DNA from: Haematococcus lacustris
Lineage: Eukaryota > Chlorophyta > Chlorophyceae > Chlamydomonadales > Haematococcaceae
Reading direction: 5' to 3'
NCBI GenBank assembly: GCA_030144725.1
Contig: JASKMD010000014.1
Coordinates: 9,194,502-9,258,501, forward strand
Length of the DNA: 64,000 bases
Of the stretch, positions 1-64,000 are shown one piece after another; position 1 is the stretch's first letter; each line of letters begins with the position of its first letter. The notes under the pieces are model-generated. The model had not been told where the DNA came from, searched no databases, and saw only the letters and a list, made by a program, of their open reading frames with translations. The translations under genes were made by a program, and so were the position numbers.

Positions 1-974
1 CAAGGAAGGTGGCGCTTGAATCAGGTGATGATGCTATTAGTATGGGCAGTTGCAGTCATGACAAAGAGGAGGGAGGGCTTGAGTGGATAAGAGGCGCCCT
101 ACAAAGGTCAATGCTCGCAACATGAACTGGCTGTGAAGGCAAACGTTGGTAAACAAATTGTATAGCATGTGGCTCATGCACGCTCACCCTATTCCTCATG
201 GGCAGGTGGCCTTGACAGACTTAAGTAGAAGTGGCATGGGACAATCTCTTGCCCATGTGCATATTGAGTGAGATTATGTCGTGCAAAGCAGCTATGTAAT
301 GGGTAATCTGAGGGTGAGGGATGTGGAGGGTGAGGTTGTGCATAGGGTTGAGCAGCCAGCGCTGCCGCTCACCTGCCGGTCAGATTGCAGGTCTGCGTGC
401 TTGCACCGGGATCGACCTGACTTGGCCCGCACATCAAACACTGCTTTGTCCAGCGTTGGCTTGTTGTGGCTGGCAATGAAGGCTGCAGTGCAGTTGGTGA
501 AGGCAGTGCAGGCAACACTCTCCACTGCACTCGGCAGGCAGGCATGGGCTTGGCTTTCACATGCCCTGAGACACCAACACACTCAGCCCTGCGCACTTGA
601 AAGGATGCATGATAACAGCAATTGCCACATGCCTGCTGCATTGGCCACAGCAGCGAAGGCTGAAGTGGCAGCAGCACAGGCTGCAAGGACGCAGCAGGAC
701 AGGGAGGTAAAGCGGCAGCAGCGGGCTGCGGGTGTCGCGGGTGTTGCAGACGAAGGCATTTAACCAGACGCTCCCTTGATGAACATGTATGCACCATTCT
801 GCATAAGGGAATTGGAGGCAGGTGTGAGGCGACTTAGGTGCGAGGTGCAAAGCATCACCAACAGCATCATCATCACAAGGCATGAAGTGTAAGAGACTCG
901 AGTTATGTGTGAGGGGCGGGGACGGCCAGCAGCCATGACACTGTGTATGTCTTGCCCAGCTTAGGGCCACCCAC

Positions 975-3900
975 CTGCCACCAGCAGCAGCTTGGCAGTG
1001 ACGGGCAGTCCTCCCCAGTCCGCCTCATGCTGGGCTCGGCTGCTGAGCCCCAGCTGACCAGCCACCCCGCGCCCCGCCTCCCCCTGCCTGGGCCCCAGCC
1101 CCTGGCCCACCCCGGTGCCTGCCATGGCTGCGGTGATGTGCAGGGGGTGCCTCATGCCTGGCTCAAACACGGCCAGGCAGGGGGGCAGCAGGTGGCGCTT
1201 GGCTCGGCCCATCAGCTGCCGCACAATGCTCTCTAGGGGGGCACCCGCAAGCTCTGGACTCTGCAGGGCACATCAGGCCAGGGGTCCAGCTGGCTCAGGA
1301 GGGGTGTGACTACAGCCAGGATAGTGTGCCAGCTGGCTTGAGGGTGACTACAATCGGGGTAGGGAGCCAGCTGGCTCAGGAGTGCCTACAGCCAGGATGC
1401 CAGCTGGCTGAGGGTTCGACTGCAGCAAGGTCGGAGGACACGCTTCACACCACTCACAGCGGCAGGCCTGTGTCCACCCCATCCCCACACTGTGCACCCT
1501 AGTAGCTTGTTGCTCCACCCAGTCCGCTACACCACAAGGGTGCTGTCCCTTAACCCTGACAGGAAGTAACCCTAACACGCACCCTCACCCGCACTCTTAA
1601 CCGCCACCTACGCCACTACACTACAAGGTCCCTGTCTCAGTACCCCACAAGCAGCAGCCTAGGCCTACATAATGACAGCCCAAGACAAACAGAGCACCAC
1701 TGCACCATGGCTGTGACAGCAGCTGCTGAGCTGCGCCCTGGCAGCTGGCCCTGGCTGTCCCCTGGTAGCCGCCCCTGGACCCTGGTGTCATAGTATCAGC
1801 TTCAGCTGCGCACTGAACAACAGCCCCTGGGCCGTGTTCTAGCAGCAGCCCCGGCTGCGCCCTGGCCCCAGCGCTGCAGCTGCTCACCTCCTGTAGTGGT
1901 CGTATGTATGGCGGCCAGAGTGTGATTGCCAGGGCCTTGAGGTCGCAGGCGTGGCGGGACAGCTGCACAAACTGGTCACACACCACGCCTGACACAAAGT
2001 GTGGCCACACCTGCTCTTCAAGGCTGCCTGGCTGCACGCCCATCTCTGACATGACCTGAGACCAAGGGGCAGCAGAGTTAGTCAGGGGGCAGCAGGGGCC
2101 AGCAGGGGTCAGCAGAAGTCAGCATGAGGCAGCAGGGGGTCAGCAGAAGTCAGCATGAGGCAGCAGGGGGCAGCAGAAGTCAGCATGAGGCAGCAGGGGG
2201 CAGCAGGGGTCAGCAGGAGGTCAGCAGGAGGCAGCAGGGGTTGCAACTGCAGCCAGGGGCTCGCAATCTTGGCAGAACTGCTATCGCCCATGGGACATGG
2301 CTCATTGCATGGGGGCACACACCTGCATGAGGATTTCCTGCAACTCAGTGGGGCGGTACGCACTGAAGTACACCTGCAGGGCCAGGCAGGTGAGGTGTCA
2401 TCACAGCCTCTATGCAGTGTGCTTGCATGTTTCTGCTGACATCCAGTATGGTATGCTGTGCAAGATGCAGACCTGGTCGATGCTCATGGCCACAACTCTT
2501 AGGAACAGTGCTCGAGGCTATCAACAGGAGCAGGTGGTCACACATTGTTATCATTCTGGCCAGGTTTGAAGCTTGATGGTACTTGAGTGCTACGCATGCT
2601 GCATGCCTCCTACGTGCTTTTGGCTGCGAGGCCCTGAATGCTGTGGAGGACACAAAGGGTTGGCAGCCTCGCCAGGCAGACAGACCTTGACGATGGCCCT
2701 GGCCCTGATCTAGCCCTGACCTTGACCCTGGCCCTGACCCTGACCTTGACCCTGACCTGGCCCTGATCTGGCCCTGACCCTGGCCCTGATCTGGCCCTGA
2801 CCTTGACCCTGACTCTCCCTTCTGGCTCTCAAAGCACTGCTCAGAAGCATGTGGCATTGCCATGCTCTCTTTGTGCCTGTGGCTGGGCCTTGGCCTCTAC
2901 AGGCGGTGGCTGTTCCCTTCACATCACATCGCATGGCTGCATGGCTGATGTTTCTGTGTGTCTTCAGAGCGACCAGGCTGGACTGGGCTGCTGTGTGCAG
3001 CTTGCATGGGCATGGAGGTGAATGTGCATGGGCCGCCTCCCACCTGGGGCATGACTGCAGCAGGTAGGCCATGCAGGAACGCCTGGCTGGCCCAAGGCTG
3101 TGCGCTGATGAGGATGACGGCTACGTTAGCTCCTGCACACAGACTCACCCAGACTGTGTCAGTCTATGGGCATGTGCGTTGCAGCTGAGGCAAAATGTCG
3201 CGATATGTGTGTTGCATTATCTATGTGCACATTGATATTACTATCATTATTATCATGTGTACATTTGTTCATGTGTGTTGCAGTTGCAGGTGCATGTTGC
3301 AGGTGCTGCATACAGGCTTGCCCATACTATTTTTTGTCTGTGTGTGTGTGCATAGCCAACATGCGAATGTTGCTTGGCCAACTCCAGTCTGCTCCAGCTT
3401 CAGCTTCAACCATTCAAGCTGGGCCGTGCTGCAGACAGGGTCTGGCCACACTGAGGGCAGTGGGCCACAGGCCAGTGGGTGCACTGTGCAGGGCCTGGTT
3501 CCATGTGGCTCAGGCAGCAGGGTCTGTTGCGAACAATGCAGGCAACAAAAGGTGCCAGACAAGTCCTGTAGGAGACCATCCACGTGTCAAGTCATTGACT
3601 TCAGCGTCTGAAGTGCTTGAAGCGATTCAAGACACCTTACGGGCTTGGACATGGTTCCACTGCTAGAGTGCTCTTGTGCCACGTAACAGTCATTATGATC
3701 AGGGCTGTCAGGTCAGTTGCTGGTACACATGCCAGCGCCGAGGGTGACCCGGCTTTGCCGCGGGGGCAGGCAGCTGATCAGCGGGTGGTGGCGGTGGAGG
3801 TGATGCAGCCTCGCCTGACAGCTCCCGGGCTCTCAACAGCGGCTCCAGCAGGGGGCCCTTGGCCAGGCTATGGGCGTTGTCCAGCACGATGAAGGCGGTG

Positions 3901-5092
3901 GGGCGGCTGGGGCTGCATGCCTCTGCAGGGACAGCCAGGGAGGCCGGGTTGGCAGGAGGAGCCACACGGGTTGGCAGCAGGAGTTGGGGCGACAGGGTGA
4001 TGGGGTGGCAGGAGTTGGGACTACAGAGAAACCCAAACTTGTCCAGTGGCTGCTGGGTGAGGCTATATTGTGATGGGGTGGCAGGATGAGCTGAGTGAGG
4101 CGGCTGAGGTCCAGCACTGGCTGAGGGAGCCAGACACCCTTGTGGCTGCATGGCCTGGCCCATGACATCCACAGGACACTTCAGGATTCAGAGCTGCAGG
4201 GCACCCCTCATCTGCTGGGCGAGGTGCCCTGACTGGCCTACCGCAGCACCACCACCATCACCTTGCATCATGGTAAGCCTCCCTACCCACAGGCATCACA
4301 TCCCAGCATCAGGATGCTTAGGAGGGTGGCTGACTTGTCTGCCCTGCCTGCGCTGCCTGACCCTGCCTGCCCTGCCTGACTTGCCTGACCCTTAGTTGCT
4401 GTAAGCATAGACACCAAAGCCACCCCCATAACTGGCACTACCATCACCACCTGCCCATGGGACAAACCACCGTCGTCCTCACCATAGCCACCACGGCCTT
4501 CACACCTGCAGATCTTTCTACTAGAGCAAGGACTACCAGCATTGCATCACAACCACCACCACCACCTCCACTGATATCTCTGCCTATGTCACCGCTGACA
4601 TGGCCACCCGTACACCAGAACTAGCATCACCACTGCCACTAGCATCACCAGCTTCGTATCAATCAGTGCAGCCAACAATGCTCACTTGGCAGTTCAAGCA
4701 TGAAGTCACTGACGCTGTCGCATGAGATCCCGGCATAGGCCATCTCCCGCGTTCGCTTCTGCCGGAAGAGCTGGGACAACAGGCTGCCAAGCATGTGCCG
4801 GGGTTTGGTGGTGTCCCCAGCCTCAAAGTAGGCATGCTGCCGACCCACTGCAGATAGGCATGCCCTGCACATCATGCAAGTGGCCTGGCATCCGTTATGA
4901 GAGGTGGGGAGCACATCATTGTCACACATAGTGCGGGCACCTGACGAGGCTGGTCTTCCCCGTCTTGGGAGCCCCGTAGACGAAGAAGCTCGCTCCAGGC
5001 TGGGTGTCACGCCCAATGAGGCGGAGCAATTGCCCTATCTGCTGGCTCCGGCCCGGCCATTGCGCTGTCAACATCTGTTGTGCTGACTGCAT
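975..5092 (-). CDS. ORC5: Origin recognition complex subunit 5-like AAA+ ATPase (C-terminal exons unresolved)
   Basis: Probable ORC5, a subunit of the nuclear complex that marks replication origins. Seven exons read in one frame: 5092-4941, 4864-4686, 3922-3749, 3132-3044, 2373-2323, 2055-1888, 1260-975. The start MQSAQQMLTAQWPGRSQQI leads into an ORC5-like segment with a Walker A (GAPKTGKTS, residues ~43-51). Later come a Walker B-like strand FIVLDNAH, the segment VAVILISAQPW typical of the AAA+ sensor strand, VYFSAYRPTELQEILMQ, a lid region (HFVSGVVCDQFVQLSRHACDL), and LPVTAKLLLVA from the ORC5 C-terminal domain. The seven exons give ~366 residues, against roughly 430-530 known for the family, so the last 60 or more residues are missing. 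They should lie at 1-970, but I could not choose a convincing exon there. The ATG at 5092 is chosen because the preceding bases lack a longer family-like extension. It is divergent from the SprT-like gene at 5487. Codon phases agree at all junctions. Confidence 0.8.
2100..2245. repeat. Short tandem repeat, CAGCAGGGGTCAGCAGAAGT-like units
   Basis: Degenerate tandem units built from GTCAGCAGAAGTCAGCATGAGG and GGCAGCAGG, lying in the intron between ORC5 exons 5 and 6. No coding meaning is seen: the ORFs through it are repeat translations. Confidence 0.75.
2695..2815. repeat. Imperfect CCCTGACCTTGA / CCCTGGCCCTGATCTGG tandem array
   Basis: About 120 bp of imperfect 6- and 12-bp units (CCCTGA, CCTTGA, CCCTGG, TCTGGC) in the ORC5 intron between exons 4 and 5. 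It makes long but meaningless open frames on both strands. Confidence 0.75.
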
Positions 5093-5486
5093 GCCGCGAC
5101 AACACTCGGCTAGTGCTTTAGCGACGCTGCTGCAGCTTATGCCTGTCTCTGCTCTGTAACACAGTTTGAATTTGCGCGCACATGCTCAAGCCCGTCTAAT
5201 TGTGATGCTATTGTGCGCCGCTGCAGCTACAGTGCCATGAATGACGTGTACAGTGACAGTTTGCACAGCGTGCTTTCGTCCTTGTAGGTGTCCTTATCCT
5301 TGTATGTCAATTGCACCTTATGGTCTAAACCATATGGACACTCTTGCAAAGTAAGTACATTGCTTGCAAGGGCTTTGGCAGCCCCTGTTGTGATGTATGC
5401 ATCGATACGAGCGGGCGCCCAGGTGATTCACCCTTCTCACATGTCTCCACTTCTTCCCCCTGCTCTCCCTGCCACTCACCGATGCC
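5093..5486. promoter_or_regulatory. Divergent promoter region between ORC5-like and SprT-like genes
   Basis: This gap of about 390 bp separates two divergent start codons (5092 minus, 5487 plus) and so must contain both 5' UTRs and probably both promoters. I see no convincing TATA box or other named element. The assignment rests on position only. Confidence 0.45.
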
Positions 5487-6615
5487 ATGCAGCCTCTGAC
5501 GAGCCTAGCCGCTCTAATCGCTGGCACGCTGTCAGCATGGCTGTGGAAGGCCCGGCTTGATGGCCGTCAATGCATTGGTGCAGCACCGCGGCGCCGTAGC
5601 GCACGCGGTGTGCAGAGAGCTCAGCGGAAAGCCTTTCACAAGGTGCGCCGTTTCACTGCTACATGAATAGCCCTGCAGCGGTGGTGAATACTCAGACCTC
5701 ACATGCTGGATGTGCAGGAGATGGCAGAGGCAGAATACTTGCCCCTCATACCTAAGGACGAGCTACGTCAGGTGTCAGGCTTAATTGCAGACATCACAAC
5801 GGCCAGGGGCTGGGCAGCACCCTCTGAGAGGTGTTGGGCTATGTGGCGCAGGCTGCACACAATAGCCCAGAGCCCAGAGGGAGGCAGCTGGCAGTGCAGC
5901 TTCAGTGAACAGGACTTAGCAACAGCGAGCCTGGAGCTGCTTGGTAATGTCATTGACAACCTGTTTCTTAATGGGGCATTGAAAGGGCATCAACAGACAG
6001 CTGGAGCCCCAGCCAGCCAGCCTTCCATAAACTTTAAGATTGTGACAGAGACGCCTGGCCCACACGACTGGCTAGCTCACTATAGCCCCTCAGGCAATGC
6101 CGTGGTCCTCCTACGCCACAAATGGTCGCATGAGACAATGCCATTTGACCCTGCACAAGCATTGGGCATGGAGTGTGAGAGCTTCATCTGCACCTGCAAA
6201 CTCCAGGTGCATGCAGCAGCAGCAGCCATGCTCACAGCTACACTGCCATTCATAACCCTGCATGTATAGCAGCTCATCACAGGCTATGGCGGTGTTGCTG
6301 CTCCTTGTGTCCAACATGTGTGCTTTTGCATGGTGCGTGCAGGTGCTGCTGCATACCATCGCACATGAAATGGTTCACGCCTTGGTGATGATATACTTCC
6401 CTGCAATAGACGCCCATTCCAAGGCATATCTCCCAGCTCAGCGGCATGGGCCCATCTTCAAGCTACTGAACAAAAGCTTGTTTGGCCACCTCAGTGACAG
6501 CTTCAAGCAGTGCGTCACCATCGGCTTAGCAGCAGAACTGGATACATGTGTGGGACACGCTGCCTCATCAGGATTGACTGGGATAAGTGCTATGGATACC
6601 AGCTTGTTGCCTTGA
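5487..6615 (+). CDS. SprT-like zinc metalloprotease with N-terminal hydrophobic segment
   Basis: Three exons: 5487-5642, 5718-6206 and 6343 onward, open to a stop at 6613-6615; phases agree (all phase 0). The third exon carries TIAHEMVHALVMIY, the HExxH zinc-binding motif of SprT/SPRTN-type proteases. It is followed by RHGPIFKLLNKSLFG, the HGPxF segment that supplies the third ligand in this family. The first exon starts MQPLTSLAALIAGTLSAWLW, a hydrophobic stretch suggesting a membrane anchor or organelle signal, which is unusual for nuclear SPRTN. A separate C-terminal zinc ribbon, usual in SprT proteins, is not evident in the same frame, so the 3' end after ~6530 may have another intron. 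The substrate is unknown. SPRTN relatives digest DNA-protein crosslinks, but that role is not shown here. Confidence 0.68.
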
Positions 6616-7043
6616 GCTGGTATTCCGTTGCATTGAAAACAACAGGGCACAGTGTTTCATTGTATGCCGTCCTGGTGCCATGTTTTTGTTGTTTACTGTC
6701 GTTGTTTAGATTTCCGCAGCCGCATGAGGCAAACATGTCGCATGTTTCTGCTATTGCTTTGTAGAAGCACCAGTCGCGCATACTGCGTGCTTGACCTCGT
6801 GGCGTACGGCTTATGTCGCATAGCCAGGTTTGACCATCCGTTGACGTGAATGGGCGAGCAGCGAGATGTTCCCCACCAGGTAGTGCAAAGCAAACTGTGC
6901 ATCAGGGTCCAAGTTTCGCGATGTTAACTTGGTCCAAGTGTGCTTGCAGCGTCCTTAGACAGGCATCTCCGGAGGCATTCGACGACGATGAATCATGGGC
7001 ACCAGGTTGATGCAGCCTCTGGCTTTGCTGTGCAAGGACGCCT
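6616..7043. other. Intergenic region, nothing recognised
   Basis: About 430 bp between the SprT-like gene and the first likely exon of the large low-complexity gene. It presumably holds a 3' UTR/terminator and a promoter. No motif could be assigned. Confidence 0.4.
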
Positions 7044-10000
7044 ATGACATCAAACCCAGGCATGCGTGCAGGCCCACCCTCTCCACGAGTAGATTTGCTA
7101 CGGTCCTACGAGTCCCTGAGGAGAGCTGCTTCCAGGGACGATGGAGCTATTACTCCAGCATCACAAGCATCACCATACTCCCAGCTGTCCTACCTGCCTT
7201 CACCCAGCAGCAGGTGGGAATGCCCGGGGCTGCATTTCATACCATCATGCTGAAACATGCTCATTGCAGGCTAAGCCACTACCAGTGGCTGCATGCGCAG
7301 GTCAGATGTTTCTGGCTCTCACTGGCAGCAGTACCCCTTCCTGAGCATTAATCCGCGCGTCCCTTTCGAATCTCCTACAGGCCCCCAGCAGCAGTCACCA
7401 CCAGCTTATCATAGCCCAGTACCAGCACCCAGCCTAGGCGTGGAAGCAGCTAGGCATCTTCCACAGCCCTTGCCACTCCATGCCACCCCAACCCACATCA
7501 ATGCAAAGCATGACCTAAGAAGTGCTCCAGCAGCAGCCCGGGCAGTGCGCGGTGCTGCGGTGGCCCCTGTGACAAGTACCATCAGTGCTGCTGCACCTGA
7601 GCCTCCAGGGCTGCAGCACAACCCCGACAGCAAGGCAGCCAGGCCTCACGCAAGCAAAACAACCAAGCCTGTGCCAGCCACTGCCGCAAAGACCCCAGCT
7701 ACAAGCAACAGAGCAGCCAACACCTCTACCGGCGCAAACAGGGGACAAAACAGCCTAAGGCGGCCCTCCTCCGCTGCTGCAGCCACCCAATCGCATGCCA
7801 CCACACCGCACCCTCCTGCAAGCACAGCCGTGCGCAAGGTGGCAGGGGTGGCTCAGGGGGCCTCGGCTACCACGCCGACCTCCTGGCCGCTGGCAGTGCA
7901 GGAGCCCAGCACTGCAGCTGCAAACAGGGCCGCTGCTGCAGCTGCTGTCAAGCGGGGTGCCCGGCCTGGCGCTCGCAATGCCCGCCAGCCTGGACCAGAG
8001 CTGCTGGTGACAGGAGCAGCTGTAGCAGTAGCTGTGCCGGCCACTGACACCGCCACCACCTCCACTAGCATCACCGGCACTGCTGTCCTGACAGCTACTG
8101 GTCGGGCTCTCCCTTCCCAACGTGGCCATGCACAAGCTGTAGCTGCATCTGGTCCCAGGGGCACGTTCGAACAGAGCACTCACAGCAGCACACAGCCAAC
8201 TCGGCCGGCATCCAGCCCGGGCAAGCACAGTCAGCCACCCCACGCCAACACAGGTAGCCCAGCCCCTCAGCGCCGGGCCATCAGCCCTGGCCAAGATGCA
8301 GCCCCTGCTCCAGCCAGGAACGCGGGGCTGTGGCAGCTTCAGGACCACCCTGAGTTGGGCATCTCCGCCTGGCCTGATCACAACACAGCTAGCCTGGGCC
8401 CTGGTGCGGTGGCAAGACAGGCCAGCCAGGCCCCTGCCAAGCTTGGTGCAGCTGCTGAGCAGGGAGGGGATGCCGCCCGCCTGGCTAAGCTTCAGCGCTT
8501 GAAGCAGCTGAGGAGCCAGGGGCCCTCCCGCCCCTCAGCCCTGAGCCCACTGCCAGCGGCAGCCAGTGGGGGTGGCACACTGGGCTCGGAGGAGTCCGAG
8601 CTCATCAGCCTGCTTGCACAACCACAACTGCAAGGACCCTCTGCCCCTTTAAGCACAGCTGTTGGTGCCGCGGCAGGCAGGGCCGGGGTCCACGGGCAGC
8701 AGCCAGTATGCAGCCCTGGGCGGAAAGAGGGCGGAGGCCGCTCGGGCAGCTGGGGTTGGGAGGAGCGGGGTTCCCACTCCAGGCAGCAGCACCAGGCGGC
8801 CTTGGATAGCCCGCTGAGTGCCACCTCTGATGAGTACCAGACATGTGGAGGTCAGTCAGCTTGCTGTCGGGTGATGCTTGGAGATGTGTGTGGTGGTGTG
8901 AGGCATGCTGTCCTGCAGCTCTGAAAGGCCACACAGCCTCCTGGCCCACCCTGGGCAGGGTCAGGCCCTGCGGCACAAGTCAGGACTCGTAAAGCATGGG
9001 TGCCTCTAGACAATGGCACATGCTTCGCTGCAGTGTTGCTGGATGGTGATGACTGAATGCAGCGCTGCTGCTACTAATGGGCCAAGCCTCAGCACAGTCA
9101 GTAGAGCAGACACACAGGCGCAGCAAACGTCTGCCTGCTGGCAAGCACCCACACTTGCTCTGGATGTTCACTTGCCCCAGGGGCTGCCCTCTGCATATCA
9201 GTGCATGCCAATAACACCAATGACACCCTGGCATGTGAAGGAACCTGCTGTCAGGCATCACAGCTACTTGCTGCTGCGGAGATCATGGCTGTGCCCAGCT
9301 TCTTCCATCTTGCATTCTTTGGGCCTGACTTCCCAAATTTCTGCATCTTGGAGCCTGACTGCTCAAGACTCACAGCTTGATTGCACCCACCCAGAGTGCA
9401 TGTGTGACACACACACACAGCACTGCCTCATCCAGCATGGCGCCTTGCCTGGCGACCTGCCCAATGCCTGTTGCTCATGCGCGCCTGCAGATATCACCCT
9501 GTCTGACGTGACCAGCACCGACTACAGCTCAGCTGGCCATGCCCCTGGCCCGCACCCCTGGTCGCACCTCCACCACCACCCCTTGTACACACAGCCCTCA
9601 GACCTCACCTCACCCTCCAGCACCCCGGCCTCAGTGCAGCCAGCCTGGGCCCAGCACCCAACCGCCTCTGACACCTCCTTCACAACGCCCATGTCAGCGG
9701 AGTCATCAGCATACACCAGCGCTGCAGGGCCTGACCAGGGCGGCCCAGAGCCTGGTGCCCTGGCAGCAGCTGTGGCAGCAGCTGTAGCAGCGCAGCAGCG
9801 GCAGGCCTTGCATCGCCAGCAGGGCAGCCAAGGGCAGGAGCAGCATGGCAGCCCAGGGCAGGGCAGGCTGCTGGCCGCCATCCAGGCGCATGGGTGCAGC
9901 CTGCAAGAGGCTGGGCATGATGTCCAGCAGCGCATGCAGCAGCACAGCATGGCCAGGTCCCCACCCCACCCTGGGCCTCCAGCAGTGCGTCAGTCACCCC

Positions 10001-13000
10001 CCCAGAAAGTCTCTACTGCCGCCCAAACGCTTGACACCCAGCAGCTATCTGCAGCTGAGCAGACAGGGCCTCACACCCTCCCGGAGCAGCACAGTAGGCA
10101 GGGTGCTACGAGCCAGCAGCAGCAGCGGCCTGGCAGCAAACAGCAGGGGCGCTCAAGCGGTGGTGAGGAAGCGGCGCAGAGTGAGAGGCCACCAGAGGCA
10201 GCGGGCACAGCTGGCGTGCGCAAGGGCCAGATGGCCGAGTTTGTCAGGTGGGATGCTTGGCCACTTGCTGCTCAAGCAAAAAGTGCACAGCTATCTCGTC
10301 TCCACCAGCAGGCTGCACAACCATCCGTGGTTGGCTCTGCCACAGCCCTGCCTCACCACTGTTCAGGATATCCCCTTGTTTCCATTCTTGACTTAAAGTC
10401 CGTCAATGTCTTGGTTTGTGCTCTTTTGGGGTTCTATTTACCTCCTTCTCTTACGCTCTTACTAGGGATTAGTGCGCCGTGTCAATGGCCTGACCCTTGC
10501 GCACTCAGCTGCCCCACCCTGCCCTTTCCACTCTGCACTCTGCCCATGCTCACCCTCCCCATACTTACCCTCCAGCCTCCACCACTTGTCTCTCTACGCG
10601 TTACACTTAAGCAGGGTGGAGCTGCTCGTTCCACGTCCATACCCGCCTGCATGTACACTGTGCACGTGTGGCAGGCGCTTTAGACAAGAACCCCCAACAG
10701 CGCGGCACCAAGAGGTGGTGGAGGACTCATCAGTCCCAGCCGTTCCTGCCCCTGCCCCTGCCCTGGAGCCCACAGGCAAGAGCGGCACTGAGTCACCATC
10801 ATCACTGAGTCACTTAGTCACAGGCACAGGATCTCCCTCTGGCTCAGGCTGCTGCTTCAACGAGCCTGCCGAGCCCTACTCACAGTCAGTGGCACTGCTC
10901 TGTGCCAACTCAACCAAGCACATCAGTTGAGACATGCTTGCCATGCCATACCATGCCATCCCAACCACTGAGCCTTGTCCGTAGCCGTCATGAGCACAGG
11001 CAAGCAATAGGGCATGTACACACTGTACACACTGTACCTGTACTTGGCTGCTGCGGCCAGCTACTGCAGCGGTGCACCTGCCCAGGGGACAGCGGTGAGG
11101 AGGGCAGTGACGCCGTGGACGCCGCAGCCGCCCTGCTGCTGGCCCGCAGCCGCTCCCTGCTCAGGCAGCGGGACCCTGTGGAGGAGCGGATCCAGGCCTT
11201 GCTGGCGCGCTTCCAGCCTGCCGCCCCCCTAAGCAGACGAGGTGACGACAGCAACGCTCAGCCTGGCCCAGCGGTGGAGTCAGCCACCGCCACCAAGGGC
11301 CACTGGGGTGCTGGTGGTGCTGCCGGGCCACACACTGGGCAGGTGAGCTGCTGCCGCTGGGCTTCCGCCCTGCATGTCTGATGCAGCAAAGAAGCAATTT
11401 TGTGCGGGACTCCGGTGCTGCTGCCAGGGCACCTACCTGGGCGAGCCATTGCTCAACTGGCTGCAGCTTGTGCATCACAGACAGCATAGCAGGCAGCATG
11501 TGCATCACTGGAAGGCAGCACAAGTAGGGGCTGGAATGCCACTTCTGCTGCTGTGGTGTAGTTGGGCAGGTTGTTTGGCTGAGACCACTGCTGGGTTTGC
11601 AGATGGTCTGGTTGGGGCTGGGAGGTGCTGGCACAGGCATTGGGAGTGTGCACTAGGCAGGAACCTGTGACACATCAGGCCGCTACATGCTGTCACCACC
11701 CTGAGGTTGTAAGATGGTGGCACACAAGTGTCTGTGAAGCAACTGGCTGCTCTGTACCCCATCACCACCCTAGGGGGCACTGTCCTCCCTGACACCCGCC
11801 ACCTTCTGCACATGCAGCACACCTGAACCCCATGCGCCGCTGCATGGCGCATGGTACTTCCATCACCTGCCACGCACTGCCTCGCCCCTCTGGGTCAAAC
11901 TTTACCCCTCCATACATGACTGTGTGCCAGGCGGCATGTCGCTGGAGCCTGACAGGCAGAGGCTGGTGCTGCAGTGTATGAGCTTGACAGGGCTTGGACG
12001 TCTGGCTGCAGGGGCCATCTACAGCGGCTTCAGCAGCAGCATCCCAAAGCTTGGCCGTGGCTGCTGCTGGCTCCCTCCTCAATGTCGGTTATCAGGGGGC
12101 AAAGGCGGGGACCGCGCCTGCTGGTCAGGACACCAGCTGGCGGCAGAGGCTGGTGGGTGGCCTCTCCAGGCTACCTGCTGCTGCGCCTAGACCCTGCGCA
12201 CACATGCACAACCTCTGTGGGCAACTGTTGTGGGCAGCGTGGACACATGCACAACCCTGTTGTGGGCAGCGTGGTGGCAAACGCGCTGCCATGGCCCACT
12301 GTCTTGCTATCTATATCTTGCTGTCCTCCAGCTACACTCTCTGGGCTGACTCTCTGTGCACCCTTCCAACAGCAGCATACACCATTTGCCAGATTATGAA
12401 GGGTATAGACATCACCATTGTTTAAGCATCGGTCTTTCACTCTTTTCATACTCACCACTCTTTTCATACTCACTACCTCGGCGCTATGCGCTCCTGTGTG
12501 TCAGTCAGTCGCTTTGGGTGTGGGTCAGCGGCGCCAGCTGGTCATGGCCGGGCACTGGCGCTGACCTGCCACTGCCTGCCCCCCTGCAGCGGAGCCTGCT
12601 GCAGGAGGTTGACCAGCAGGCAGGCCTGCTGCCCGCCTTCCCAGCTGCCGCACCCCACCCAAAACCAGCCACCCCATCTCAGGTGCGGCCCCGCCAACCA
12701 GCCCTGCCTAGCTTGCTTGCCAACTCAGGCAACCCTGCTGCCTTCTGGCCCACACCAGGAGTCCAGAGCGGGGTGCAGTGGAGGCAATGTAGCACACTAG
12801 CCAGGCGGACCTGACCCATGGCCTGCAAGCAGCTCCTCCCTGTTCCCACCTTGTTCATTCGTGCTTCATCTCATTTCGTTCATTTCGTGTGTGCTATCCA
12901 ACACTACCACCACCAACTCATCACTCAGGGCTGCTGCTGAGCTGAGAGGGGCTGAGCCAGCCATGGCCACAGCTGATGACGCTGAGCAGTCTGTGTCTGC

Positions 13001-16000
13001 CCCATGCCCCATGCCGCTGCTGCTGCTGCTGCAGGGTCCATCTCCACCAGCGAGGCCACCGGGAGAGTTGCAAGCCAGCGCACTGCACCAGCCACACCTG
13101 CTGGCCCCTGCCACCACATCAGCATCCACCAAGGGCATTCCTGGGGTACCGGCCCTCCCCCCTGCCCCCTCCAGCATGACGGCAATCTCAGCTCCCCTCC
13201 CACCACCCTCGGCCCCTGCCCCTGCCACCCAGCCGCTGTCAGCGGCTCAGGTGTCGGCCCAGGTGCGGGAGGCCCTGGCTGCTGACCTGGACCTCAGCGC
13301 TGTCCTCACCAAGCTGGCTGCCAGGTTTGGTATGGCGCAACCCCCCAGCCCACATGCCCTCCCCCTCCCCCTCCCCTCCACCCCCACCACCCAGATCACC
13401 GCCCTGCAGGCTGCCAGCACAGCAGAGCTACAGGGGCAACAGGGGCAGCCCACAGCTGTGCCCCTGGCCTCTATGCCTGTCAGGGCAGCAGGTGAAGGCA
13501 GGCTGCCAGGTGAGCAGGTGGGGCAGCCACAGGGCGGTGAGGAGGTGCAGGATGTGCTCGCTGCTCAGCTGGGTCCCAGCTCCCCTCCGGCTCGCCCTCA
13601 CGCTGCTGGCAGCCAGGCTGGCGGTGCAGGCAAGTCAGCGAGCTCCAACTCCCATGGCTATGCAGGGCAAGTGGGAGTGGGCAGCTCAGGGCAGGGTAAG
13701 GGTAGCGCAGGCAGCAGCAGGCAGGGTGCGGGGGAGACTGTGCCATGTGAGCATGCTGGGGAGGACTCTGTGGAGCTGAGGTCTGAGGGCAGCCTTGCTG
13801 TAAGCAGCCTACAGGGCATGGCCTCACCCTCCGCACCTGATGCAGCAGCCTCACCTCGCAGCCCAGCCCCAGCAGCAGGGGGACATGACCTGGGCCAGCT
13901 TCAGCCCTCCTTGCCTGCCAGTGATGCCCAAGCCACTGCCTTAGATCTAGCGGGGGGCACAACAGCGACCCTGTCTCAACAGCATCCAGATGCAGCTGCT
14001 GGGCAGCTCCTTACACCACCCCAGGCGCCTGGCAATGACGGTGCTTCTTCAAAGCCACAGCTGCTAGTGTCCTGTTATTCGCCTGACAGCCCCAGCCACA
14101 CCACCACCTGCACTGCAGCCAAAAATCAGCCCTCCCCTGCACCTGGCCCAGCCCCCCAGGACCCAGACCCTGACGCAGCCTTCTGCACCCCACCAAGGGC
14201 TGCGGCGTACAGGCAGCTGCAGCTGCTGCTGCCCGGCGCCTCCGCCCTGCCTTCCTGCTGGTCCCCTACCCCCTCCTCCCACACCAGCCCCACATCACCA
14301 CCCAGCACGCTCCACAAAGCAGCAGGGTCAGCCCAGCCCAGCCTGTCCCCTTCCCACGCCCAACCCCCCTCCCCCTCCCCCGCCCGCCCCCCTGCCTTCC
14401 AACCCGCCCTGCATGACCTGGTCAGCAGTGCAGTTCATGGCCTGCTGTTCGAGGACACGCCTGGCTGCTCCCAGTCCAGCAGCCATGCCCCGTCAACAAG
14501 AGCCTCCTGGGATGGGACCTGGGGCGGCCAGGCCACTGCTCCCAGCCGTGATGGTTCCGAGGGCTGGGCAGCAAGCTGGACAGGGGCCGCGGCAGACTCG
14601 GCTGCGGGGGGGGCCTTGGCTGCGAGTACACGAGGGTTGCAGGAGAGGGAGGAGAGGGGAGCTGCAATCAGGCATGAAGTGCAGGAGGTGCAGCGGCATG
14701 GTGCGCTTGAGGCGCAGCAGGGGTCCTGCAGCAGCCTGCAGGCAGAGCAGGGCAGCAGCCCTGGTGCAGGGGAGGAGGACGCCAGCTACCACACCCCTGA
14801 CGCCAGGCAGGCAGCGCCATCAGGCAGCCAGGTGGGCACCCCAGGCAGCCAGGCGTCCCCACGACCTGGGCCAAGCCTGGCTGCACGGCTGCGGCTGCAG
14901 CTGGACTGCCCAGCCAGCCCCTCTGACTCCAACAGGTGTGCCTTGAACGCAGCTCACCTTGGCAGTGTCTCAATGTGTGTGTGTCTGATACGTGCATGAC
15001 ATGCCATGCTAGCAAGTCATGTCAGGTGCATGTCATGCCAGCTGAGCAGCATCGCGTTCAGCTTTGCAGTTCATGTCTAGCTGCGCAGGTTCTGTGTGTC
15101 TGATAGGTGCCTGTAAGCAGTGGCCGCGGCCAGTATGCAGCAGCTTGCCAGGGCCACAGGCATCAGGCACACCTGCATGACCGTGACGGTTCAGCAGTAC
15201 TGGCCCTCATGGCCCAGTGATGCCAGCATTGAGTCTGGTGCACCACCGGCCAGCTGCCACGCTGCCATGCACAGAGTGGTCAGGGTGTGGTTGCAACAGC
15301 CTGCGGCCGCACCACCAACTGCCCTGCCAACTGTAACTGAGATATGCTATCCGCACATCCTGCTATCCTGCCTGCCATTCTGCTGTCCGGGCTGCTGTCC
15401 ACCGCCACACCCTTGCCGCCAGTGACCCACAGCCCTCCTGTTCCAATTGCCTACCACATGAAAGCACCCACGTTCACCTGCAGCGAGCATGAAGGGTATG
15501 CCGCCCTTTGCTTCTCCCTTCCCCTTGTAGTGCCCACGCACCCCAGCCAGGCCTAGAATATCTCCCCGCACCCGCTACATTTCCCGTCCCCTCTCTGGCC
15601 TCACCTCCTAGTGTCCTGGATGAATTCCTATACCGTAGTGTTACGCCTCGTTGGTGATACGCTGAATTGGTGAAAACAAAAAAACTAGGCCCAAAGGCCC
15701 TATCGGCACATATTTGGTGACAACGCCTGGCTCAAACATTGAAGTGATACATGTTTGGTGACTCTCTGTTCTCAATACATACGAAGCAAGAGGCTGCCAA
15801 GTGCAACACCTAGCAATAGCACATTGTCCACACATGCATTTGTTCACTGTTGGGGGAGCCGCCTTCGAGAACTGAAGCGTGTGGCTGCTTCCTTCACAGC
15901 CTTATCATCCTTACCCTTACTCTCGCCTTTTACCGCTATCAGAGCTGCTGCTGGCACTGCTGCTGTCGCTTCCATCAGCCTCCACCGTGGCAGCAGCCTT

Positions 16001-19000
16001 CTAAGCTTGTGTGACGATGTCGCCCTCATCACTATCAGAAAGAGGTTGCAGGCCCCTGCCCTTGCCCCTGCCCTTATTGTGGCCGCTCGAGCTTGCGACA
16101 GCTGCCTCTCGGTCTGCAGCATCTATGGGCCGAAGGACCGAGGTCAGTAAGCTCTGTTTCAGCTTTGACGCCATCTACCATGAAGTTATGGTGAACTTAA
16201 GGATGCTGATACAAATTTGGTGACAGCCGCATGCTCAAACAATTGGTGATACAAGCTGGTGACGAATCGATTTGGTGAAATCACCAACAAGGCGTATCAC
16301 TACAGTATATAGACATGTATATACATGTATATATAGACGTGTATATATATATATATATATATGTGTGTATACAGCTTGATAATTGTAAAGGGGATAGCTA
16401 TAAACAGCGGACCTGCCCCTGGCCTGCTTGCAGAACTTCAGTGTCGGGTGCCTTGATCCTCACCGCCTTGGGCGCTGCCGTCACTGACTGCCTGTTTGCT
16501 GCCAGCCCCTCCAGCTCAGCGTCCACACCCCCAGCCCATGACAGCAATCATCCAGCCCCTGACTGCAGCAGCCCAACCCCAAGCAGCTGCGCCGCTAGCC
16601 CTCCAGCCTGCAACGGCAGCCGCCCCAGCAGCAGCTGTGTGAGGGAGCAGCCCTGGGGTGGGAAAGGTGAGGGACAGAGGCGTAGGTGGGGTGAGGGTGA
16701 GGAGGAGCCATACAGCAGGCTGGGCAGTCCGGGCCACGGCAGGGGCCAGTCACCAGCCTTAGAGCAGGTTGAGGTGTGGGCCAACAAGCCCACGGAGCAG
16801 CTTATGGCACAGTCATTTCCTAGCCCTGTCTTAGAAGGGCTGGAGCAGCAGGAGGTAGCAGCACAGGAGGGCAGCGAGGGAACAGGAGGGTCGCCGCAGC
16901 AGGGCAGGGCAGCCGTGCAGGGGGTACCGCAGGGGTTGGCAAGCCGGGCCAACACTCAAGTGTCAGCGTGGCGGGCACCAGAGGTAAGGTCCAAGGCTGG
17001 GCAGGAGGAGGAGGAGGAGGCGGGGAGTGGGGCAGGGCCAGTCACAGGTTCCCTGGCGCTCCAGAGCCTTGCAGCACAGCCCAGGCTGACGCAAGAGCCA
17101 CTGAACCTGGCCCCACTCCCTTCCACGCAGCTGTTGCTCCGGCCCCAGCCCAGCCCACCACACTGTGCCCTGGCTGAACGATCACAAGACTTTGGCACGC
17201 CTGATGCCTGCCTTGCCCAGCCCCAGCCTGGCACGCCCTTCCAGCTGGGGTCAGCAGTGTGGCCTGATGCACCAGAGCCGGGACGGCACAGCAGCCAGTG
17301 TCATTCTGACCCATCTGTGAGCAATGAACGCAAAGCAACCCCACCCCAACAGGCTTCCCTTGAATCAGACATAGATGGCAAAGGCCAGACTGGACCAAGC
17401 TTGGACCCCAGCACCGGCGTCAGCAGCAGCAGCAGTGGCAGTGGTGGCAGCAGCAGCACCGGCGGCAGAGGTGTCAGTGGTGGCAGCAGCAGCGGCAGCG
17501 GCATCAGCAGCGACCTTGTCCCATCAGTGCAGTCCAAGCCTGGCTGTCAGCAACACTACCGGCCTCTATCACAACCTCTTGGGACATCTGGTAGCTCACT
17601 GCCTGGCCAGACCTTGGCAGCCCCTGCCTGTGCACCTGGATCACATAGCCAGGCACCCCCCAGCCCCCTGCTGCTGCAACCGAAAGCCAGTGCAGCAGGC
17701 AGTGCCATCCCCCCAGGCATGGCTGCTCAGGGGGAGGGGCAGGCAGCAGCTCACGCCAGCATAGAGCAGCTGCTGGTCTCAGCAGAGAGGCTGCTGTTCC
17801 TCAGCGCCCTCCCCACCTTGCCGCACAGCCCTCACAGCCCGGGCGGCAAAGAGTCGCTGCACTCTCACGAAGAGCAGGGCGGGCAGCAGCAGCGAGAGCA
17901 GCAGGACCAGCAGGGGTGGCAGCAAAGACCTGGTAAGGACCAGGTGCAGCAGCATCGCAACGCAGCAGGTGCTGCTACAGAGTCATCCCCCCTGGAGGTG
18001 TCTTGCCACCTTAATGGGCCTGGTCGGCTGCCGAGCCTCCACACAGCCTTGGTATCCAGCAGCCCTGCCTCAGGTGCTGATGCCTCAGCCTCAGCCTCTG
18101 TGCTGCCAAGCTCTGACTGGACCTTCCAGCCTAGCAGCATGCCAGTGCTGGCTGACAGCACCACAGGCACTGCTGACAGCACCGACAATCCTGACTGCAG
18201 CAACAGCAGCAACAGCAGCAGCGGCGACCACCATGCCAAGAGTAGCAGCGGCTGTGTGAGCAAGAGCAACAGCAGCAGTAGCAACAGGAGTGCAGCCTTC
18301 TGTGCACAGCAAGTGCTGATGACACCCAGGTCGCTTACCCAGCAGGCAGCAGGGCTGGCCACAGCCGTCTGTCAGGCCAGCCAGCCTCCTGCAGTGGTGG
18401 CCGTGGTGAGTGAGGACCTGCTGCATGCTGCAGTGCTCCCCAAGGGCCTTCAAGGGCCTCCTGGTCGAGGGGCTGCCTTGGTGTCAGCGGAGCAGCTGCT
18501 TGTCAGTCTGCAGTCAGTCCAGCAGCCTGCCCCTGCTAGCAACCCGTGTCTGCCGGCTGCTGCAGCAAGTTTGCAATGCCCAGCCGAAGCCAGCAGCAGC
18601 ACAGGCTGTCATAGGCCATGGAACGAGTCAGTGAGTCAGTGGGGTGCTACCAGGGAGGTGCAACAGGCTCCCCTTACCACGCAGCATCATGATCCCCTGC
18701 CACCCAGTCACACCAGTGAATGTCGCCACAGCAGCAGCAGCAGCATCAATGACAGCAACAGCAATGGCGGCAGTGAGGCGGCAGCCAGCGGCAGCACGCC
18801 AGTGTTGCACAAGTTGCCCTGCCCACCTGCCCCTCCTCCCAGTGTGCTGCTGCCAGGGCTGCCACTGCATCCGCCCCAGCGCCTGCGCCCTGACCTGGAG
18901 CCAGACCTCCAAGCCTGGCACCTTGAGCGGCAGCTGGGCCTGAGCCCGGGCCTTAAGACAGCCGCGCAGGCAGAGCAGCAGGTGCCAGCTGGTGCAGCAC

Positions 19001-19339
19001 CGGCCACTGCCACTGCGGCCAGACCCAGCTCCACACCCCCTGCATCCACCCCTGTGCCCAGCCAGAGTAATACCCCTGAGGAGCTCCAGCTGAGTGACAG
19101 GAGGCCACTGGGTAGTCAGGGGAGGCAGGCACTGCAGCCCTGTGGCCAGCAGGACGCTGATGATGCGCTGGTGGCGCTGCTGAAGGCCAAGCTGAGCTCC
19201 TGTATGCAGGCACTCAGGTGCGATGCCATCCTCACCACCACCAGTGCCATCATTGCCAGCAACACCACTGTTGAAGCTACCACTGTGTGGAGTCCATCAT
19301 TGCAATCGTTGCCATCACTGATGAAATCACCACTGTATG

Positions 19340-19375
<36 letters not shown>

Positions 19376-19956
19376 TATGGTGGTCATCATGCAGCACTGC
19401 TGCGAGACACACATGTGCACAGCTGTAGACTAGGCTTGCTTGGGTGTGTGTGAGGCTGCAGCTAGTGCCATGCACAGCACTCTCAACACGGTACAGGGCT
19501 GCGGCCTTATACACATGGCATCAACAGTGACCCCAGCCTGGTATGTATGTATCGCACTAAGTGGCCACGCGGTGCATGCGTATCCGCAGTGCAGCTGGCC
19601 ACAACCTTGCCCGCCCTGTCACCCTGCTGCCATACACCCTGCTGCCGCCTCTACGTCTCCGCCAGCAGCATCTGAAGTACATGGCATGTGCATGGTCAGA
19701 GGTAAACGCCACCAATGAACGCCGTTGTACACAGTGCTGCATGTCTCCACTAGACGCAGCTGAATGTTCTCAGTGCTGGGCTCCCAGGGCCAGTGCAGCT
19801 CATTGGACTGCATGAGGCAGCCAGCTGCCGGGGCTGACCGGCATGACACGACAGGGAGGGGGCTGGCCAGCAATCCTGCTATAGACCCAGTCTCCTGTGT
19901 GCATGTGTGCTTCCTGCTACAGGACTCTGGATCAGCAACTTGACGAAGATTCCTGA
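7044..19956 (+). CDS. Very large Ala/Pro/Gln/Ser-rich protein of unknown function, ~2500 residues
   Basis: Exons supported by open frame and matching codon phase: 7381-8850, 9491-10247, 10684-~10884, 11086-11342, ~12012-12152, 12590-12682, ~12956-14935, 16434-19217 and 19923-19956. The stop is at 19954-19956 after TLDQQLDEDS. The first exon (around 7044-7213) and the junctions near 10884 and 12956 are uncertain. Most of the protein is low complexity, rich in Ala, Pro, Gln, Ser and Gly. Short helical islands stand out: DPVEERIQALLARFQPA, VREALAADLDLSAVLTKLAA, two related copies IEQLLVSAERLLF and AEQLLVSLQSVQQ, and ALVALLKAKLSSCMQALR near the C-terminus. No catalytic domain, signal peptide or membrane segment is recognised. 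It could be a scaffold or regulatory protein, and more than one gene is not excluded. The 14936-16433 intron contains a transposon. Confidence 0.5.
15631..16307. mobile_element. Non-autonomous TIR transposon (MITE-like), TA target site
   Basis: 677 bp bounded by terminal inverted repeats of about 27 bp: the left end reads TACCGTAGTGTTACGCC(T)CGTTGGTGA and the right end, reverse-complemented, TACTGTAGTGATACGCC(T)TGTTGGTGA. Both ends are flanked by the dinucleotide TA (15629-15630 and 16308-16309). Subterminal copies of TTTGGTGA and CTCAAACA occur at both ends. No transposase frame is present. TA duplication and TIR form suggest mobilisation by a Tc1/mariner-type transposase. It sits in a phase-2 intron of the low-complexity gene. 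Confidence 0.8.
16308..16368. repeat. TA-rich microsatellite next to the transposon end
   Basis: ATGTATATACATGTATATA followed by an uninterrupted (TA)n run and TGTGTGTATACA. It directly adjoins the TA target site of the MITE-like element, so TA-rich sequence probably served as its target. Confidence 0.8.
19340..19375. repeat. (AGT)n trinucleotide microsatellite
   Basis: About eleven AGT units in the last intron of the low-complexity gene. In-frame translation gives a Ser run, but the conserved splice donor at 19217 places this outside the coding sequence. Confidence 0.75.
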
Positions 19957-21018
19957 GTGAGCAGGCTCCCATGACCTCTGCACTGCTGATGGGCCTGCTG
20001 CTGCCATAACTGGGTTTGTCGCCCCGCCAGGGCGCTCAGTGTCCTGCAGTACGCAGCTCCTAGCGTCCCTAGCGATCAAACGGAAGACATGCATCTGCCA
20101 GCTGCTTCTTTGAGTATTCCGTCTGGAGGTGCATTCTGGAGGTGCATTGAGCAGTCTGGAGGTGCACGGCCGCAAGCCATGAACCGTGAAGTAAATTAAT
20201 CTTGACGGCTCGTGTGGCATCATGAGGCCAACCTACAGCAGCGCTGAACACATTTGCATGCTCCTGTGCTGACCTCCCGTGCACCCTTGTTTGTTCACCT
20301 GGCTTAGAAGTGCGTTGCAGACTTTTGGTTGCAGCATGCCGGTCATGCCGCCCGGGGTACTGGTAGTGCCTGGACATGAAGCGGTGTGAGAGGCCAGTGA
20401 AGCGCCCTACCATTACCGTGCTACCAGCAACGCGCAGCAATGCACACTACCGTATCACCGTGCTATCAGTGGCATGCGGCAATGCGCACAACCGCAGAGG
20501 AGGAAGTCTCCGACAAAGTCCAAGCAGCCATACCAGGTTGGCAGTCACTATCGTCATGATCACTACACCCTTATTGCACAACTTGAACGCACTGCCCTGC
20601 AGCAGCCAGCTTGGTCAGTTCATGTTGAACAGGCGGTGAGGCGTGGCCACCACCAGGGCTGCTTGCTCCAAAGCCACGTTCTTGGCGTACCTGCAAAGCA
20701 GCGCCACCACCGAGCACCAATGAGGACATGCTTGTCTACGCACTTGGCAAACAAAGAGGCGGGTGAAGAAGGATATGCTCCACACCACTCACACCACGCA
20801 GAGAGAAGGATGGCGCGAGCCATGAACAACAACAACAACAACGAGGAGGGTGTAGGGCGACAACAGCAGAAAGGAGGAGGGTGTACAGCAACAACTACCA
20901 TGAGGAAAAAAGTGTAGATAAACAACAAAGAGGAGGGTGGCTTAAACCAACAAGAGCCAGCCCACCCCTTGCTGGCCTTGAGCCCAGTGCTGTGTCATCG
21001 TCAGCCCCAGAAGGCCCC
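19957..21018. other. Convergent intergenic region with AAC/AGG-rich repeats
   Basis: About 1.06 kb between the stops of two convergent genes. It should contain both 3' ends. At 20821-20945 there is a run of (AAC)n alternating with GGAGGGTGT-containing units. No convincing gene is seen here. Open frames on both strands lack family resemblance. Confidence 0.55.
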
Positions 21019-24000
21019 CTACTTGGGATGCAAGAAGGCGGAGTCCACCACGTCCTCGTCCTTGGAGTTGATGATGTAGTCCATGCTGGTAGGCAGGCCC
21101 CCAAACGACAGGCTTTCAGCTCCACAGTTCTTCACCTTTGTGAAGTTCCACACCACCTGCAGTCAAGACAGACAGGGTAGCCAGAGCCCAGGGTCAGGGT
21201 GGCCAGCACACAGAGCAAGGTGAATATGCCTGGGCAAAGCAAGCATTGGGGTGTTGGCATGTGCTTGGGGTGAGCACCAAGGCCTCTCACAAGTTACACC
21301 GCAGCCAGAGATCCATGCACTGGGTGTGGGTGTGGGACTGGGTGTGGGTGCGAAACCTTGCCGTGAGCCAAATAGCAGTTGGAAACATAAGCACTGTGAG
21401 AGCATCATCGCTGGGTTAGGGGTTAGGGTTAGGGTTAGGGTAACCATCTGTGCTGCTTACCAACAGGCCCAACATTCAAACAGGCCCAAGGTCGCCATCC
21501 GCCTGACCAACCTGCTTGCCCAACCTGACCTGCCAGCCCCGCCTGATTAGCTCATACACCGCACTGAGCACGCCCCACCACCACCACCACCACCACCCTC
21601 CCAGCCTAGCCGCCACCCACACTGAAGTTGCCGCAGCTGGCCGCCACCCAGCGCTCCGACATGCCCTTCTCCGTGATCCAGGTGAACTTGCCCTTGGACA
21701 GCGGCCGGCCGTCAGTGCGGATGGTGTCCTCGGGCCGCAGCCGCAGCAGGCGCGGCACGGCTCCACGGCCACCCATGCGGGAGGTGAAGCCGTTGGCGTC
21801 CCGACCCTGGGCAAGGTCAACGGCACACAGTCAGGTACATAAGCTTGCATAGGCTTGCATAGGCTTGATCTGGCCGTTCTCCCATGTTTGCCCTTCACAC
21901 GCACGCCTCCTTTCAAAGTTAGTCATTGGAGGTTACGAGGCTGGTGTGAGATGGTTTGGAGCAGATCATCGCGTTTTGTCGGCTGAGTTTGGCTGCTGCC
22001 GGTCATGCCCGTTTGAACCCTAGCGGCTGTGAAGGTAGAGGAGCAGGAAGGTGAAGGACATGCGGAGTCTAAGGGAGGGAGGGTGTTGAGGGTGAGCGTG
22101 GGGGTGGGGGTGGGTGGTGTAGAGGGGATGGGTGGAGTGGTGCAAGTGTGGGGCATGTGGTGTGCTTCAACTGACGCAACCAAGTGCAGGCCAGCAGGAG
22201 TGCTGCAAGCGGGTGCAGGGGCACGCAGAGCACATCACAGTGCAGCCTTGCGCAACCCCAGTGGGTATGAGGCATGCCCGTCACATGCCAGTGTGCGCAT
22301 GAGGCTGCTTGGCCATGTCGGGCTGATGCGTGGCAGGGGTTCTCACGTCCAGCAAGGTGGGGTTGCAGAGCGAGACAATCAAGTCTTTGCTAGGAAGTAG
22401 GCAGGGGCCAGCATTGGGTGGAGCCCAGCAAGGTCATCATATCAGGGGAGTTGGGTGGCAAGATGAAGTAAGCCGGTCTGTTTGCAGAAGGGACCACGCC
22501 CCCTGGCCCCCATCCTCCCATCGCCAACACCATTGGTGTGGGCGGCCTCCCCTCATCCTGCTCTTGGCATGACCTGACCCCTGCACTACTTTCCTTCACC
22601 CACACCTTCACCTACACCTGCATCCTGCTGTTGTCCCAGCACCCGCTGCCATGGCCTCACCTTGTCGTCCTCATACGTGGTCTTGACCACCATGAGGTAC
22701 TTGTCAGTGGTGGCCAGCACCCACTTGCCGTCATGGGTCACGTCAATGGCAGTGATGGGCGCCCCAAGGCCCGGGATGGCGGTCTTGGCCTGCGTCATCT
22801 TCTTGCCGTCATACAGCCGCACCTTGCCGTCCTGCTCACACCACACGGGTCAGCAGGAGCAGCTACACCGGGGTCAGGGTTCGGGTTAGGGTTAGGCCCT
22901 GGGTCAGGGTTCGAGGTAAGGTCAGGCCTAATCAGGCCCAGGTCAAGGTGTGGCCTAATTAGGCCCAGGCTGAGGCAGGCTGTTGAGGTGTGCGGGGTTG
23001 AAGTAGGCGGGTTTGGGGTCAGCGGGGGTACCTTGCAAAGTGGCCACTGACAGCAGCTAGGCCCAACTGCTCACCACCCGCCCTCTCACACCCAGACACC
23101 ATTCCCCCGCCCCTGCAAAAAAATCCCCTTCTTTCCCCGGCAGCGGTAGGAACTGTGCCCAGGGTCTTGCCAGTAGCCTGTTTTGGCTCCCCAGCCACCC
23201 CTGTCCCTCCCTCCCTCACTCTCTGCCACACAGACTACCTCCAGAGCAGCTGTGCCAGGTCAAAACCACATGCTATTCTGGCTGCATGGCCCCCCCTAGC
23301 CCCCCTGCTGCTGCCGTTGTGGGCTGCTGGCCTGGCCGACCGCCCACCTTTGAGCCCACCGCCACGAAGCCATCCCCCGAGGTGGCCATGCACTGGAAGT
23401 TGGTGCCGCGGGAGTAGTCCTTGCCGCCTGGGCAGTACTGCACCACTGGGGTCGTGTTGACCACGCCGTTAGGGTCTCTCAGGTCCCACCTACAGCGGCC
23501 CCACAGGCGGCAACCTCGCCAGCCAGCAGCAGTGGAGTGGATGGACGCCCAGAGAAAAAACTGAAGGGAGGAGAGAGATCCAGCCCAGGTGGCGATAGTG
23601 CTGATGTCCCCTGCCTTGCCGCACCCTGTCCACTCCTTCTCATGTCACTGTACAGCCAGGCACCAAGGCAGACACGATCAGGCTAGTGGCCTTGAAGGCT
23701 AGCTGCTGCCTCTGGTCCTGGTCATCCTGCACTCGTCCTGAGCTGTCCCTGAACCACCTCTGGTGCTGGTGTGGCTCTGACCAGCTGCTTTTGAGCTAAC
23801 CCTGCATTCCCCTCATCAGCCAGCACATGGCAGCACTGGACAGCAGGGGCAGGCTGCACTTGCTTTCCTTCCTGCTTCTGTTGTTTCTGTCTCTGTTGCT
23901 CGCTTGTTTACAAAGGTGGACAGCACAGCAGAGCAAACTGGGCAGGTGGGCTGACTCACAGGCTGGGCAGGGCGTCTAAAGAGCTGCCTGGACTGATTCT

Positions 24001-27000
24001 AGAGCGAGCTGGGCAGGTGTGCAGGGTCACAGGCTGGGCAGGGCGATGAGCAGGCTGACTCACTTGCAGAGCCTGTTGTTGTCCAGGCCCAAGAAGGTGG
24101 ACCGATCATCCAGCTGTCCCGCCTTGTCGTCATGCACAATGTCTTTCATGTTGATTTCAACCCCATCCTGCAGGTGCAGCACCCCACACGCCCACCCTCT
24201 GCATGGCATGCCAACCTCGCTGCTGCTGTGGTGCTGGTGGTGGTGGCCGCTGCTGCTGAAGCTCGGCAGCGGCAGCAGCAGCAGCTGATGAGATGCTGCT
24301 GATTGGTTAGCAGCTGGTGATGATGCTGCCGATGACGATCATGACAGCTGCTACACGGCAGCTGTAGCACCAGCCGCTGATGAGACGCTGTTGATGCAGC
24401 AGCAGCAGCAGCAGCAGCAGCTGTTGATAGTGATGATGTCACATATTGCAAAGAACACCGCTACTTGCCGCTGGTGCTGCTGCAGATACAAGCACTCAGC
24501 CAGGCATGACTGAGGCGTGCCTGATGCTGACATGCAGCTGTGAGGTTATGGCAGCTAGGGGCATCCAGCGGTACCAACTGTGCTGCTGTGTGGCTCCCAA
24601 GCACGAGTCTATCAAGAGGACAGCATGCCCTGCCCCAACTATGGCACACTACACTGTGTCTAAGGTACGCCTCATCCTTTCATCCTGGCCAGGTCACACC
24701 TTTTTGAATGACCAAGTGGAGACAACCTTGCCCGTCTCGATGTCCGCATGCATGAGCTTGTTGGGATTGTCTGGGGTCAGCAGGTTCATCTTTCGCTCAC
24801 TCTGTGCCAGCAGCACCTTGGGAGGGGTGGCGTAGGGGTGCATGCCAGGCGTGCGGGGCCCTGGAGTGCCAGGCAGCTGGCCAATGGTGAAGGTCACACC
24901 CTTGTCCTCAACGCCGCCCACCACCTGTACACCAGGCGCCGTATCACTGGGCAGGCTGATGGCCAGGATGAGGGTGAGGAGGGATGCGGGTGAGCTTGCC
25001 TGGGGTTGCTGATGTGTAAGGCTAAGGGGCAGGCGTGGGGTCAGAACCTATGTTGTTTGTCTGGCTGGGCTTGCAGCCAAAGTCCACATGCAGGCATCCA
25101 GGTGCAGTGAGTGCTTGGCAGTGGGATGGTATGCCAGCATGCAATGTACCAGTATGTGCGTGGGCTGGGCGATCAGGCTTTGCTCAAGCCAGGAGAGCGC
25201 TGGGATGGTTATCAGGAACCCCATTGTGTAGCTGAGTCATGCAGCCTGGTCTGCAGAAAGGAGGAGTAGCCAGCTGGTCTGCAGCTAGACAAACAAGGCA
25301 TGCAATGACACAAATGTCAGTTGTCTTACATTGCGTAACACGTCAAAGTGCCGCCCTCTCATAAGGAAGTTATTTTCTCCAGCACCCATGATTAGGCCTT
25401 GGTAGGTACTACCATCATCATCTGCACACCATTACGAGTGAGGCACACGTTGACGACGACATAAGGCCCGCGGGCTCATTGGAGATGCAACGAGGAGGGA
25501 CGTGAGAGTTGCAGTTGGTACAGAACATACAGACAAGAAACAAAAATAACATCTTCCCCGCCGGGACTCGAACCCGGGTCGCCAGAGTATTCAGAGTCTG
25601 AGAATCTGGTATCCTAACCGCCTAGACTACGAGGAATTGATGGTAGTTGTGTAGCTGATCCCTCTATGTACCCATAGCTGCTGCATCGCTGCCCGTTCCA
25701 CTTCGATTCAGGACGCGCCCACTGCGATGGGTGCCGCAGAATGCAGCGAAATTGCAGCTGCGCCCGTTCATGCTTGCAACCTGACTAATGATGTGCAGGC
25801 GTGAGGTATGCTGTAATTGTGTTTGCAGTGTTGAATCATACCTTCGTTTGTCTCCATGGCTTGCTCATCCCGCGTTTCGCCTTGAGGTGAAGGGACATCT
25901 GGGGCACTGCCCGGCACTTCCATGGGTTCCGACATCTGCCACATGCAAAGTGATGCAAGCATACATTAGGCTAGGTGGACACCTGGAGTGCTCAATGCTA
26001 ATGGCAGCAAAGTGCAGGCAGATGCGTGGCAGCTGTCCCGACACACAGCTCACCCGCTCAGAGATGTCCTTAGCAAAGAATATGCCAGCGTAATCCGCAC
26101 CCATTTCCTTGGTGCGATTGCTTTCATCATTGTGCAGTCCTGTCAAATTATAGAATGCTTTGTCATTCAACTCCTCAGCAAATGACCTGCAGCGAGTACA
26201 CACACGTCCCCCCCACACACTCACACAAGGCAATGGTGTCTCCACCACACTCAGCAGCCTGCATGCATGTTGTTGCAGCCAAGTAGCTAGGCATGCACGG
26301 GTGGGCTGGGGTCACTCTGTCAGACCTGAACATCTCAGAGTTGGGAAAGCGAAGAGCGTAGCAGTGCTCCCCAGCGCTAAAAGTGATGCGGCGGCCAGGC
26401 AGGTCCATGACGTAGCTCAGCTCTGAATCCACACGAGCTTCAATGTCACCAACCTCCAGGAACCTGTGTGGCACAGAGTGTGGGCACGCAGCCAGTGAGG
26501 ATGCACCTGGCTAATGTGTCACAGCTGCTGCCACATGCTGTGGGCAGTCTGTCCTCACTGGTCACACTTGACATTGTGACACAAGCAGTATGTCACTGGC
26601 ATCATGCCACTGCTGCAAGCACAAGATGGTGACAGGGCACTCTACCGCCTCCAGCTCCTCAGGTCTTGGGTAGTGCACATTTTCACACATGAAGCAATGG
26701 GTTGCAGCCATGATGGCCAGCATATGTCATGTGATCCGGTGATACTAGCTCGCTCAGCTCCTTTACCAGTCAGCTTTCCCAGATGTGGTGGAGTCCTCAT
26801 TAGAATCATAGAACCTGGGCGAGGCATTGCTGGATGCCAGCTCCCAAGACCCAGTGTTCCCAGCACGCACAAAGCGGAACAGCTTGATGCCTCGCTCAGG
26901 CTGCAGGCAGAAGCAAGGGCCTGCACTGCTTGGCACTGCGCTGGCAGCTGAGCTGCTGGCTACAGAGCTGACAGCTGCCAGCTGCCAGCTGACTGGGTAT

Positions 27001-27093
27001 ACAAGGTGCTGAGCTGTCAACCTTTTGAGCCAGATCGCCCTCGACATCGTTCACGGCGTCGTGCGCGCCTTCTGTACTGGCATTCTGACCCAT
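21019..27093 (-). CDS. VID27/CYPRO4-like protein, complete 12-exon gene
   Basis: Exons: 27093-27022, 26900-26767, 26463-26326, 26186-26054, 25935-25842, 25421-25330, 24924-24700, 24167-24064, 23489-23348, 22831-22661, 21806-21621, 21156-21019. Codon phase agrees at every junction and gives 542 residues. The N-terminus MGQNAS is a candidate N-myristoylation site; plant CYPRO4 proteins also begin MG. Family blocks in order: GADYAGIFFAKDISER, NNFLMRGRHFDVLRN, MHADIETGKVVSTW, STFLGLDNNRLCKWDLRDP, YSRGTNFQCMATSGDGFVAV, then DGKVRLYDGK and TAIPGLGAPITAIDVTHDGK of the WD40-like VID27 C-terminal domain, SRMGGRGAVPRLLRL and KFTWITEKGMSERWVAASCG. It ends in AFLHPK, slightly shorter than plant homologues. 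The cellular role is poorly known; yeast VID27 was linked to vacuolar import and degradation. It is divergent from the gene at 27439 and hosts a tRNA in intron 5. Confidence 0.93.
21413..21440 (+). repeat. Interstitial telomere-like TTAGGG repeats
   Basis: GGGTTAGGGG followed by three further GGTTAG units in an intron of the VID27-like gene. The unit is TTAGGG, not the TTTTAGGG or TTTAGGG usual in green algae and plants. A shorter related stretch lies at 22876-22900. Confidence 0.8.
25542..25546 (-). terminator. RNA polymerase III T-run terminator of tRNA-Glu
   Basis: TTTTT on the minus strand, six nucleotides downstream of the tRNA 3' end, the normal pol III stop signal. Confidence 0.75.
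25553..25636 (-). tRNA. trnE-CUC: tRNA-Glu (anticodon CTC) with an 11-nt intron
   Basis: 84 nt fold as a full tRNA. The acceptor stem TTCCTCG pairs with CGGGGAA (one G-U) and is followed by discriminator G. The D arm is GTCT/GGAT, the anticodon stem CCAGA/TCTGG, the anticodon loop TTCTCA-C with anticodon CTC at 25602-25600, and the T arm CCGGG-TTCGAGT-CCCGG. The 11 nt at 25598-25588 sit exactly between positions 37 and 38, the canonical place of nuclear tRNA introns, leaving a 73-nt mature tRNA. A T-run (25546-25542 on this strand) follows the 3' end and should stop RNA polymerase III. The gene lies in intron 5 of the VID27-like gene, on the same strand. Confidence 0.95.
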
Positions 27094-27438
27094 TGCGGCG
27101 TTCAAACTTCACGGATCGCAGGCGAAACAGATGCGACACCCGCGGGGCAAAGATGGGCTGCTGTACGACGCGCTGACGAACGATTATCACGCGAACCCAC
27201 AATCCTGCATGCATGGTCTTGCATTCATGAGACCACCATGTGTTACCAATTGGCACACAGCACAAAACTTAAGAATGGGTTACAAGCCACAAGCAAAACT
27301 CCACGCATCAGTGAATGCGTAGAGAAGTCGACTACAGCACGATCACACATCAGGAAGTGAGACCCTCGTCCTGCACGGCATCGCCACCTGGAAGCCCCTC
27401 CGCTACCTGGCTGTATCTTTGTCGTTGATGCTGCCGCA
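27094..27438. promoter_or_regulatory. 345-bp divergent promoter region
   Basis: Lies between the start codons of the VID27-like gene (27093, minus) and the membrane-protein gene (27439, plus). Both genes are otherwise well defined, so the two promoters and 5' UTRs must fit here. No TATA box or named factor site is apparent. Confidence 0.55.
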
Positions 27439-30281
27439 ATGGGATCGCTGTGGGCTCGAATCGCGCTGTTGGCTCTGTTGTTCGATTGCGCGTGTCACAG
27501 GTTTTCTGCCACGATGCCCAACGGCGCACAGCATGGCATGCTGAACATCGGCCGTGCCGGCGTCCTGGTGCAGGGTCCCCAGAGCAGTAGCAGCGGCAGC
27601 AGCTGTGCGCAAGGGAGCCAGCAAGGAAGACCCCCCTGGTGCTGTTTTCTTCCACAAGGTGCACCACGCAGCATCAAAGCCAGGAGGCCAGGAGTGGTGC
27701 GGTACAGTACACGTCTGCTTAGCCCTGCCTTGCCCTGCTCCTCCTTGCCCATGGCCCAGGGTGACGATGCTCTTGCTTGGGACAGTGATGAGCTGACGCA
27801 CGTGCGCCTGCTGCACAGCAAGGACTTCCACGACAAGAAGGTGGGCGCCACAGGGTCCACTGCAGCAGCAGGGGAGAGCAGCGGGCGGGGCTGAGGGTGG
27901 GGGCCCACTGAGCATGACCCAGCTGAGGTGTGGAGCAGTGCTTGCTGCTACCGTGGGTGAAGCCTCCTGCCTCCTGCCTCACTCTCTCACTCTCTCTTTG
28001 GGCAGGCAACCCAGGCTTCATCCCATGTGTGCCTTAGGGGCCTCTGCTTCCCTGAGTCCAGCCTCCTGCCCTCCCACCAGCCAGCCTGCTGTACTCTGCT
28101 TCTCAGCCTCCCCCTTTACCTCCCCCTTTACCTCAGCTCTCCTCTCCTGCCCCTGTGGCCTGTAACCCTGCCAAAAACCTTCTCTCATGCCCTCGCCCAC
28201 TGCCTACTGCCTGCCCACAGGCGTTCCAAGCCGCCCCTGATGTGGCCACCTACCTCGGCCTGCCGGTGGTGGAGGCCCTTCACATGCCTGTGCCCCTGAG
28301 CATTGTGTTTGTGGGGTTCCAAGGGGATGGCAACATGGACATAGACATCAGCACCGACCAGCTGCAGGAGTGGTTTGGGCAGCTGGACCACGTGCTGCCT
28401 CATACTCGGGTGGAGCTGAGTAAGCTCACTTGTGCTGAAGATGGTGGGTGGAGGGGTGGAGGGTGGAGGGGTGGTGGGTGGAGGGGTAGTGGCTGACCAG
28501 GGCTGTTGCGGCTGGTTCAGCGAAGTAGCCAAGAAAGGCTATATGCAGTCCACCTGGCCCACCCAGCTGCTGCTGCAGGTGACCCCTCAGCCTGTTGTGC
28601 CCCTGACCGAGTGGCTGCAGGCCACTGTGCCGGTCTGGTTCACGCCTCGCGCCAGCACCAGCCCGTGCCCAGCTTCGTGCACCTTAACTTCAGCTGCAAT
28701 GTGGTGGTCACGCGCCGCAAGGCAGTGGTCACGGCGTTTCAGCGGGCCCAGCATGTGTTCAGCAGGCCAGTGGACCCGGACCTGGAGATGGGCGCTCAGC
28801 AAGTCAGTGGGCCGCTGAGGTTCAGGTGGTTAGTTAAGCAGGCAGCAGCAGGGGACGTGGGTGTTTGTGGCAGTGGTTGTAAACAGACCTGGTGAAGGGT
28901 GCTCAGCAGCAGAGCGATGGGAAGAAGAGGGTGTGGGTTGGGTGGGTGGGTGTGGGCAGGGTGGGTGGGTTGGGGCAGGGTGGGATACACGAGATAAGGT
29001 GGAGGGTCACAGAGAGGTTCAAAGCAGAGGTAGCAGAGGTTCCCTGCCCCCTGGCCCCCAGCTTCTCCCCAGCTTCCCTGCCCCCTTGATCCCAGCTTCT
29101 CCCTCAGGGCTCAGAGCAGAGGTAGCAGAGGCGAGGTGCTTCCGGGTGCGCAGCCTCGCGCACACTCACAGCACGATTGTTCACTGGTCTGCTGCCACTG
29201 CCACCCTACCCTGCCTTACCCTACACCATTATCACCTATCCCGGCATGTAAGGGACACCTGCCTTCACCGCTCTGCTGTGCTGCGGCCTGCGCCTTTCAA
29301 GCTTTCCCTTGCCGGCATCCTGCCCTCTCCCTCTGCTGCTCCCCAGCCCCCTGCTCCCCACCCCTGCCCCGCTGCCACCTCCCGTGGCCAGCCCCACCCC
29401 CCAGCTTCTCCCCAGCTTCCCTGCCCCCTGGCCCCCGGTGCCTCCAGGTGGACGCCCTGAAGATGGAGTCCTTTGTGTCCAACTTCCTGCAGTCCCTGGG
29501 CCTGAGCAGCTCCTACAGCCTGCTGGTGCTCAACACGCCCTGGTCAGTGGACCAGCCGGTGTACGGTTACCGCCAGGGACTCAGCAGGGCGGAGATGGAC
29601 GTGGTGCTGGGTCATGGCACCAAGGTCCAGAAGATGATGGTGCGGGGGGTTAGGGAGGGACAAGTGGGAAGGAGGACCAAGGGTGCTGAGCAGGAGTCAT
29701 GCGGTGATGATGGTGGTGCTGGGGTGAAGGGAGGGAGAAGTGTTGGGTGTTGAGCCAAGGGTTGCAGGACTTATGGGGAGGTGGGCGAAAGGGAGGGAGG
29801 GAGGGGAGGGGCCTAGGCGTGGGTGAACCAAGCAGGGAGGGTAGTGTGACATCCTGTGAGGAGATGTAGAGGAGTGTCTGCCAGCAGGGTCAGCCAATGA
29901 AGCAGGGTCAGCAGGGTCAGTGCAGGGTCAGCCGGTGCAGCGGTGTCAGTCGGTGAACGCCATGGCAGCGCTTGGTGAGGGCTGCTCAGCCTTGCATACT
30001 CACTGCCTCCTTGTCTCAGTCTGTGAAACCTAGTCGCGCACACCTCGTTGGTCACACCCGGCTGGTTACACCTGGTTGCACTTGGTGGTCACACCTGGTG
30101 AGTACCACTACCTCCAGCTCCTGCTTCAGATCACTGATATAGAAAGGGAACAAGGCAGACAGAAAGACAGAAAAGGAGAAAGACAGGCAAAAAGAAGAAA
30201 CGAGAAAAAGAGTGCAAGTGGAAAGGGAAGAAAGGAAGACAGAAAGAGAGGAACTCAAATCTGTGGCCTCTTTTCCAGTTC

Positions 30282-30318
<37 letters not shown>

Positions 30319-33300
30319 GGCTGCTGCCAATGATGACAATGGCTCAGGGCAGCGCCTTTGCCACCGAGCCTCAGCTGCCCTTCCCCTACAGCGCCAGCGG
30401 CTGGTTAACAGGTGGCAATGGCAAGGAGCGGAGCAGTACTAAGAAGTTTGGGAGCACTGATGCAACCTGGAACAGGTGGGTGAGGGGCAGCAGGTAGGGG
30501 GCAGCAGGTGAAGTGCAGCAGGCCAGCAGGACGCCAGCAGCTGCAACAGGGCGGGAGGCCACCACCACTACTGCTGCTGCCGCTGCCGCTGCCGCTGCCG
30601 GGCAGGCTGCTGCTAGGCGTTGCCTGTACTGCTGGCTGCCACTGAGCCCTCTGTCTGCCTGATGTTCGGCTGCAGCGACTTCTGGGTGCAGAGTGTGGAG
30701 CACTACCTCACCAGCGAAGAGGAGTACCGCAAGGCCCTGCTGCAGGTCGGCCAGGCCTGACCCAGCCAGACCTGATGTGTGGGGGAGGAGCGGGTGGTGG
30801 GAGGGAGACTGGTGCTGGGCGGTAACCAGAGGACAGGAGGAGGGTCTGGTGGGAGGGTAGCAAGGGCATGCCCCGAGGCTACTCTCCTCTCTTAATGCAT
30901 GCCCGACAGCGAGGGCACAGTCTCTCTTTCTTTCTTTCTTTCTTAGAGGTTGAGGGGCCGTGGGAAGAGCCTGCCTCTGACATGATGGTAGCTGCACGAG
31001 AATAGGTGCACGAGGTAATGCTCACAGGGCAACCACGCTGTTTGTGTCCGAGGTGGTCCAGAACTAGTAGTGCTAAGTGACTCACTTGCTGCCCAGCTGC
31101 ACTCCGGTCTCACATACTCCGGTCCACAGCTCTCTCATCACCAGCTCTGACTGCCCCTTGCAACATTCACTGACCGCTCCACCTGTTGCACTCTTGCACA
31201 GGAGGTGGGAACCCTGCGGGGCGCTGCAGCAGTGGTGCAGGCGGTGCGGTTGCTGCGGCGTGGCGACACTGCCATGGCTGGTGTGCTGAAGAACGAGGTG
31301 CTGGCGGGCCCGGGTGAAGGCCTCAACATGTTCTCCAAGTTTCACACCATGCACCCCGCTGAGGACTGCCTGGTGGGCTGGACCCTTGCCTGGGGCTGCA
31401 GCGGATTGGGCCAGGGCTGGGGCAGTGGGTTGACTGCATTGAGGCTGTGAAGCACGCTCCTTGTCGAGGGGCGGGGTGGGAGGGGGTTGCAAGCTTGGAT
31501 TTAACCAAGCTGCAGACCCTTCAGCTACCATGCTGGCCAGAGAATTGAAGCCCCCGCCCCCGCCCCTGCCCCTGCCCCTGCCCCTGCCCCTGCCCCTGCC
31601 CCTGCCCCTGCCCCTGCCCCTGCCCCTGCCCCTGCCCCTGCCCCTGCCCCTGCCCCTGCCCCTGCCCCTGCCCCTGCCCCTGCCCCTGCCCCTGCCCCTG
31701 CCCCTGCCCCTGCCCCTGCCCCTGCCCCTGCCCCTGCCCCTGCCCCTGCCCCTGCCCCTGCCCCTGCCCCTGCCCCTGCCCCTGCCCCTGCCCCTGCCCC
31801 TGCCCCTGCCCCTGCCCCTGCCCCTGCCCCTGCCCCTGCCCCTGCCCCTGCCCCTGCCCCTGCCCCTGCCCCTGCCCCTGCCCCTGCCCCTGCCCCTGCC
31901 CCTGCCCCTGCCCCTGCCCCTGCCCCTGCCCCTGCCCCTGCCCCTGCCCCTGCCCCTGCCCCTGCCCCTGAGCCTCAATGGTGTCTGGCTGCAGGTGGGC
32001 AACTGGGTAGGTGCAGGGCGGTGGGCCCTGCTAGACCTCACAGCCGGGGGTGGTGACTGGGGCCCTGCCATGGGTGGAGACGGTGTGGTGCACCGTCACA
32101 CTGTGCCAAGTGTGATGGACCATTTCTCACGCTTACACAACCTGAAACAGAGTGAGTCCTGGTGACGTGCTGCCACAACAGCTGGAAAGTGCCCCCATAC
32201 ATGAGCACCTAGACTCTCATGCTAGAAAATAAATAGCCCGACACATGTGCTCCCTCCCACGCTGCTGTGCACCCCCTCATGCTGGGTGAGTTGCAAAGGT
32301 GACACTGATGCCGTTTGCGATGCGTGGCAAGGGCGGTGGCAGGTGCGGTGGCAGGGCTACACGCAGGGCCATTGTGCATGTAGCCCTGGTGCCCTAGTGC
32401 TGGGGTCAGCACCAGAGATATGGCCAGGTGCACCTACACTAGGTTCTCCCTGCACGGCCAGGGGCTGCAGGCGCGTGAGCTGGCTGATGACTGCCGCATT
32501 GAGGTGGCCTGCTTAGTTGGGCGATGTGCTCAGGCACCGGTTGGCTGGATACAGACTAGGCAACCAGGTTTGGGTGTTGAGCAGGGGCGATGGCGGCATG
32601 CGAGTGGTGAGTGGAGGAGGTGAAAGAGATGCACACCTGTAGCATAAGGCCAGAGTGAGGTAGATGATGAAGCTCCATCTCATCTTACTGCCAGTGCGAT
32701 GCAGAGCAGGGCAGGATAGGAGGTCAAGCAGCGTCATGACGCACTGCATGGTTGAGATGTGTGCACCTTCTCATGGAGCAGGTCGTTTGCTCAACGTACG
32801 ATTTGCTAATGGGCAAGGCCAAGCATTCATACCAGGCTGACGGTAGTAACGGGGTAAACCCACCATCATCTTATGGGGTTCAGGCTGCACATCCTTGCAC
32901 CTGCTTGCTGATCCATTCGTCTCAATCCCTACCCAGCCCGATTTCCCCTCCCCTCCCCGACCTGCTCTGTAGATGTACGTGAGGTGAGGAAGAGTGAGGA
33001 AGACAAGGCCCTTCTGCAGCAAGTGGGGGCGCAGGCTGCAGCTCAAGGGGGAGAGACTGGCCGCCTGGCTTTCCAGGTCTTCAATAGAGAGGTGGGTGGC
33101 CGTAAGTCAGGCCTAGAGCAGGGGACATGCATGCTTTACGGCTTTTCAATGACTGAAGAAAACAAGAGTGTGACAGGTGTGACTGCATTCTTGACATGTG
33201 TGGGATGTGTGCAGAGGCAGTGTGAGGTGTGTAAGAGGGAGTGGTGGGTGCTGCACTCAGTGGCAGCCCAGGCTACAGTGCAGAGGCACTGGCTGGCTGC

Positions 33301-36300
33301 TTGCGGCCGCTGCTGTTGTCTGCCCTGGCTTGGCCACAGCAGGAGGCATTGATGTTTGAGGCCTGGGGCAGAGCAAGCAGCTCGCTCTCGCCCAGTGGCT
33401 CACACCTGTTGTCCAGCAATGAGAACTCCTTTTGGCTAATCATGCAGACACTTTCCCAACCCATGACATGTCCATGTCTACCCTACCACCACGATACTTA
33501 TGTGCTTTCACAGCATCTGGGCGTCCCAACATCGCATCACAAGTGGTGCTGGGATGTTTCGACACCCACAAACATTCACGACACCAAGCCTATTGACCCT
33601 TACTGGCCGCTGTGGTTTAGCCCAAGCTGTTGGCAGCTGGGTCAGCAAACCAGCTCTGTCCTGTGTCGTGAAATGTGTGTTATTGAATAATACTGCTCTC
33701 ATCCACAAATAAGAAACTACAAACAGCACAACACGCGATAAAATTGGTACAATCATGGTTTGTGTATGCATTGCTACATTGTGGCACTGCTGATCGCTGG
33801 ATGCACATGTGTGTGCGTATGCATGCCACGCAGATGCAAGCACGGCGCCTGGCTGCCAGTGCACCGGGGTCAGCGCCCCTGTCAGATGCAGTGGGCACTT
33901 TGAAGGACCCTGAGGAAGCTGTCCGGTGGCAGCGCAAGTACCAAGAGACATTGCTGCGGGTGAGCGCACACACATGGCTGCATGGAAGAGCATGGACCTG
34001 CATAACAGCGCATGGACTGGCATGATAGCGCATGGACTGGCATGACAGTGCATGGGCATGAACAAGGTCAGAGTAGCGGGAACAAGTACACGTGGAATTG
34101 CATGGGGCTGCAGAGGGCGCATGAACAAGAGATGTATGTTTGTATGTTTGCAGGGGTTCTTTATGTTGTTGCAAATGTTTACTTACTCAACAAGGCATGT
34201 TTGTGTGCAGCCCACCCTTCATGGGGCTATACAGGTGGTAAGGACAAGACCAGCTGCTTGTGTGCAGCGCCACTCTTCCTGCACCCTCCAGCTTGCATCC
34301 CCTCCTCACTCTCCTATGATGGATTCCTCGCTCTCATGTCTTGTTTCACTTCTTTCACCGTGCCCATTACCGCCCACTCTGCCCCTTACTCCACTTATGA
34401 GCTGGACGGTAAACTGCCCTGGTGAGCCAGACCAGAGCCAGCTGCATGTGCGGGGCTGAAACCATGCAATGGCGATGATCGCCCCTCAGCATGACCCAGC
34501 ACCTCTACCTCTGTGTGCCTCCCTGGTACCGTGCCCCCCTCAAGAAAACATGGCTTGGGGAAAACCTGTGCTTGGGCATCTCAATGAGCCGCCACGTCGT
34601 CCTGGCATGGTATAATCCTCGACATGCACTGCATGCATGCCAGTGTGCCAGGATCAGGGTCGGCAGTCAGATCAAAGGTGTTCAATGGAGGAGAATCGAT
34701 GTCAGCCTGGTGCAGCATCTGACATGCACCCCTTGCCCCCTGCCGGCTTGCAGTCAGAGCTGGACGTGTACGAGCAGACTGCACGCCGCCACTGCAACCC
34801 TGAGCTGCGGGCCGACCTGCTGCCAGCAGTGTGCCAAGAGCTAAAGCAGCGCACGGAAAAGGCACGCTCGCAGCTGGCCAAGCTGGCCACAGCCCAGGTG
34901 CCTAGGAGCATTCTCCCAGGATTCCTTGATTACTTGCTTCCTCCTGCTGATGATGTTTCGTGTTATTGCTTCCTTGCTGCCCAGGAGCCTGCACCTGGGC
35001 GCCCAGATGTCTTCCTTGCTGCCACTGCCACTGATGTCACCCTGTGTGCCCTGTGGCTGCCAGGGTCTTACACACACCTCCTTGCCTGCCTCTGTGCGCA
35101 ATTGTTATGTTTGCCTCTCTTCCCTCCCGCCCCACCTGGCCCCTGCTGCCAGCGCCCTGTGGCTGCCGCGTTATGCCTGCCACCAACCTCGGCATACCCA
35201 CCCTCCTGCCCACCCTGCTGCGTGGTGCCCCCTTGCCTGCCATCCTTGCTGACAGTTGCTCAGCACCTGCCGCTCGTGTCACACCCATGTTTGCCTGCCC
35301 CTGCTGCCTTGCACCTGCCTCTGCCTGCCACAGGGCATCCCTGGAGACATCTGGCGTGATCATAAGTGGGATATTTTTGGGCACGAGGCAGATGAACACT
35401 GGGAGGAAGACATGGAGGTGAGGTAGGGGCACAGTGGCTGGCTAGGTTTGTTGGGAAGGGTCACAGCTCCAGGATGGGGGAAGGGGAGCAGCAGTGAAGG
35501 GCGCTGAGTGGGGTGCCAGAGCCAGCCAGGTCGCCCTAAGCTATACTCCTTGAACTGGGAAACGCTGCTGTGAGAGTGAACAAGCAGTGATTTGCAATTG
35601 TTGAGCTATTTGTGTGTCTGTGAGGTGCGGGGATTTACTCCTGCCAATTCCCATTCTTTTCACAGCTTACCCAGGCTCTGTGGCTTGGTGTGTGGCAGGT
35701 GAGTGAGGAAGCCCTCCGCTCCCATGACCTGTTTCTGGCAGAGCTTGCCGCCCTGCTGAGCCGCGCCCTGCGGCATGTGGTGGCCCCGCCCACCGCCACC
35801 TGGACCCACGCTGCCGGCTACCTGCACGACACTGCCACGCCCTTTGCCACGAATGTGAGGCACTGTTGGGATCACCCATGCGTCACCCGCACCACCAGCA
35901 GCAGGGGCTGCACCTGGTCCGCCATCACCAGCTCCAACATTAGAGATGGTCAAGGAGCAGTGGGAAAAGAATTGTTTGTACCAGCAGCTGCTCTCCAACA
36001 CCAGCACCAAAGCAAGCTGCACCCACATCACCAGCACGCACACGGCTGGCATTATTACAAGCAGGCACTAGGAACATCTGCTAGCACTACTGCTGGCAGA
36101 ATGCTGATTTGGGTATGTTCAATGCGGTGGCCTAGCAGGGACATAGCAGGAGAGCCTGTCAGGACGCGGTGCTCTAGCAGGCGATTAGCTGAAGCTCGTG
36201 CTGTGAGCAGCCTGCTGTGCTGGCCTGTGGTGAGCTGCAGGTCAGGTTTGAGATTTTTGTGATACGGGACACGGCTCGAGAGATGCAGCTCCATGTGGAC

Positions 36301-39300
36301 CCTGGATCCAGTTCCTTCGACATCCACAGCTACCAAGACATGGTAGGGGCCAGCCAGCCAGCCAACCAACAACCAACCAGCCAACCAACCAGCCAACCAA
36401 CCAACCACAAAGCTGTGTGTTGTATCACCTTTCCTGCGGCCACGCACGCAATAGCCAGTGAGCAGCAACACACCTGATGGCACAAAGTCCAGCACCAGCT
36501 GGTCCTTTTGCTCCCTTCCCTCTACACACAATCATGCCGCTGCTGTTGCTGCCTGGTTGTAGGTGTCCTCCCTCAAGCTCGGCAACCAGCACTTCAGCTT
36601 CAAGCAGCACTTCCTCACGCTGTCCTCCGACCCCCTGCTGGCCACCGCTTTCTCCTCAGCGCTCAGAGTCAGCCACCAGCACATTCCCGCAGACGAGGAC
36701 GCCCTGCAAGGTGAGTAACCAGGCAGTCGAACGTCCACAGCATGAGCACACAGACGGTAAGCAGTGCCTCGTGAGTGCACGGCGGGCTGGCTACTCTCAG
36801 CCAGTGTTAGTCGGGTTTGTAGCTCGCTCTCGGAGATGGGACTAGCCATGGAGGTTTGTGATTGAGCTGCACCCGGACACGGGCCCTCACGCATCCGCAC
36901 GATTACAAAAGTACCATGCCGCTGTTTCTGCTTTTTCTGCTTGGCGATGTGCGCATTGCAGAGACCGAACGTTTGTACCTTGATTCTCGCGCCTTGGCCC
37001 ACGTACTCCGGCAGCGGTTTGAAGTATCGTCGCCGGGAGGTGAGCAGGAGTTGCCGCCGCTGGACAGCGAAGGTCAACCGGCAGGTGGGGCGTGGCGGCG
37101 ACGGATAGCGGCGCGCAGCAAGCAGCGTCGGACTCGCGTGAAGGGAGGCGCGGCAGGCCACGCAGAGCATCACGTGCCGGTGTTCGTGTTTGAAGTACAC
37201 CGGGATGTCGCGGTGCTCATCGACGAGCACTACAACGCTAAGGTGGGCGCACACAAACACCGTGCCGTCTGGCCGTGACACCTTTGCAAAAACCCCACGC
37301 TGCTCCCGTACTTTATCGCATGATGTGCTCACCCATGTGTTCCCAGGCGCTGGAGGACATGGTGCTGGTTGTACAGAACGCGGCCAGAGAGTGAGTGTGC
37401 TGCTTGGTGAGGTGTCAAGCTGCCTGGCCTTTCATCACTGATGAGCCAGCAGCCTTCCGCCACGCTGGCTGGCCTTTGTGGCTCATGCCGGCTGGGGATG
37501 GGCTGGGAACAAGGGGATGACCAGTCGGGTGTGGTGCTGCAAGTCGCTGAGATTGGAGTCTTCAGTGCAGCGGGCACATCTCCAGACTGCAGCGTGCACC
37601 CAGACTGGCTCCCTGGCCCTCACCAGGCTCCAGCCTTTCCACTGATAACCTGTGCTGCTGTCCCTTGCCCTTACCGTGCTTCTGCCCTCGCCTACCGCGT
37701 CGTCCTGTGGGGCCCTGCCTGCCCAGTGACGAGCACCCTACCGGCATGATGTGTGGAGGGGCCCTGCTGGCTCGGCCCCTTTCGCCCCTGAAGGAGGCCC
37801 TCAGCGCCACCTTGACGCACCTGGGAGGCGTGCTGCCACCCCACCTGGGCTATAACCCGGCCAAGGACCGCGTCACACACGACTGGCTGTGGTCGGTGGG
37901 CGCTCATGTCCAGTCCTTCACCTCAGTGGGTGAGTCGGCAGCTGAAGGGCTCTGGGTGGGAGGGGCCAGCACTGAGGGGGTGGTGCTGAGGGGCGGTGCT
38001 GAAGGGGTGGTGGGAGGGGCCAGCACTGAGGGGGTGGTGCTAAGAGGAGGTGTTAAGGGAAGGTGCTGAAGGGGTGGTGGGAGGGGGTGGGGTGAGCACC
38101 TTCATCAGATAAGGCTAAAAGCCAACATTTGAGCCAGTCTTGGCAGCGGATGGCAGCAGGATTAGCCTGGTATTGGTGGGAGTGGCACAAGACTTACCTG
38201 TAGGCTAGATGTATAAGGAAGGGAGAGCACGGGAGTGGCAGGGGAGTGGCACAGCAGTCAAATACTGCTGCACAAAGGGTGCTTGAGGCCTGATACACAG
38301 GAGTTGGGTTTGACCCAAAACAGTAAGCGCTGGCTTGACCCAGCTGGCCGGATCTCCTCCTGCCTTGCCGCCTGTCCTTTAGTCGACCCTGATGCTGACA
38401 CAGCAGCACCATCAACCCACACCTTGGCTTGCACCAGCTGTGCCTCAACCTCTGCTGACATCATTGCTGCTGCTTTCTTCACTCACCCTGCTGCTCCTGC
38501 AGCGGCTGCGGCTGCTGCTGTTACTTTTGCTGCTGCCACTACTGCTGCTGCCACTACTGCTGCTGCCACTACTGCTGCTGCTCATCTCAGCTGCCCTGTC
38601 CACCTTACAGGGACGCGTTTCACTGAGCTGCAGCGGGATGCCCTGGCACGCTCCTACCTGCTAGACGGGCTGGACAGCGCGGTGGATGCCGTCAACGCGG
38701 GCGTGCTGCTGCTGCGGGGCACCCACACCACCCCCTTGGTGCACAGCCACCTGCTGAAGAACAAGGTCAGGGCAGAGGGTGGAGGGTCCATGAGGCCAGG
38801 TGGCAGGAAGGAGCCCGGCAAGGCAGACACAAAGCATTCCTCTCAGGACCCAGACCTCCATCCTTGCCCCTGCCCCAATTCCACCCCTTGCCCCTGCCCC
38901 TGCGACCTGGCCCTCTTCCCTACCTCATTGTCCTCCTCTCTATCCCCTGCCCCTGCCCCCTGGCTGCCCGGTCAAGGTTATGTTGGTGCCTGCCCTGCCC
39001 CATCAGGCCGCCATGCTCGAGCTCCTGGGCTGTTGGCAATTCTTGGTAGACCACTGGCGGCTAGTCATGGCTGCTGCCTGGAGTCTGGACTGGGACAAGG
39101 CCACTGACATGCTGGCAGGCATCGAGGACCATGCGCTTAGGTTCCGGCAACTGGCTGAGGTAACTTCAACCCTGGCATGCACCGTGCTGCATGCTACAGC
39201 ACGACCTCCCAGACTCTGGTACACCTCTCTTCACCACTCTTGTGTTCTGAGCTACTGCAGCCCAAGGCCTGTATGTCTCTCCCTTGTCCTGTACTGTCCC

Positions 39301-39901
39301 GCCCTTGTCCTTGCACATGGAGGGGCAGTTGGGTGCAAGCCAGCTGTTAAAGTCCCCCTCGTGGTTTGCTTCAGTTGGTAGCGCACCCCTGCCCGTGCTA
39401 GAGCCAAGCAGCCCCACATGGCATGGTGCCCATGTTCATGCACCTAGCCACTGGCATTGCATGGAGTCCCAAACCCTTGGTTGGGGAGGGCAGCTAAGCA
39501 GCATGACGGCTGACGGCTTCAACGGTGTAAGCTATCGTCTTGTTCCACATGGCATGCTGCCCCTCTTGTGGGTTGTGCTCACAACCGGGGTCTGTGTAAC
39601 CCAGCCTCTACCCAAACTTCATCATCAGCACCATGCTAGTGGTCCTGGCAACAGCTCAATGAAGAGAGTGTCACGATGGTCGTGCTCGTGGTTGGGCACG
39701 TACTGTTTGCAGGTGTTGTCCACCATTCCCCATGGCGGGGACTGCATGGGCGTGGTGAAGCCCAGCCTGTCCGTGATGTTGGTGCTTCCCACCTTGGTGG
39801 CTTCCGCAGCAGTGGCTGGAGCCGCCCTCCTGTATGTTGTGCTGCCGCTGGTGTGTGGCAGCAGCCAAGCCAGCAGCAAACAACGGTTTAGGCTGAACTA
39901 G
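27439..39901 (+). CDS. Large secretory-pathway type I membrane protein of the plant At5g58100-like kind
   Basis: Exons: 27439-27840, 28221-28419, 28621-28802, 29448-29639, 30279-30475, 30676-30745, 31202-31372, 31995-32151, 32973-33091, 33834-33959, 34754-34897, 35334-35417, 35666-35854, 36241-36342, 36563-36710, 36962-37242, 37347-37390, 37727-37929, 38611-38765, 39007-39159, 39713-39901. Phases agree throughout, giving ~1168 residues; the exon 1 interior, exon 3 and the Leu-rich start of exon 5 are the weakest points. The N-terminus MGSLWARIALLALLFDCAC is a signal peptide. The last exon has a membrane helix (MLVLPTLVASAAVAGAALLY) and a short basic tail. Blocks recalled from land-plant relatives: PLSIVFVGFQGDGN, EEWFG-like QEWFGQLDHVLPHTRV, VHLNFSCNVV, YGYRQGLSRAEMD, EDCLVGNW..RWALLDLTAG and SHDLFLAELAALLSRALRHVV. 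A family role in pollen-wall formation in Arabidopsis is recalled, unverified. No enzyme motif is recognised. Confidence 0.82.
30283..30316 (+). repeat. (CTG)n repeat coding poly-Leu or non-coding
   Basis: About eleven CTG units directly after a CAG acceptor at 30278. In the frame of the following conserved exon they would encode a Leu run; if the true acceptor lies downstream, they are intronic. Confidence 0.7.
30918..30946. repeat. (TTTC)n microsatellite
   Basis: TCTCTCTTTCTTTCTTTCTT-type tract within an intron of the membrane-protein gene. Confidence 0.7.
31563..31970. repeat. Perfect hexanucleotide array (CCCCTG)68
   Basis: 408 bp made of 68 uninterrupted CCCCTG units, preceded by GC-rich variants (CCCCCG). 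It lies in the intron between exons 7 and 8 of the membrane-protein gene and ends 24 bp before the acceptor at 31994. It creates long PL-repeat and GR-repeat open frames on the two strands that are not genes. Confidence 0.98.
36349..36410. repeat. CCAGCCAACCAAC-type tetranucleotide repeat
   Basis: Degenerate (CCAA)n/(CCAG)n tract just after the exon ending at 36342, in an intron. Confidence 0.7.
38475..38585. repeat. CTGCTGCCACTA / CTGCTG repeats
   Basis: Runs of GCTGCTG and ACTGCTGCTGCC units in the intron before the exon at 38611. The matching open frames are Leu/Ala-only and are not part of the phase-consistent model. Confidence 0.65.
39472..39640 (+). mobile_element. 5'-truncated LINE 3'-end remnant in the last intron
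   Basis: 39475-39546 aligns with the last ~72 bp of the L1-like LINE at 51946-52017. Shared blocks are AGTCCC(G/A)AACCC, GGGGAGGGC, ACGGCTGACGGCTT and CGGTGTAAGC. A CATCATCAGCA stretch at 39621-39631 resembles the (ATC)n tail of the other copy. Only the terminal part is present, as expected for a truncated or decayed insertion. It lies in the same orientation as the host gene. Confidence 0.65.
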
Positions 39902-40190
39902 CTAGGTCACCTAATCGGTCGCTACACGCTCCAAGCTGGGTGCTGCCATTAAACATGCACATGGCGTCGGAAAGCTGCAGCATAACAAGTGAGACAACGA
40001 CTGAGATGAGAACAACTGGTACTGAGATAGCAGCGTATGTCGCCTCCGCGCCTGGGGCGGAGGGGTGCCCCTGGTGCTCCGTTGGAGGCTGATCCGGTGG
40101 CGGGTGTACTGACGACGGCTGGTAGTCCGCGGGCACTTGGCCGACGCTATTGGTGCGCAGTCGCCTAGGGGCGCGCTTATGATGCGCCAT
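39888..40190 (-). CDS. Hypothetical 100-residue protein with one membrane segment
   Basis: An open frame starting MAHHKRAPRRLRTNSVGQ with a basic N-terminus, a Pro-rich middle, then the hydrophobic segment AISVPVVLISVVVSLVMLQL. It overlaps the 3' end of the plus-strand membrane-protein gene by 14 bp, tail to tail. I do not recognise a family. The clear membrane helix and ATG make it more than a random frame, but it could still be chance. Confidence 0.3.
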   Translation of the reverse strand: MAHHKRAPRRLRTNSVGQVPADYQPSSVHPPPDQPPTEHQGHPSAPGAEATYAAISVPVVLISVVVSLVMLQLSDAMCMFNGSTQLGACSDRLGDLASSA

Positions 40191-40388
40191 GAAAGGCTGG
40201 ACCTGCCCGCTCGGCTGCGCCCCTGCAGCCAGCCACAACCCAGAAGGTCACGTTTGTGCGTCTATGCGGTCAGTTCGCACCCCTACGGCGTGGGCATGCT
40301 GTGGCTCGTCAATCGCTGCTGCTGTTGCCAGCAAGGCTGTGCCCCCCTATCCTAGCCTGCTTGACCTGCACCATCACTGTTCCTAAAC

Positions 40389-40475
40389 CAGGCTTGTGAA
40401 TCTTCAGATTTTCAGATTTTCATTTTTCAATGAAAATGAAAGTGTTTCATTGAAAAACTGAAGGAGTTTCACTCA
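40389..40475. repeat. A/T-rich transposon-end-like repeat, copy 1
   Basis: Begins CAGGCTTGTGAA and continues with ATTTTCAG and TTTTTCAATGAAAAT blocks. An inverted copy ends at 56872. The leading CAGG..TGAA resembles hAT-type ends, but the 8 bp outside the two copies do not match. Confidence 0.55.
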
Positions 40476-41592
40476 GGCGCTCCCAACTGGTAAAAAATGA
40501 CAGGAAACCGACCCCTGGTAGTAGGACGGCTGTAACTCTGCACTCACTGCGCCAAATAATATGCTAGCTGGCTCACAATGTAGCCAACCCGGCCAGCTAC
40601 CTTTCACCCATCCAGAATAATTATCCAGTCAGTAGGCCGTGCACAGCAAAGCATCAAAGTTAGTAACTCAAATTTGAGCCGGTTCGGGGCATGCAGTCAT
40701 CGCTACGACCGCCCGCGTCGCTGAGGCTGCTCTACGCGAGCGTGCGCGTCGACAGAAGCAGTCGGATCGGAAAGCGGTTGCGGGAATGTGACACTGAGCC
40801 CACCTCCTCCCCATACCTGGAGGGCAATGCCACAGCTCGACCATTTTGATTTACAACATGCTACTTACTAGGTAAAGCTCCTCTAGAACAGTGTTACAAA
40901 CGCTCATACTCAGATAAGCCAAACGCTCACTTTGGTCTGCGACCCCCAACTCCCTTAGCCGATCTCAAGGCCAGAGCCATGCAGTCAGTCACACAGCTCC
41001 ACACCATGACCGAGTTTTGACTCGGCTCCTCTCAGAGTTACACTCCCCTACATGCCATCCACCTGCGTGCAAAGTTTCATAGCTCGACTGCCACCCCACA
41101 GCGGTGCTCTGTGAGGGGTGGGCTGGGAGGGGTGGGCTAGGAGGGGCTGGGCTTGTGAAGGGGGCGAGGGGAAGGGCTGGGAGGGGGTAGGCAGGCTCAA
41201 TGAGGTGGGCTCCTGCAATGATGGGTAAAGGGGGGGCGGGCATGGTGAGTCGTTGCATGCCGTGGCCTTGAACCAGCCTGGTGAACATGATGTAACTTTG
41301 AAGCTGTCAAACTGAACGAGGCCTGGCCTGTTTGTTGTGCGGTTTGTTTCAATAGGTGCGCCAATGGGTAAAGAACAAAGATTTCGTAGCCATTTTCTTG
41401 TGATGCAGCGGGTGCAACACAGTGGAGGACACAGTGGAGGAGGGGGGGTGTAACCCGGTGATACCTTAGTGTGCGCCGACCCAAATGGTGTATTCGGCGG
41501 AAGCGAGTACGAATATATGTTTCATTCACCCCGTCTAGGCGCCCTGCACGCTCGGTAGGCATCGCGTTGGGTGTCAGCCGGACATTCCATTT
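40476..41592. other. About 1.1 kb with no recognised gene
   Basis: Contains a GAGGGGTGGGCTGGG-rich stretch (41112-41190) and scattered short frames. One plus frame at about 40690-40790 gives a charged helix (ARVAEAALRERARRQK), but it is too short to assign. Confidence 0.4.
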
Positions 41593-41730
41593 GTGCACAA
41601 CCAGCTCACTACGCTAGGTAGATGGGGCCACAGCGATGCGGCTCACCGTGCCAAGGAGACCCGTCTCGCCGATGTGATTTGTTCGCGGGCACATGTGGCA
41701 GTACGCGAGCAAAGACTCCAATGGCTAGCG
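41593..41730 (+). pseudogene. Left half of an ORF interrupted by the retrotransposon
   Basis: The frame ending ...VREQRLQWLA at the target site TGGCTAGCG continues in the same frame on the other side of the element (55521 onward: WLALMVRLRGLNRQCQCDKR...). Removing the element and one duplication copy leaves an uninterrupted basic reading frame across the insertion point. The product is unknown. It may be an exon of a host gene or of an older transposon. Confidence 0.35.
41721..41730. repeat. Target-site duplication of the large retrotransposon, 3' side
   Basis: ATGGCTAGCG, identical to 55521-55530. It abuts the (CTT)n 3' tail of the element directly. Confidence 0.85.
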
Positions 41731-41746
41731 AAGAAGAAGAAGAAGA
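41731..41746 (-). repeat. (CTT)n 3' tail of the retrotransposon
   Basis: Reads (CTT)5 on the element strand immediately before the target-site duplication. Such microsatellite tails replace poly(A) in several non-LTR clades. Confidence 0.75.
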
Positions 41747-41840
41747 CTACTCCGGTATTCACCGGCGTGCATTAAGGGAGGAGCTACCGCCTGGGGCGCG
41801 GCCTGCTCCCACCGATCAAGCCAAAGAAGAGGCGACCCCC

Positions 41841-44800
41841 CTACCCTCCTTCCCTATTAGTAGCCCTGAGTCTGTAGCTTGTCTTTGCAATGGAGTGGGC
41901 TGTCTCCACCGCGTGTCTTGTTAACTTGTGTAGAAGTTTAGTAGTGTTACCTTGTGAGACCCCCAAGGCCAGGAGGTGTTGCCGTGTGTGTGCTTCATAC
42001 GTTATGCCCCCTATGCCCAGGAGGATTGGTATAATCTCCACCATGTGGTCTTCCTTGCGTATGGTTTGAGCTAGATGGGTGTGTTGGTTGAGTGCCTTGT
42101 CCAGTTGATCCGTCCACCTTGAGTCCGAGCAGTACTTGATTTCTATGATAATGACCCGTTTGATGGCTTTGCCACGTTTGCCCGTCTTCATTGTTGGTAT
42201 AACCATGAGAATGTCTGGTCTGGTGGTGTTTTTGGTTGCTGCTGTCTTCAGTCCGAGTGCTCGAAGTGTTGTGTGTAGTGTGTCGTTAGGGAGGTCCAGG
42301 TCTTCTTTTGCGCCCTTCTCCCAGCTGCCGGTGTCCGCGAAGCTGATGTAGCCGCCTAGGGTACCCTTGCTTATGGCTTTAGCGATGAGGCGACCGGCCC
42401 CGTTATGCCTTTCTTGCACCATCGGTAGTGTCTCGCTGCAGCCCGAGAGGAGGTGAGTGGCACTGTCGGCTTCCCCGCACAGTGGGCACCGGTCGTCGGT
42501 CGCCCGTTTCCAGCGCATGGCCAGCTTTTGGTTATAGAGTCCGCCGGTACGGTAGAGAAGGGCAGATCGTTGCGCGGGTATGGAGATGTTCGTGTCGGTC
42601 ATCACCCTTGCGCCTGCTCCTGTCGCCGCGGCTTTGGTGATCTCCAGGGACATCTGGTAGTAGATACTGTCTTGATTGGCGAGACCGAGGCTGTGCTTGC
42701 GGTGCATGTGTGCTCGCACGCTTTGGCGGCAATCCGGCAATGGGGCGGGGGATTCGCCGTTGGCTTCGTTGCTGAGCCAGGTGTTGGTTTCTTTCCGTGT
42801 GGTCGGGCGGTAGGCTGGGGTGTTGGCAAGCTCTGGGTGTAATGCCGCGTGCTTGGCGAGGGCATCGGCGCCTTCGTTGCCGATAATTCCCGAGTGGGCC
42901 CGGACTTTGTAGAAGTGGATCGTGACGGGGCTATCGATGATGAGGGTAGCGATAGCGGTCAGGATGTCGTTGTGCCTGTGTGTGATGAGCGACATCGGGT
43001 TAGCGAGGGCTCGGCGGATCTGGTAGATAGAGCAGAGGCTGTCGGTGGCGATGCGTTTGGCCCCCGCTGTGAGTGCCGCGTGTATCGCCGTGAGTTCCGC
43101 CTTGTTGATGGTGTTGCTTTCTGGGTCGTCTAGGGTGACGGTGATGAGGACGTTGGTCTCCGGGATGTAGACCCCCGCCCCGACGCTCGCTGGGGCTGCC
43201 CCCGAGGTCTTAATGCAGCTGCCGTCCGTGTACGCGAGCGTGGCCCATTCGGTGATGGCCATCCGTGGTTGTGTCGTGGAGTGTTGCGTGAGCTGTTGGT
43301 GGCTGCGTTGGTGCCCCGCGGTGGGGAGGTCCTTGTCCAACGGCAAGCGCATGTGTTGTTTGTGGCCGCTGGGGGGTGTGGCCGGCTGGCATTGATTCGT
43401 TGGTCTCTTGTGGATTGGGTGTGTGTCTCGTTGAGGGTGGAGGGCAGTGGCAGTGCTAGCCAGCCATCCTTGGGGGTTGCCTTTTGTGACGAGTTGTTGT
43501 CCCGCTGCATTCCAGATGACGTAGATGTGGAGCTTGGCGTGCTTGCCTGGCTTGGAGCAGGTGGTCTTGGTGGGGGGTATGCTGGCCAGGTGCTGGCAGT
43601 ATTCTGGGTAGCGTCTTAGGGTGTCAATGTGTTTGGGGTAGGAGATGCCCTTTTTCCCAGGGATCAGCATGATGGTGGCCATGGCCTCCTCCTGGGTAGC
43701 TGAGTGTATAGCATGGTTGACGCATTTGAGTGCCACCGCATCGTCTGCCGGTACGTTCCATGTGGATAGCCCAGTGTGGCGTACCAGTAGGCAGTTGTGG
43801 TGTGCACCGAAGGCCGTGTCATTGATGTCAGGGCTCCAGTAGGTAGTGGTTTCCGGTCTAACTGTGAGTGGATCAGCCCACCTTTGGACGGTACTTGGAA
43901 AGCTTCGTGTGGTGTGTAGCGTGGCAAGGGCTTTGTCTTGTGCCGCTCTCATGGGGTGGTGGTTGCTCTGTGTGTCATGTCTCCTTAGGAGGGCCACCAG
44001 TTCTGTGGCCAGGTTGCGTGTGTGTTGTAGCCAAGCGTGTAGGTGTTGGTGTTGTTGTTTTGTCAGTAGGCCTGCTGTGCGGCCCGTCTCGTCGTGGACC
44101 GTTACATGTTGCACTAGGTCGTGCTTTGGCATGATGGGCTCCCCCGTGCGAAGGCTCATCGCGGGGGTGGTCAAGTGCGGGTGCAGTTGGAGGAAGGTTT
44201 CGCATTTGCCCGTTCCAACGATGTCCGTCTGCGGGTTAATGGGGTACGTGTGGAAGGTGGCCTTCGAGTGCAGGTTGGTGCACCGGGGTAGCCAGGTGTG
44301 CGGGTCCGGTAGTCCTTGCCGGGTGTGGTCCGGCAGGTTCGCGTCAGGCCTCGCATGTCTGGCCTCTTGTATCGTCCTGTTTTCCTCGTCGTAGATGTTA
44401 CGCTTAGCCGTGTAGTCCAGGTGTGCCGTGATGAGCGGTGCCGGTTCAAGGGTGGGGCGCCAGTGTACTCGTATGAGGTCCGAGTGCGCTGACTGACGCA
44501 TGGTAGTCTTGAAGTCATTGCTGCCAAACTTGCATATGGGGCACAGCCAGTAGCCTGGTTCCTTGTGTCCCGACAGGAGGGTTTGCTCGAGGCAGGCTGG
44601 GTGGTAGGCCCTCTTGCAGTTGTGGCACGTGGGGCAGTCGCCTCTTGGTAGCCAGCATAGCTCACAAGTGCATACATCTTTAGCCTCTTCCCTACTGATG
44701 GTCTCTATGTGTGTGGGTGTATAGCCTTCTTTAGCACATAGGTGTAATGCCCACCGTTCTATGACTGTAGGTTTCCAGTGCACCTTGTAGTAGCTTTCCT

Positions 44801-47800
44801 TATTAATGCCGTCCCATTGCCAACCGTCTATGTTGGTGATGACCTCCTGGTGGTCGTACATGGCCCCTAGTATGTGCCCTAGGTCCGTGAGCTTGCACCG
44901 GCAGGCTTTGTCCACCTTCCAGCTTGAGAGCCCCGGGAGGTCAAGGCCTGGTATGCGCACGATGTCCGCCGGGATTGTGTGGACATGTCTACCGTCCTTG
45001 TGCCGTTTAGCGCCCGCTTTGGGTCGAGTGGGCTCCGTTGGGTGCGAGGATGTTGCTCGTTGCTCTCGTTGCAGCAACCGTGAGCGCGCCCTAATGGCGT
45101 CGGGGGCTGCGGCCGCTGCTGCCCGTTCCGTCATGTCTGGTTGCGCTGCGTGCGTGGCCGCGTACGCTTTCATATCCATATAGCGGTTTCTGGTGTCTGG
45201 CGCGGCGGGTGTGGGCGCAAGTTCCGTGAGACCCGCGGCCCAGGGTGTGATTCTGCGTTGGTCGGGCGGTAGGGTGAGTGATGTGTTGCGGCTGTCCCGG
45301 ATGGTGCGCGTTGCGGTCGCGTCAGGGCATGAGGGCTGGGCCGCCATGGCCGCGAGTTTGTTGAGGGCGATGATGTGTTTCTGCTTGACCTTTTTTCCGT
45401 ACTTCGATGTGAGCATGCTACCCGTGATGATGTGTGTGTTGCCCTCGCAGCTGAGCTCAGATGCGTGAGTGATGCCTAGGCTTTTGAGGCAGGTGATGCT
45501 GGCGCTGACGACATCGTGTGCATTAGAACTGCTGGCTTGTGTGATGAGGCGGCCTAGTGTTTGGCATTCCTTGGGGTAGAGGGGTAGTCCCCCTTCCGTG
45601 GCTGACAGCCCGGCTAGTGAGGTGTAGACTAGTTGCCTTGCCCTGAGGGTATGGTGGAAGAGGGTGAGCATGCGGTGTCCTTGAATGTTAGCCTGGGTAC
45701 TGAGCCATGTGATTTGTTTATGCAACATGCTCCTCGAGATGTGGGCGTGCGTCACATCTGTGGACTGGAGGCTGTGTGTGAGGGCTGTCGTGTTGCGAGC
45801 GTGATATTCCTGGGCTGTGGAGCTGATGCCCATGCCTAGTTTCCCGGCGTCTTCTCTGACGATGGCGTTGGGCGTTCCCAGGGGGAGTCTGAGTTTAAGC
45901 TTAACGCATTGATTGATGGACCTGTCATACAGCTCAAGGTCCCCTGGGGTGCAGGGCACGGCGCAGAAGCTGTAGGCTAGGCTGGGTATGATGGCCGTGC
46001 GGATGATGTGTATGGCCTGTCTAGCACTAGCGAAAGAACGTCTGAGTCTCTCTAGTTTGTGGCGGAGTTTGGGAATCATAGCGGTGTGTTGTGGTTTCCA
46101 GTCCAGCGTCATGGTGATGAGCACTCCCAGGTAGGTGAAGGGTGAGGTCGGGCGGTGGTACGTGACGGGTTTTCCTTGTAGGCTGACGGTTTGGAGTTGT
46201 TGGCGGGCCCGCTTGTCCGCTTCGGCCGCGTTGCTGCACATGCCAGTTTCGACCGAGTGGTGAAGCGCCGCGGTTGCGAGGGTTTTACTGTGTGAGATGA
46301 TGAGGTGACCCCAGTCCGAGAAGGCTGAGAGTTTGTCCGCTTGGCATCGGAGGTTGCGAAGGGTGTTGCAAAGTATAGCGATGTCATCTGCATAGTCGAT
46401 GCTGCTGACGGTGGCGCGTTCCCCGCTGTCGGCTGTTGCTGATTTGAAGTTGTAGCCCCTCGCGCCCACTTGCAGCCATCGCAGGAGGGGTTCGATATAG
46501 ATGAGGAACAGGAAGGGTGAGAGTGAGTCGCCCTGGATAGTGCCCCGGTCTACGGGTACCGGGTCGGTGGGGCCGTAGGGAGTTCTGAAGCGCGTTGTAG
46601 CGCCCGTGTATAGGTCCTTCACTGCGTCAGTCGCGTCCGTGGGGAAGCCTAGATCGTGCATGATCCATAGTAGTTTGTCCTGGCAGGTGGTGTTGAACGC
46701 ACTGGTGAAGTCGACCAGGAGCGCGTAGATATCTGCCTTGGCCAGTTTAGCATCCTCAAGGGCCATGACGAGCATCTGCAGCTGTTGTGTGGTGTCCCTG
46801 TGGGAGCGGAACCCAGCCTGGTTCTTGCTGAGCATCCCATTAGCCTCAGCATACTCAGACAGTGTCTTGGTAATGAGGCTGGTCCACAGCTTATAAACGG
46901 TGTTGGCGAGGCCCACTGGCCTGTAGGAGTTAAGGTCCGTTTCTTGCCCCTTATCCTTGTAGAGCAGGCATGTGTCACTGATTTTCCACGTGGTGGGTGT
47001 GCAACCTGTTGCCCACATGATGATGAAGAGCTGATGGATGGTGTCCCTCATCTCCCACGGCAGCATCTTGATGATCTCGTTCTCAATGCCGTCTGGTCCT
47101 GGGGCTTTGCCCCCGGAGAGCCTACTGAGGCATTCCTGGAAGCTTGCCTTGTCCATGATGGCTGTGTGTAGCCAATGTACGTTTTGGCAGGTGTGCATCG
47201 TGAAAGGGTCGTCCGCTTTGGCGCGGGCCCACGGGTAGTTTCTTGTCTGCGTGTTTGTGTAGTTGCCCGTTTTGGGGGTCGGCGGCGCCAGCTTCGTTCC
47301 ATAGGCCTCGGTAATTATCCGGTTCAGGTCGGCCGGGGCCGTGCATATCTTGTTGGCGATGGGGTCGGCTAGCGCCTGCAGGTCTTTGTGATCAGTGCGG
47401 GATGGGCGTAGGATGTATTTGTTCGCTTTCTTAGGCTGGGTGCTTATTAGTTGTCGCATTCTGACACGGGCTTGTGCGATGGCGAGAGCGGAGTCGTCGT
47501 CGTCTAGCTTGTGAATTTGGTCGCGGTACGAGTTGGTCAGCCGGGCGAGCGCGGCCTGCACGTGGTTTTCGGTTGTGTCGTCGCCCTGGCGCGCTTGCAC
47601 CGCCTCCCTTGTTTCCGCATTTGTCGTATCTGTCTCTGGGATAAGTTCATCGATGGTTGGGTGCACGTTGTTTTGCTTGAAAAACACTCTAGCCTTCCGG
47701 CTGAGTTCTCTGGTGGTTTTGAGCTTCTTGCCTAGTGCCTCTCTAATCCTACACATGGTCCTGCGTTGGTAGTGTTGGCCTCCCCTGGTTAGGGTCTTAG

Positions 47801-49740
47801 TGTTGCATGTCTGCATGGCAGTTCTCCTGCAGGTTTGCAGTAGGGTTGTGAGCATGGTAGCTGCGGTGTCTACAGCTTCCCTGGCTGGGATGCCTGCCAC
47901 CAGCGTTAGGCGATGTGGTTGTTGGGGGTTGGCCTTGTCGATAGTGGTCAGGAAGTGGATAGCATCCGTGTACATGGGAGCAAGGTATGCTGTCAGGTGT
48001 GCATGCAGTTGTGGGGCACCTGAGCTGGGTTGTTGCACTGCTAGGCGGTAGGCTTCCCTGTCCTTATTGGTGATGGGGGTGGTAAGGATGGTGTGGCTGT
48101 GCTTCTGAGGCTTTTGTGGGGCTGCCAGGTCTATGCCCAGTCGGGTTGTACTCAGTGTGGCGGTGAGTGGTCTGTGGTCGCTAAGATATGCGTGTGTGTC
48201 GACGTGCGTGCGGTGCTCAGGGCCGTGTCTTGCGTCGCGCGTCAGAATGGCGTCGATGCGGCTGTTGCAGTGTGGTTGTTGGTAGGTCCAGGCCCGGTCG
48301 CCGGGATCAGCTTCGGACAGGCTCATCTCTGTGGCGAACTCCCTCATCATGTTGTCTTGTGTGTATTCAGTGTGTTCGGAGCGATCCTCTGTTTTCATCG
48401 TGGCGTTGATATCTCCCGCCAGGATGAGTGAGCCGGGCAGGTGCCCAGTGGCTGTTCGTATATGCTCTTGCATCTTCCTCCGTAATGGGAGCGCGTCGTC
48501 GTTGTTCCCCGAGGGCCAGTACGTGGCAACGAGTGTGAGCTCTTCGCTTTGCCGTTGGCGGAGGCTCAGGATGACGCAGCGGGTGTTTACATCCGCATCT
48601 GTGCACGGTTGTATCATGGTAGCTTGCATCTGGATGGCTAGATCATGTCTGATGCCAATGAGGACTTCGCTGTGGCCTTGGTGGCGGTGGACAGTATAGT
48701 TGGGCAGAACCCTCTTCAGCCAGCCAGAGTTGTTGCTCCTGGGTTGGGTCATGGTTTCAGTAAGGATCAGTATGTCCGGGCTTTGGCTGTGCACAAGGTT
48801 TAGAACTTCGTTTCTAGATCTGTGTAGGCCTCTGACGTTGAATGTTGTGAGGGTGATGTGTTGCCGGTTGGGGGTGGGTGGCGGTGGGGGGCTGTGATGT
48901 TGGTTCGTACCAAGGTCGATGTCGGGCGTGGGTTTAGGTGTCTCGTCTATGGTGGAGACTGGCCCAGTGTTGTGGGTCTCAGCGGTGGGTTTGCAGAGAT
49001 ATTTGAACATGAGGGTTTGAGTGTGTGTGTCGTTACCGTGTCTCTTGGTGACTCGAACGCGCTTTTTGGCAGCGTCGGTGGCGTTGTCGAGGGGCGTAGT
49101 GGGTCGATGGATACGTGTTGTTTGCGGACGGAGAGTGACCGTGGGTGTGTCCCGGCGCTGTCGCAGCCGGGTAGGCTCGTCGTGTGGGGGGATGCCCTCT
49201 GCTGTCGCCCTGCGTGTGCTATCGGTTGTGCAGCTGGTCTCGGCGGTAGTGGTGGTCTCGTGCAAGGGGCCGGGGGTCTCTCTTGCCTCTGTGTGGTCTG
49301 TGGTAAGATCTATCGGGTCCAGATGATCTCGGAAGTGTTCTGCTACCGCCGATGGTGTAGCGGCCTCCAGCGGGTCCGCTATCCAGATTTCCCTCCTAAT
49401 GAATCTTGTGTGTCTCACATTGCCCGTGCAGATGGTGAGCAGGTTGCCTTGGAGGCTGCCCCAGTCGTCAGGTGTGGAGAGTGGTTTGGGCATGCGATGG
49501 AATGAGTCCAGCTGGTGCCACCCTTGTTGCGTGTGCTTAATGGTTGTAGCGTGTTGGTAGGATAGCAGGATGACAGCATCGTTGCATGTGGCGCCCGTAC
49601 TTGCAATAGCGGCTGTGATCACCTCGGGGGTGATGCTCTGGATGGGCAGGTAGGTTGAGGCAGGGTGCAGGTACGTGTGTAGCTCTTGGTGTTTGCGGTA
49701 GAGGTAGTGGTTCAGTGTATCAGATGAGAACTTACCATTC
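41841..49740 (-). CDS. Retrotransposon polyprotein, 3' part: APE endonuclease, RT, PHD-like finger, RNase H, restriction-like endonuclease
   Basis: About 2630 uninterrupted codons to the stop at 41841. APE/EEP domain (~48860-48140): TLTTFNVRGL, LILTETM, LAGDIN, SRIDAIL and SDHRPL, all catalytic blocks present. RT (~47130-46250): GGKAPGPDGI, YRPVGLANTVYKL, LVDFTSAFNT, GTIQGDSLSPFLFLIYI, and the catalytic SIDYADDIAIL near 46400. PHD-like C4HC3 finger (~44680-44530): CELC, CHNCKRAYHPAC, CPIC. RNase H (~43245-42850): YTDGSC, KAELTAIHAAL, ATDSLCSI, VRAHSGIIGNEGADALAKH. C-terminus: CPLC-x7-H-x4-C (~42490-42430), the spacing of the CCHC motif preceding R2-type nucleases, then RPDILMVIP and IIIEIKYC (42228-42125), matching the PD...(D/E)xK core. 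Upstream the frame enters the duplicated target of the nested LINE without a stop, so its real start is at 55427. Confidence 0.9.
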
Positions 49741-49870
49741 GCATGGTAGATATGCTCAGTTTTGAAGGTGCGTACGGTGTTCCCTATGTCTCGTGCTGCT
49801 TGTGCAAGGTGTTGTAGGTGCTCTGCTAGTTGCTTGCAGTGGTTGATGACTGCATGGTAATCTATGCATT
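49741..49870. repeat. 130-bp target duplication of the nested LINE, left copy
   Basis: Matches 52024-52153 at 129 of 130 positions (A at 49860 against G at 52143). It is part of the retrotransposon coding sequence. The L1-like insertion lies exactly between the two copies. Confidence 0.93.
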
Positions 49871-51984
49871 ATGCATGGAGAGGCAGACCTCACTCTGTCC
49901 CTGCCCCTGCCCCTGTCACAACACATGCACCTACCTATGAGCTGCCCCATTTTGACAACATCACATCCATTGTTCAAGCACAACTTCGTGAACTCAACAA
50001 TGACACAGCACCTGGCCTGGATGGGGTCCCAGCCCCCTTCATCAAGCACGCCCGCACAGTTGAGGAGGGTGTTACCACATACTTGTTGCTCCCTCTGCTT
50101 GCCACATGGTTTCACAGCATGATGCGCACAGGGAATATCCCTGCGGCTTGGAAGGTAGCTAGGATCAGCCCCCTCTTCAAGGACACAGACCCCACAGACC
50201 CCAACAAGTACAGAATGCTTGCTGTGAGTAGTGTGTTGTACCGCCTGTATGCTAACGTCTTGCGGCACGTGCTGACTGCCTGGTGCATGACACACAAAGT
50301 GCTGCCAGCTGAGCAGTTTGGGTTCATCCCGGGACGCAGCACCATGCAACCCATGTTCATTCTGCGCCATCTTGTCCACGCTCAAAAGGCTAGCGCAGAT
50401 GCCAAGCACCGCAAGCTTTACACTGCCTTCATTGACTTCAAACAGGCCTATGACCACATACCTTGACAACAATTGTGGGAGCACTTACGGGTTGGGGTCA
50501 AGCTGCCACAGCCCTTGCTTGCCTGCCTGGAGGGTCTGTATAGGGATGATAGCTATGTGCTGATAGATGGCCCCCACCGCACCCCCCCAGTGGTTCCGGA
50601 CCAAGGTGTCAAGCAAGGCTGCCCCATCAGCCCACTCCTGTTTGCTCTCTATGTTCACGACATTAGTAAGGAGTTCCTGGGTCCTGTTGATGCTGTGAGG
50701 GTGCAAGGCACACCTGTCACCCACTTCATGTATGCTGATGACCTGACCCTGGTGAGCACCTCGCCCCACGGGCTGCAGCGGCTGGTCTGCCAGCTTCAAG
50801 GCTTTGCAGACAGGAAACACCTTACAGTCAATGTGGGCAAGTCAAAGGTGATGGTCTTCAATGGCAACTCACAAACAGCAGCACCTAGCATTCGGTACAA
50901 GCATGAGATCCTGCCTGTGGTGAGAGAGTTCAAGTACTTAGGCATGCACTTCAACCCCAGCGCCACCCCTGCTTTTGCTGCCACTCATATGAGGGCTGGC
51001 ATGTTCCTCGCCATGCGCCAGGCGTGCAAGCGTGCTAGAGAGTATGGGGTCCTGCATGATCCCTATGCCCTGTGTCACCTCATTAGAGCGTTTGTGCTCC
51101 CCTTAGGGCTGTATGGCAGCCAGGTATGGGGCACTGCCTTCCTTGGGCACGGTATGCAGCTCTCCAACCCAGTGCAAACACGCATGCTCAGCTTTCTCAG
51201 GTTTGCTGCCAGGGTACGTGGCTCAGTGTCAGGCCTGATGGTGCTGCATGAGTTGGGGCAGCTGCCCCTCCAACTTTACTGGCTTAGGGCTGCATGCAAG
51301 TTCTGGAACACTGCCAAACTATCCCACAGTGACCTGCTAATGAGGGTCATCAAGGCAGATGTGGAGTTAGGCAGGGGTTGCCAGGCCAGCTGGAGTGCTC
51401 AGTTCCAGCTTGCCGCCAGAGAGCTGATGGGGGGTGAGTTCACCTTGAGCCCGGACATGGTCCTAGGCACCAAGGCTATGGAAGTGAAGTGGCTCGAGAG
51501 GTGGGGGAGGCGTTGGGTTGGGTTTGAGGGAGACCCTAGATTGCCTGAGACGGTGCATCGGGAGAGATGTTCGTATGCTGCATGGTTCAAGCATGGGGAC
51601 GGCATTGGCATCAATCACATGGCACCACACCTGCTTAACAGACAGCTATCTACAGAAGTTCGCACGAGCTTGACTAGGTTCAGGTTAGGCAACAGCGGTC
51701 TGGGGGTGGAGAAGGCTCGGTTTGAGGGGGTAACTTTCATTGATCGCACATGCACCAGATGCACAGAGGGGGTAGTGGATGACGCCATGCATTTCATCTT
51801 TGAGTGCACTGCCACGAGTTCCATCAGGGAGCAGCCGGAGTTTGCCATGACTTTACAGAACAATAATGAGAATTTGCATGACTTCATGTTGAGCCCATGT
51901 GCACCTTTGTTTGTGCACCTTGCTTTGAAGTGCGTTACAGAAAGTCCCGAACCCCTAGAGGGGGAGGGCGGCCTAGTAGCCTAA
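49871..51984 (+). pseudogene. L1-like reverse transcriptase, 5'-truncated, one in-frame stop
   Basis: One frame from the truncation point to the stop at 51984, broken only by TGA at 50464-50466. RT blocks: NDTAPGLDGVPAPFIKH, YRMLAVSSVLYRLYA, EQFGFIPGRSTMQP, FIDFKQAYDHIP just before the stop, then GVKQGCPISPLLFALYVHDI, THFMYADDLTLVS (catalytic YADD at about 50730), VNVGKSKVMVFN. The C-terminus has CTRC-x8-H-x4-C (CTRCTEGVVDDAMHFIFEC), the zinc motif usual after LINE RTs. The stop lies where an Arg codon CGA would become TGA by one transition. The endonuclease and first ORF are absent. Relatives are the L1-type LINEs of green algae. Confidence 0.9.
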
Positions 51985-52023
51985 CGGCTGACGGCTTAAG
52001 CGGTGTAAGCCACATCATCATCA
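49871..52023 (+). mobile_element. 5'-truncated L1-like LINE nested in the large retrotransposon
   Basis: 2153 bp, opposite in orientation to its host. The 5' end is cut within the region upstream of the RT core. The 3' end is a short untranslated region with GAACCCCTAGAGGGGGAGGG and GGCTGACGGCTTAAGCGG, finishing in (ATC)n. The long flanking duplication shows target-primed insertion. An older relative of the same 3' end is at 39475-39546, so the family is dispersed in this genome. Confidence 0.9.
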
Positions 52024-55000
52024 GCATGGTAGATATGCTCAGTTTTGAAGGTGCGTACGGTGTTCCCTATGTCTCGTGCTGCTTGTGCAAGGTGTTGTAG
52101 GTGCTCTGCTAGTTGCTTGCAGTGGTTGATGACTGCATGGTAGTCTATGCATTTCTTTCCCATGGCCATGTTGAAAGCATGCACTAGGCAACACTCTTCG
52201 TATTGCCTTTCCATGTAGGGATGAGCTAGGTTCTGGGCTGTAACTTTGTGGGGGGTGGGTTCGACGGCTGTGGTGTTGCGATTGTGGGTGCTTGTATGTT
52301 CCTCGTGGCTAATGATGTTGTGGATGCCTTTTTCTTCGCACAGGCGTATCTGCTCCCGTGAGCGGGTGTTGGGCGTGATGACAAAGAGCTGGTGCATAGT
52401 CCGCTTGGCTGCAGCAGGGATGAGCGAGATGGGCGTCGGTGTTGATTTCATGGAGTCCAGTAGGTGCCATGTGCCGTCTTTGCATGTCATGGCCATGCTG
52501 TGGCCTGGCCTTCTGCACAGAAATGTGTGTGTGCCGTACTGGCAGGCGAGGTTCCTAAGGTTGTTAGCAGTCCAATCATTGGGTTGGTTGAGTTGGGCAA
52601 TGCTTTGTACTGCTAGGCCATAGTGGACCCGCAAGTACATCTCGATGACTTCGTCCGAGTAGCCGCCAGCGCCTCTTGCCATCAGCCACGCGCCGCGTTC
52701 GGAGAAATCTGTTAGTTGGAGGAGCCTACTGTCGTAAAAGTGGTCAATGTCATGCATGGTGACCCATTCGTGGCCTGCAGCGTTATTCAGGGAGTAGATC
52801 TGACACGCGGAGCTGTGCCGGGCCTGTTGATAATGCTCGTTGATTGGGCCAGGGTTGGCTTCGACATCCCCAGCGGCTAGCAGGAGCCAGGCCAGGTAGA
52901 CCGCCCGGGCGGCAGATAGGGGGTCCACAGTGCACGGTGTATTTTCTGTTTTATTCCTATTCGCTGCAACCTGGTAGGTGCAGTAGACATGCAGGGTGCT
53001 ATTGAACTGATTGACTGTGAAAGGGTGGCTGCTGTTGGCGCCGTGTGTGGAGAGGTGAAACCTGTTGGCCAGCTTGCAGAGGGCACAAGAGGCTGCTTGA
53101 GTGCCGTCTATCCCTATCATGAGGTTGTAACATGTGGTTCTAACCGTCGCTCTGATACGGCTAAGTAGTTTCTTGTGCTTCTTAAGGCAACGTTTGGAAT
53201 CCTTTCTTGTTGGCTTAAGGGGGTGATTCATGCGTTGATAGATAGTGGTAAGCAAGTGTGTGCATATCACAGTGAGCATGAGCATGTTCATCAGTTTCTC
53301 TTGTTGTCTTATGATTATCCCGATATGTGTGGGCTGTGGTTGGTGGTGAGGAGGATATGGTTGTTGGTGGGTGTCTTGCATGTCGGCATGTGTAGCTAGC
53401 ATATCCGTGTCATACGGCTGGTCATGCCGACCTACAGCGGTCAGGGCTGGCAGGTGGTGGTGGGGCTGATCAACATAACGCTTGTCAGCCTGCATGACTG
53501 CATGTGTAGCTGACATCCCTGTGTCGTACGGTTGGTCATGCCAACCTGCAGCGGTCAGGGTTGGCAGGTGGTGGTGGTGGGGCTGAGCAGCATGTCGCTT
53601 GTCAGCCTGCATGACAGCATGTGTAGCTGGCATCTCTGTGTCGTACGGCTGGTCATGCCAACCTGCGGCAGTCAGGGCTGGCAGGTGGTGGTGGGGCTGA
53701 CCAACATAACGCTTGTCAGCCTGCATGACAGCATGTGTAGCTGGCATCTCTGTGTCGTACGGCTGGTCATGCCCACCTGCGGCAGTCAGGGCTGGCAGGT
53801 GGTGGTGGGGCTGATCAACATAGCGCTTGTCAGCCTGCATGACAGCATGTGTAGCTGGCATCTCTGTGTCGTACGGCTGGTCATGCCGACCTACAGCGGT
53901 CAGGGCTGGCAGGTGGTGGTGGGGCTGAGCAGCATAGCGCTTGTCAGCCTGCATGACAGCATGTGTAGCTGGCATCTCTGTGTCGTACGGCTGGTCATGC
54001 CAACCTGCAAAGGTCAGGGCTGGCAGGTGGTGGTGGGGCTGAGCAGCATGTCGCTTGTCAGCCTGCATGACAGCATGTGTAGCTGGCATCTCTGTGTCGT
54101 ACGGCTGGTCATGCCAACCTGCAAGAGTCAGGGCTGGCAGGTGGTGGTGGGGCTGATCAACATAACGCTTGTCAGCCTGCATGACAGCATGTGTAGCTGG
54201 CATCTCTGTGTCGTACGGCTGGTCGTGCCAACCTGCAGCGGTCAAGGCTGGCAGGTGGTGGTGGGGCTGAGCAGGATAGCGCTTGTCAGCCTGCATGACA
54301 GCATGTGTAGCTGGCATCTCTGTGTCGTATGGCTGGTCGTGCCAACCTGCAGCGGTCAGGGCTGGCAGGTGGTGGTGGGGCTGAGCAGCATAGCGCTTGT
54401 CAGCCTGCATGACAGCATGTGTAGCTGGCATCTCTGTGTCGTACGGCTGGTCATGCCAACCTGCAAGAGTCAGGGCTGGCAGGTGGTGGTGGGGCTGATC
54501 AACATAACGCTTGTCAGCCTGCATGACAGCATGTGTAGCTGGCATCTCTGTGTCGTACGGCTGGTCGTGCCAACCTGCAGCGGTCAGGGCTAGCAGGTGG
54601 TGGTGGGGCTGAGCAGGATAGCGCTTGTCAGCCTGCATGACAACATGTGTAGCTGGCATCTCAGTGTCGTATGGCTGGTCCTGCCCACCTGCAGCGGTCA
54701 AGGCTGGCAGGTGGTGGTGGTGGGGCTGAGCGGCATGTAGCTTGTCAGCCTGCATGTCAGCGTGTGTGGTTTGCAGCGCAGTGTTGGCTGGCTGGTCATA
54801 CCAGGCTGCAGCAGCAAGGGCTGGCAGGTGGTGGTAAGGCAGAGCGCCATGTCTTATGTTGTGCCTGGCTGTGGCAGCAAGGACGGTAGGGTGGTGTTCA
54901 TCCTTCATTCTATTGTGTATAGCATGTAATTCTGTGTCAGGCGGCTGGATGTGCCTGCTTGTAGTAGCCAGGGCTGGTAGTTGGAGTGCACCACGTCGTA

Positions 55001-55427
55001 TGACGGGGCTTGTATGTGGCAGATTGCTGTTGGGAAAGTCCCAGGTGTAGTGGCCCAGGGCCGCAGGTTGGTACCTAGCCAACGCTCTTCCCCTTAATGG
55101 TGCCTCTAGATAGGCGTGTGTCGGCGGGGTGTTCCCATCTGCGTGTTTGCATATAGTTGTCGGGGGTGTCCCACAGGGTGCGGTCAACGTCGGGGGTTTC
55201 CCTTCCATTTGTTTCGTAGGGGGTTTCCCTTCTTTGTGCTTCGTAGGGGGTTTCCCATCGTGCAGGCCGCCAATGGTGCAAGCGGCTGGGTAGGTTAGAC
55301 AAATGCATATGCAGAGCACGAACGCGTTGCGTAGCAGGGATTTCTTACTTGGTAGGTAGCTAGCCGCGCGCTGTAGGAGTCCGATGTTACCAGGTGTCTC
55401 CGCGCTGGACGTCTCATTTTGCTCCAT
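51996..55427 (-). CDS. Retrotransposon polyprotein, 5' part: His-rich repeats, 2A motif, cysteine-protease-like domain
   Basis: Starts at ATG 55427 (MEQNETSSAETPGN; the frame is open further upstream but only with TTG). Contents: a hydrophobic helix (RNAFVLCICICLTYPAAC), three GKPPTK-type repeats, then about 13 tandem 38-residue units with QPHHHLPALT and GWHDQPYDTEMPATH. A basic segment and a hydrophobic stretch follow, ending LLLAAGDVEANPGP (2A-like). After this comes a domain with SSACQIYSLNNAAG, GHSMAMTCKDGTWHLLDSM: Cys, His and Asp arranged as in Josephin/OTU-like papain-fold proteases. The frame leaves the element at the duplication (52024) and stops at 51996 inside the nested LINE. Before that insertion it continued in frame into the endonuclease-RT part. 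Gag-like RNA binding is likely in the N-terminal part but unproven. Confidence 0.85.
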   Translation of the reverse strand: MEQNETSSAETPGNIGLLQRAASYLPSKKSLLRNAFVLCICICLTYPAACTIGGLHDGKPPTKHKEGKPPTKQMEGKPPTLTAPCGTPPTTICKHADGNTPPTHAYLEAPLRGRALARYQPAALGHYTWDFPNSNLPHTSPVIRRGALQLPALATTSRHIQPPDTELHAIHNRMKDEHHPTVLAATARHNIRHGALPYHHLPALAAAAWYDQPANTALQTTHADMQADKLHAAQPHHHHLPALTAAGGQDQPYDTEMPATHVVMQADKRYPAQPHHHLLALTAAGWHDQPYDTEMPATHAVMQADKRYVDQPHHHLPALTLAGWHDQPYDTEMPATHAVMQADKRYAAQPHHHLPALTAAGWHDQPYDTEMPATHAVMQADKRYPAQPHHHLPALTAAGWHDQPYDTEMPATHAVMQADKRYVDQPHHHLPALTLAGWHDQPYDTEMPATHAVMQADKRHAAQPHHHLPALTFAGWHDQPYDTEMPATHAVMQADKRYAAQPHHHLPALTAVGRHDQPYDTEMPATHAVMQADKRYVDQPHHHLPALTAAGGHDQPYDTEMPATHAVMQADKRYVGQPHHHLPALTAAGWHDQPYDTEMPATHAVMQADKRHAAQPHHHHLPTLTAAGWHDQPYDTGMSATHAVMQADKRYVDQPHHHLPALTAVGRHDQPYDTDMLATHADMQDTHQQPYPPHHQPQPTHIGIIIRQQEKLMNMLMLTVICTHLLTTIYQRMNHPLKPTRKDSKRCLKKHKKLLSRIRATVRTTCYNLMIGIDGTQAASCALCKLANRFHLSTHGANSSHPFTVNQFNSTLHVYCTYQVAANRNKTENTPCTVDPLSAARAVYLAWLLLAAGDVEANPGPINEHYQQARHSSACQIYSLNNAAGHEWVTMHDIDHFYDSRLLQLTDFSERGAWLMARGAGGYSDEVIEMYLRVHYGLAVQSIAQLNQPNDWTANNLRNLACQYGTHTFLCRRPGHSMAMTCKDGTWHLLDSMKSTPTPISLIPAAAKRTMHQLFVITPNTRSREQIRLCEEKGIHNIISHEEHTSTHNRNTTAVEPTPHKVTAQNLAHPYMERQYEECCLVHAFNMAMGKKCIDYHAVINHCKQLAEHLQHLAQAARDIGNTVRTFKTEHIYHADDDVAYTA
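52024..52153. repeat. 130-bp target duplication of the nested LINE, right copy
   Basis: Second copy of 49741-49870. It follows directly after the (ATC)n end of the LINE. Confidence 0.93.
52845..52871 (-). other. 2A-like ribosome-skipping motif
   Basis: Encodes GDVEANPGP, fitting the 2A consensus D(V/I)ExNPGP, preceded by the hydrophobic AVYLAWLLLAA typical of working 2A peptides. In known cases the ribosome fails to join the last Gly-Pro and releases the upstream protein. Here this would separate the His-rich N-terminal protein from the protease-nuclease-RT part. Confidence 0.88.
53395..54790 (-). repeat. 114-bp tandem repeats encoding 38-residue His-rich units
   Basis: About 13 copies with a period of 114 bp (a few of 117). 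Each carries, on the plus strand, CAGGTGGTGGTGGGGCTGA and CTGTGTCGTACGGCTGGTC. In the coding frame each unit has a QPHHH cluster and GW/GRHDQPYDTEMPATHAVMQADKR. Units differ by few substitutions, all keeping the frame. Confidence 0.92.
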
Positions 55428-55520
55428 TTCACGTGCTGGTGCTAGTGGCGTTGTTGGTTTCCTCTGCGGGCTTCGCGTTCGTGCTCTGTACTTCGTCGAT
55501 TTTTGCAAACCGAAAAAGTC

Positions 55521-55530
55521 ATGGCTAGCG
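55521..55530. repeat. Target-site duplication of the large retrotransposon, 5' side
   Basis: ATGGCTAGCG, the partner of 41721-41730. The matching stretch ends on both sides exactly at the element limits. Confidence 0.85.
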
Positions 55531-55603
55531 CTGATGGTCAGATTACGCGGACTAAACCGCCAATGCCAATGTGATAAACGCTATCGAAAACAGTGCGGTA
55601 TTG

Positions 55604-56632
55604 ACAGTGCTTTTCCAATGCGTGGGAGTTGGGAGCTGGGAGCTGCATGGCACTTTTTTGCATGGAGGCGTGGGAGCGGGAGCTGGGAGCTGGGAGCTCG
55701 AGCCAAAAACGGTGCATGCTGTCTCCATGCGGCTCCTCCGCGCTCCCGTTTCCAATGCTTGGAGATGGGAGCTAGGCATGCAGCCCCCATGTCCTGCGCA
55801 TGTTCTCCCAAAAGGGCCTCCTGGCTCCAATGGATTCCATGCTGGGAGCCCAATGGAGCCAGGCGCGGAGGACATGGGGCGCTTGGGAGCTGCATTTCAA
55901 ATTTAATTTTTGTGCGAGCTCTGCTCTGCTATGCTCTGCGCTGCGCTACGCGCCTGTGCCCCGTATCGGTTCACTGGCAACATCGCTGAGGAGACATCGG
56001 CCCTCCTCCGCAGTTCTATCGCAACCTCAACATTGCGGAGCAACCTTCAGCTTCTTCAGCTTAGCTGACCGCTAGTGTGCAGTCCTGCGTGCCTGCTGTG
56101 CTTTAGTGCAAGTTGCTGCTTGCCTTCACCTGCTGTGCTTTGCTTTGCCCGCTTGCTTTGCCCGCGTTGCGGAGAATGTTTAGCTAGTCCCGCTTGCGCG
56201 GCTGGTACAGCTGACTTGCTTCGCTCCGCTAAAGCGGAGATTAGCTTAGCTTGCCGTGCACATCTACTACTTGCTACTCTGGTTGCTACGCTGCTTGCTA
56301 CTTGCTACTCTGCTTGCCACCTTCATCCTCGCCACCACCCCAGCTAACGGGAAAAGAGCGAACTTGTTGTCACCAAACCTGTAGTCCTGCAAACTGCAGC
56401 CACCTGCTCGAAGCAGAGTTGCACCACAACCTGCAATAGGCAGAGATCATAGCCTTGCAAAGCACCAGCCCACCAAGAGTTGTGTTGCAAACTTGTAAAA
56501 ATGCAGCCAAAAGGGTCCATGCAGCTCCAAGCTCCCAGTTTTTGCGCGATGGAAACACCATTTCGGTGCATGGGCCCATGCGGCTCCGCTCCCAGCTCCC
56601 ACCTCCCATGCAGCCTATTGGAAAAGCACTGT
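55604..56632. repeat. Inverted-repeat element with GGGAGCT-rich arms
   Basis: The ends are inverted copies of ACAGTGCTTTTCCAAT. Each arm continues into GGGAGCTGGGAGC-rich sequence containing GCATGG and AAAAAC blocks. It is about 1.03 kb with no protein family visible. It could be a non-autonomous DNA transposon, but no target duplication was found. Confidence 0.55.
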
Positions 56633-56804
56633 GAGAGAGTACTTGCATGAAGATTACCAACCCCATGTCGGGAACACCCGACGTCCATGCTGTCCGTGGA
56701 TCCGCCATTTGTGTCGTTTCTGGCTTGCGCTTCTTCCGCTGTGGCTGTAGCGCGCTGGCGGCAGCCAAGCCAATCACCCGGCACTTCCAGATGTGTAGTG
56801 AAAA

Positions 56805-56872
56805 CGTTCAGATTTTCAGATGAGAATTTTCATTGAAAAACTGAATGAAAATCTGCAATTTTCACAAGCCTG
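56805..56872. repeat. A/T-rich transposon-end-like repeat, copy 2 (inverted)
   Basis: Reverse-complemented it begins CAGGCTTGTGAA, followed by GCAGATTTTCATTCAG and TTTTTCAATGAAAAT, matching the repeat at 40389-40475 in opposite orientation. Confidence 0.55.
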
Positions 56873-58600
56873 CTTGCAGGGGCCATTCACAGGTCTGTGC
56901 AGGCTTGCCACAACTGTGAGGCGTCCATTAAGCGGCCTAGGCAGCCTACCATCATGTATGCCGCTTGCTTCGCCCGAAACAACGACCCTGCGGGTTCTCT
57001 TGAAGTGCCAGGCCAGCCAGCGTGCGAAGTGTGGGCGGGTGGCCGAGGCAGGGCCTGTCGCAACCATTCGAACACGAAGACTGTGGAGCCAGCGAAACCG
57101 CTAGCACCGCGCGTCAGCTCTGCGCAGCCCTACCATAGAACATGGAGCCGCGGTGCCTGCTCCCCTCTGCGGGCGTCGGCAGCTGGGCCGCGGGGCCTTC
57201 TCGCTCCAGCCCTGCCTCCCACAATGCTGCTGGCAGCGCCATGTGGGGCTCGCGGGACTGCATTACTTCAGCACGGCCTGAAACATCGGCGACTATTGCA
57301 GTCTGATAGAGCTCACTCCTGTTTTGCGCTCTGCAACATGTAGCTCTTAGCCAAAGCTAGCGCTAATGTGCACTGGCCTAGTCACTGGCCTAGTCACAGC
57401 GACGGCTAGTATTCCTCCGGCTAGAGACGAAGTGCCTCAGAGAAGCTGAAATAGTAAACGATATGCCGCAAGAATTCTTCACAACACGTGGGTTATGCGC
57501 CTGACGAAACCCTTCTTATCGGCGTCGAGCATGGCACTAGGACATGCGCATGGTACAAAACAATCATGTTGACCGGCCCAAATGTAGCCTCCTCATTGCA
57601 AGGATCATTGCCAGGATCACCATGACAGCATACCAAGGTAGAGAGGGAGTAATTGAGCTGCCCAAGATTTTATTGTGCGACATGAGTGCTCCAAATTAAC
57701 CAATAACTGCGGATGGTCGCTAGGTGCTCTCTCAACCACCCTGCTCCTTTACCACCTGCTTTGCCTGGTCATACAAGTGCTTTTCAGCGCTGTGAACAGG
57801 TCGAGGCCAAGCGAAAGCACTGGGATACCCCCAGTGATACCAAGGAAAGACACGCCAGCAAAGGTTCCCACGCCCTGCTCTGGCCCCCAAGGCCTGCCGC
57901 CCGGTCCACTTATTCAGCAATCCTGCGCCTGCTGCTCCAACTGCTGCCGTCGCTGCTTCGCATTGCGGGCTCTGGGCACCTGCCTATACTTAAACTTGCC
58001 TTCCGAGGCCGACATTGTCTGGAGCAATGCCGTGGCGGCACCAGGTGTAGGCAGGCTGGCTGGGTGCTGCACAAGTTGGGGTGGAGCAAGAGGGCTGGGA
58101 GCTGGTGCGGGCGTTTAGGGTGGCTGGCTAGAAGGGAGACTAGGCCGTGGGGTGGGCTGGGGCGGCCCTGGGGCTGCTGCCTGGCTTCGGCGGGCAGGTG
58201 GTGCAGGCTGCAATGGCTGTAGGAAGTGAGCTGGCTGAGTGGTGTGGAAGCCAGTGGGTGAGGGGTGTTTGCCACCTACCTGCATGGCCCACGCCTGCCG
58301 TGGCAGGGCAGGAGCGGAAGGCATGGGGTGGGTGGGTGGGGAGGCACTGAGCCTGCTTGGAGCTGTGCCGAGGACCCTAGCTGTCCAGGCTGTGGCGAGA
58401 CAGCTGTGCCGCCCACACAGCCGTACTGGGGTGGCTTTGCAGGGGTGGCGAGCTCGACAGCTGGTGGTGTCTGTGTGGTGGCGGCAGCAGGTGGTGCTGC
58501 AGCTGAGGGGCCATGGCTGCCAGCCCACCACCTGGCTGCTGCTGGGCCAGAGGCAGTGACTGCCTGTGCCCGTCTGAGCGCAGAGCCTGTGGTGCTGCTG
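56873..58600. other. About 1.7 kb without a recognised gene
   Basis: Open frames exist on both strands (for example 57675-58118 plus, 58115-58807 minus) but lack family signatures and are biased by local composition. Parts may be unassigned exons of the polyQ gene or of the hAT remnant. Confidence 0.35.
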
Positions 58601-58806
58601 GCAACCGCGGGGTGGGGTAGTGAGCTTGGGTTGTGGCCTGTTGCTGTTGCCTGGGAGGTGGTGGTTACGGGCGAGGTGGTGGGGGGTCGAGGAGCTGGCT
58701 CCCAAGGGGCCCGTGGGCAGTGGCATGACCGTGGTGGTCATGGGCGCCCCAGTGCTGCCCCTCAGGCGCTGCCAGCTCCTCATAGCCGCTGACTTCTGCT
58801 TCCACA

Positions 58807-59410
58807 CCGTCTATCTCCTGGGGCAGGCCGGCTGGGGTCGGGCGGGGCCGGGAAAGGATGGCTGCTGCTGTTCCCACAGGCCCTTGAGCTTCCCTCAGAT
58901 GCAGCTGTGCACAGAGTACGCCATCACGACTAGTGGATGGCTGCGGCATAGGGTTGCTCTCGACACTGCGGCTGCTTGCAGGCCCACTGGTTCCCATCCT
59001 GGCCTGCTGGCTCACACCGACGGCGGACGCATCCAGCTTCAGCTCGACCATCCCTACCACCACCTCCTCCTCCCCCTCTTCCTGCTCCACCACCTCTTCC
59101 TGCTGTTGCTGTTGCTGCTGCTGCTGCTGCTGCTGTTGGCGTTGCGTCTGAGACGCCTGCCGTTCGGCTTTGCTGGACTGCCATATTGCCCTGTCAATAG
59201 CTGCCATATGTGCCGCATCTGAAGTGCCCGAGAAGTCCCACACCCTGCAGCCATCACCACAGCCAGGCCCTTGGGCTCCGCGCCCAGGCTACAGCATTGA
59301 GTGCTGCTGGTGCTGATGAGGACAGCAGGGCAGTGGGGCACCTTGGCAGATACAAACAAAACACAAGTTGCAGCAACACACCGGTGGGAGCAGCCCTCTT
59401 CTTCCTGCAC

Positions 59411-59449
<39 letters not shown>

Positions 59450-59554
59450 GTGTTGCATCTGAGACGCCTGCCGGCTGGCTTTCCTGGACTGCTGTATTGC
59501 CCTGTCAATGGCTGCCAGTTCTGCCGCTTCTGAAGTGCCCGAGAAGTCCCACAC
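58807..59554 (-). CDS. Fragmentary polyQ-containing gene with a duplicated exon
   Basis: Two exon-like segments (~59554-59410 and ~59243-58860) both begin VWDFSGTSxAAxxAAIDRAI, then S(R/S)KAxRQASQ and a CAG-encoded Gln run of about 13. The downstream one continues with an acidic stretch (EEVVEQEEGEEEVVV) and VELKLDASAVGVSQQAR. I recognise no family. Acceptor-like CAG precedes each GTGTGGGAC. Start and end are not determined. Confidence 0.35.
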
Positions 59555-59714
59555 CCTGCAGCCAGCACCACAGCCAGGCCCTTGGGCTCCGCGCCCAGGC
59601 TACAGTACTGAGTGCTGCTGGTGCTGATGAGGGCAGCAGGGTAGTGGGGTAGCTTGGCAGATACAAGCAAAACACAAGTTGCAGCAACACACCGGTGGGA
59701 GCAGCCCTGTGCTG
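59098..59714. repeat. Tandem duplication of a ~315-bp unit including the polyQ exon
   Basis: 59231-59395 and 59551-59714 are near-identical (both include GCCCTTGGGCTCCGCGCCCA and AACACACCGGTGGGAGCAGC). The exon halves 59098-59230 and 59411-59550 are also copies. The unit thus occurs twice in tandem, with both CTG arrays retained. Confidence 0.85.
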
Positions 59715-60095
59715 CTGGGCAGCCTGCCTGGTGATCTGCACTAGTGAGGGCTGCTGCCATACCAGCTAGTTAGCCGGTGACACTGCTGTCAGGGACATGC
59801 CCCACTGCTGCTTTTGTAAAACCTCTCTGACACTGCCAGTGACATGGGGTTCATAACGGTGCATGGAGGTTGCCAAACGAAGGCTGTCGGCAAAGCAGCA
59901 AAGCACTGGGCTGATGAGGGAGGCGGAACTTTGTACAAATAAAAGTGACATGTGTACTGTAGCCGCAACTCGGCTGAGAGCCGCAGTCCCAATGGCTGAA
60001 GGCCGTGCCCGCCGAGGGCATAGCGATGGTGCCTACTTGCAATCCAGGACTCATGGTGACAGCAACAGGTTTCAGAACTCCTGGCTTACTGGGGA

Positions 60096-60941
60096 TTGCC
60101 CACTTTGGTCCAGACGACCGACAAGTTCACTGCCATGTACACTGGCCCCTCCCCCTTCTCTGCACTAGACTCTCCTGAGTTGACAGCCTTTGTCACTGTG
60201 GCAGGACCTATCAGCTGCCTGGTGTGCAATGGCTCTGGCCATTTGGCTTTGCAGCCGCATGGGAACGGCAGTTTGGCAGGGCGGGCAGATGGAGCCGACA
60301 GTGACAGCGAGGATAAGGAGGTAGGCAGCAGGCTGGCAGCAGCAGACATGGAGACAGCGTTTGGTGAGCTCGAGGAGGAGGAGGGAGCTGCAGATGAGCC
60401 AGGCAGTGAGCCGGTACAGCTGTCTGCCATCCCCCCAAGAGGGCGCTGGGCTGCTCCAGTGCCAGCCAGTGACTTCCAGTGGCATGTCAATGGTGCTAAG
60501 CGGGAGCTGGCAGCAACAGCAGTTGCTGTGGAACATGACCTACGCAACTGCTTCCTCCAACCAGAGCATGTGAAAGGGCTGGCTGTTGTGTACGCTCACT
60601 ACTGGGACAAGCAGCCTAGCGATGAAGACTCCCTCGAGCGTCAGGCCATTGTCAAGGCCCAGTACTGCATGGAAACAACCCTGGCCAACGGCCAACGGGT
60701 GCCAGCCTTATTGGACCAGCACTACCTAGATAGCCAACCTATCACAAGGGCAGACATCTCAGAGTTCGTCAAGCTGGCACAGCTTGCACTGGTCATGACA
60801 CCAGGCTCAGTGTAGGAGGAGCTCATGTTCTCACCCATGGCATACCTGAAGGACGACACCCGCAACAGGTTGCAGGAGTGCCACCTGAATGTGTGTGCCC
60901 ATGTCTTCAGCAGCAAGCAGTTCATTCAGTTCGCTGAATGA
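60096..60941 (+). pseudogene. hAT transposase C-terminal remnant with an in-frame stop
   Basis: The open frame to 60812 is followed, after TAG at 60813-60815, by the same frame to 60941. ISEFVKLAQLALVMTPGSV, the stop, then FSPMAYLKDDTRNRLQECHL and NVCAHVFSSKQF match the hAT C-terminal dimerisation motif (usual core GSVExxRxFSxxxYxKxxxRNRL). The stop replaces the conserved Glu after GSV. Upstream, EHVKGLAVVYAHYWDKQ and ALLDQHYLDSQPITRAD are consistent with an algal hAT. The catalytic DDE core is not visible here, and no bounding inverted repeats were found, so this is a decayed piece. Confidence 0.65.
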
Positions 60942-61139
60942 TGCTGACGTGCTACCGCCACCGCCTTGAACCATGCGTATGTTGTTTGCCTTTTCTGGTA
61001 CTTGTCTAATGTGCGCTATGGGGCCCAACAGGGTCGCGCTATGAACATGGCAGTCAGAAATTGCTTTTAGCTTTGAATCTGGAAAGAGGGCAATGAAAAA
61101 AAACACTGGTGGAGAAGTCTTGGAAACAACTGCGCATCC

Positions 61140-61228
61140 ATCTCCTCCTCCTTCCCTGCCGCCTCCTCCTCCTCCTCCTCCTTCCCCACCCCCTCCTCCT
61201 TTTCGCCTGCCTCCCCCTCCTCTCCCCC
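61140..61228. repeat. CTCCTC-rich pyrimidine tract
   Basis: CCTCCTCCTCCTCCTCC and CCCCCTCC runs just beyond the stop of the WD40 gene, presumably in its 3' UTR. Confidence 0.6.
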
Positions 61229-63696
61229 TCACCTCACAGAGGTACGTTGAGAGCCAGCCGCCAGCCACTGATCCACGAGGTCTACAGAGTGCGCAGGGCT
61301 ACCCGCAGAAGCCAGCTGCCGGCAACTGGCACCCAGGCTGTGACGCCCCCCAGCACCCCGCCCCCCTGCCCCACTGCCTGAGGTCCAGGCAGCCTCTGGC
61401 CCCCTGCTGCACCCTAGGGCCACCTCGGTGTTCAGCAGCACCACGCCGCCATCACCGGTTGAGCAAGCCAGCCAGGGGTCTTCTAGGGCCAGGCTGTGCA
61501 CGCTTGCCTTGAAATGCCTGGGGTACGTGCAGACAGGCAGGTGAGCCGGCAAGCAGGGAAGGTGGGCAAGCAATGAGACAGGCAGTTGAGCTGGCAGGCA
61601 GGCAGGTAAGCAAGCAAAGACGCAGGTAGGGAGACAGGCAGGCACACACACGGATGTTGCTTTGCCATCCGAGCCAGGGCAGCTCCCTCCCCCTCAGTGT
61701 GCCTTCCACCAGCACCACAGGCAATGCTCCTCATCACCTATCAGCTTTGCCTCCCTCAGGCCCTCTCCTATCATCAAGGTAACCCAAGCCCCGCTTGCTA
61801 CCTCTGCCTGCCACCCTCCCGCCTACTGCAGGCGATGCGGCTGCAGGGAGCGTGAACAGGCCCCTCACCAGAGCGTTGATGTGGGGTCCCTCATGCGCAG
61901 GTCATGCGCCAGCAGCAGCCCGTCCCTTGACCCGGTGAACAGCATGTGCCCGCTGTGGGAGCCCTCCAGGCAGTTCACGTGGCCCGTATGCTGCATTCAA
62001 TGCGGGACAGCGCAGAGGGATGTCTAGGCGCAGCTACCCTACAGCTACCCATGGACAGCCGGTGATGGGGTTAGAGCCAGCTCGCCTGGTTTCCTGACCG
62101 GGTTTCCTTCCACCGCAATAGCACCAGCAGCAGCCACCACCGCAGCAGCAGCCTAACAGCAGCTCAGACATCAGCATAACAGCAGCTCAGACACCTCAGC
62201 GGTGGCAGCACACAACATGGCTGTTGCCTTGGACACATTGGTCCCAGCGGCTGGGCGCCACCTCACAGCCCTGTTGCTATGGAGTCCAGGTCAGCACCAC
62301 CCTGAGCTATAGGGTCAGGCCCACAGCACCCTCTACACCTGCCATTCCTCACCACCTGGGCACGTTGAGCCAACCCTGCTCCTCAACTCTGCCCTAGTCA
62401 AGGCGCCATCTGACTAGGCCTGCTTTTCCAGAGCTAGAAATCAGCAACAGAAGGCAGTGGCAAAAGAATTGATCGGGGATAAGGAAGGTCCATCAGAACA
62501 CTGCCCAACCCCTGGACAGTCAGCCACAGTCGCTCACCAGGTTCTGAAACTTGCGCAGCACCTGCCCAGTGCCCAAGTCGTGCACGAGAACCTCCACACC
62601 AGCGGAGACAAGCAGGTGGCCGCCCCGTGCCATCACTGACCCCACCCGACCATCATACCTCAGCACATTCACACACTCAAAGCCAGGCCCGTTCTCACCC
62701 TCCTCTCGAGACCATACCCGCACCGTATTGTCCCAGCTGCCTGCATGCCGCAAAGTAGGCATAGGTTGCTTCTTTAGGCACTGGGATTGTAAGGCATTTC
62801 AACTCGCACACATCGCACGCACCGCTGTACAGTGCCTCTGGCGTGAGACACAGCGCCGAAACCTCCTCTTGGTGACCCAGCAGGCAATGCGCGGGAGCGG
62901 ACGCGACATCAAAAAGCAGTCGCTGATAACCGGGCGTGGTCGCACCAGCTTCGTCAAGGTCGCCAGGGGGCTGCATGGGCCGATATGGGCCCGGAGCGTC
63001 CTCGTCGCTGCTTGTGACGCCGTTGGGCGTTACCGCAACTAGGCTGTCGGTGCTGCACGCGCTTGCTTTTGCGCTGGAGCTGCTGCAGCTGGTGGCGCGT
63101 CGGGGCAGGGTATGTCGTGACGCACAGCTCGCAGGCCAGGTCAGGCAACTGCTCCACACGCGGACAATGTGATCTGAGCAGCCTGATGCGAGGGCGAAGG
63201 AGTCCAGCGCCAGGCAGCGCACCGTGCCACCGTGTGGCTGGCTAACTGCCAGGGACCTTCCAGCTTGCAGGTCCCACAGCCGCACCGTCGTATCGACCGA
63301 GCCTGGGGCGTAGCACAGGTCGACATATGCACATGCAGCAAGCAGACGACAGGCTGTCTAGTGTGCTGAGGCAGGCTGACAACAAGGAGCTGTGCAGCTG
63401 GGGAGGGAGGGTGGCCGGGTTTGTAACCCTCCTGCTTGGTCTGCTTGACCTGCTCTACAAACACCTTTTAGTGCCTAACCTGTGATCAGGGTCCTAGCAG
63501 CCAAGGTAGCCAGAAGCAACGGCAGGTACTGACCTGTGGCCAGGAGGTTGTGGCTGGGCAGAAGCTTGACTGACCCCACAGAGTGATGGTGCCCATGCAG
63601 ATGGGCCTGATGGTATTGGCCCCCCCAGCTTCTCAGCTGCTGCATTTTTGCACCGAACAGGGTGACCCAGGGGGTGGTGGGGCAGGCTTCCACCAC
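61229..63696 (-). CDS. WD40-repeat protein, 5' end beyond the window
   Basis: Five phase-consistent exons: 63696-63534, 63302-62823, 62740-62538, 61990-61869, 61517-61229 (stop). About 419 residues are visible. Repeats are marked by HSVGSVKLLPSHNLLATG joined to SVDTTVRLWDLQAG, then GTVRCLALDSFALASGCSDHIVRVW, LLGHQEEVSALCLTPEALYSG joined to SWDNTVRVW, HTGHVNCLEG...LFTGSRDGLLLAHD, and VHSLALEDPWLACSTGDGGV. A ~100-residue low-complexity insertion (SSDEDAPGP region) interrupts the second and third blades. These are beta-propeller blades used in protein-protein binding, so no enzymatic role is expected. Upstream exons, perhaps including an F-box, lie in 63697-64000 or beyond but could not be assigned. 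Confidence 0.78.
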
Positions 63697-64000
63697 CTGC
63701 AGACAACAAGCAACGTTGCCACGGCTGCTCTGAGCCCATGCCCAATTGCCCCATCCTTGCTTTCTCCTGCTGCTGCTGTGACCAACCACCCAGGGGTCCC
63801 TGCCCACCTGTGCCTGCCACAGCCTTGACAGTTGGTGATCACATTAAACCCAGAATGGTACTAGACTACCGGGCTTGACCAGGCTAAGCCGCATACCCGA
63901 GGGCAAGGGGTACCCTGGCCTGAGCTGCAAGCAGCTGCGAGACCGCCCACCCAAGACCCAGCTGCACCAGCCTGTAGCCAATGCCATGTGTGTGGAAGGT
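63697..64000. other. Window edge, upstream part of the WD40 gene, unassigned
   Basis: About 300 bp that should be intron and possibly exon of the WD40 gene on the minus strand. The frames present show no recognisable motif. Confidence 0.3.

Follow-up and report, generated by a model that had tools for sequence, protein, structure and literature searches.

Structure and boundaries of the element

The DNA analysed here is a 64-kb stretch of Haematococcus lacustris (the window). A Dualen-like non-LTR element lies on its minus strand at 41730..55520, nested insert included, as delimited by a 9-10 bp target-site duplication, a (TTC)n 3′ end and open frames. The minus-strand frame 49868..41841 runs for 2675 codons without a stop, compared with a longest stop-free run of 373 codons in 200 mononucleotide shuffles. 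The initial annotation had translated the interval 41841-49740. The modules were present there, but 49740 was not the coding limit, as the frame 55580..51996 (1194 codons) extends upstream and carries the upstream coding part. No Pfam match above the cut-off was obtained for six long ORFs lying elsewhere in the window.

The 3′ end of the element (41730..41765, minus strand) consists of a CCGGT-GAAT-ACCGG inverted repeat (41752-41765), followed by (TTC)5 (41730-41744). Other copies end alike, with a varying number of TTC units. The 5′ end was placed at 55519/55520, and the sequence ACTTTTTCGG opens the 5′ ends of three other copies. Direct repeats ATGGCTAGC flank the element at 41721-41729 and 55521-55529. 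The corresponding target-site duplications, AATGGCTAGC on the 3′ side (41720..41729) and CATGGCTAGC on the 5′ side (55520..55529), are identical at 9/10 positions. The TTC end, the 5′ end and the direct repeats agree within 1-2 bases with the boundaries 41731..55520 proposed initially.

The description of the element as complete did not hold, because the window copy is interrupted by a second LINE. This 5′-truncated fragment, foreign to the host element, occupies 49871..52023 on the plus strand and is flanked by a 129/130-bp duplication (49741-49870 and 52024-52153). PF00078 matched both of its pieces, and its RT contains a stop. Since it inserted into the coding part, within the second Josephin-like domain, the window copy is unable to make an intact polyprotein.

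Both junctions were examined in 11 copies (the window copy, L010/L067, L011/L066, L012, L016, L018, L023/L065, L024, L029, L030 and L033). The junctions of L065, L066 and L067 were judged by eye, and the pairing of 5′ and 3′ ends presumes a single copy, which matching repeats support for L010 and L011, but not for L023. A clear duplication of 9 to 15 bp was found in 5/11 copies (9/10, 9/10, 10/10, 12 with an 8-nt filler, and up to 15, part of which may belong to the TTC tail). No duplication was seen at the junction in five of the 11, and in L018, 6 nt overlap the junction. The apparent truncation of L010 most plausibly marks the border of an insert, its 5′ end being L067. By eye, the flanks of the five clear duplications, a small sample, had no target motif in common, and the flanks at the 3′ ends of the copies were unlike each other. 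When a window-like 5′ end was sought by distance, it was absent from 19 of the 20 stretches, the probable reason being 5′ truncation or upstream divergence of many copies; the twentieth matched in the repeat region only. Of note, L020 and L021 have 10.6 kb in common at 99%.

The N-terminal protein, the 2A motif and the Josephin-like domains

All coding features described from here on lie on the minus strand. The first in-frame ATG past the 5′ end (MEQNETS..., 55407..55427) is the likely start of an N-terminal protein, as judged from the sequence. This protein has a hydrophobic segment at 55260..55340 (19-residue Kyte-Doolittle mean of 2.04 at residue 86 of P0002) and an in-frame tandem repeat at 53377..54835, resolved by Tandem Repeats Finder into 12.7 copies of a 114-bp (38-residue) unit. 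It is followed at 52845..52886 by a putative 2A ribosome-skipping motif, LLLAAGDVEANPGP, which fits D[VI]ExNPGP and has a suitable stretch ahead of it; none of 2000 residue shuffles gave the motif. A 2A was found in 4/76 of the non-Haematococcus proteins listed, many of which may be incomplete.

Two Josephin-like cysteine-protease domains follow. The first (52401..52814) has Cys, His and Asp present. The second is cut by the nested insert into an N-terminal part with a catalytic-type Cys (52024..52199) and a C-terminal part with His and Asp (49419..49868). In the window copy both fall below the Pfam cut-offs (PF02099, E 3.7e-4 for the first domain and 1.3e-3 for the C-terminal part of the second). 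Profile A3 matched Josephin-2 (6pgv, E 1.1e-7) over a region spanning Cys, His and Asp. At the profile level, the Cys-His-Asn/Asp set of the Josephin fold was thus present, with two of seven aligned pieces beginning past the Cys. The extra N-terminal modules that the initial annotation had proposed were therefore identified as the 2A and the two Josephin-like domains.

Two endonucleases, RT and RNase H

The search of the coding frame matched three of the expected families: an APE-type (EEP) endonuclease at 48174..48845 (PF03372, residues 342-565, E 1.5e-12), alignable to L1 EN; the reverse transcriptase with its flanking region at 45609..47231 (PF00078, residues 979-1249, E 7.6e-25); and RNase H at 42843..43241 (PF00075, residues 2210-2342, E 4.6e-15). 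The APE blocks TFNVRGL, GDINAT and SDHRPL, the YADD of the RT, the D-E-D-D of RNase H, and RPD and EIK were all confirmed. The closest solved RT was that of R2 (R2Tg, 9nl3, E 3e-25).

Downstream of RNase H lie a CX2CX7HX4C knuckle (42438..42488), which aligned with that of R2, and a restriction-like endonuclease (RLE) domain with PD...ExK (41844..42413). The knuckle, RH, PD and ExK were invariant when the window copy was aligned with 14 relatives. The PD...ExK spacing was found in 62/76 listed relatives and 44/88 Haematococcus models, these pattern counts being rough. P0004 lacks the EIKYC string at its end and passes the loose PD...ExK pattern.

The only nuclease family matched by Pfam in the window copy was APE, as would be expected if the RPD/EIK tail were not a nuclease and the element were an ordinary APE-type LINE. 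However, the structure comparison of this tail, named beforehand as a possible refutation of the two-nuclease claim and covering the top 1000 Foldseek chains, returned a clear nuclease fold resembling the RLE of R2, the closest solved RLE. This rules out a false nuclease tail at the fold level, and we regard the ordinary-LINE explanation as very improbable. The element thus carries two endonucleases, APE by Pfam and RLE by its R2-like fold.

The PHD-like finger and the PCIF1-like domain

The PHD-like finger proposed between RT and RNase H was located at 44523..44678. All eight ligands of the C4HC3 pattern are present, but in the window copy the match to PF00628 (residues 1735-1779, E 0.032) reaches 14.7 of the 24 bits of the curated cut-off; the relative P0102 scores above it. 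That this finger steers integration is a guess.

Beside the PHD finger, at 43443..44285, lies a domain absent from the initial annotation, a PCIF1-type methyltransferase fold without the NPPF motif. The methyltransferase core fold of PCIF1 was recovered over ~210 residues. The match starts at approximately residue 416-421 of PCIF1, and the model used gave no match to the upstream part. The domain was present in nearly all relatives examined. SPLN and FG motifs are common to it and PCIF1, with FGA and SPLN kept in many rows. NPP[FYW] was found inside the domain in 0/148 rows with a domain match; it occurs outside the domain matches in seven Haematococcus models. The NPPF-equivalent position could be read in 51/54 and 68/73 rows and holds no invariant column. 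Haematococcus rows have WNVPADD or a near-identical string there. NPEY, which keeps the Asn, the first Pro and an aromatic residue, is found in a minority of relatives (12 rows and 7 more), while P0144 has HPPF and P0158 has VPPF.

Of 30 fetched copies, 23 were used to estimate selection; L009 is the window copy, and L010, L016, L018, L019, L024 and L033 were excluded as truncated. The dN/dS values indicated purifying selection across these 23 copies, which share history and are not independent; the short linker 2143-2205 was higher, up to 1.16. L017 has two stops and L022 has one.

On these sequence data the PCIF1-like domain looks catalytically crippled and apparently still needed. With the NPPF catalytic motif lost and purifying selection still in force, a binding role is favoured over methylation. 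Together with the PHD finger, the PCIF1-like domain makes up a conserved central module, which most likely does not methylate but attaches to chromatin and to capped RNA or the transcription machinery. Alternatively, the domain could methylate adenine at N6 by means of a divergent motif such as NPEY, with the capped RNA of the element or DNA at the insertion site as its substrate. The NPEY, HPPF and VPPF rows and the retained FGA and SPLN motifs speak for this activity, but the lack of NPP[FYW] throughout the domain matches, the WNVPADD-like strings of Haematococcus and the variability of the motif make it quite unlikely, and it was ruled out as the leading explanation.

The binding module may have a more specific origin: the clade could have captured a PCIF1-type mRNA-cap methyltransferase once and paired it with the PHD finger, so that the dead pocket now serves as a reader, binding the element's own transcript at its 5′ cap region, or else Pol II chromatin. 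We offer this as a tentative and rather unlikely possibility. If true, cDNA synthesis would be coupled through this reader to self-encoded RNA that is full-length and capped, and to open promoters, giving the element a built-in device for cis-preference and 5′-end completion.

Relatives of the element

Relatives were taken as the best 120 of 218, 81, and the best 120 of 232 matches. APE and RLE profiles both matched in 54/76 listed non-Haematococcus relatives, and 48/76 kept both when the PD...ExK spacing was also required. These tallies lean towards the query because the profiles were built from P0001 and its own matches, and the relatives were drawn from the lists just given. In the RT tree, where R2 and human L1 served for comparison, a 23-row clade (support 100/99) stood apart from both; L1 and the nested element formed long branches, and their grouping may be an artefact. 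The proposed membership in a clade of APE+RLE elements is borne out by the 54 double matches and the RT clade, and fits Dualen/RandI.

A long multi-domain frame could also arise if neighbouring elements had fused by chance in a single assembly. The window does hold a nested second element, and several NCBI gene models of H. lacustris fuse the element with LTR-element domains (Pfam). However, none of 74 relatives from other public sources had its modules out of order, and a single chain, the NCBI model P0061 (3632 aa), holds the 2A, two Josephin matches and the remaining modules, its RLE including RPD and EIK. Chance fusion was rejected on the order of the modules, and its probability is close to nil.

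Proposed life cycle

The element in the window is probably a Dualen/RandI-like non-LTR retrotransposon of H. lacustris, assigned to this clade by its architecture. This explanation is built on the observed modules, their order and folds, the duplications and the selection; all biochemical activities, and the division of the strands between the two nucleases, are inferences. One capped transcript would be translated as a single frame, and 2A ribosome skipping would free the N-terminal protein, with its hydrophobic segment and 38-residue repeats, from a ~2,900-residue polyprotein. The Josephin-like cysteine proteases may process this polyprotein or remove its ubiquitin. The PHD finger and the PCIF1-like domain would act as the binding module described above. 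APE and the R2-type RLE would jointly make a staggered cut of ~10 bp, RT would start at the nick and copy the RNA by target-primed reverse transcription, beginning on a (TTC)n 3′ end of variable length, and the template would be removed by RNase H.

How LINE proteins choose full-length RNA of their own, and how the work is divided between APE and RLE, are long-standing questions. A clade with two nucleases and a selected, catalytically altered cap-methyltransferase fold offers a direct handle on both.

Comparison with known systems

The two-endonuclease design is known but rare. Dualen of Chlamydomonas, described by Kojima and Fujiwara in 2005, reportedly carries a cysteine protease together with APE, RT, RNase H and RLE. 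The core-Reinhardtinia belong to the same order of green algae as Haematococcus. Published descriptions of Dualen/RandI give it APE and RLE in one element, together with RNase H (PMC4640811, PMC3636483, PMC8226300), and report Dualen families in all core-Reinhardtinia species of one study. The element in the window resembles Dualen/RandI in its APE and RLE, RNase H and green-algal host. It also shares with Dualen a cysteine protease, here Josephin-like with Cys, His and Asp, a likeness at the level of the protease type. Set against those descriptions of Dualen, it adds the PHD-PCIF1-like module, the 2A and the two Josephin-like domains. As these additions go unmentioned for Dualen in the passages compared, and the RT clade separates from R2 and L1, the element could instead represent a Dualen sister, or a separate clade in which the two-endonuclease design evolved independently, deserving its own name. 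Against this, its set of cysteine protease, APE, RT, RNase H and RLE is the one described for Dualen, whose families are reported from algae of the same order. We consider a separate or sister clade unlikely and retain the Dualen/RandI-like assignment.

In R2, RLE is the sole known endonuclease and insertion occurs in 28S rDNA; R2 is not known to have APE or RNase H. The element in the window shares with R2 the RLE with its CCHC linker, but differs in having APE and RNase H and in the unlike flanks of its copies. With L1 and other APE-type LINEs it shares APE upstream of RT and a target-site duplication, but it carries an RLE; L1 is not known to have one, APE being its sole known endonuclease. 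Compared with the cap-adenosine N6-methyltransferase PCIF1/CAPAM, the fold over ~210 residues and the SPLN and FG motifs are alike, whereas in the element NPPF is replaced and a PHD finger adjoins.

Among non-LTR elements, 2A has been described in L1Tc of trypanosomes and in sea urchin and other animal elements (PMC4981915), and a title cited in that article refers to APE-type elements. As in these elements, D[VI]ExNPGP lies between protein modules here, but the element in the window is APE+RLE, whereas the cited title names APE-type ones. If its 2A is active, ribosome skipping is not confined to APE-only elements.

Results

The host element, a Dualen/RandI-like retrotransposon on the minus strand, has its limits at 41730, where (TTC)5 stands, and at 55519/55520. 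It lies between ATGGCTAGC repeats, a duplication of 9 bp or 9/10. Two minus-strand open frames, of 2675 codons (49868..41841, downstream part) and 1194 codons (55580..51996, upstream part), are the two halves of one coding region. They are separated by a plus-strand fragment of a nested LINE (49871-52023), whose RT is in two pieces with a stop between. This fragment is flanked by a 130-bp duplication (129/130 identical), so that the same piece of host-element protein is found at both ends. The initial annotation described 41731..55520 as a complete dual-endonuclease retrotransposon. Because the LINE splits the window copy, whereas the related gene model P0061 is unsplit, "complete" applies to the family but not to this copy. 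In the RT region, the best protein matches were Haematococcus lacustris models (98% identical).

The 130-bp target-site duplication of the nested LINE (49741-52153) is unusually long, and its 3' tail is short and of the CATCATCATCA type. A 3' end resembling that of this LINE (77%) lies at 39454-39532. Imperfect inverted repeats rich in GGGAGCTGGGAGC (55612-56612) occur immediately beyond the 5' end of the host element. Elsewhere in the window, none of four long plus-strand open frames (7275-8924, 9010-10683, 12801-14999 and 16279-19428; 549 to 1049 codons) matched Pfam at E 0.001.

For the host element, the analysis showed the modules, their order, their folds and selection on them, as well as the duplications and the variable 3' tail. 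First comes an N-terminal region containing a hydrophobic stretch and 38-residue repeats, then a 2A motif and two Josephin-like domains, the second of which is interrupted by the nested LINE in the window copy. These are followed by APE, RT, a PHD-like finger, a PCIF1-like domain, RNase H, CCHC and RLE. The PHD-PCIF1 module may bind cap or chromatin. The repeats are encoded by a 114-bp tandem repeat on the minus strand (53377-54835; 12.7 in-frame copies). His, Pro, Gln and Ala are abundant in the 38-residue units, and hydrophobic segments lie on either side of the repeat, at about residues 86 and 763 of P0002 (the N-terminal protein of the window copy). P0061 (3632 aa) carries all modules from 2A through RLE in a single chain: 2A, two Josephin matches, APE, RT, PHD, PCIF1-like, RNase H, and RLE with RPD and EIK. 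The combined module filter was passed by 11 Haematococcus models, among them P0004 wrongly or doubtfully; all of these, P0061 included, come from NCBI gene models, which might contain misjoins.

Among the matches listed, to which all tallies in this paragraph refer, 76 relatives were from outside Haematococcus. RT was present in all 76, the PCIF1-like domain in 74, RNase H and RLE in 70 each, APE in 60 and PHD in 59. APE and RLE occurred together in 54/76, and all six domains in 41/76. None of the 74 relatives tested had domains out of order. By a loose pattern, PD...ExK was kept in 62/76, and in 48/76 it was accompanied by APE.

A profile of seven Josephin-like pieces matched Josephin-2 (1.1e-7) and ataxin-3 (3.2e-4), and six of the seven members matched Pfam Josephin at E <=0.01. 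Among the matches listed, the family profile found two Josephin-like domains in 28/88 Haematococcus and 7/76 non-Haematococcus rows. The protease-like domains might process the polyprotein. A Ulp1-type protease (PF02902) is present in the relatives P0092 and P0156, which suggests exchange of the protease module.

The 2A motif of the window copy is LLLAAGDVEANPGP. Among the matches listed, D[VI]ExNPGP was found in 32/88 Haematococcus rows and in 4/76 others (P0086, twice; P0092; P0145; P0157), and it lay upstream of APE in all 36 motif-bearing rows. This motif would split the host-element protein by ribosome skipping; 2A, known from non-LTR elements, requires upstream context besides the motif itself, according to PMC4981915. 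The two motifs of P0086, both upstream of APE, are spaced 66 residues apart, and such a pair would free a short third peptide.

Scoring of 3' ends from among 1889 first-look candidates yielded at least 40 with >=95% identity, the window's own included; given that starting set, the number is a lower bound. Most 3' ends of forward-oriented loci consisted of a (TTC)n with variable n, beyond which the flanks were unlike. Several copies were 5' truncated, and 620 bp of the 5' end were common to two other loci (100% as rounded). Eleven copies were examined for duplications. These were clear in full-length copies: 9/10 (window), 10/10 (locus L011 with L066) and 9/10 (L010 with L067). Among truncated copies, L012 had a duplication of 12 and L030 one of up to 15. 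L018 had one of 6 nt, and five of the eleven had none. As chance controls, 20 by 20 random windows shared >=9 bases in 7/2000 draws and 40 by 20 windows shared >=12 bases in 1/600, the stretches compared for real copies being longer than these windows. The host element would be inserted by target-primed synthesis, with labour presumably divided between APE and RLE. The L010/L067 copy (G000:C127:2039606 and 2060897) sits in the RLE region of another family copy; its ends are 21 kb apart, and thus it is apparently interrupted too.

Discussion

The RT tree comprised 28 rows (23 of the host-element clade, three R2, human L1 and the nested LINE). Its 23 clade rows grouped together (100/99), separate from the R2 rows (97/92), and the branches of the nested LINE and human L1 were long. 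When the RT was compared with solved structures, R2Tg was nearest (92 bits), and the top L1 entry scored 49 bits. Among the titles listed in literature searches, none was on PCIF1 in a transposon context or on PCIF1/methyltransferase with retrotransposon or Chlamydomonas, and none on a Josephin domain in a non-LTR retrotransposon. These modules may already have been reported. The 2005 description of Dualen reportedly included APE, RLE, RT, RNase H and a cysteine protease. The Dualen (RandI) group is described as encoding both APE and a PD-(D/E)XK nuclease (PMC3636483), and APE, RLE and RNase H are ascribed to Dualen in PMC4640811. According to PMC8226300, Dualen LINEs occur in every core-Reinhardtinia species examined in that study, and Chlamydomonas centromeric repeats are partly built from them.
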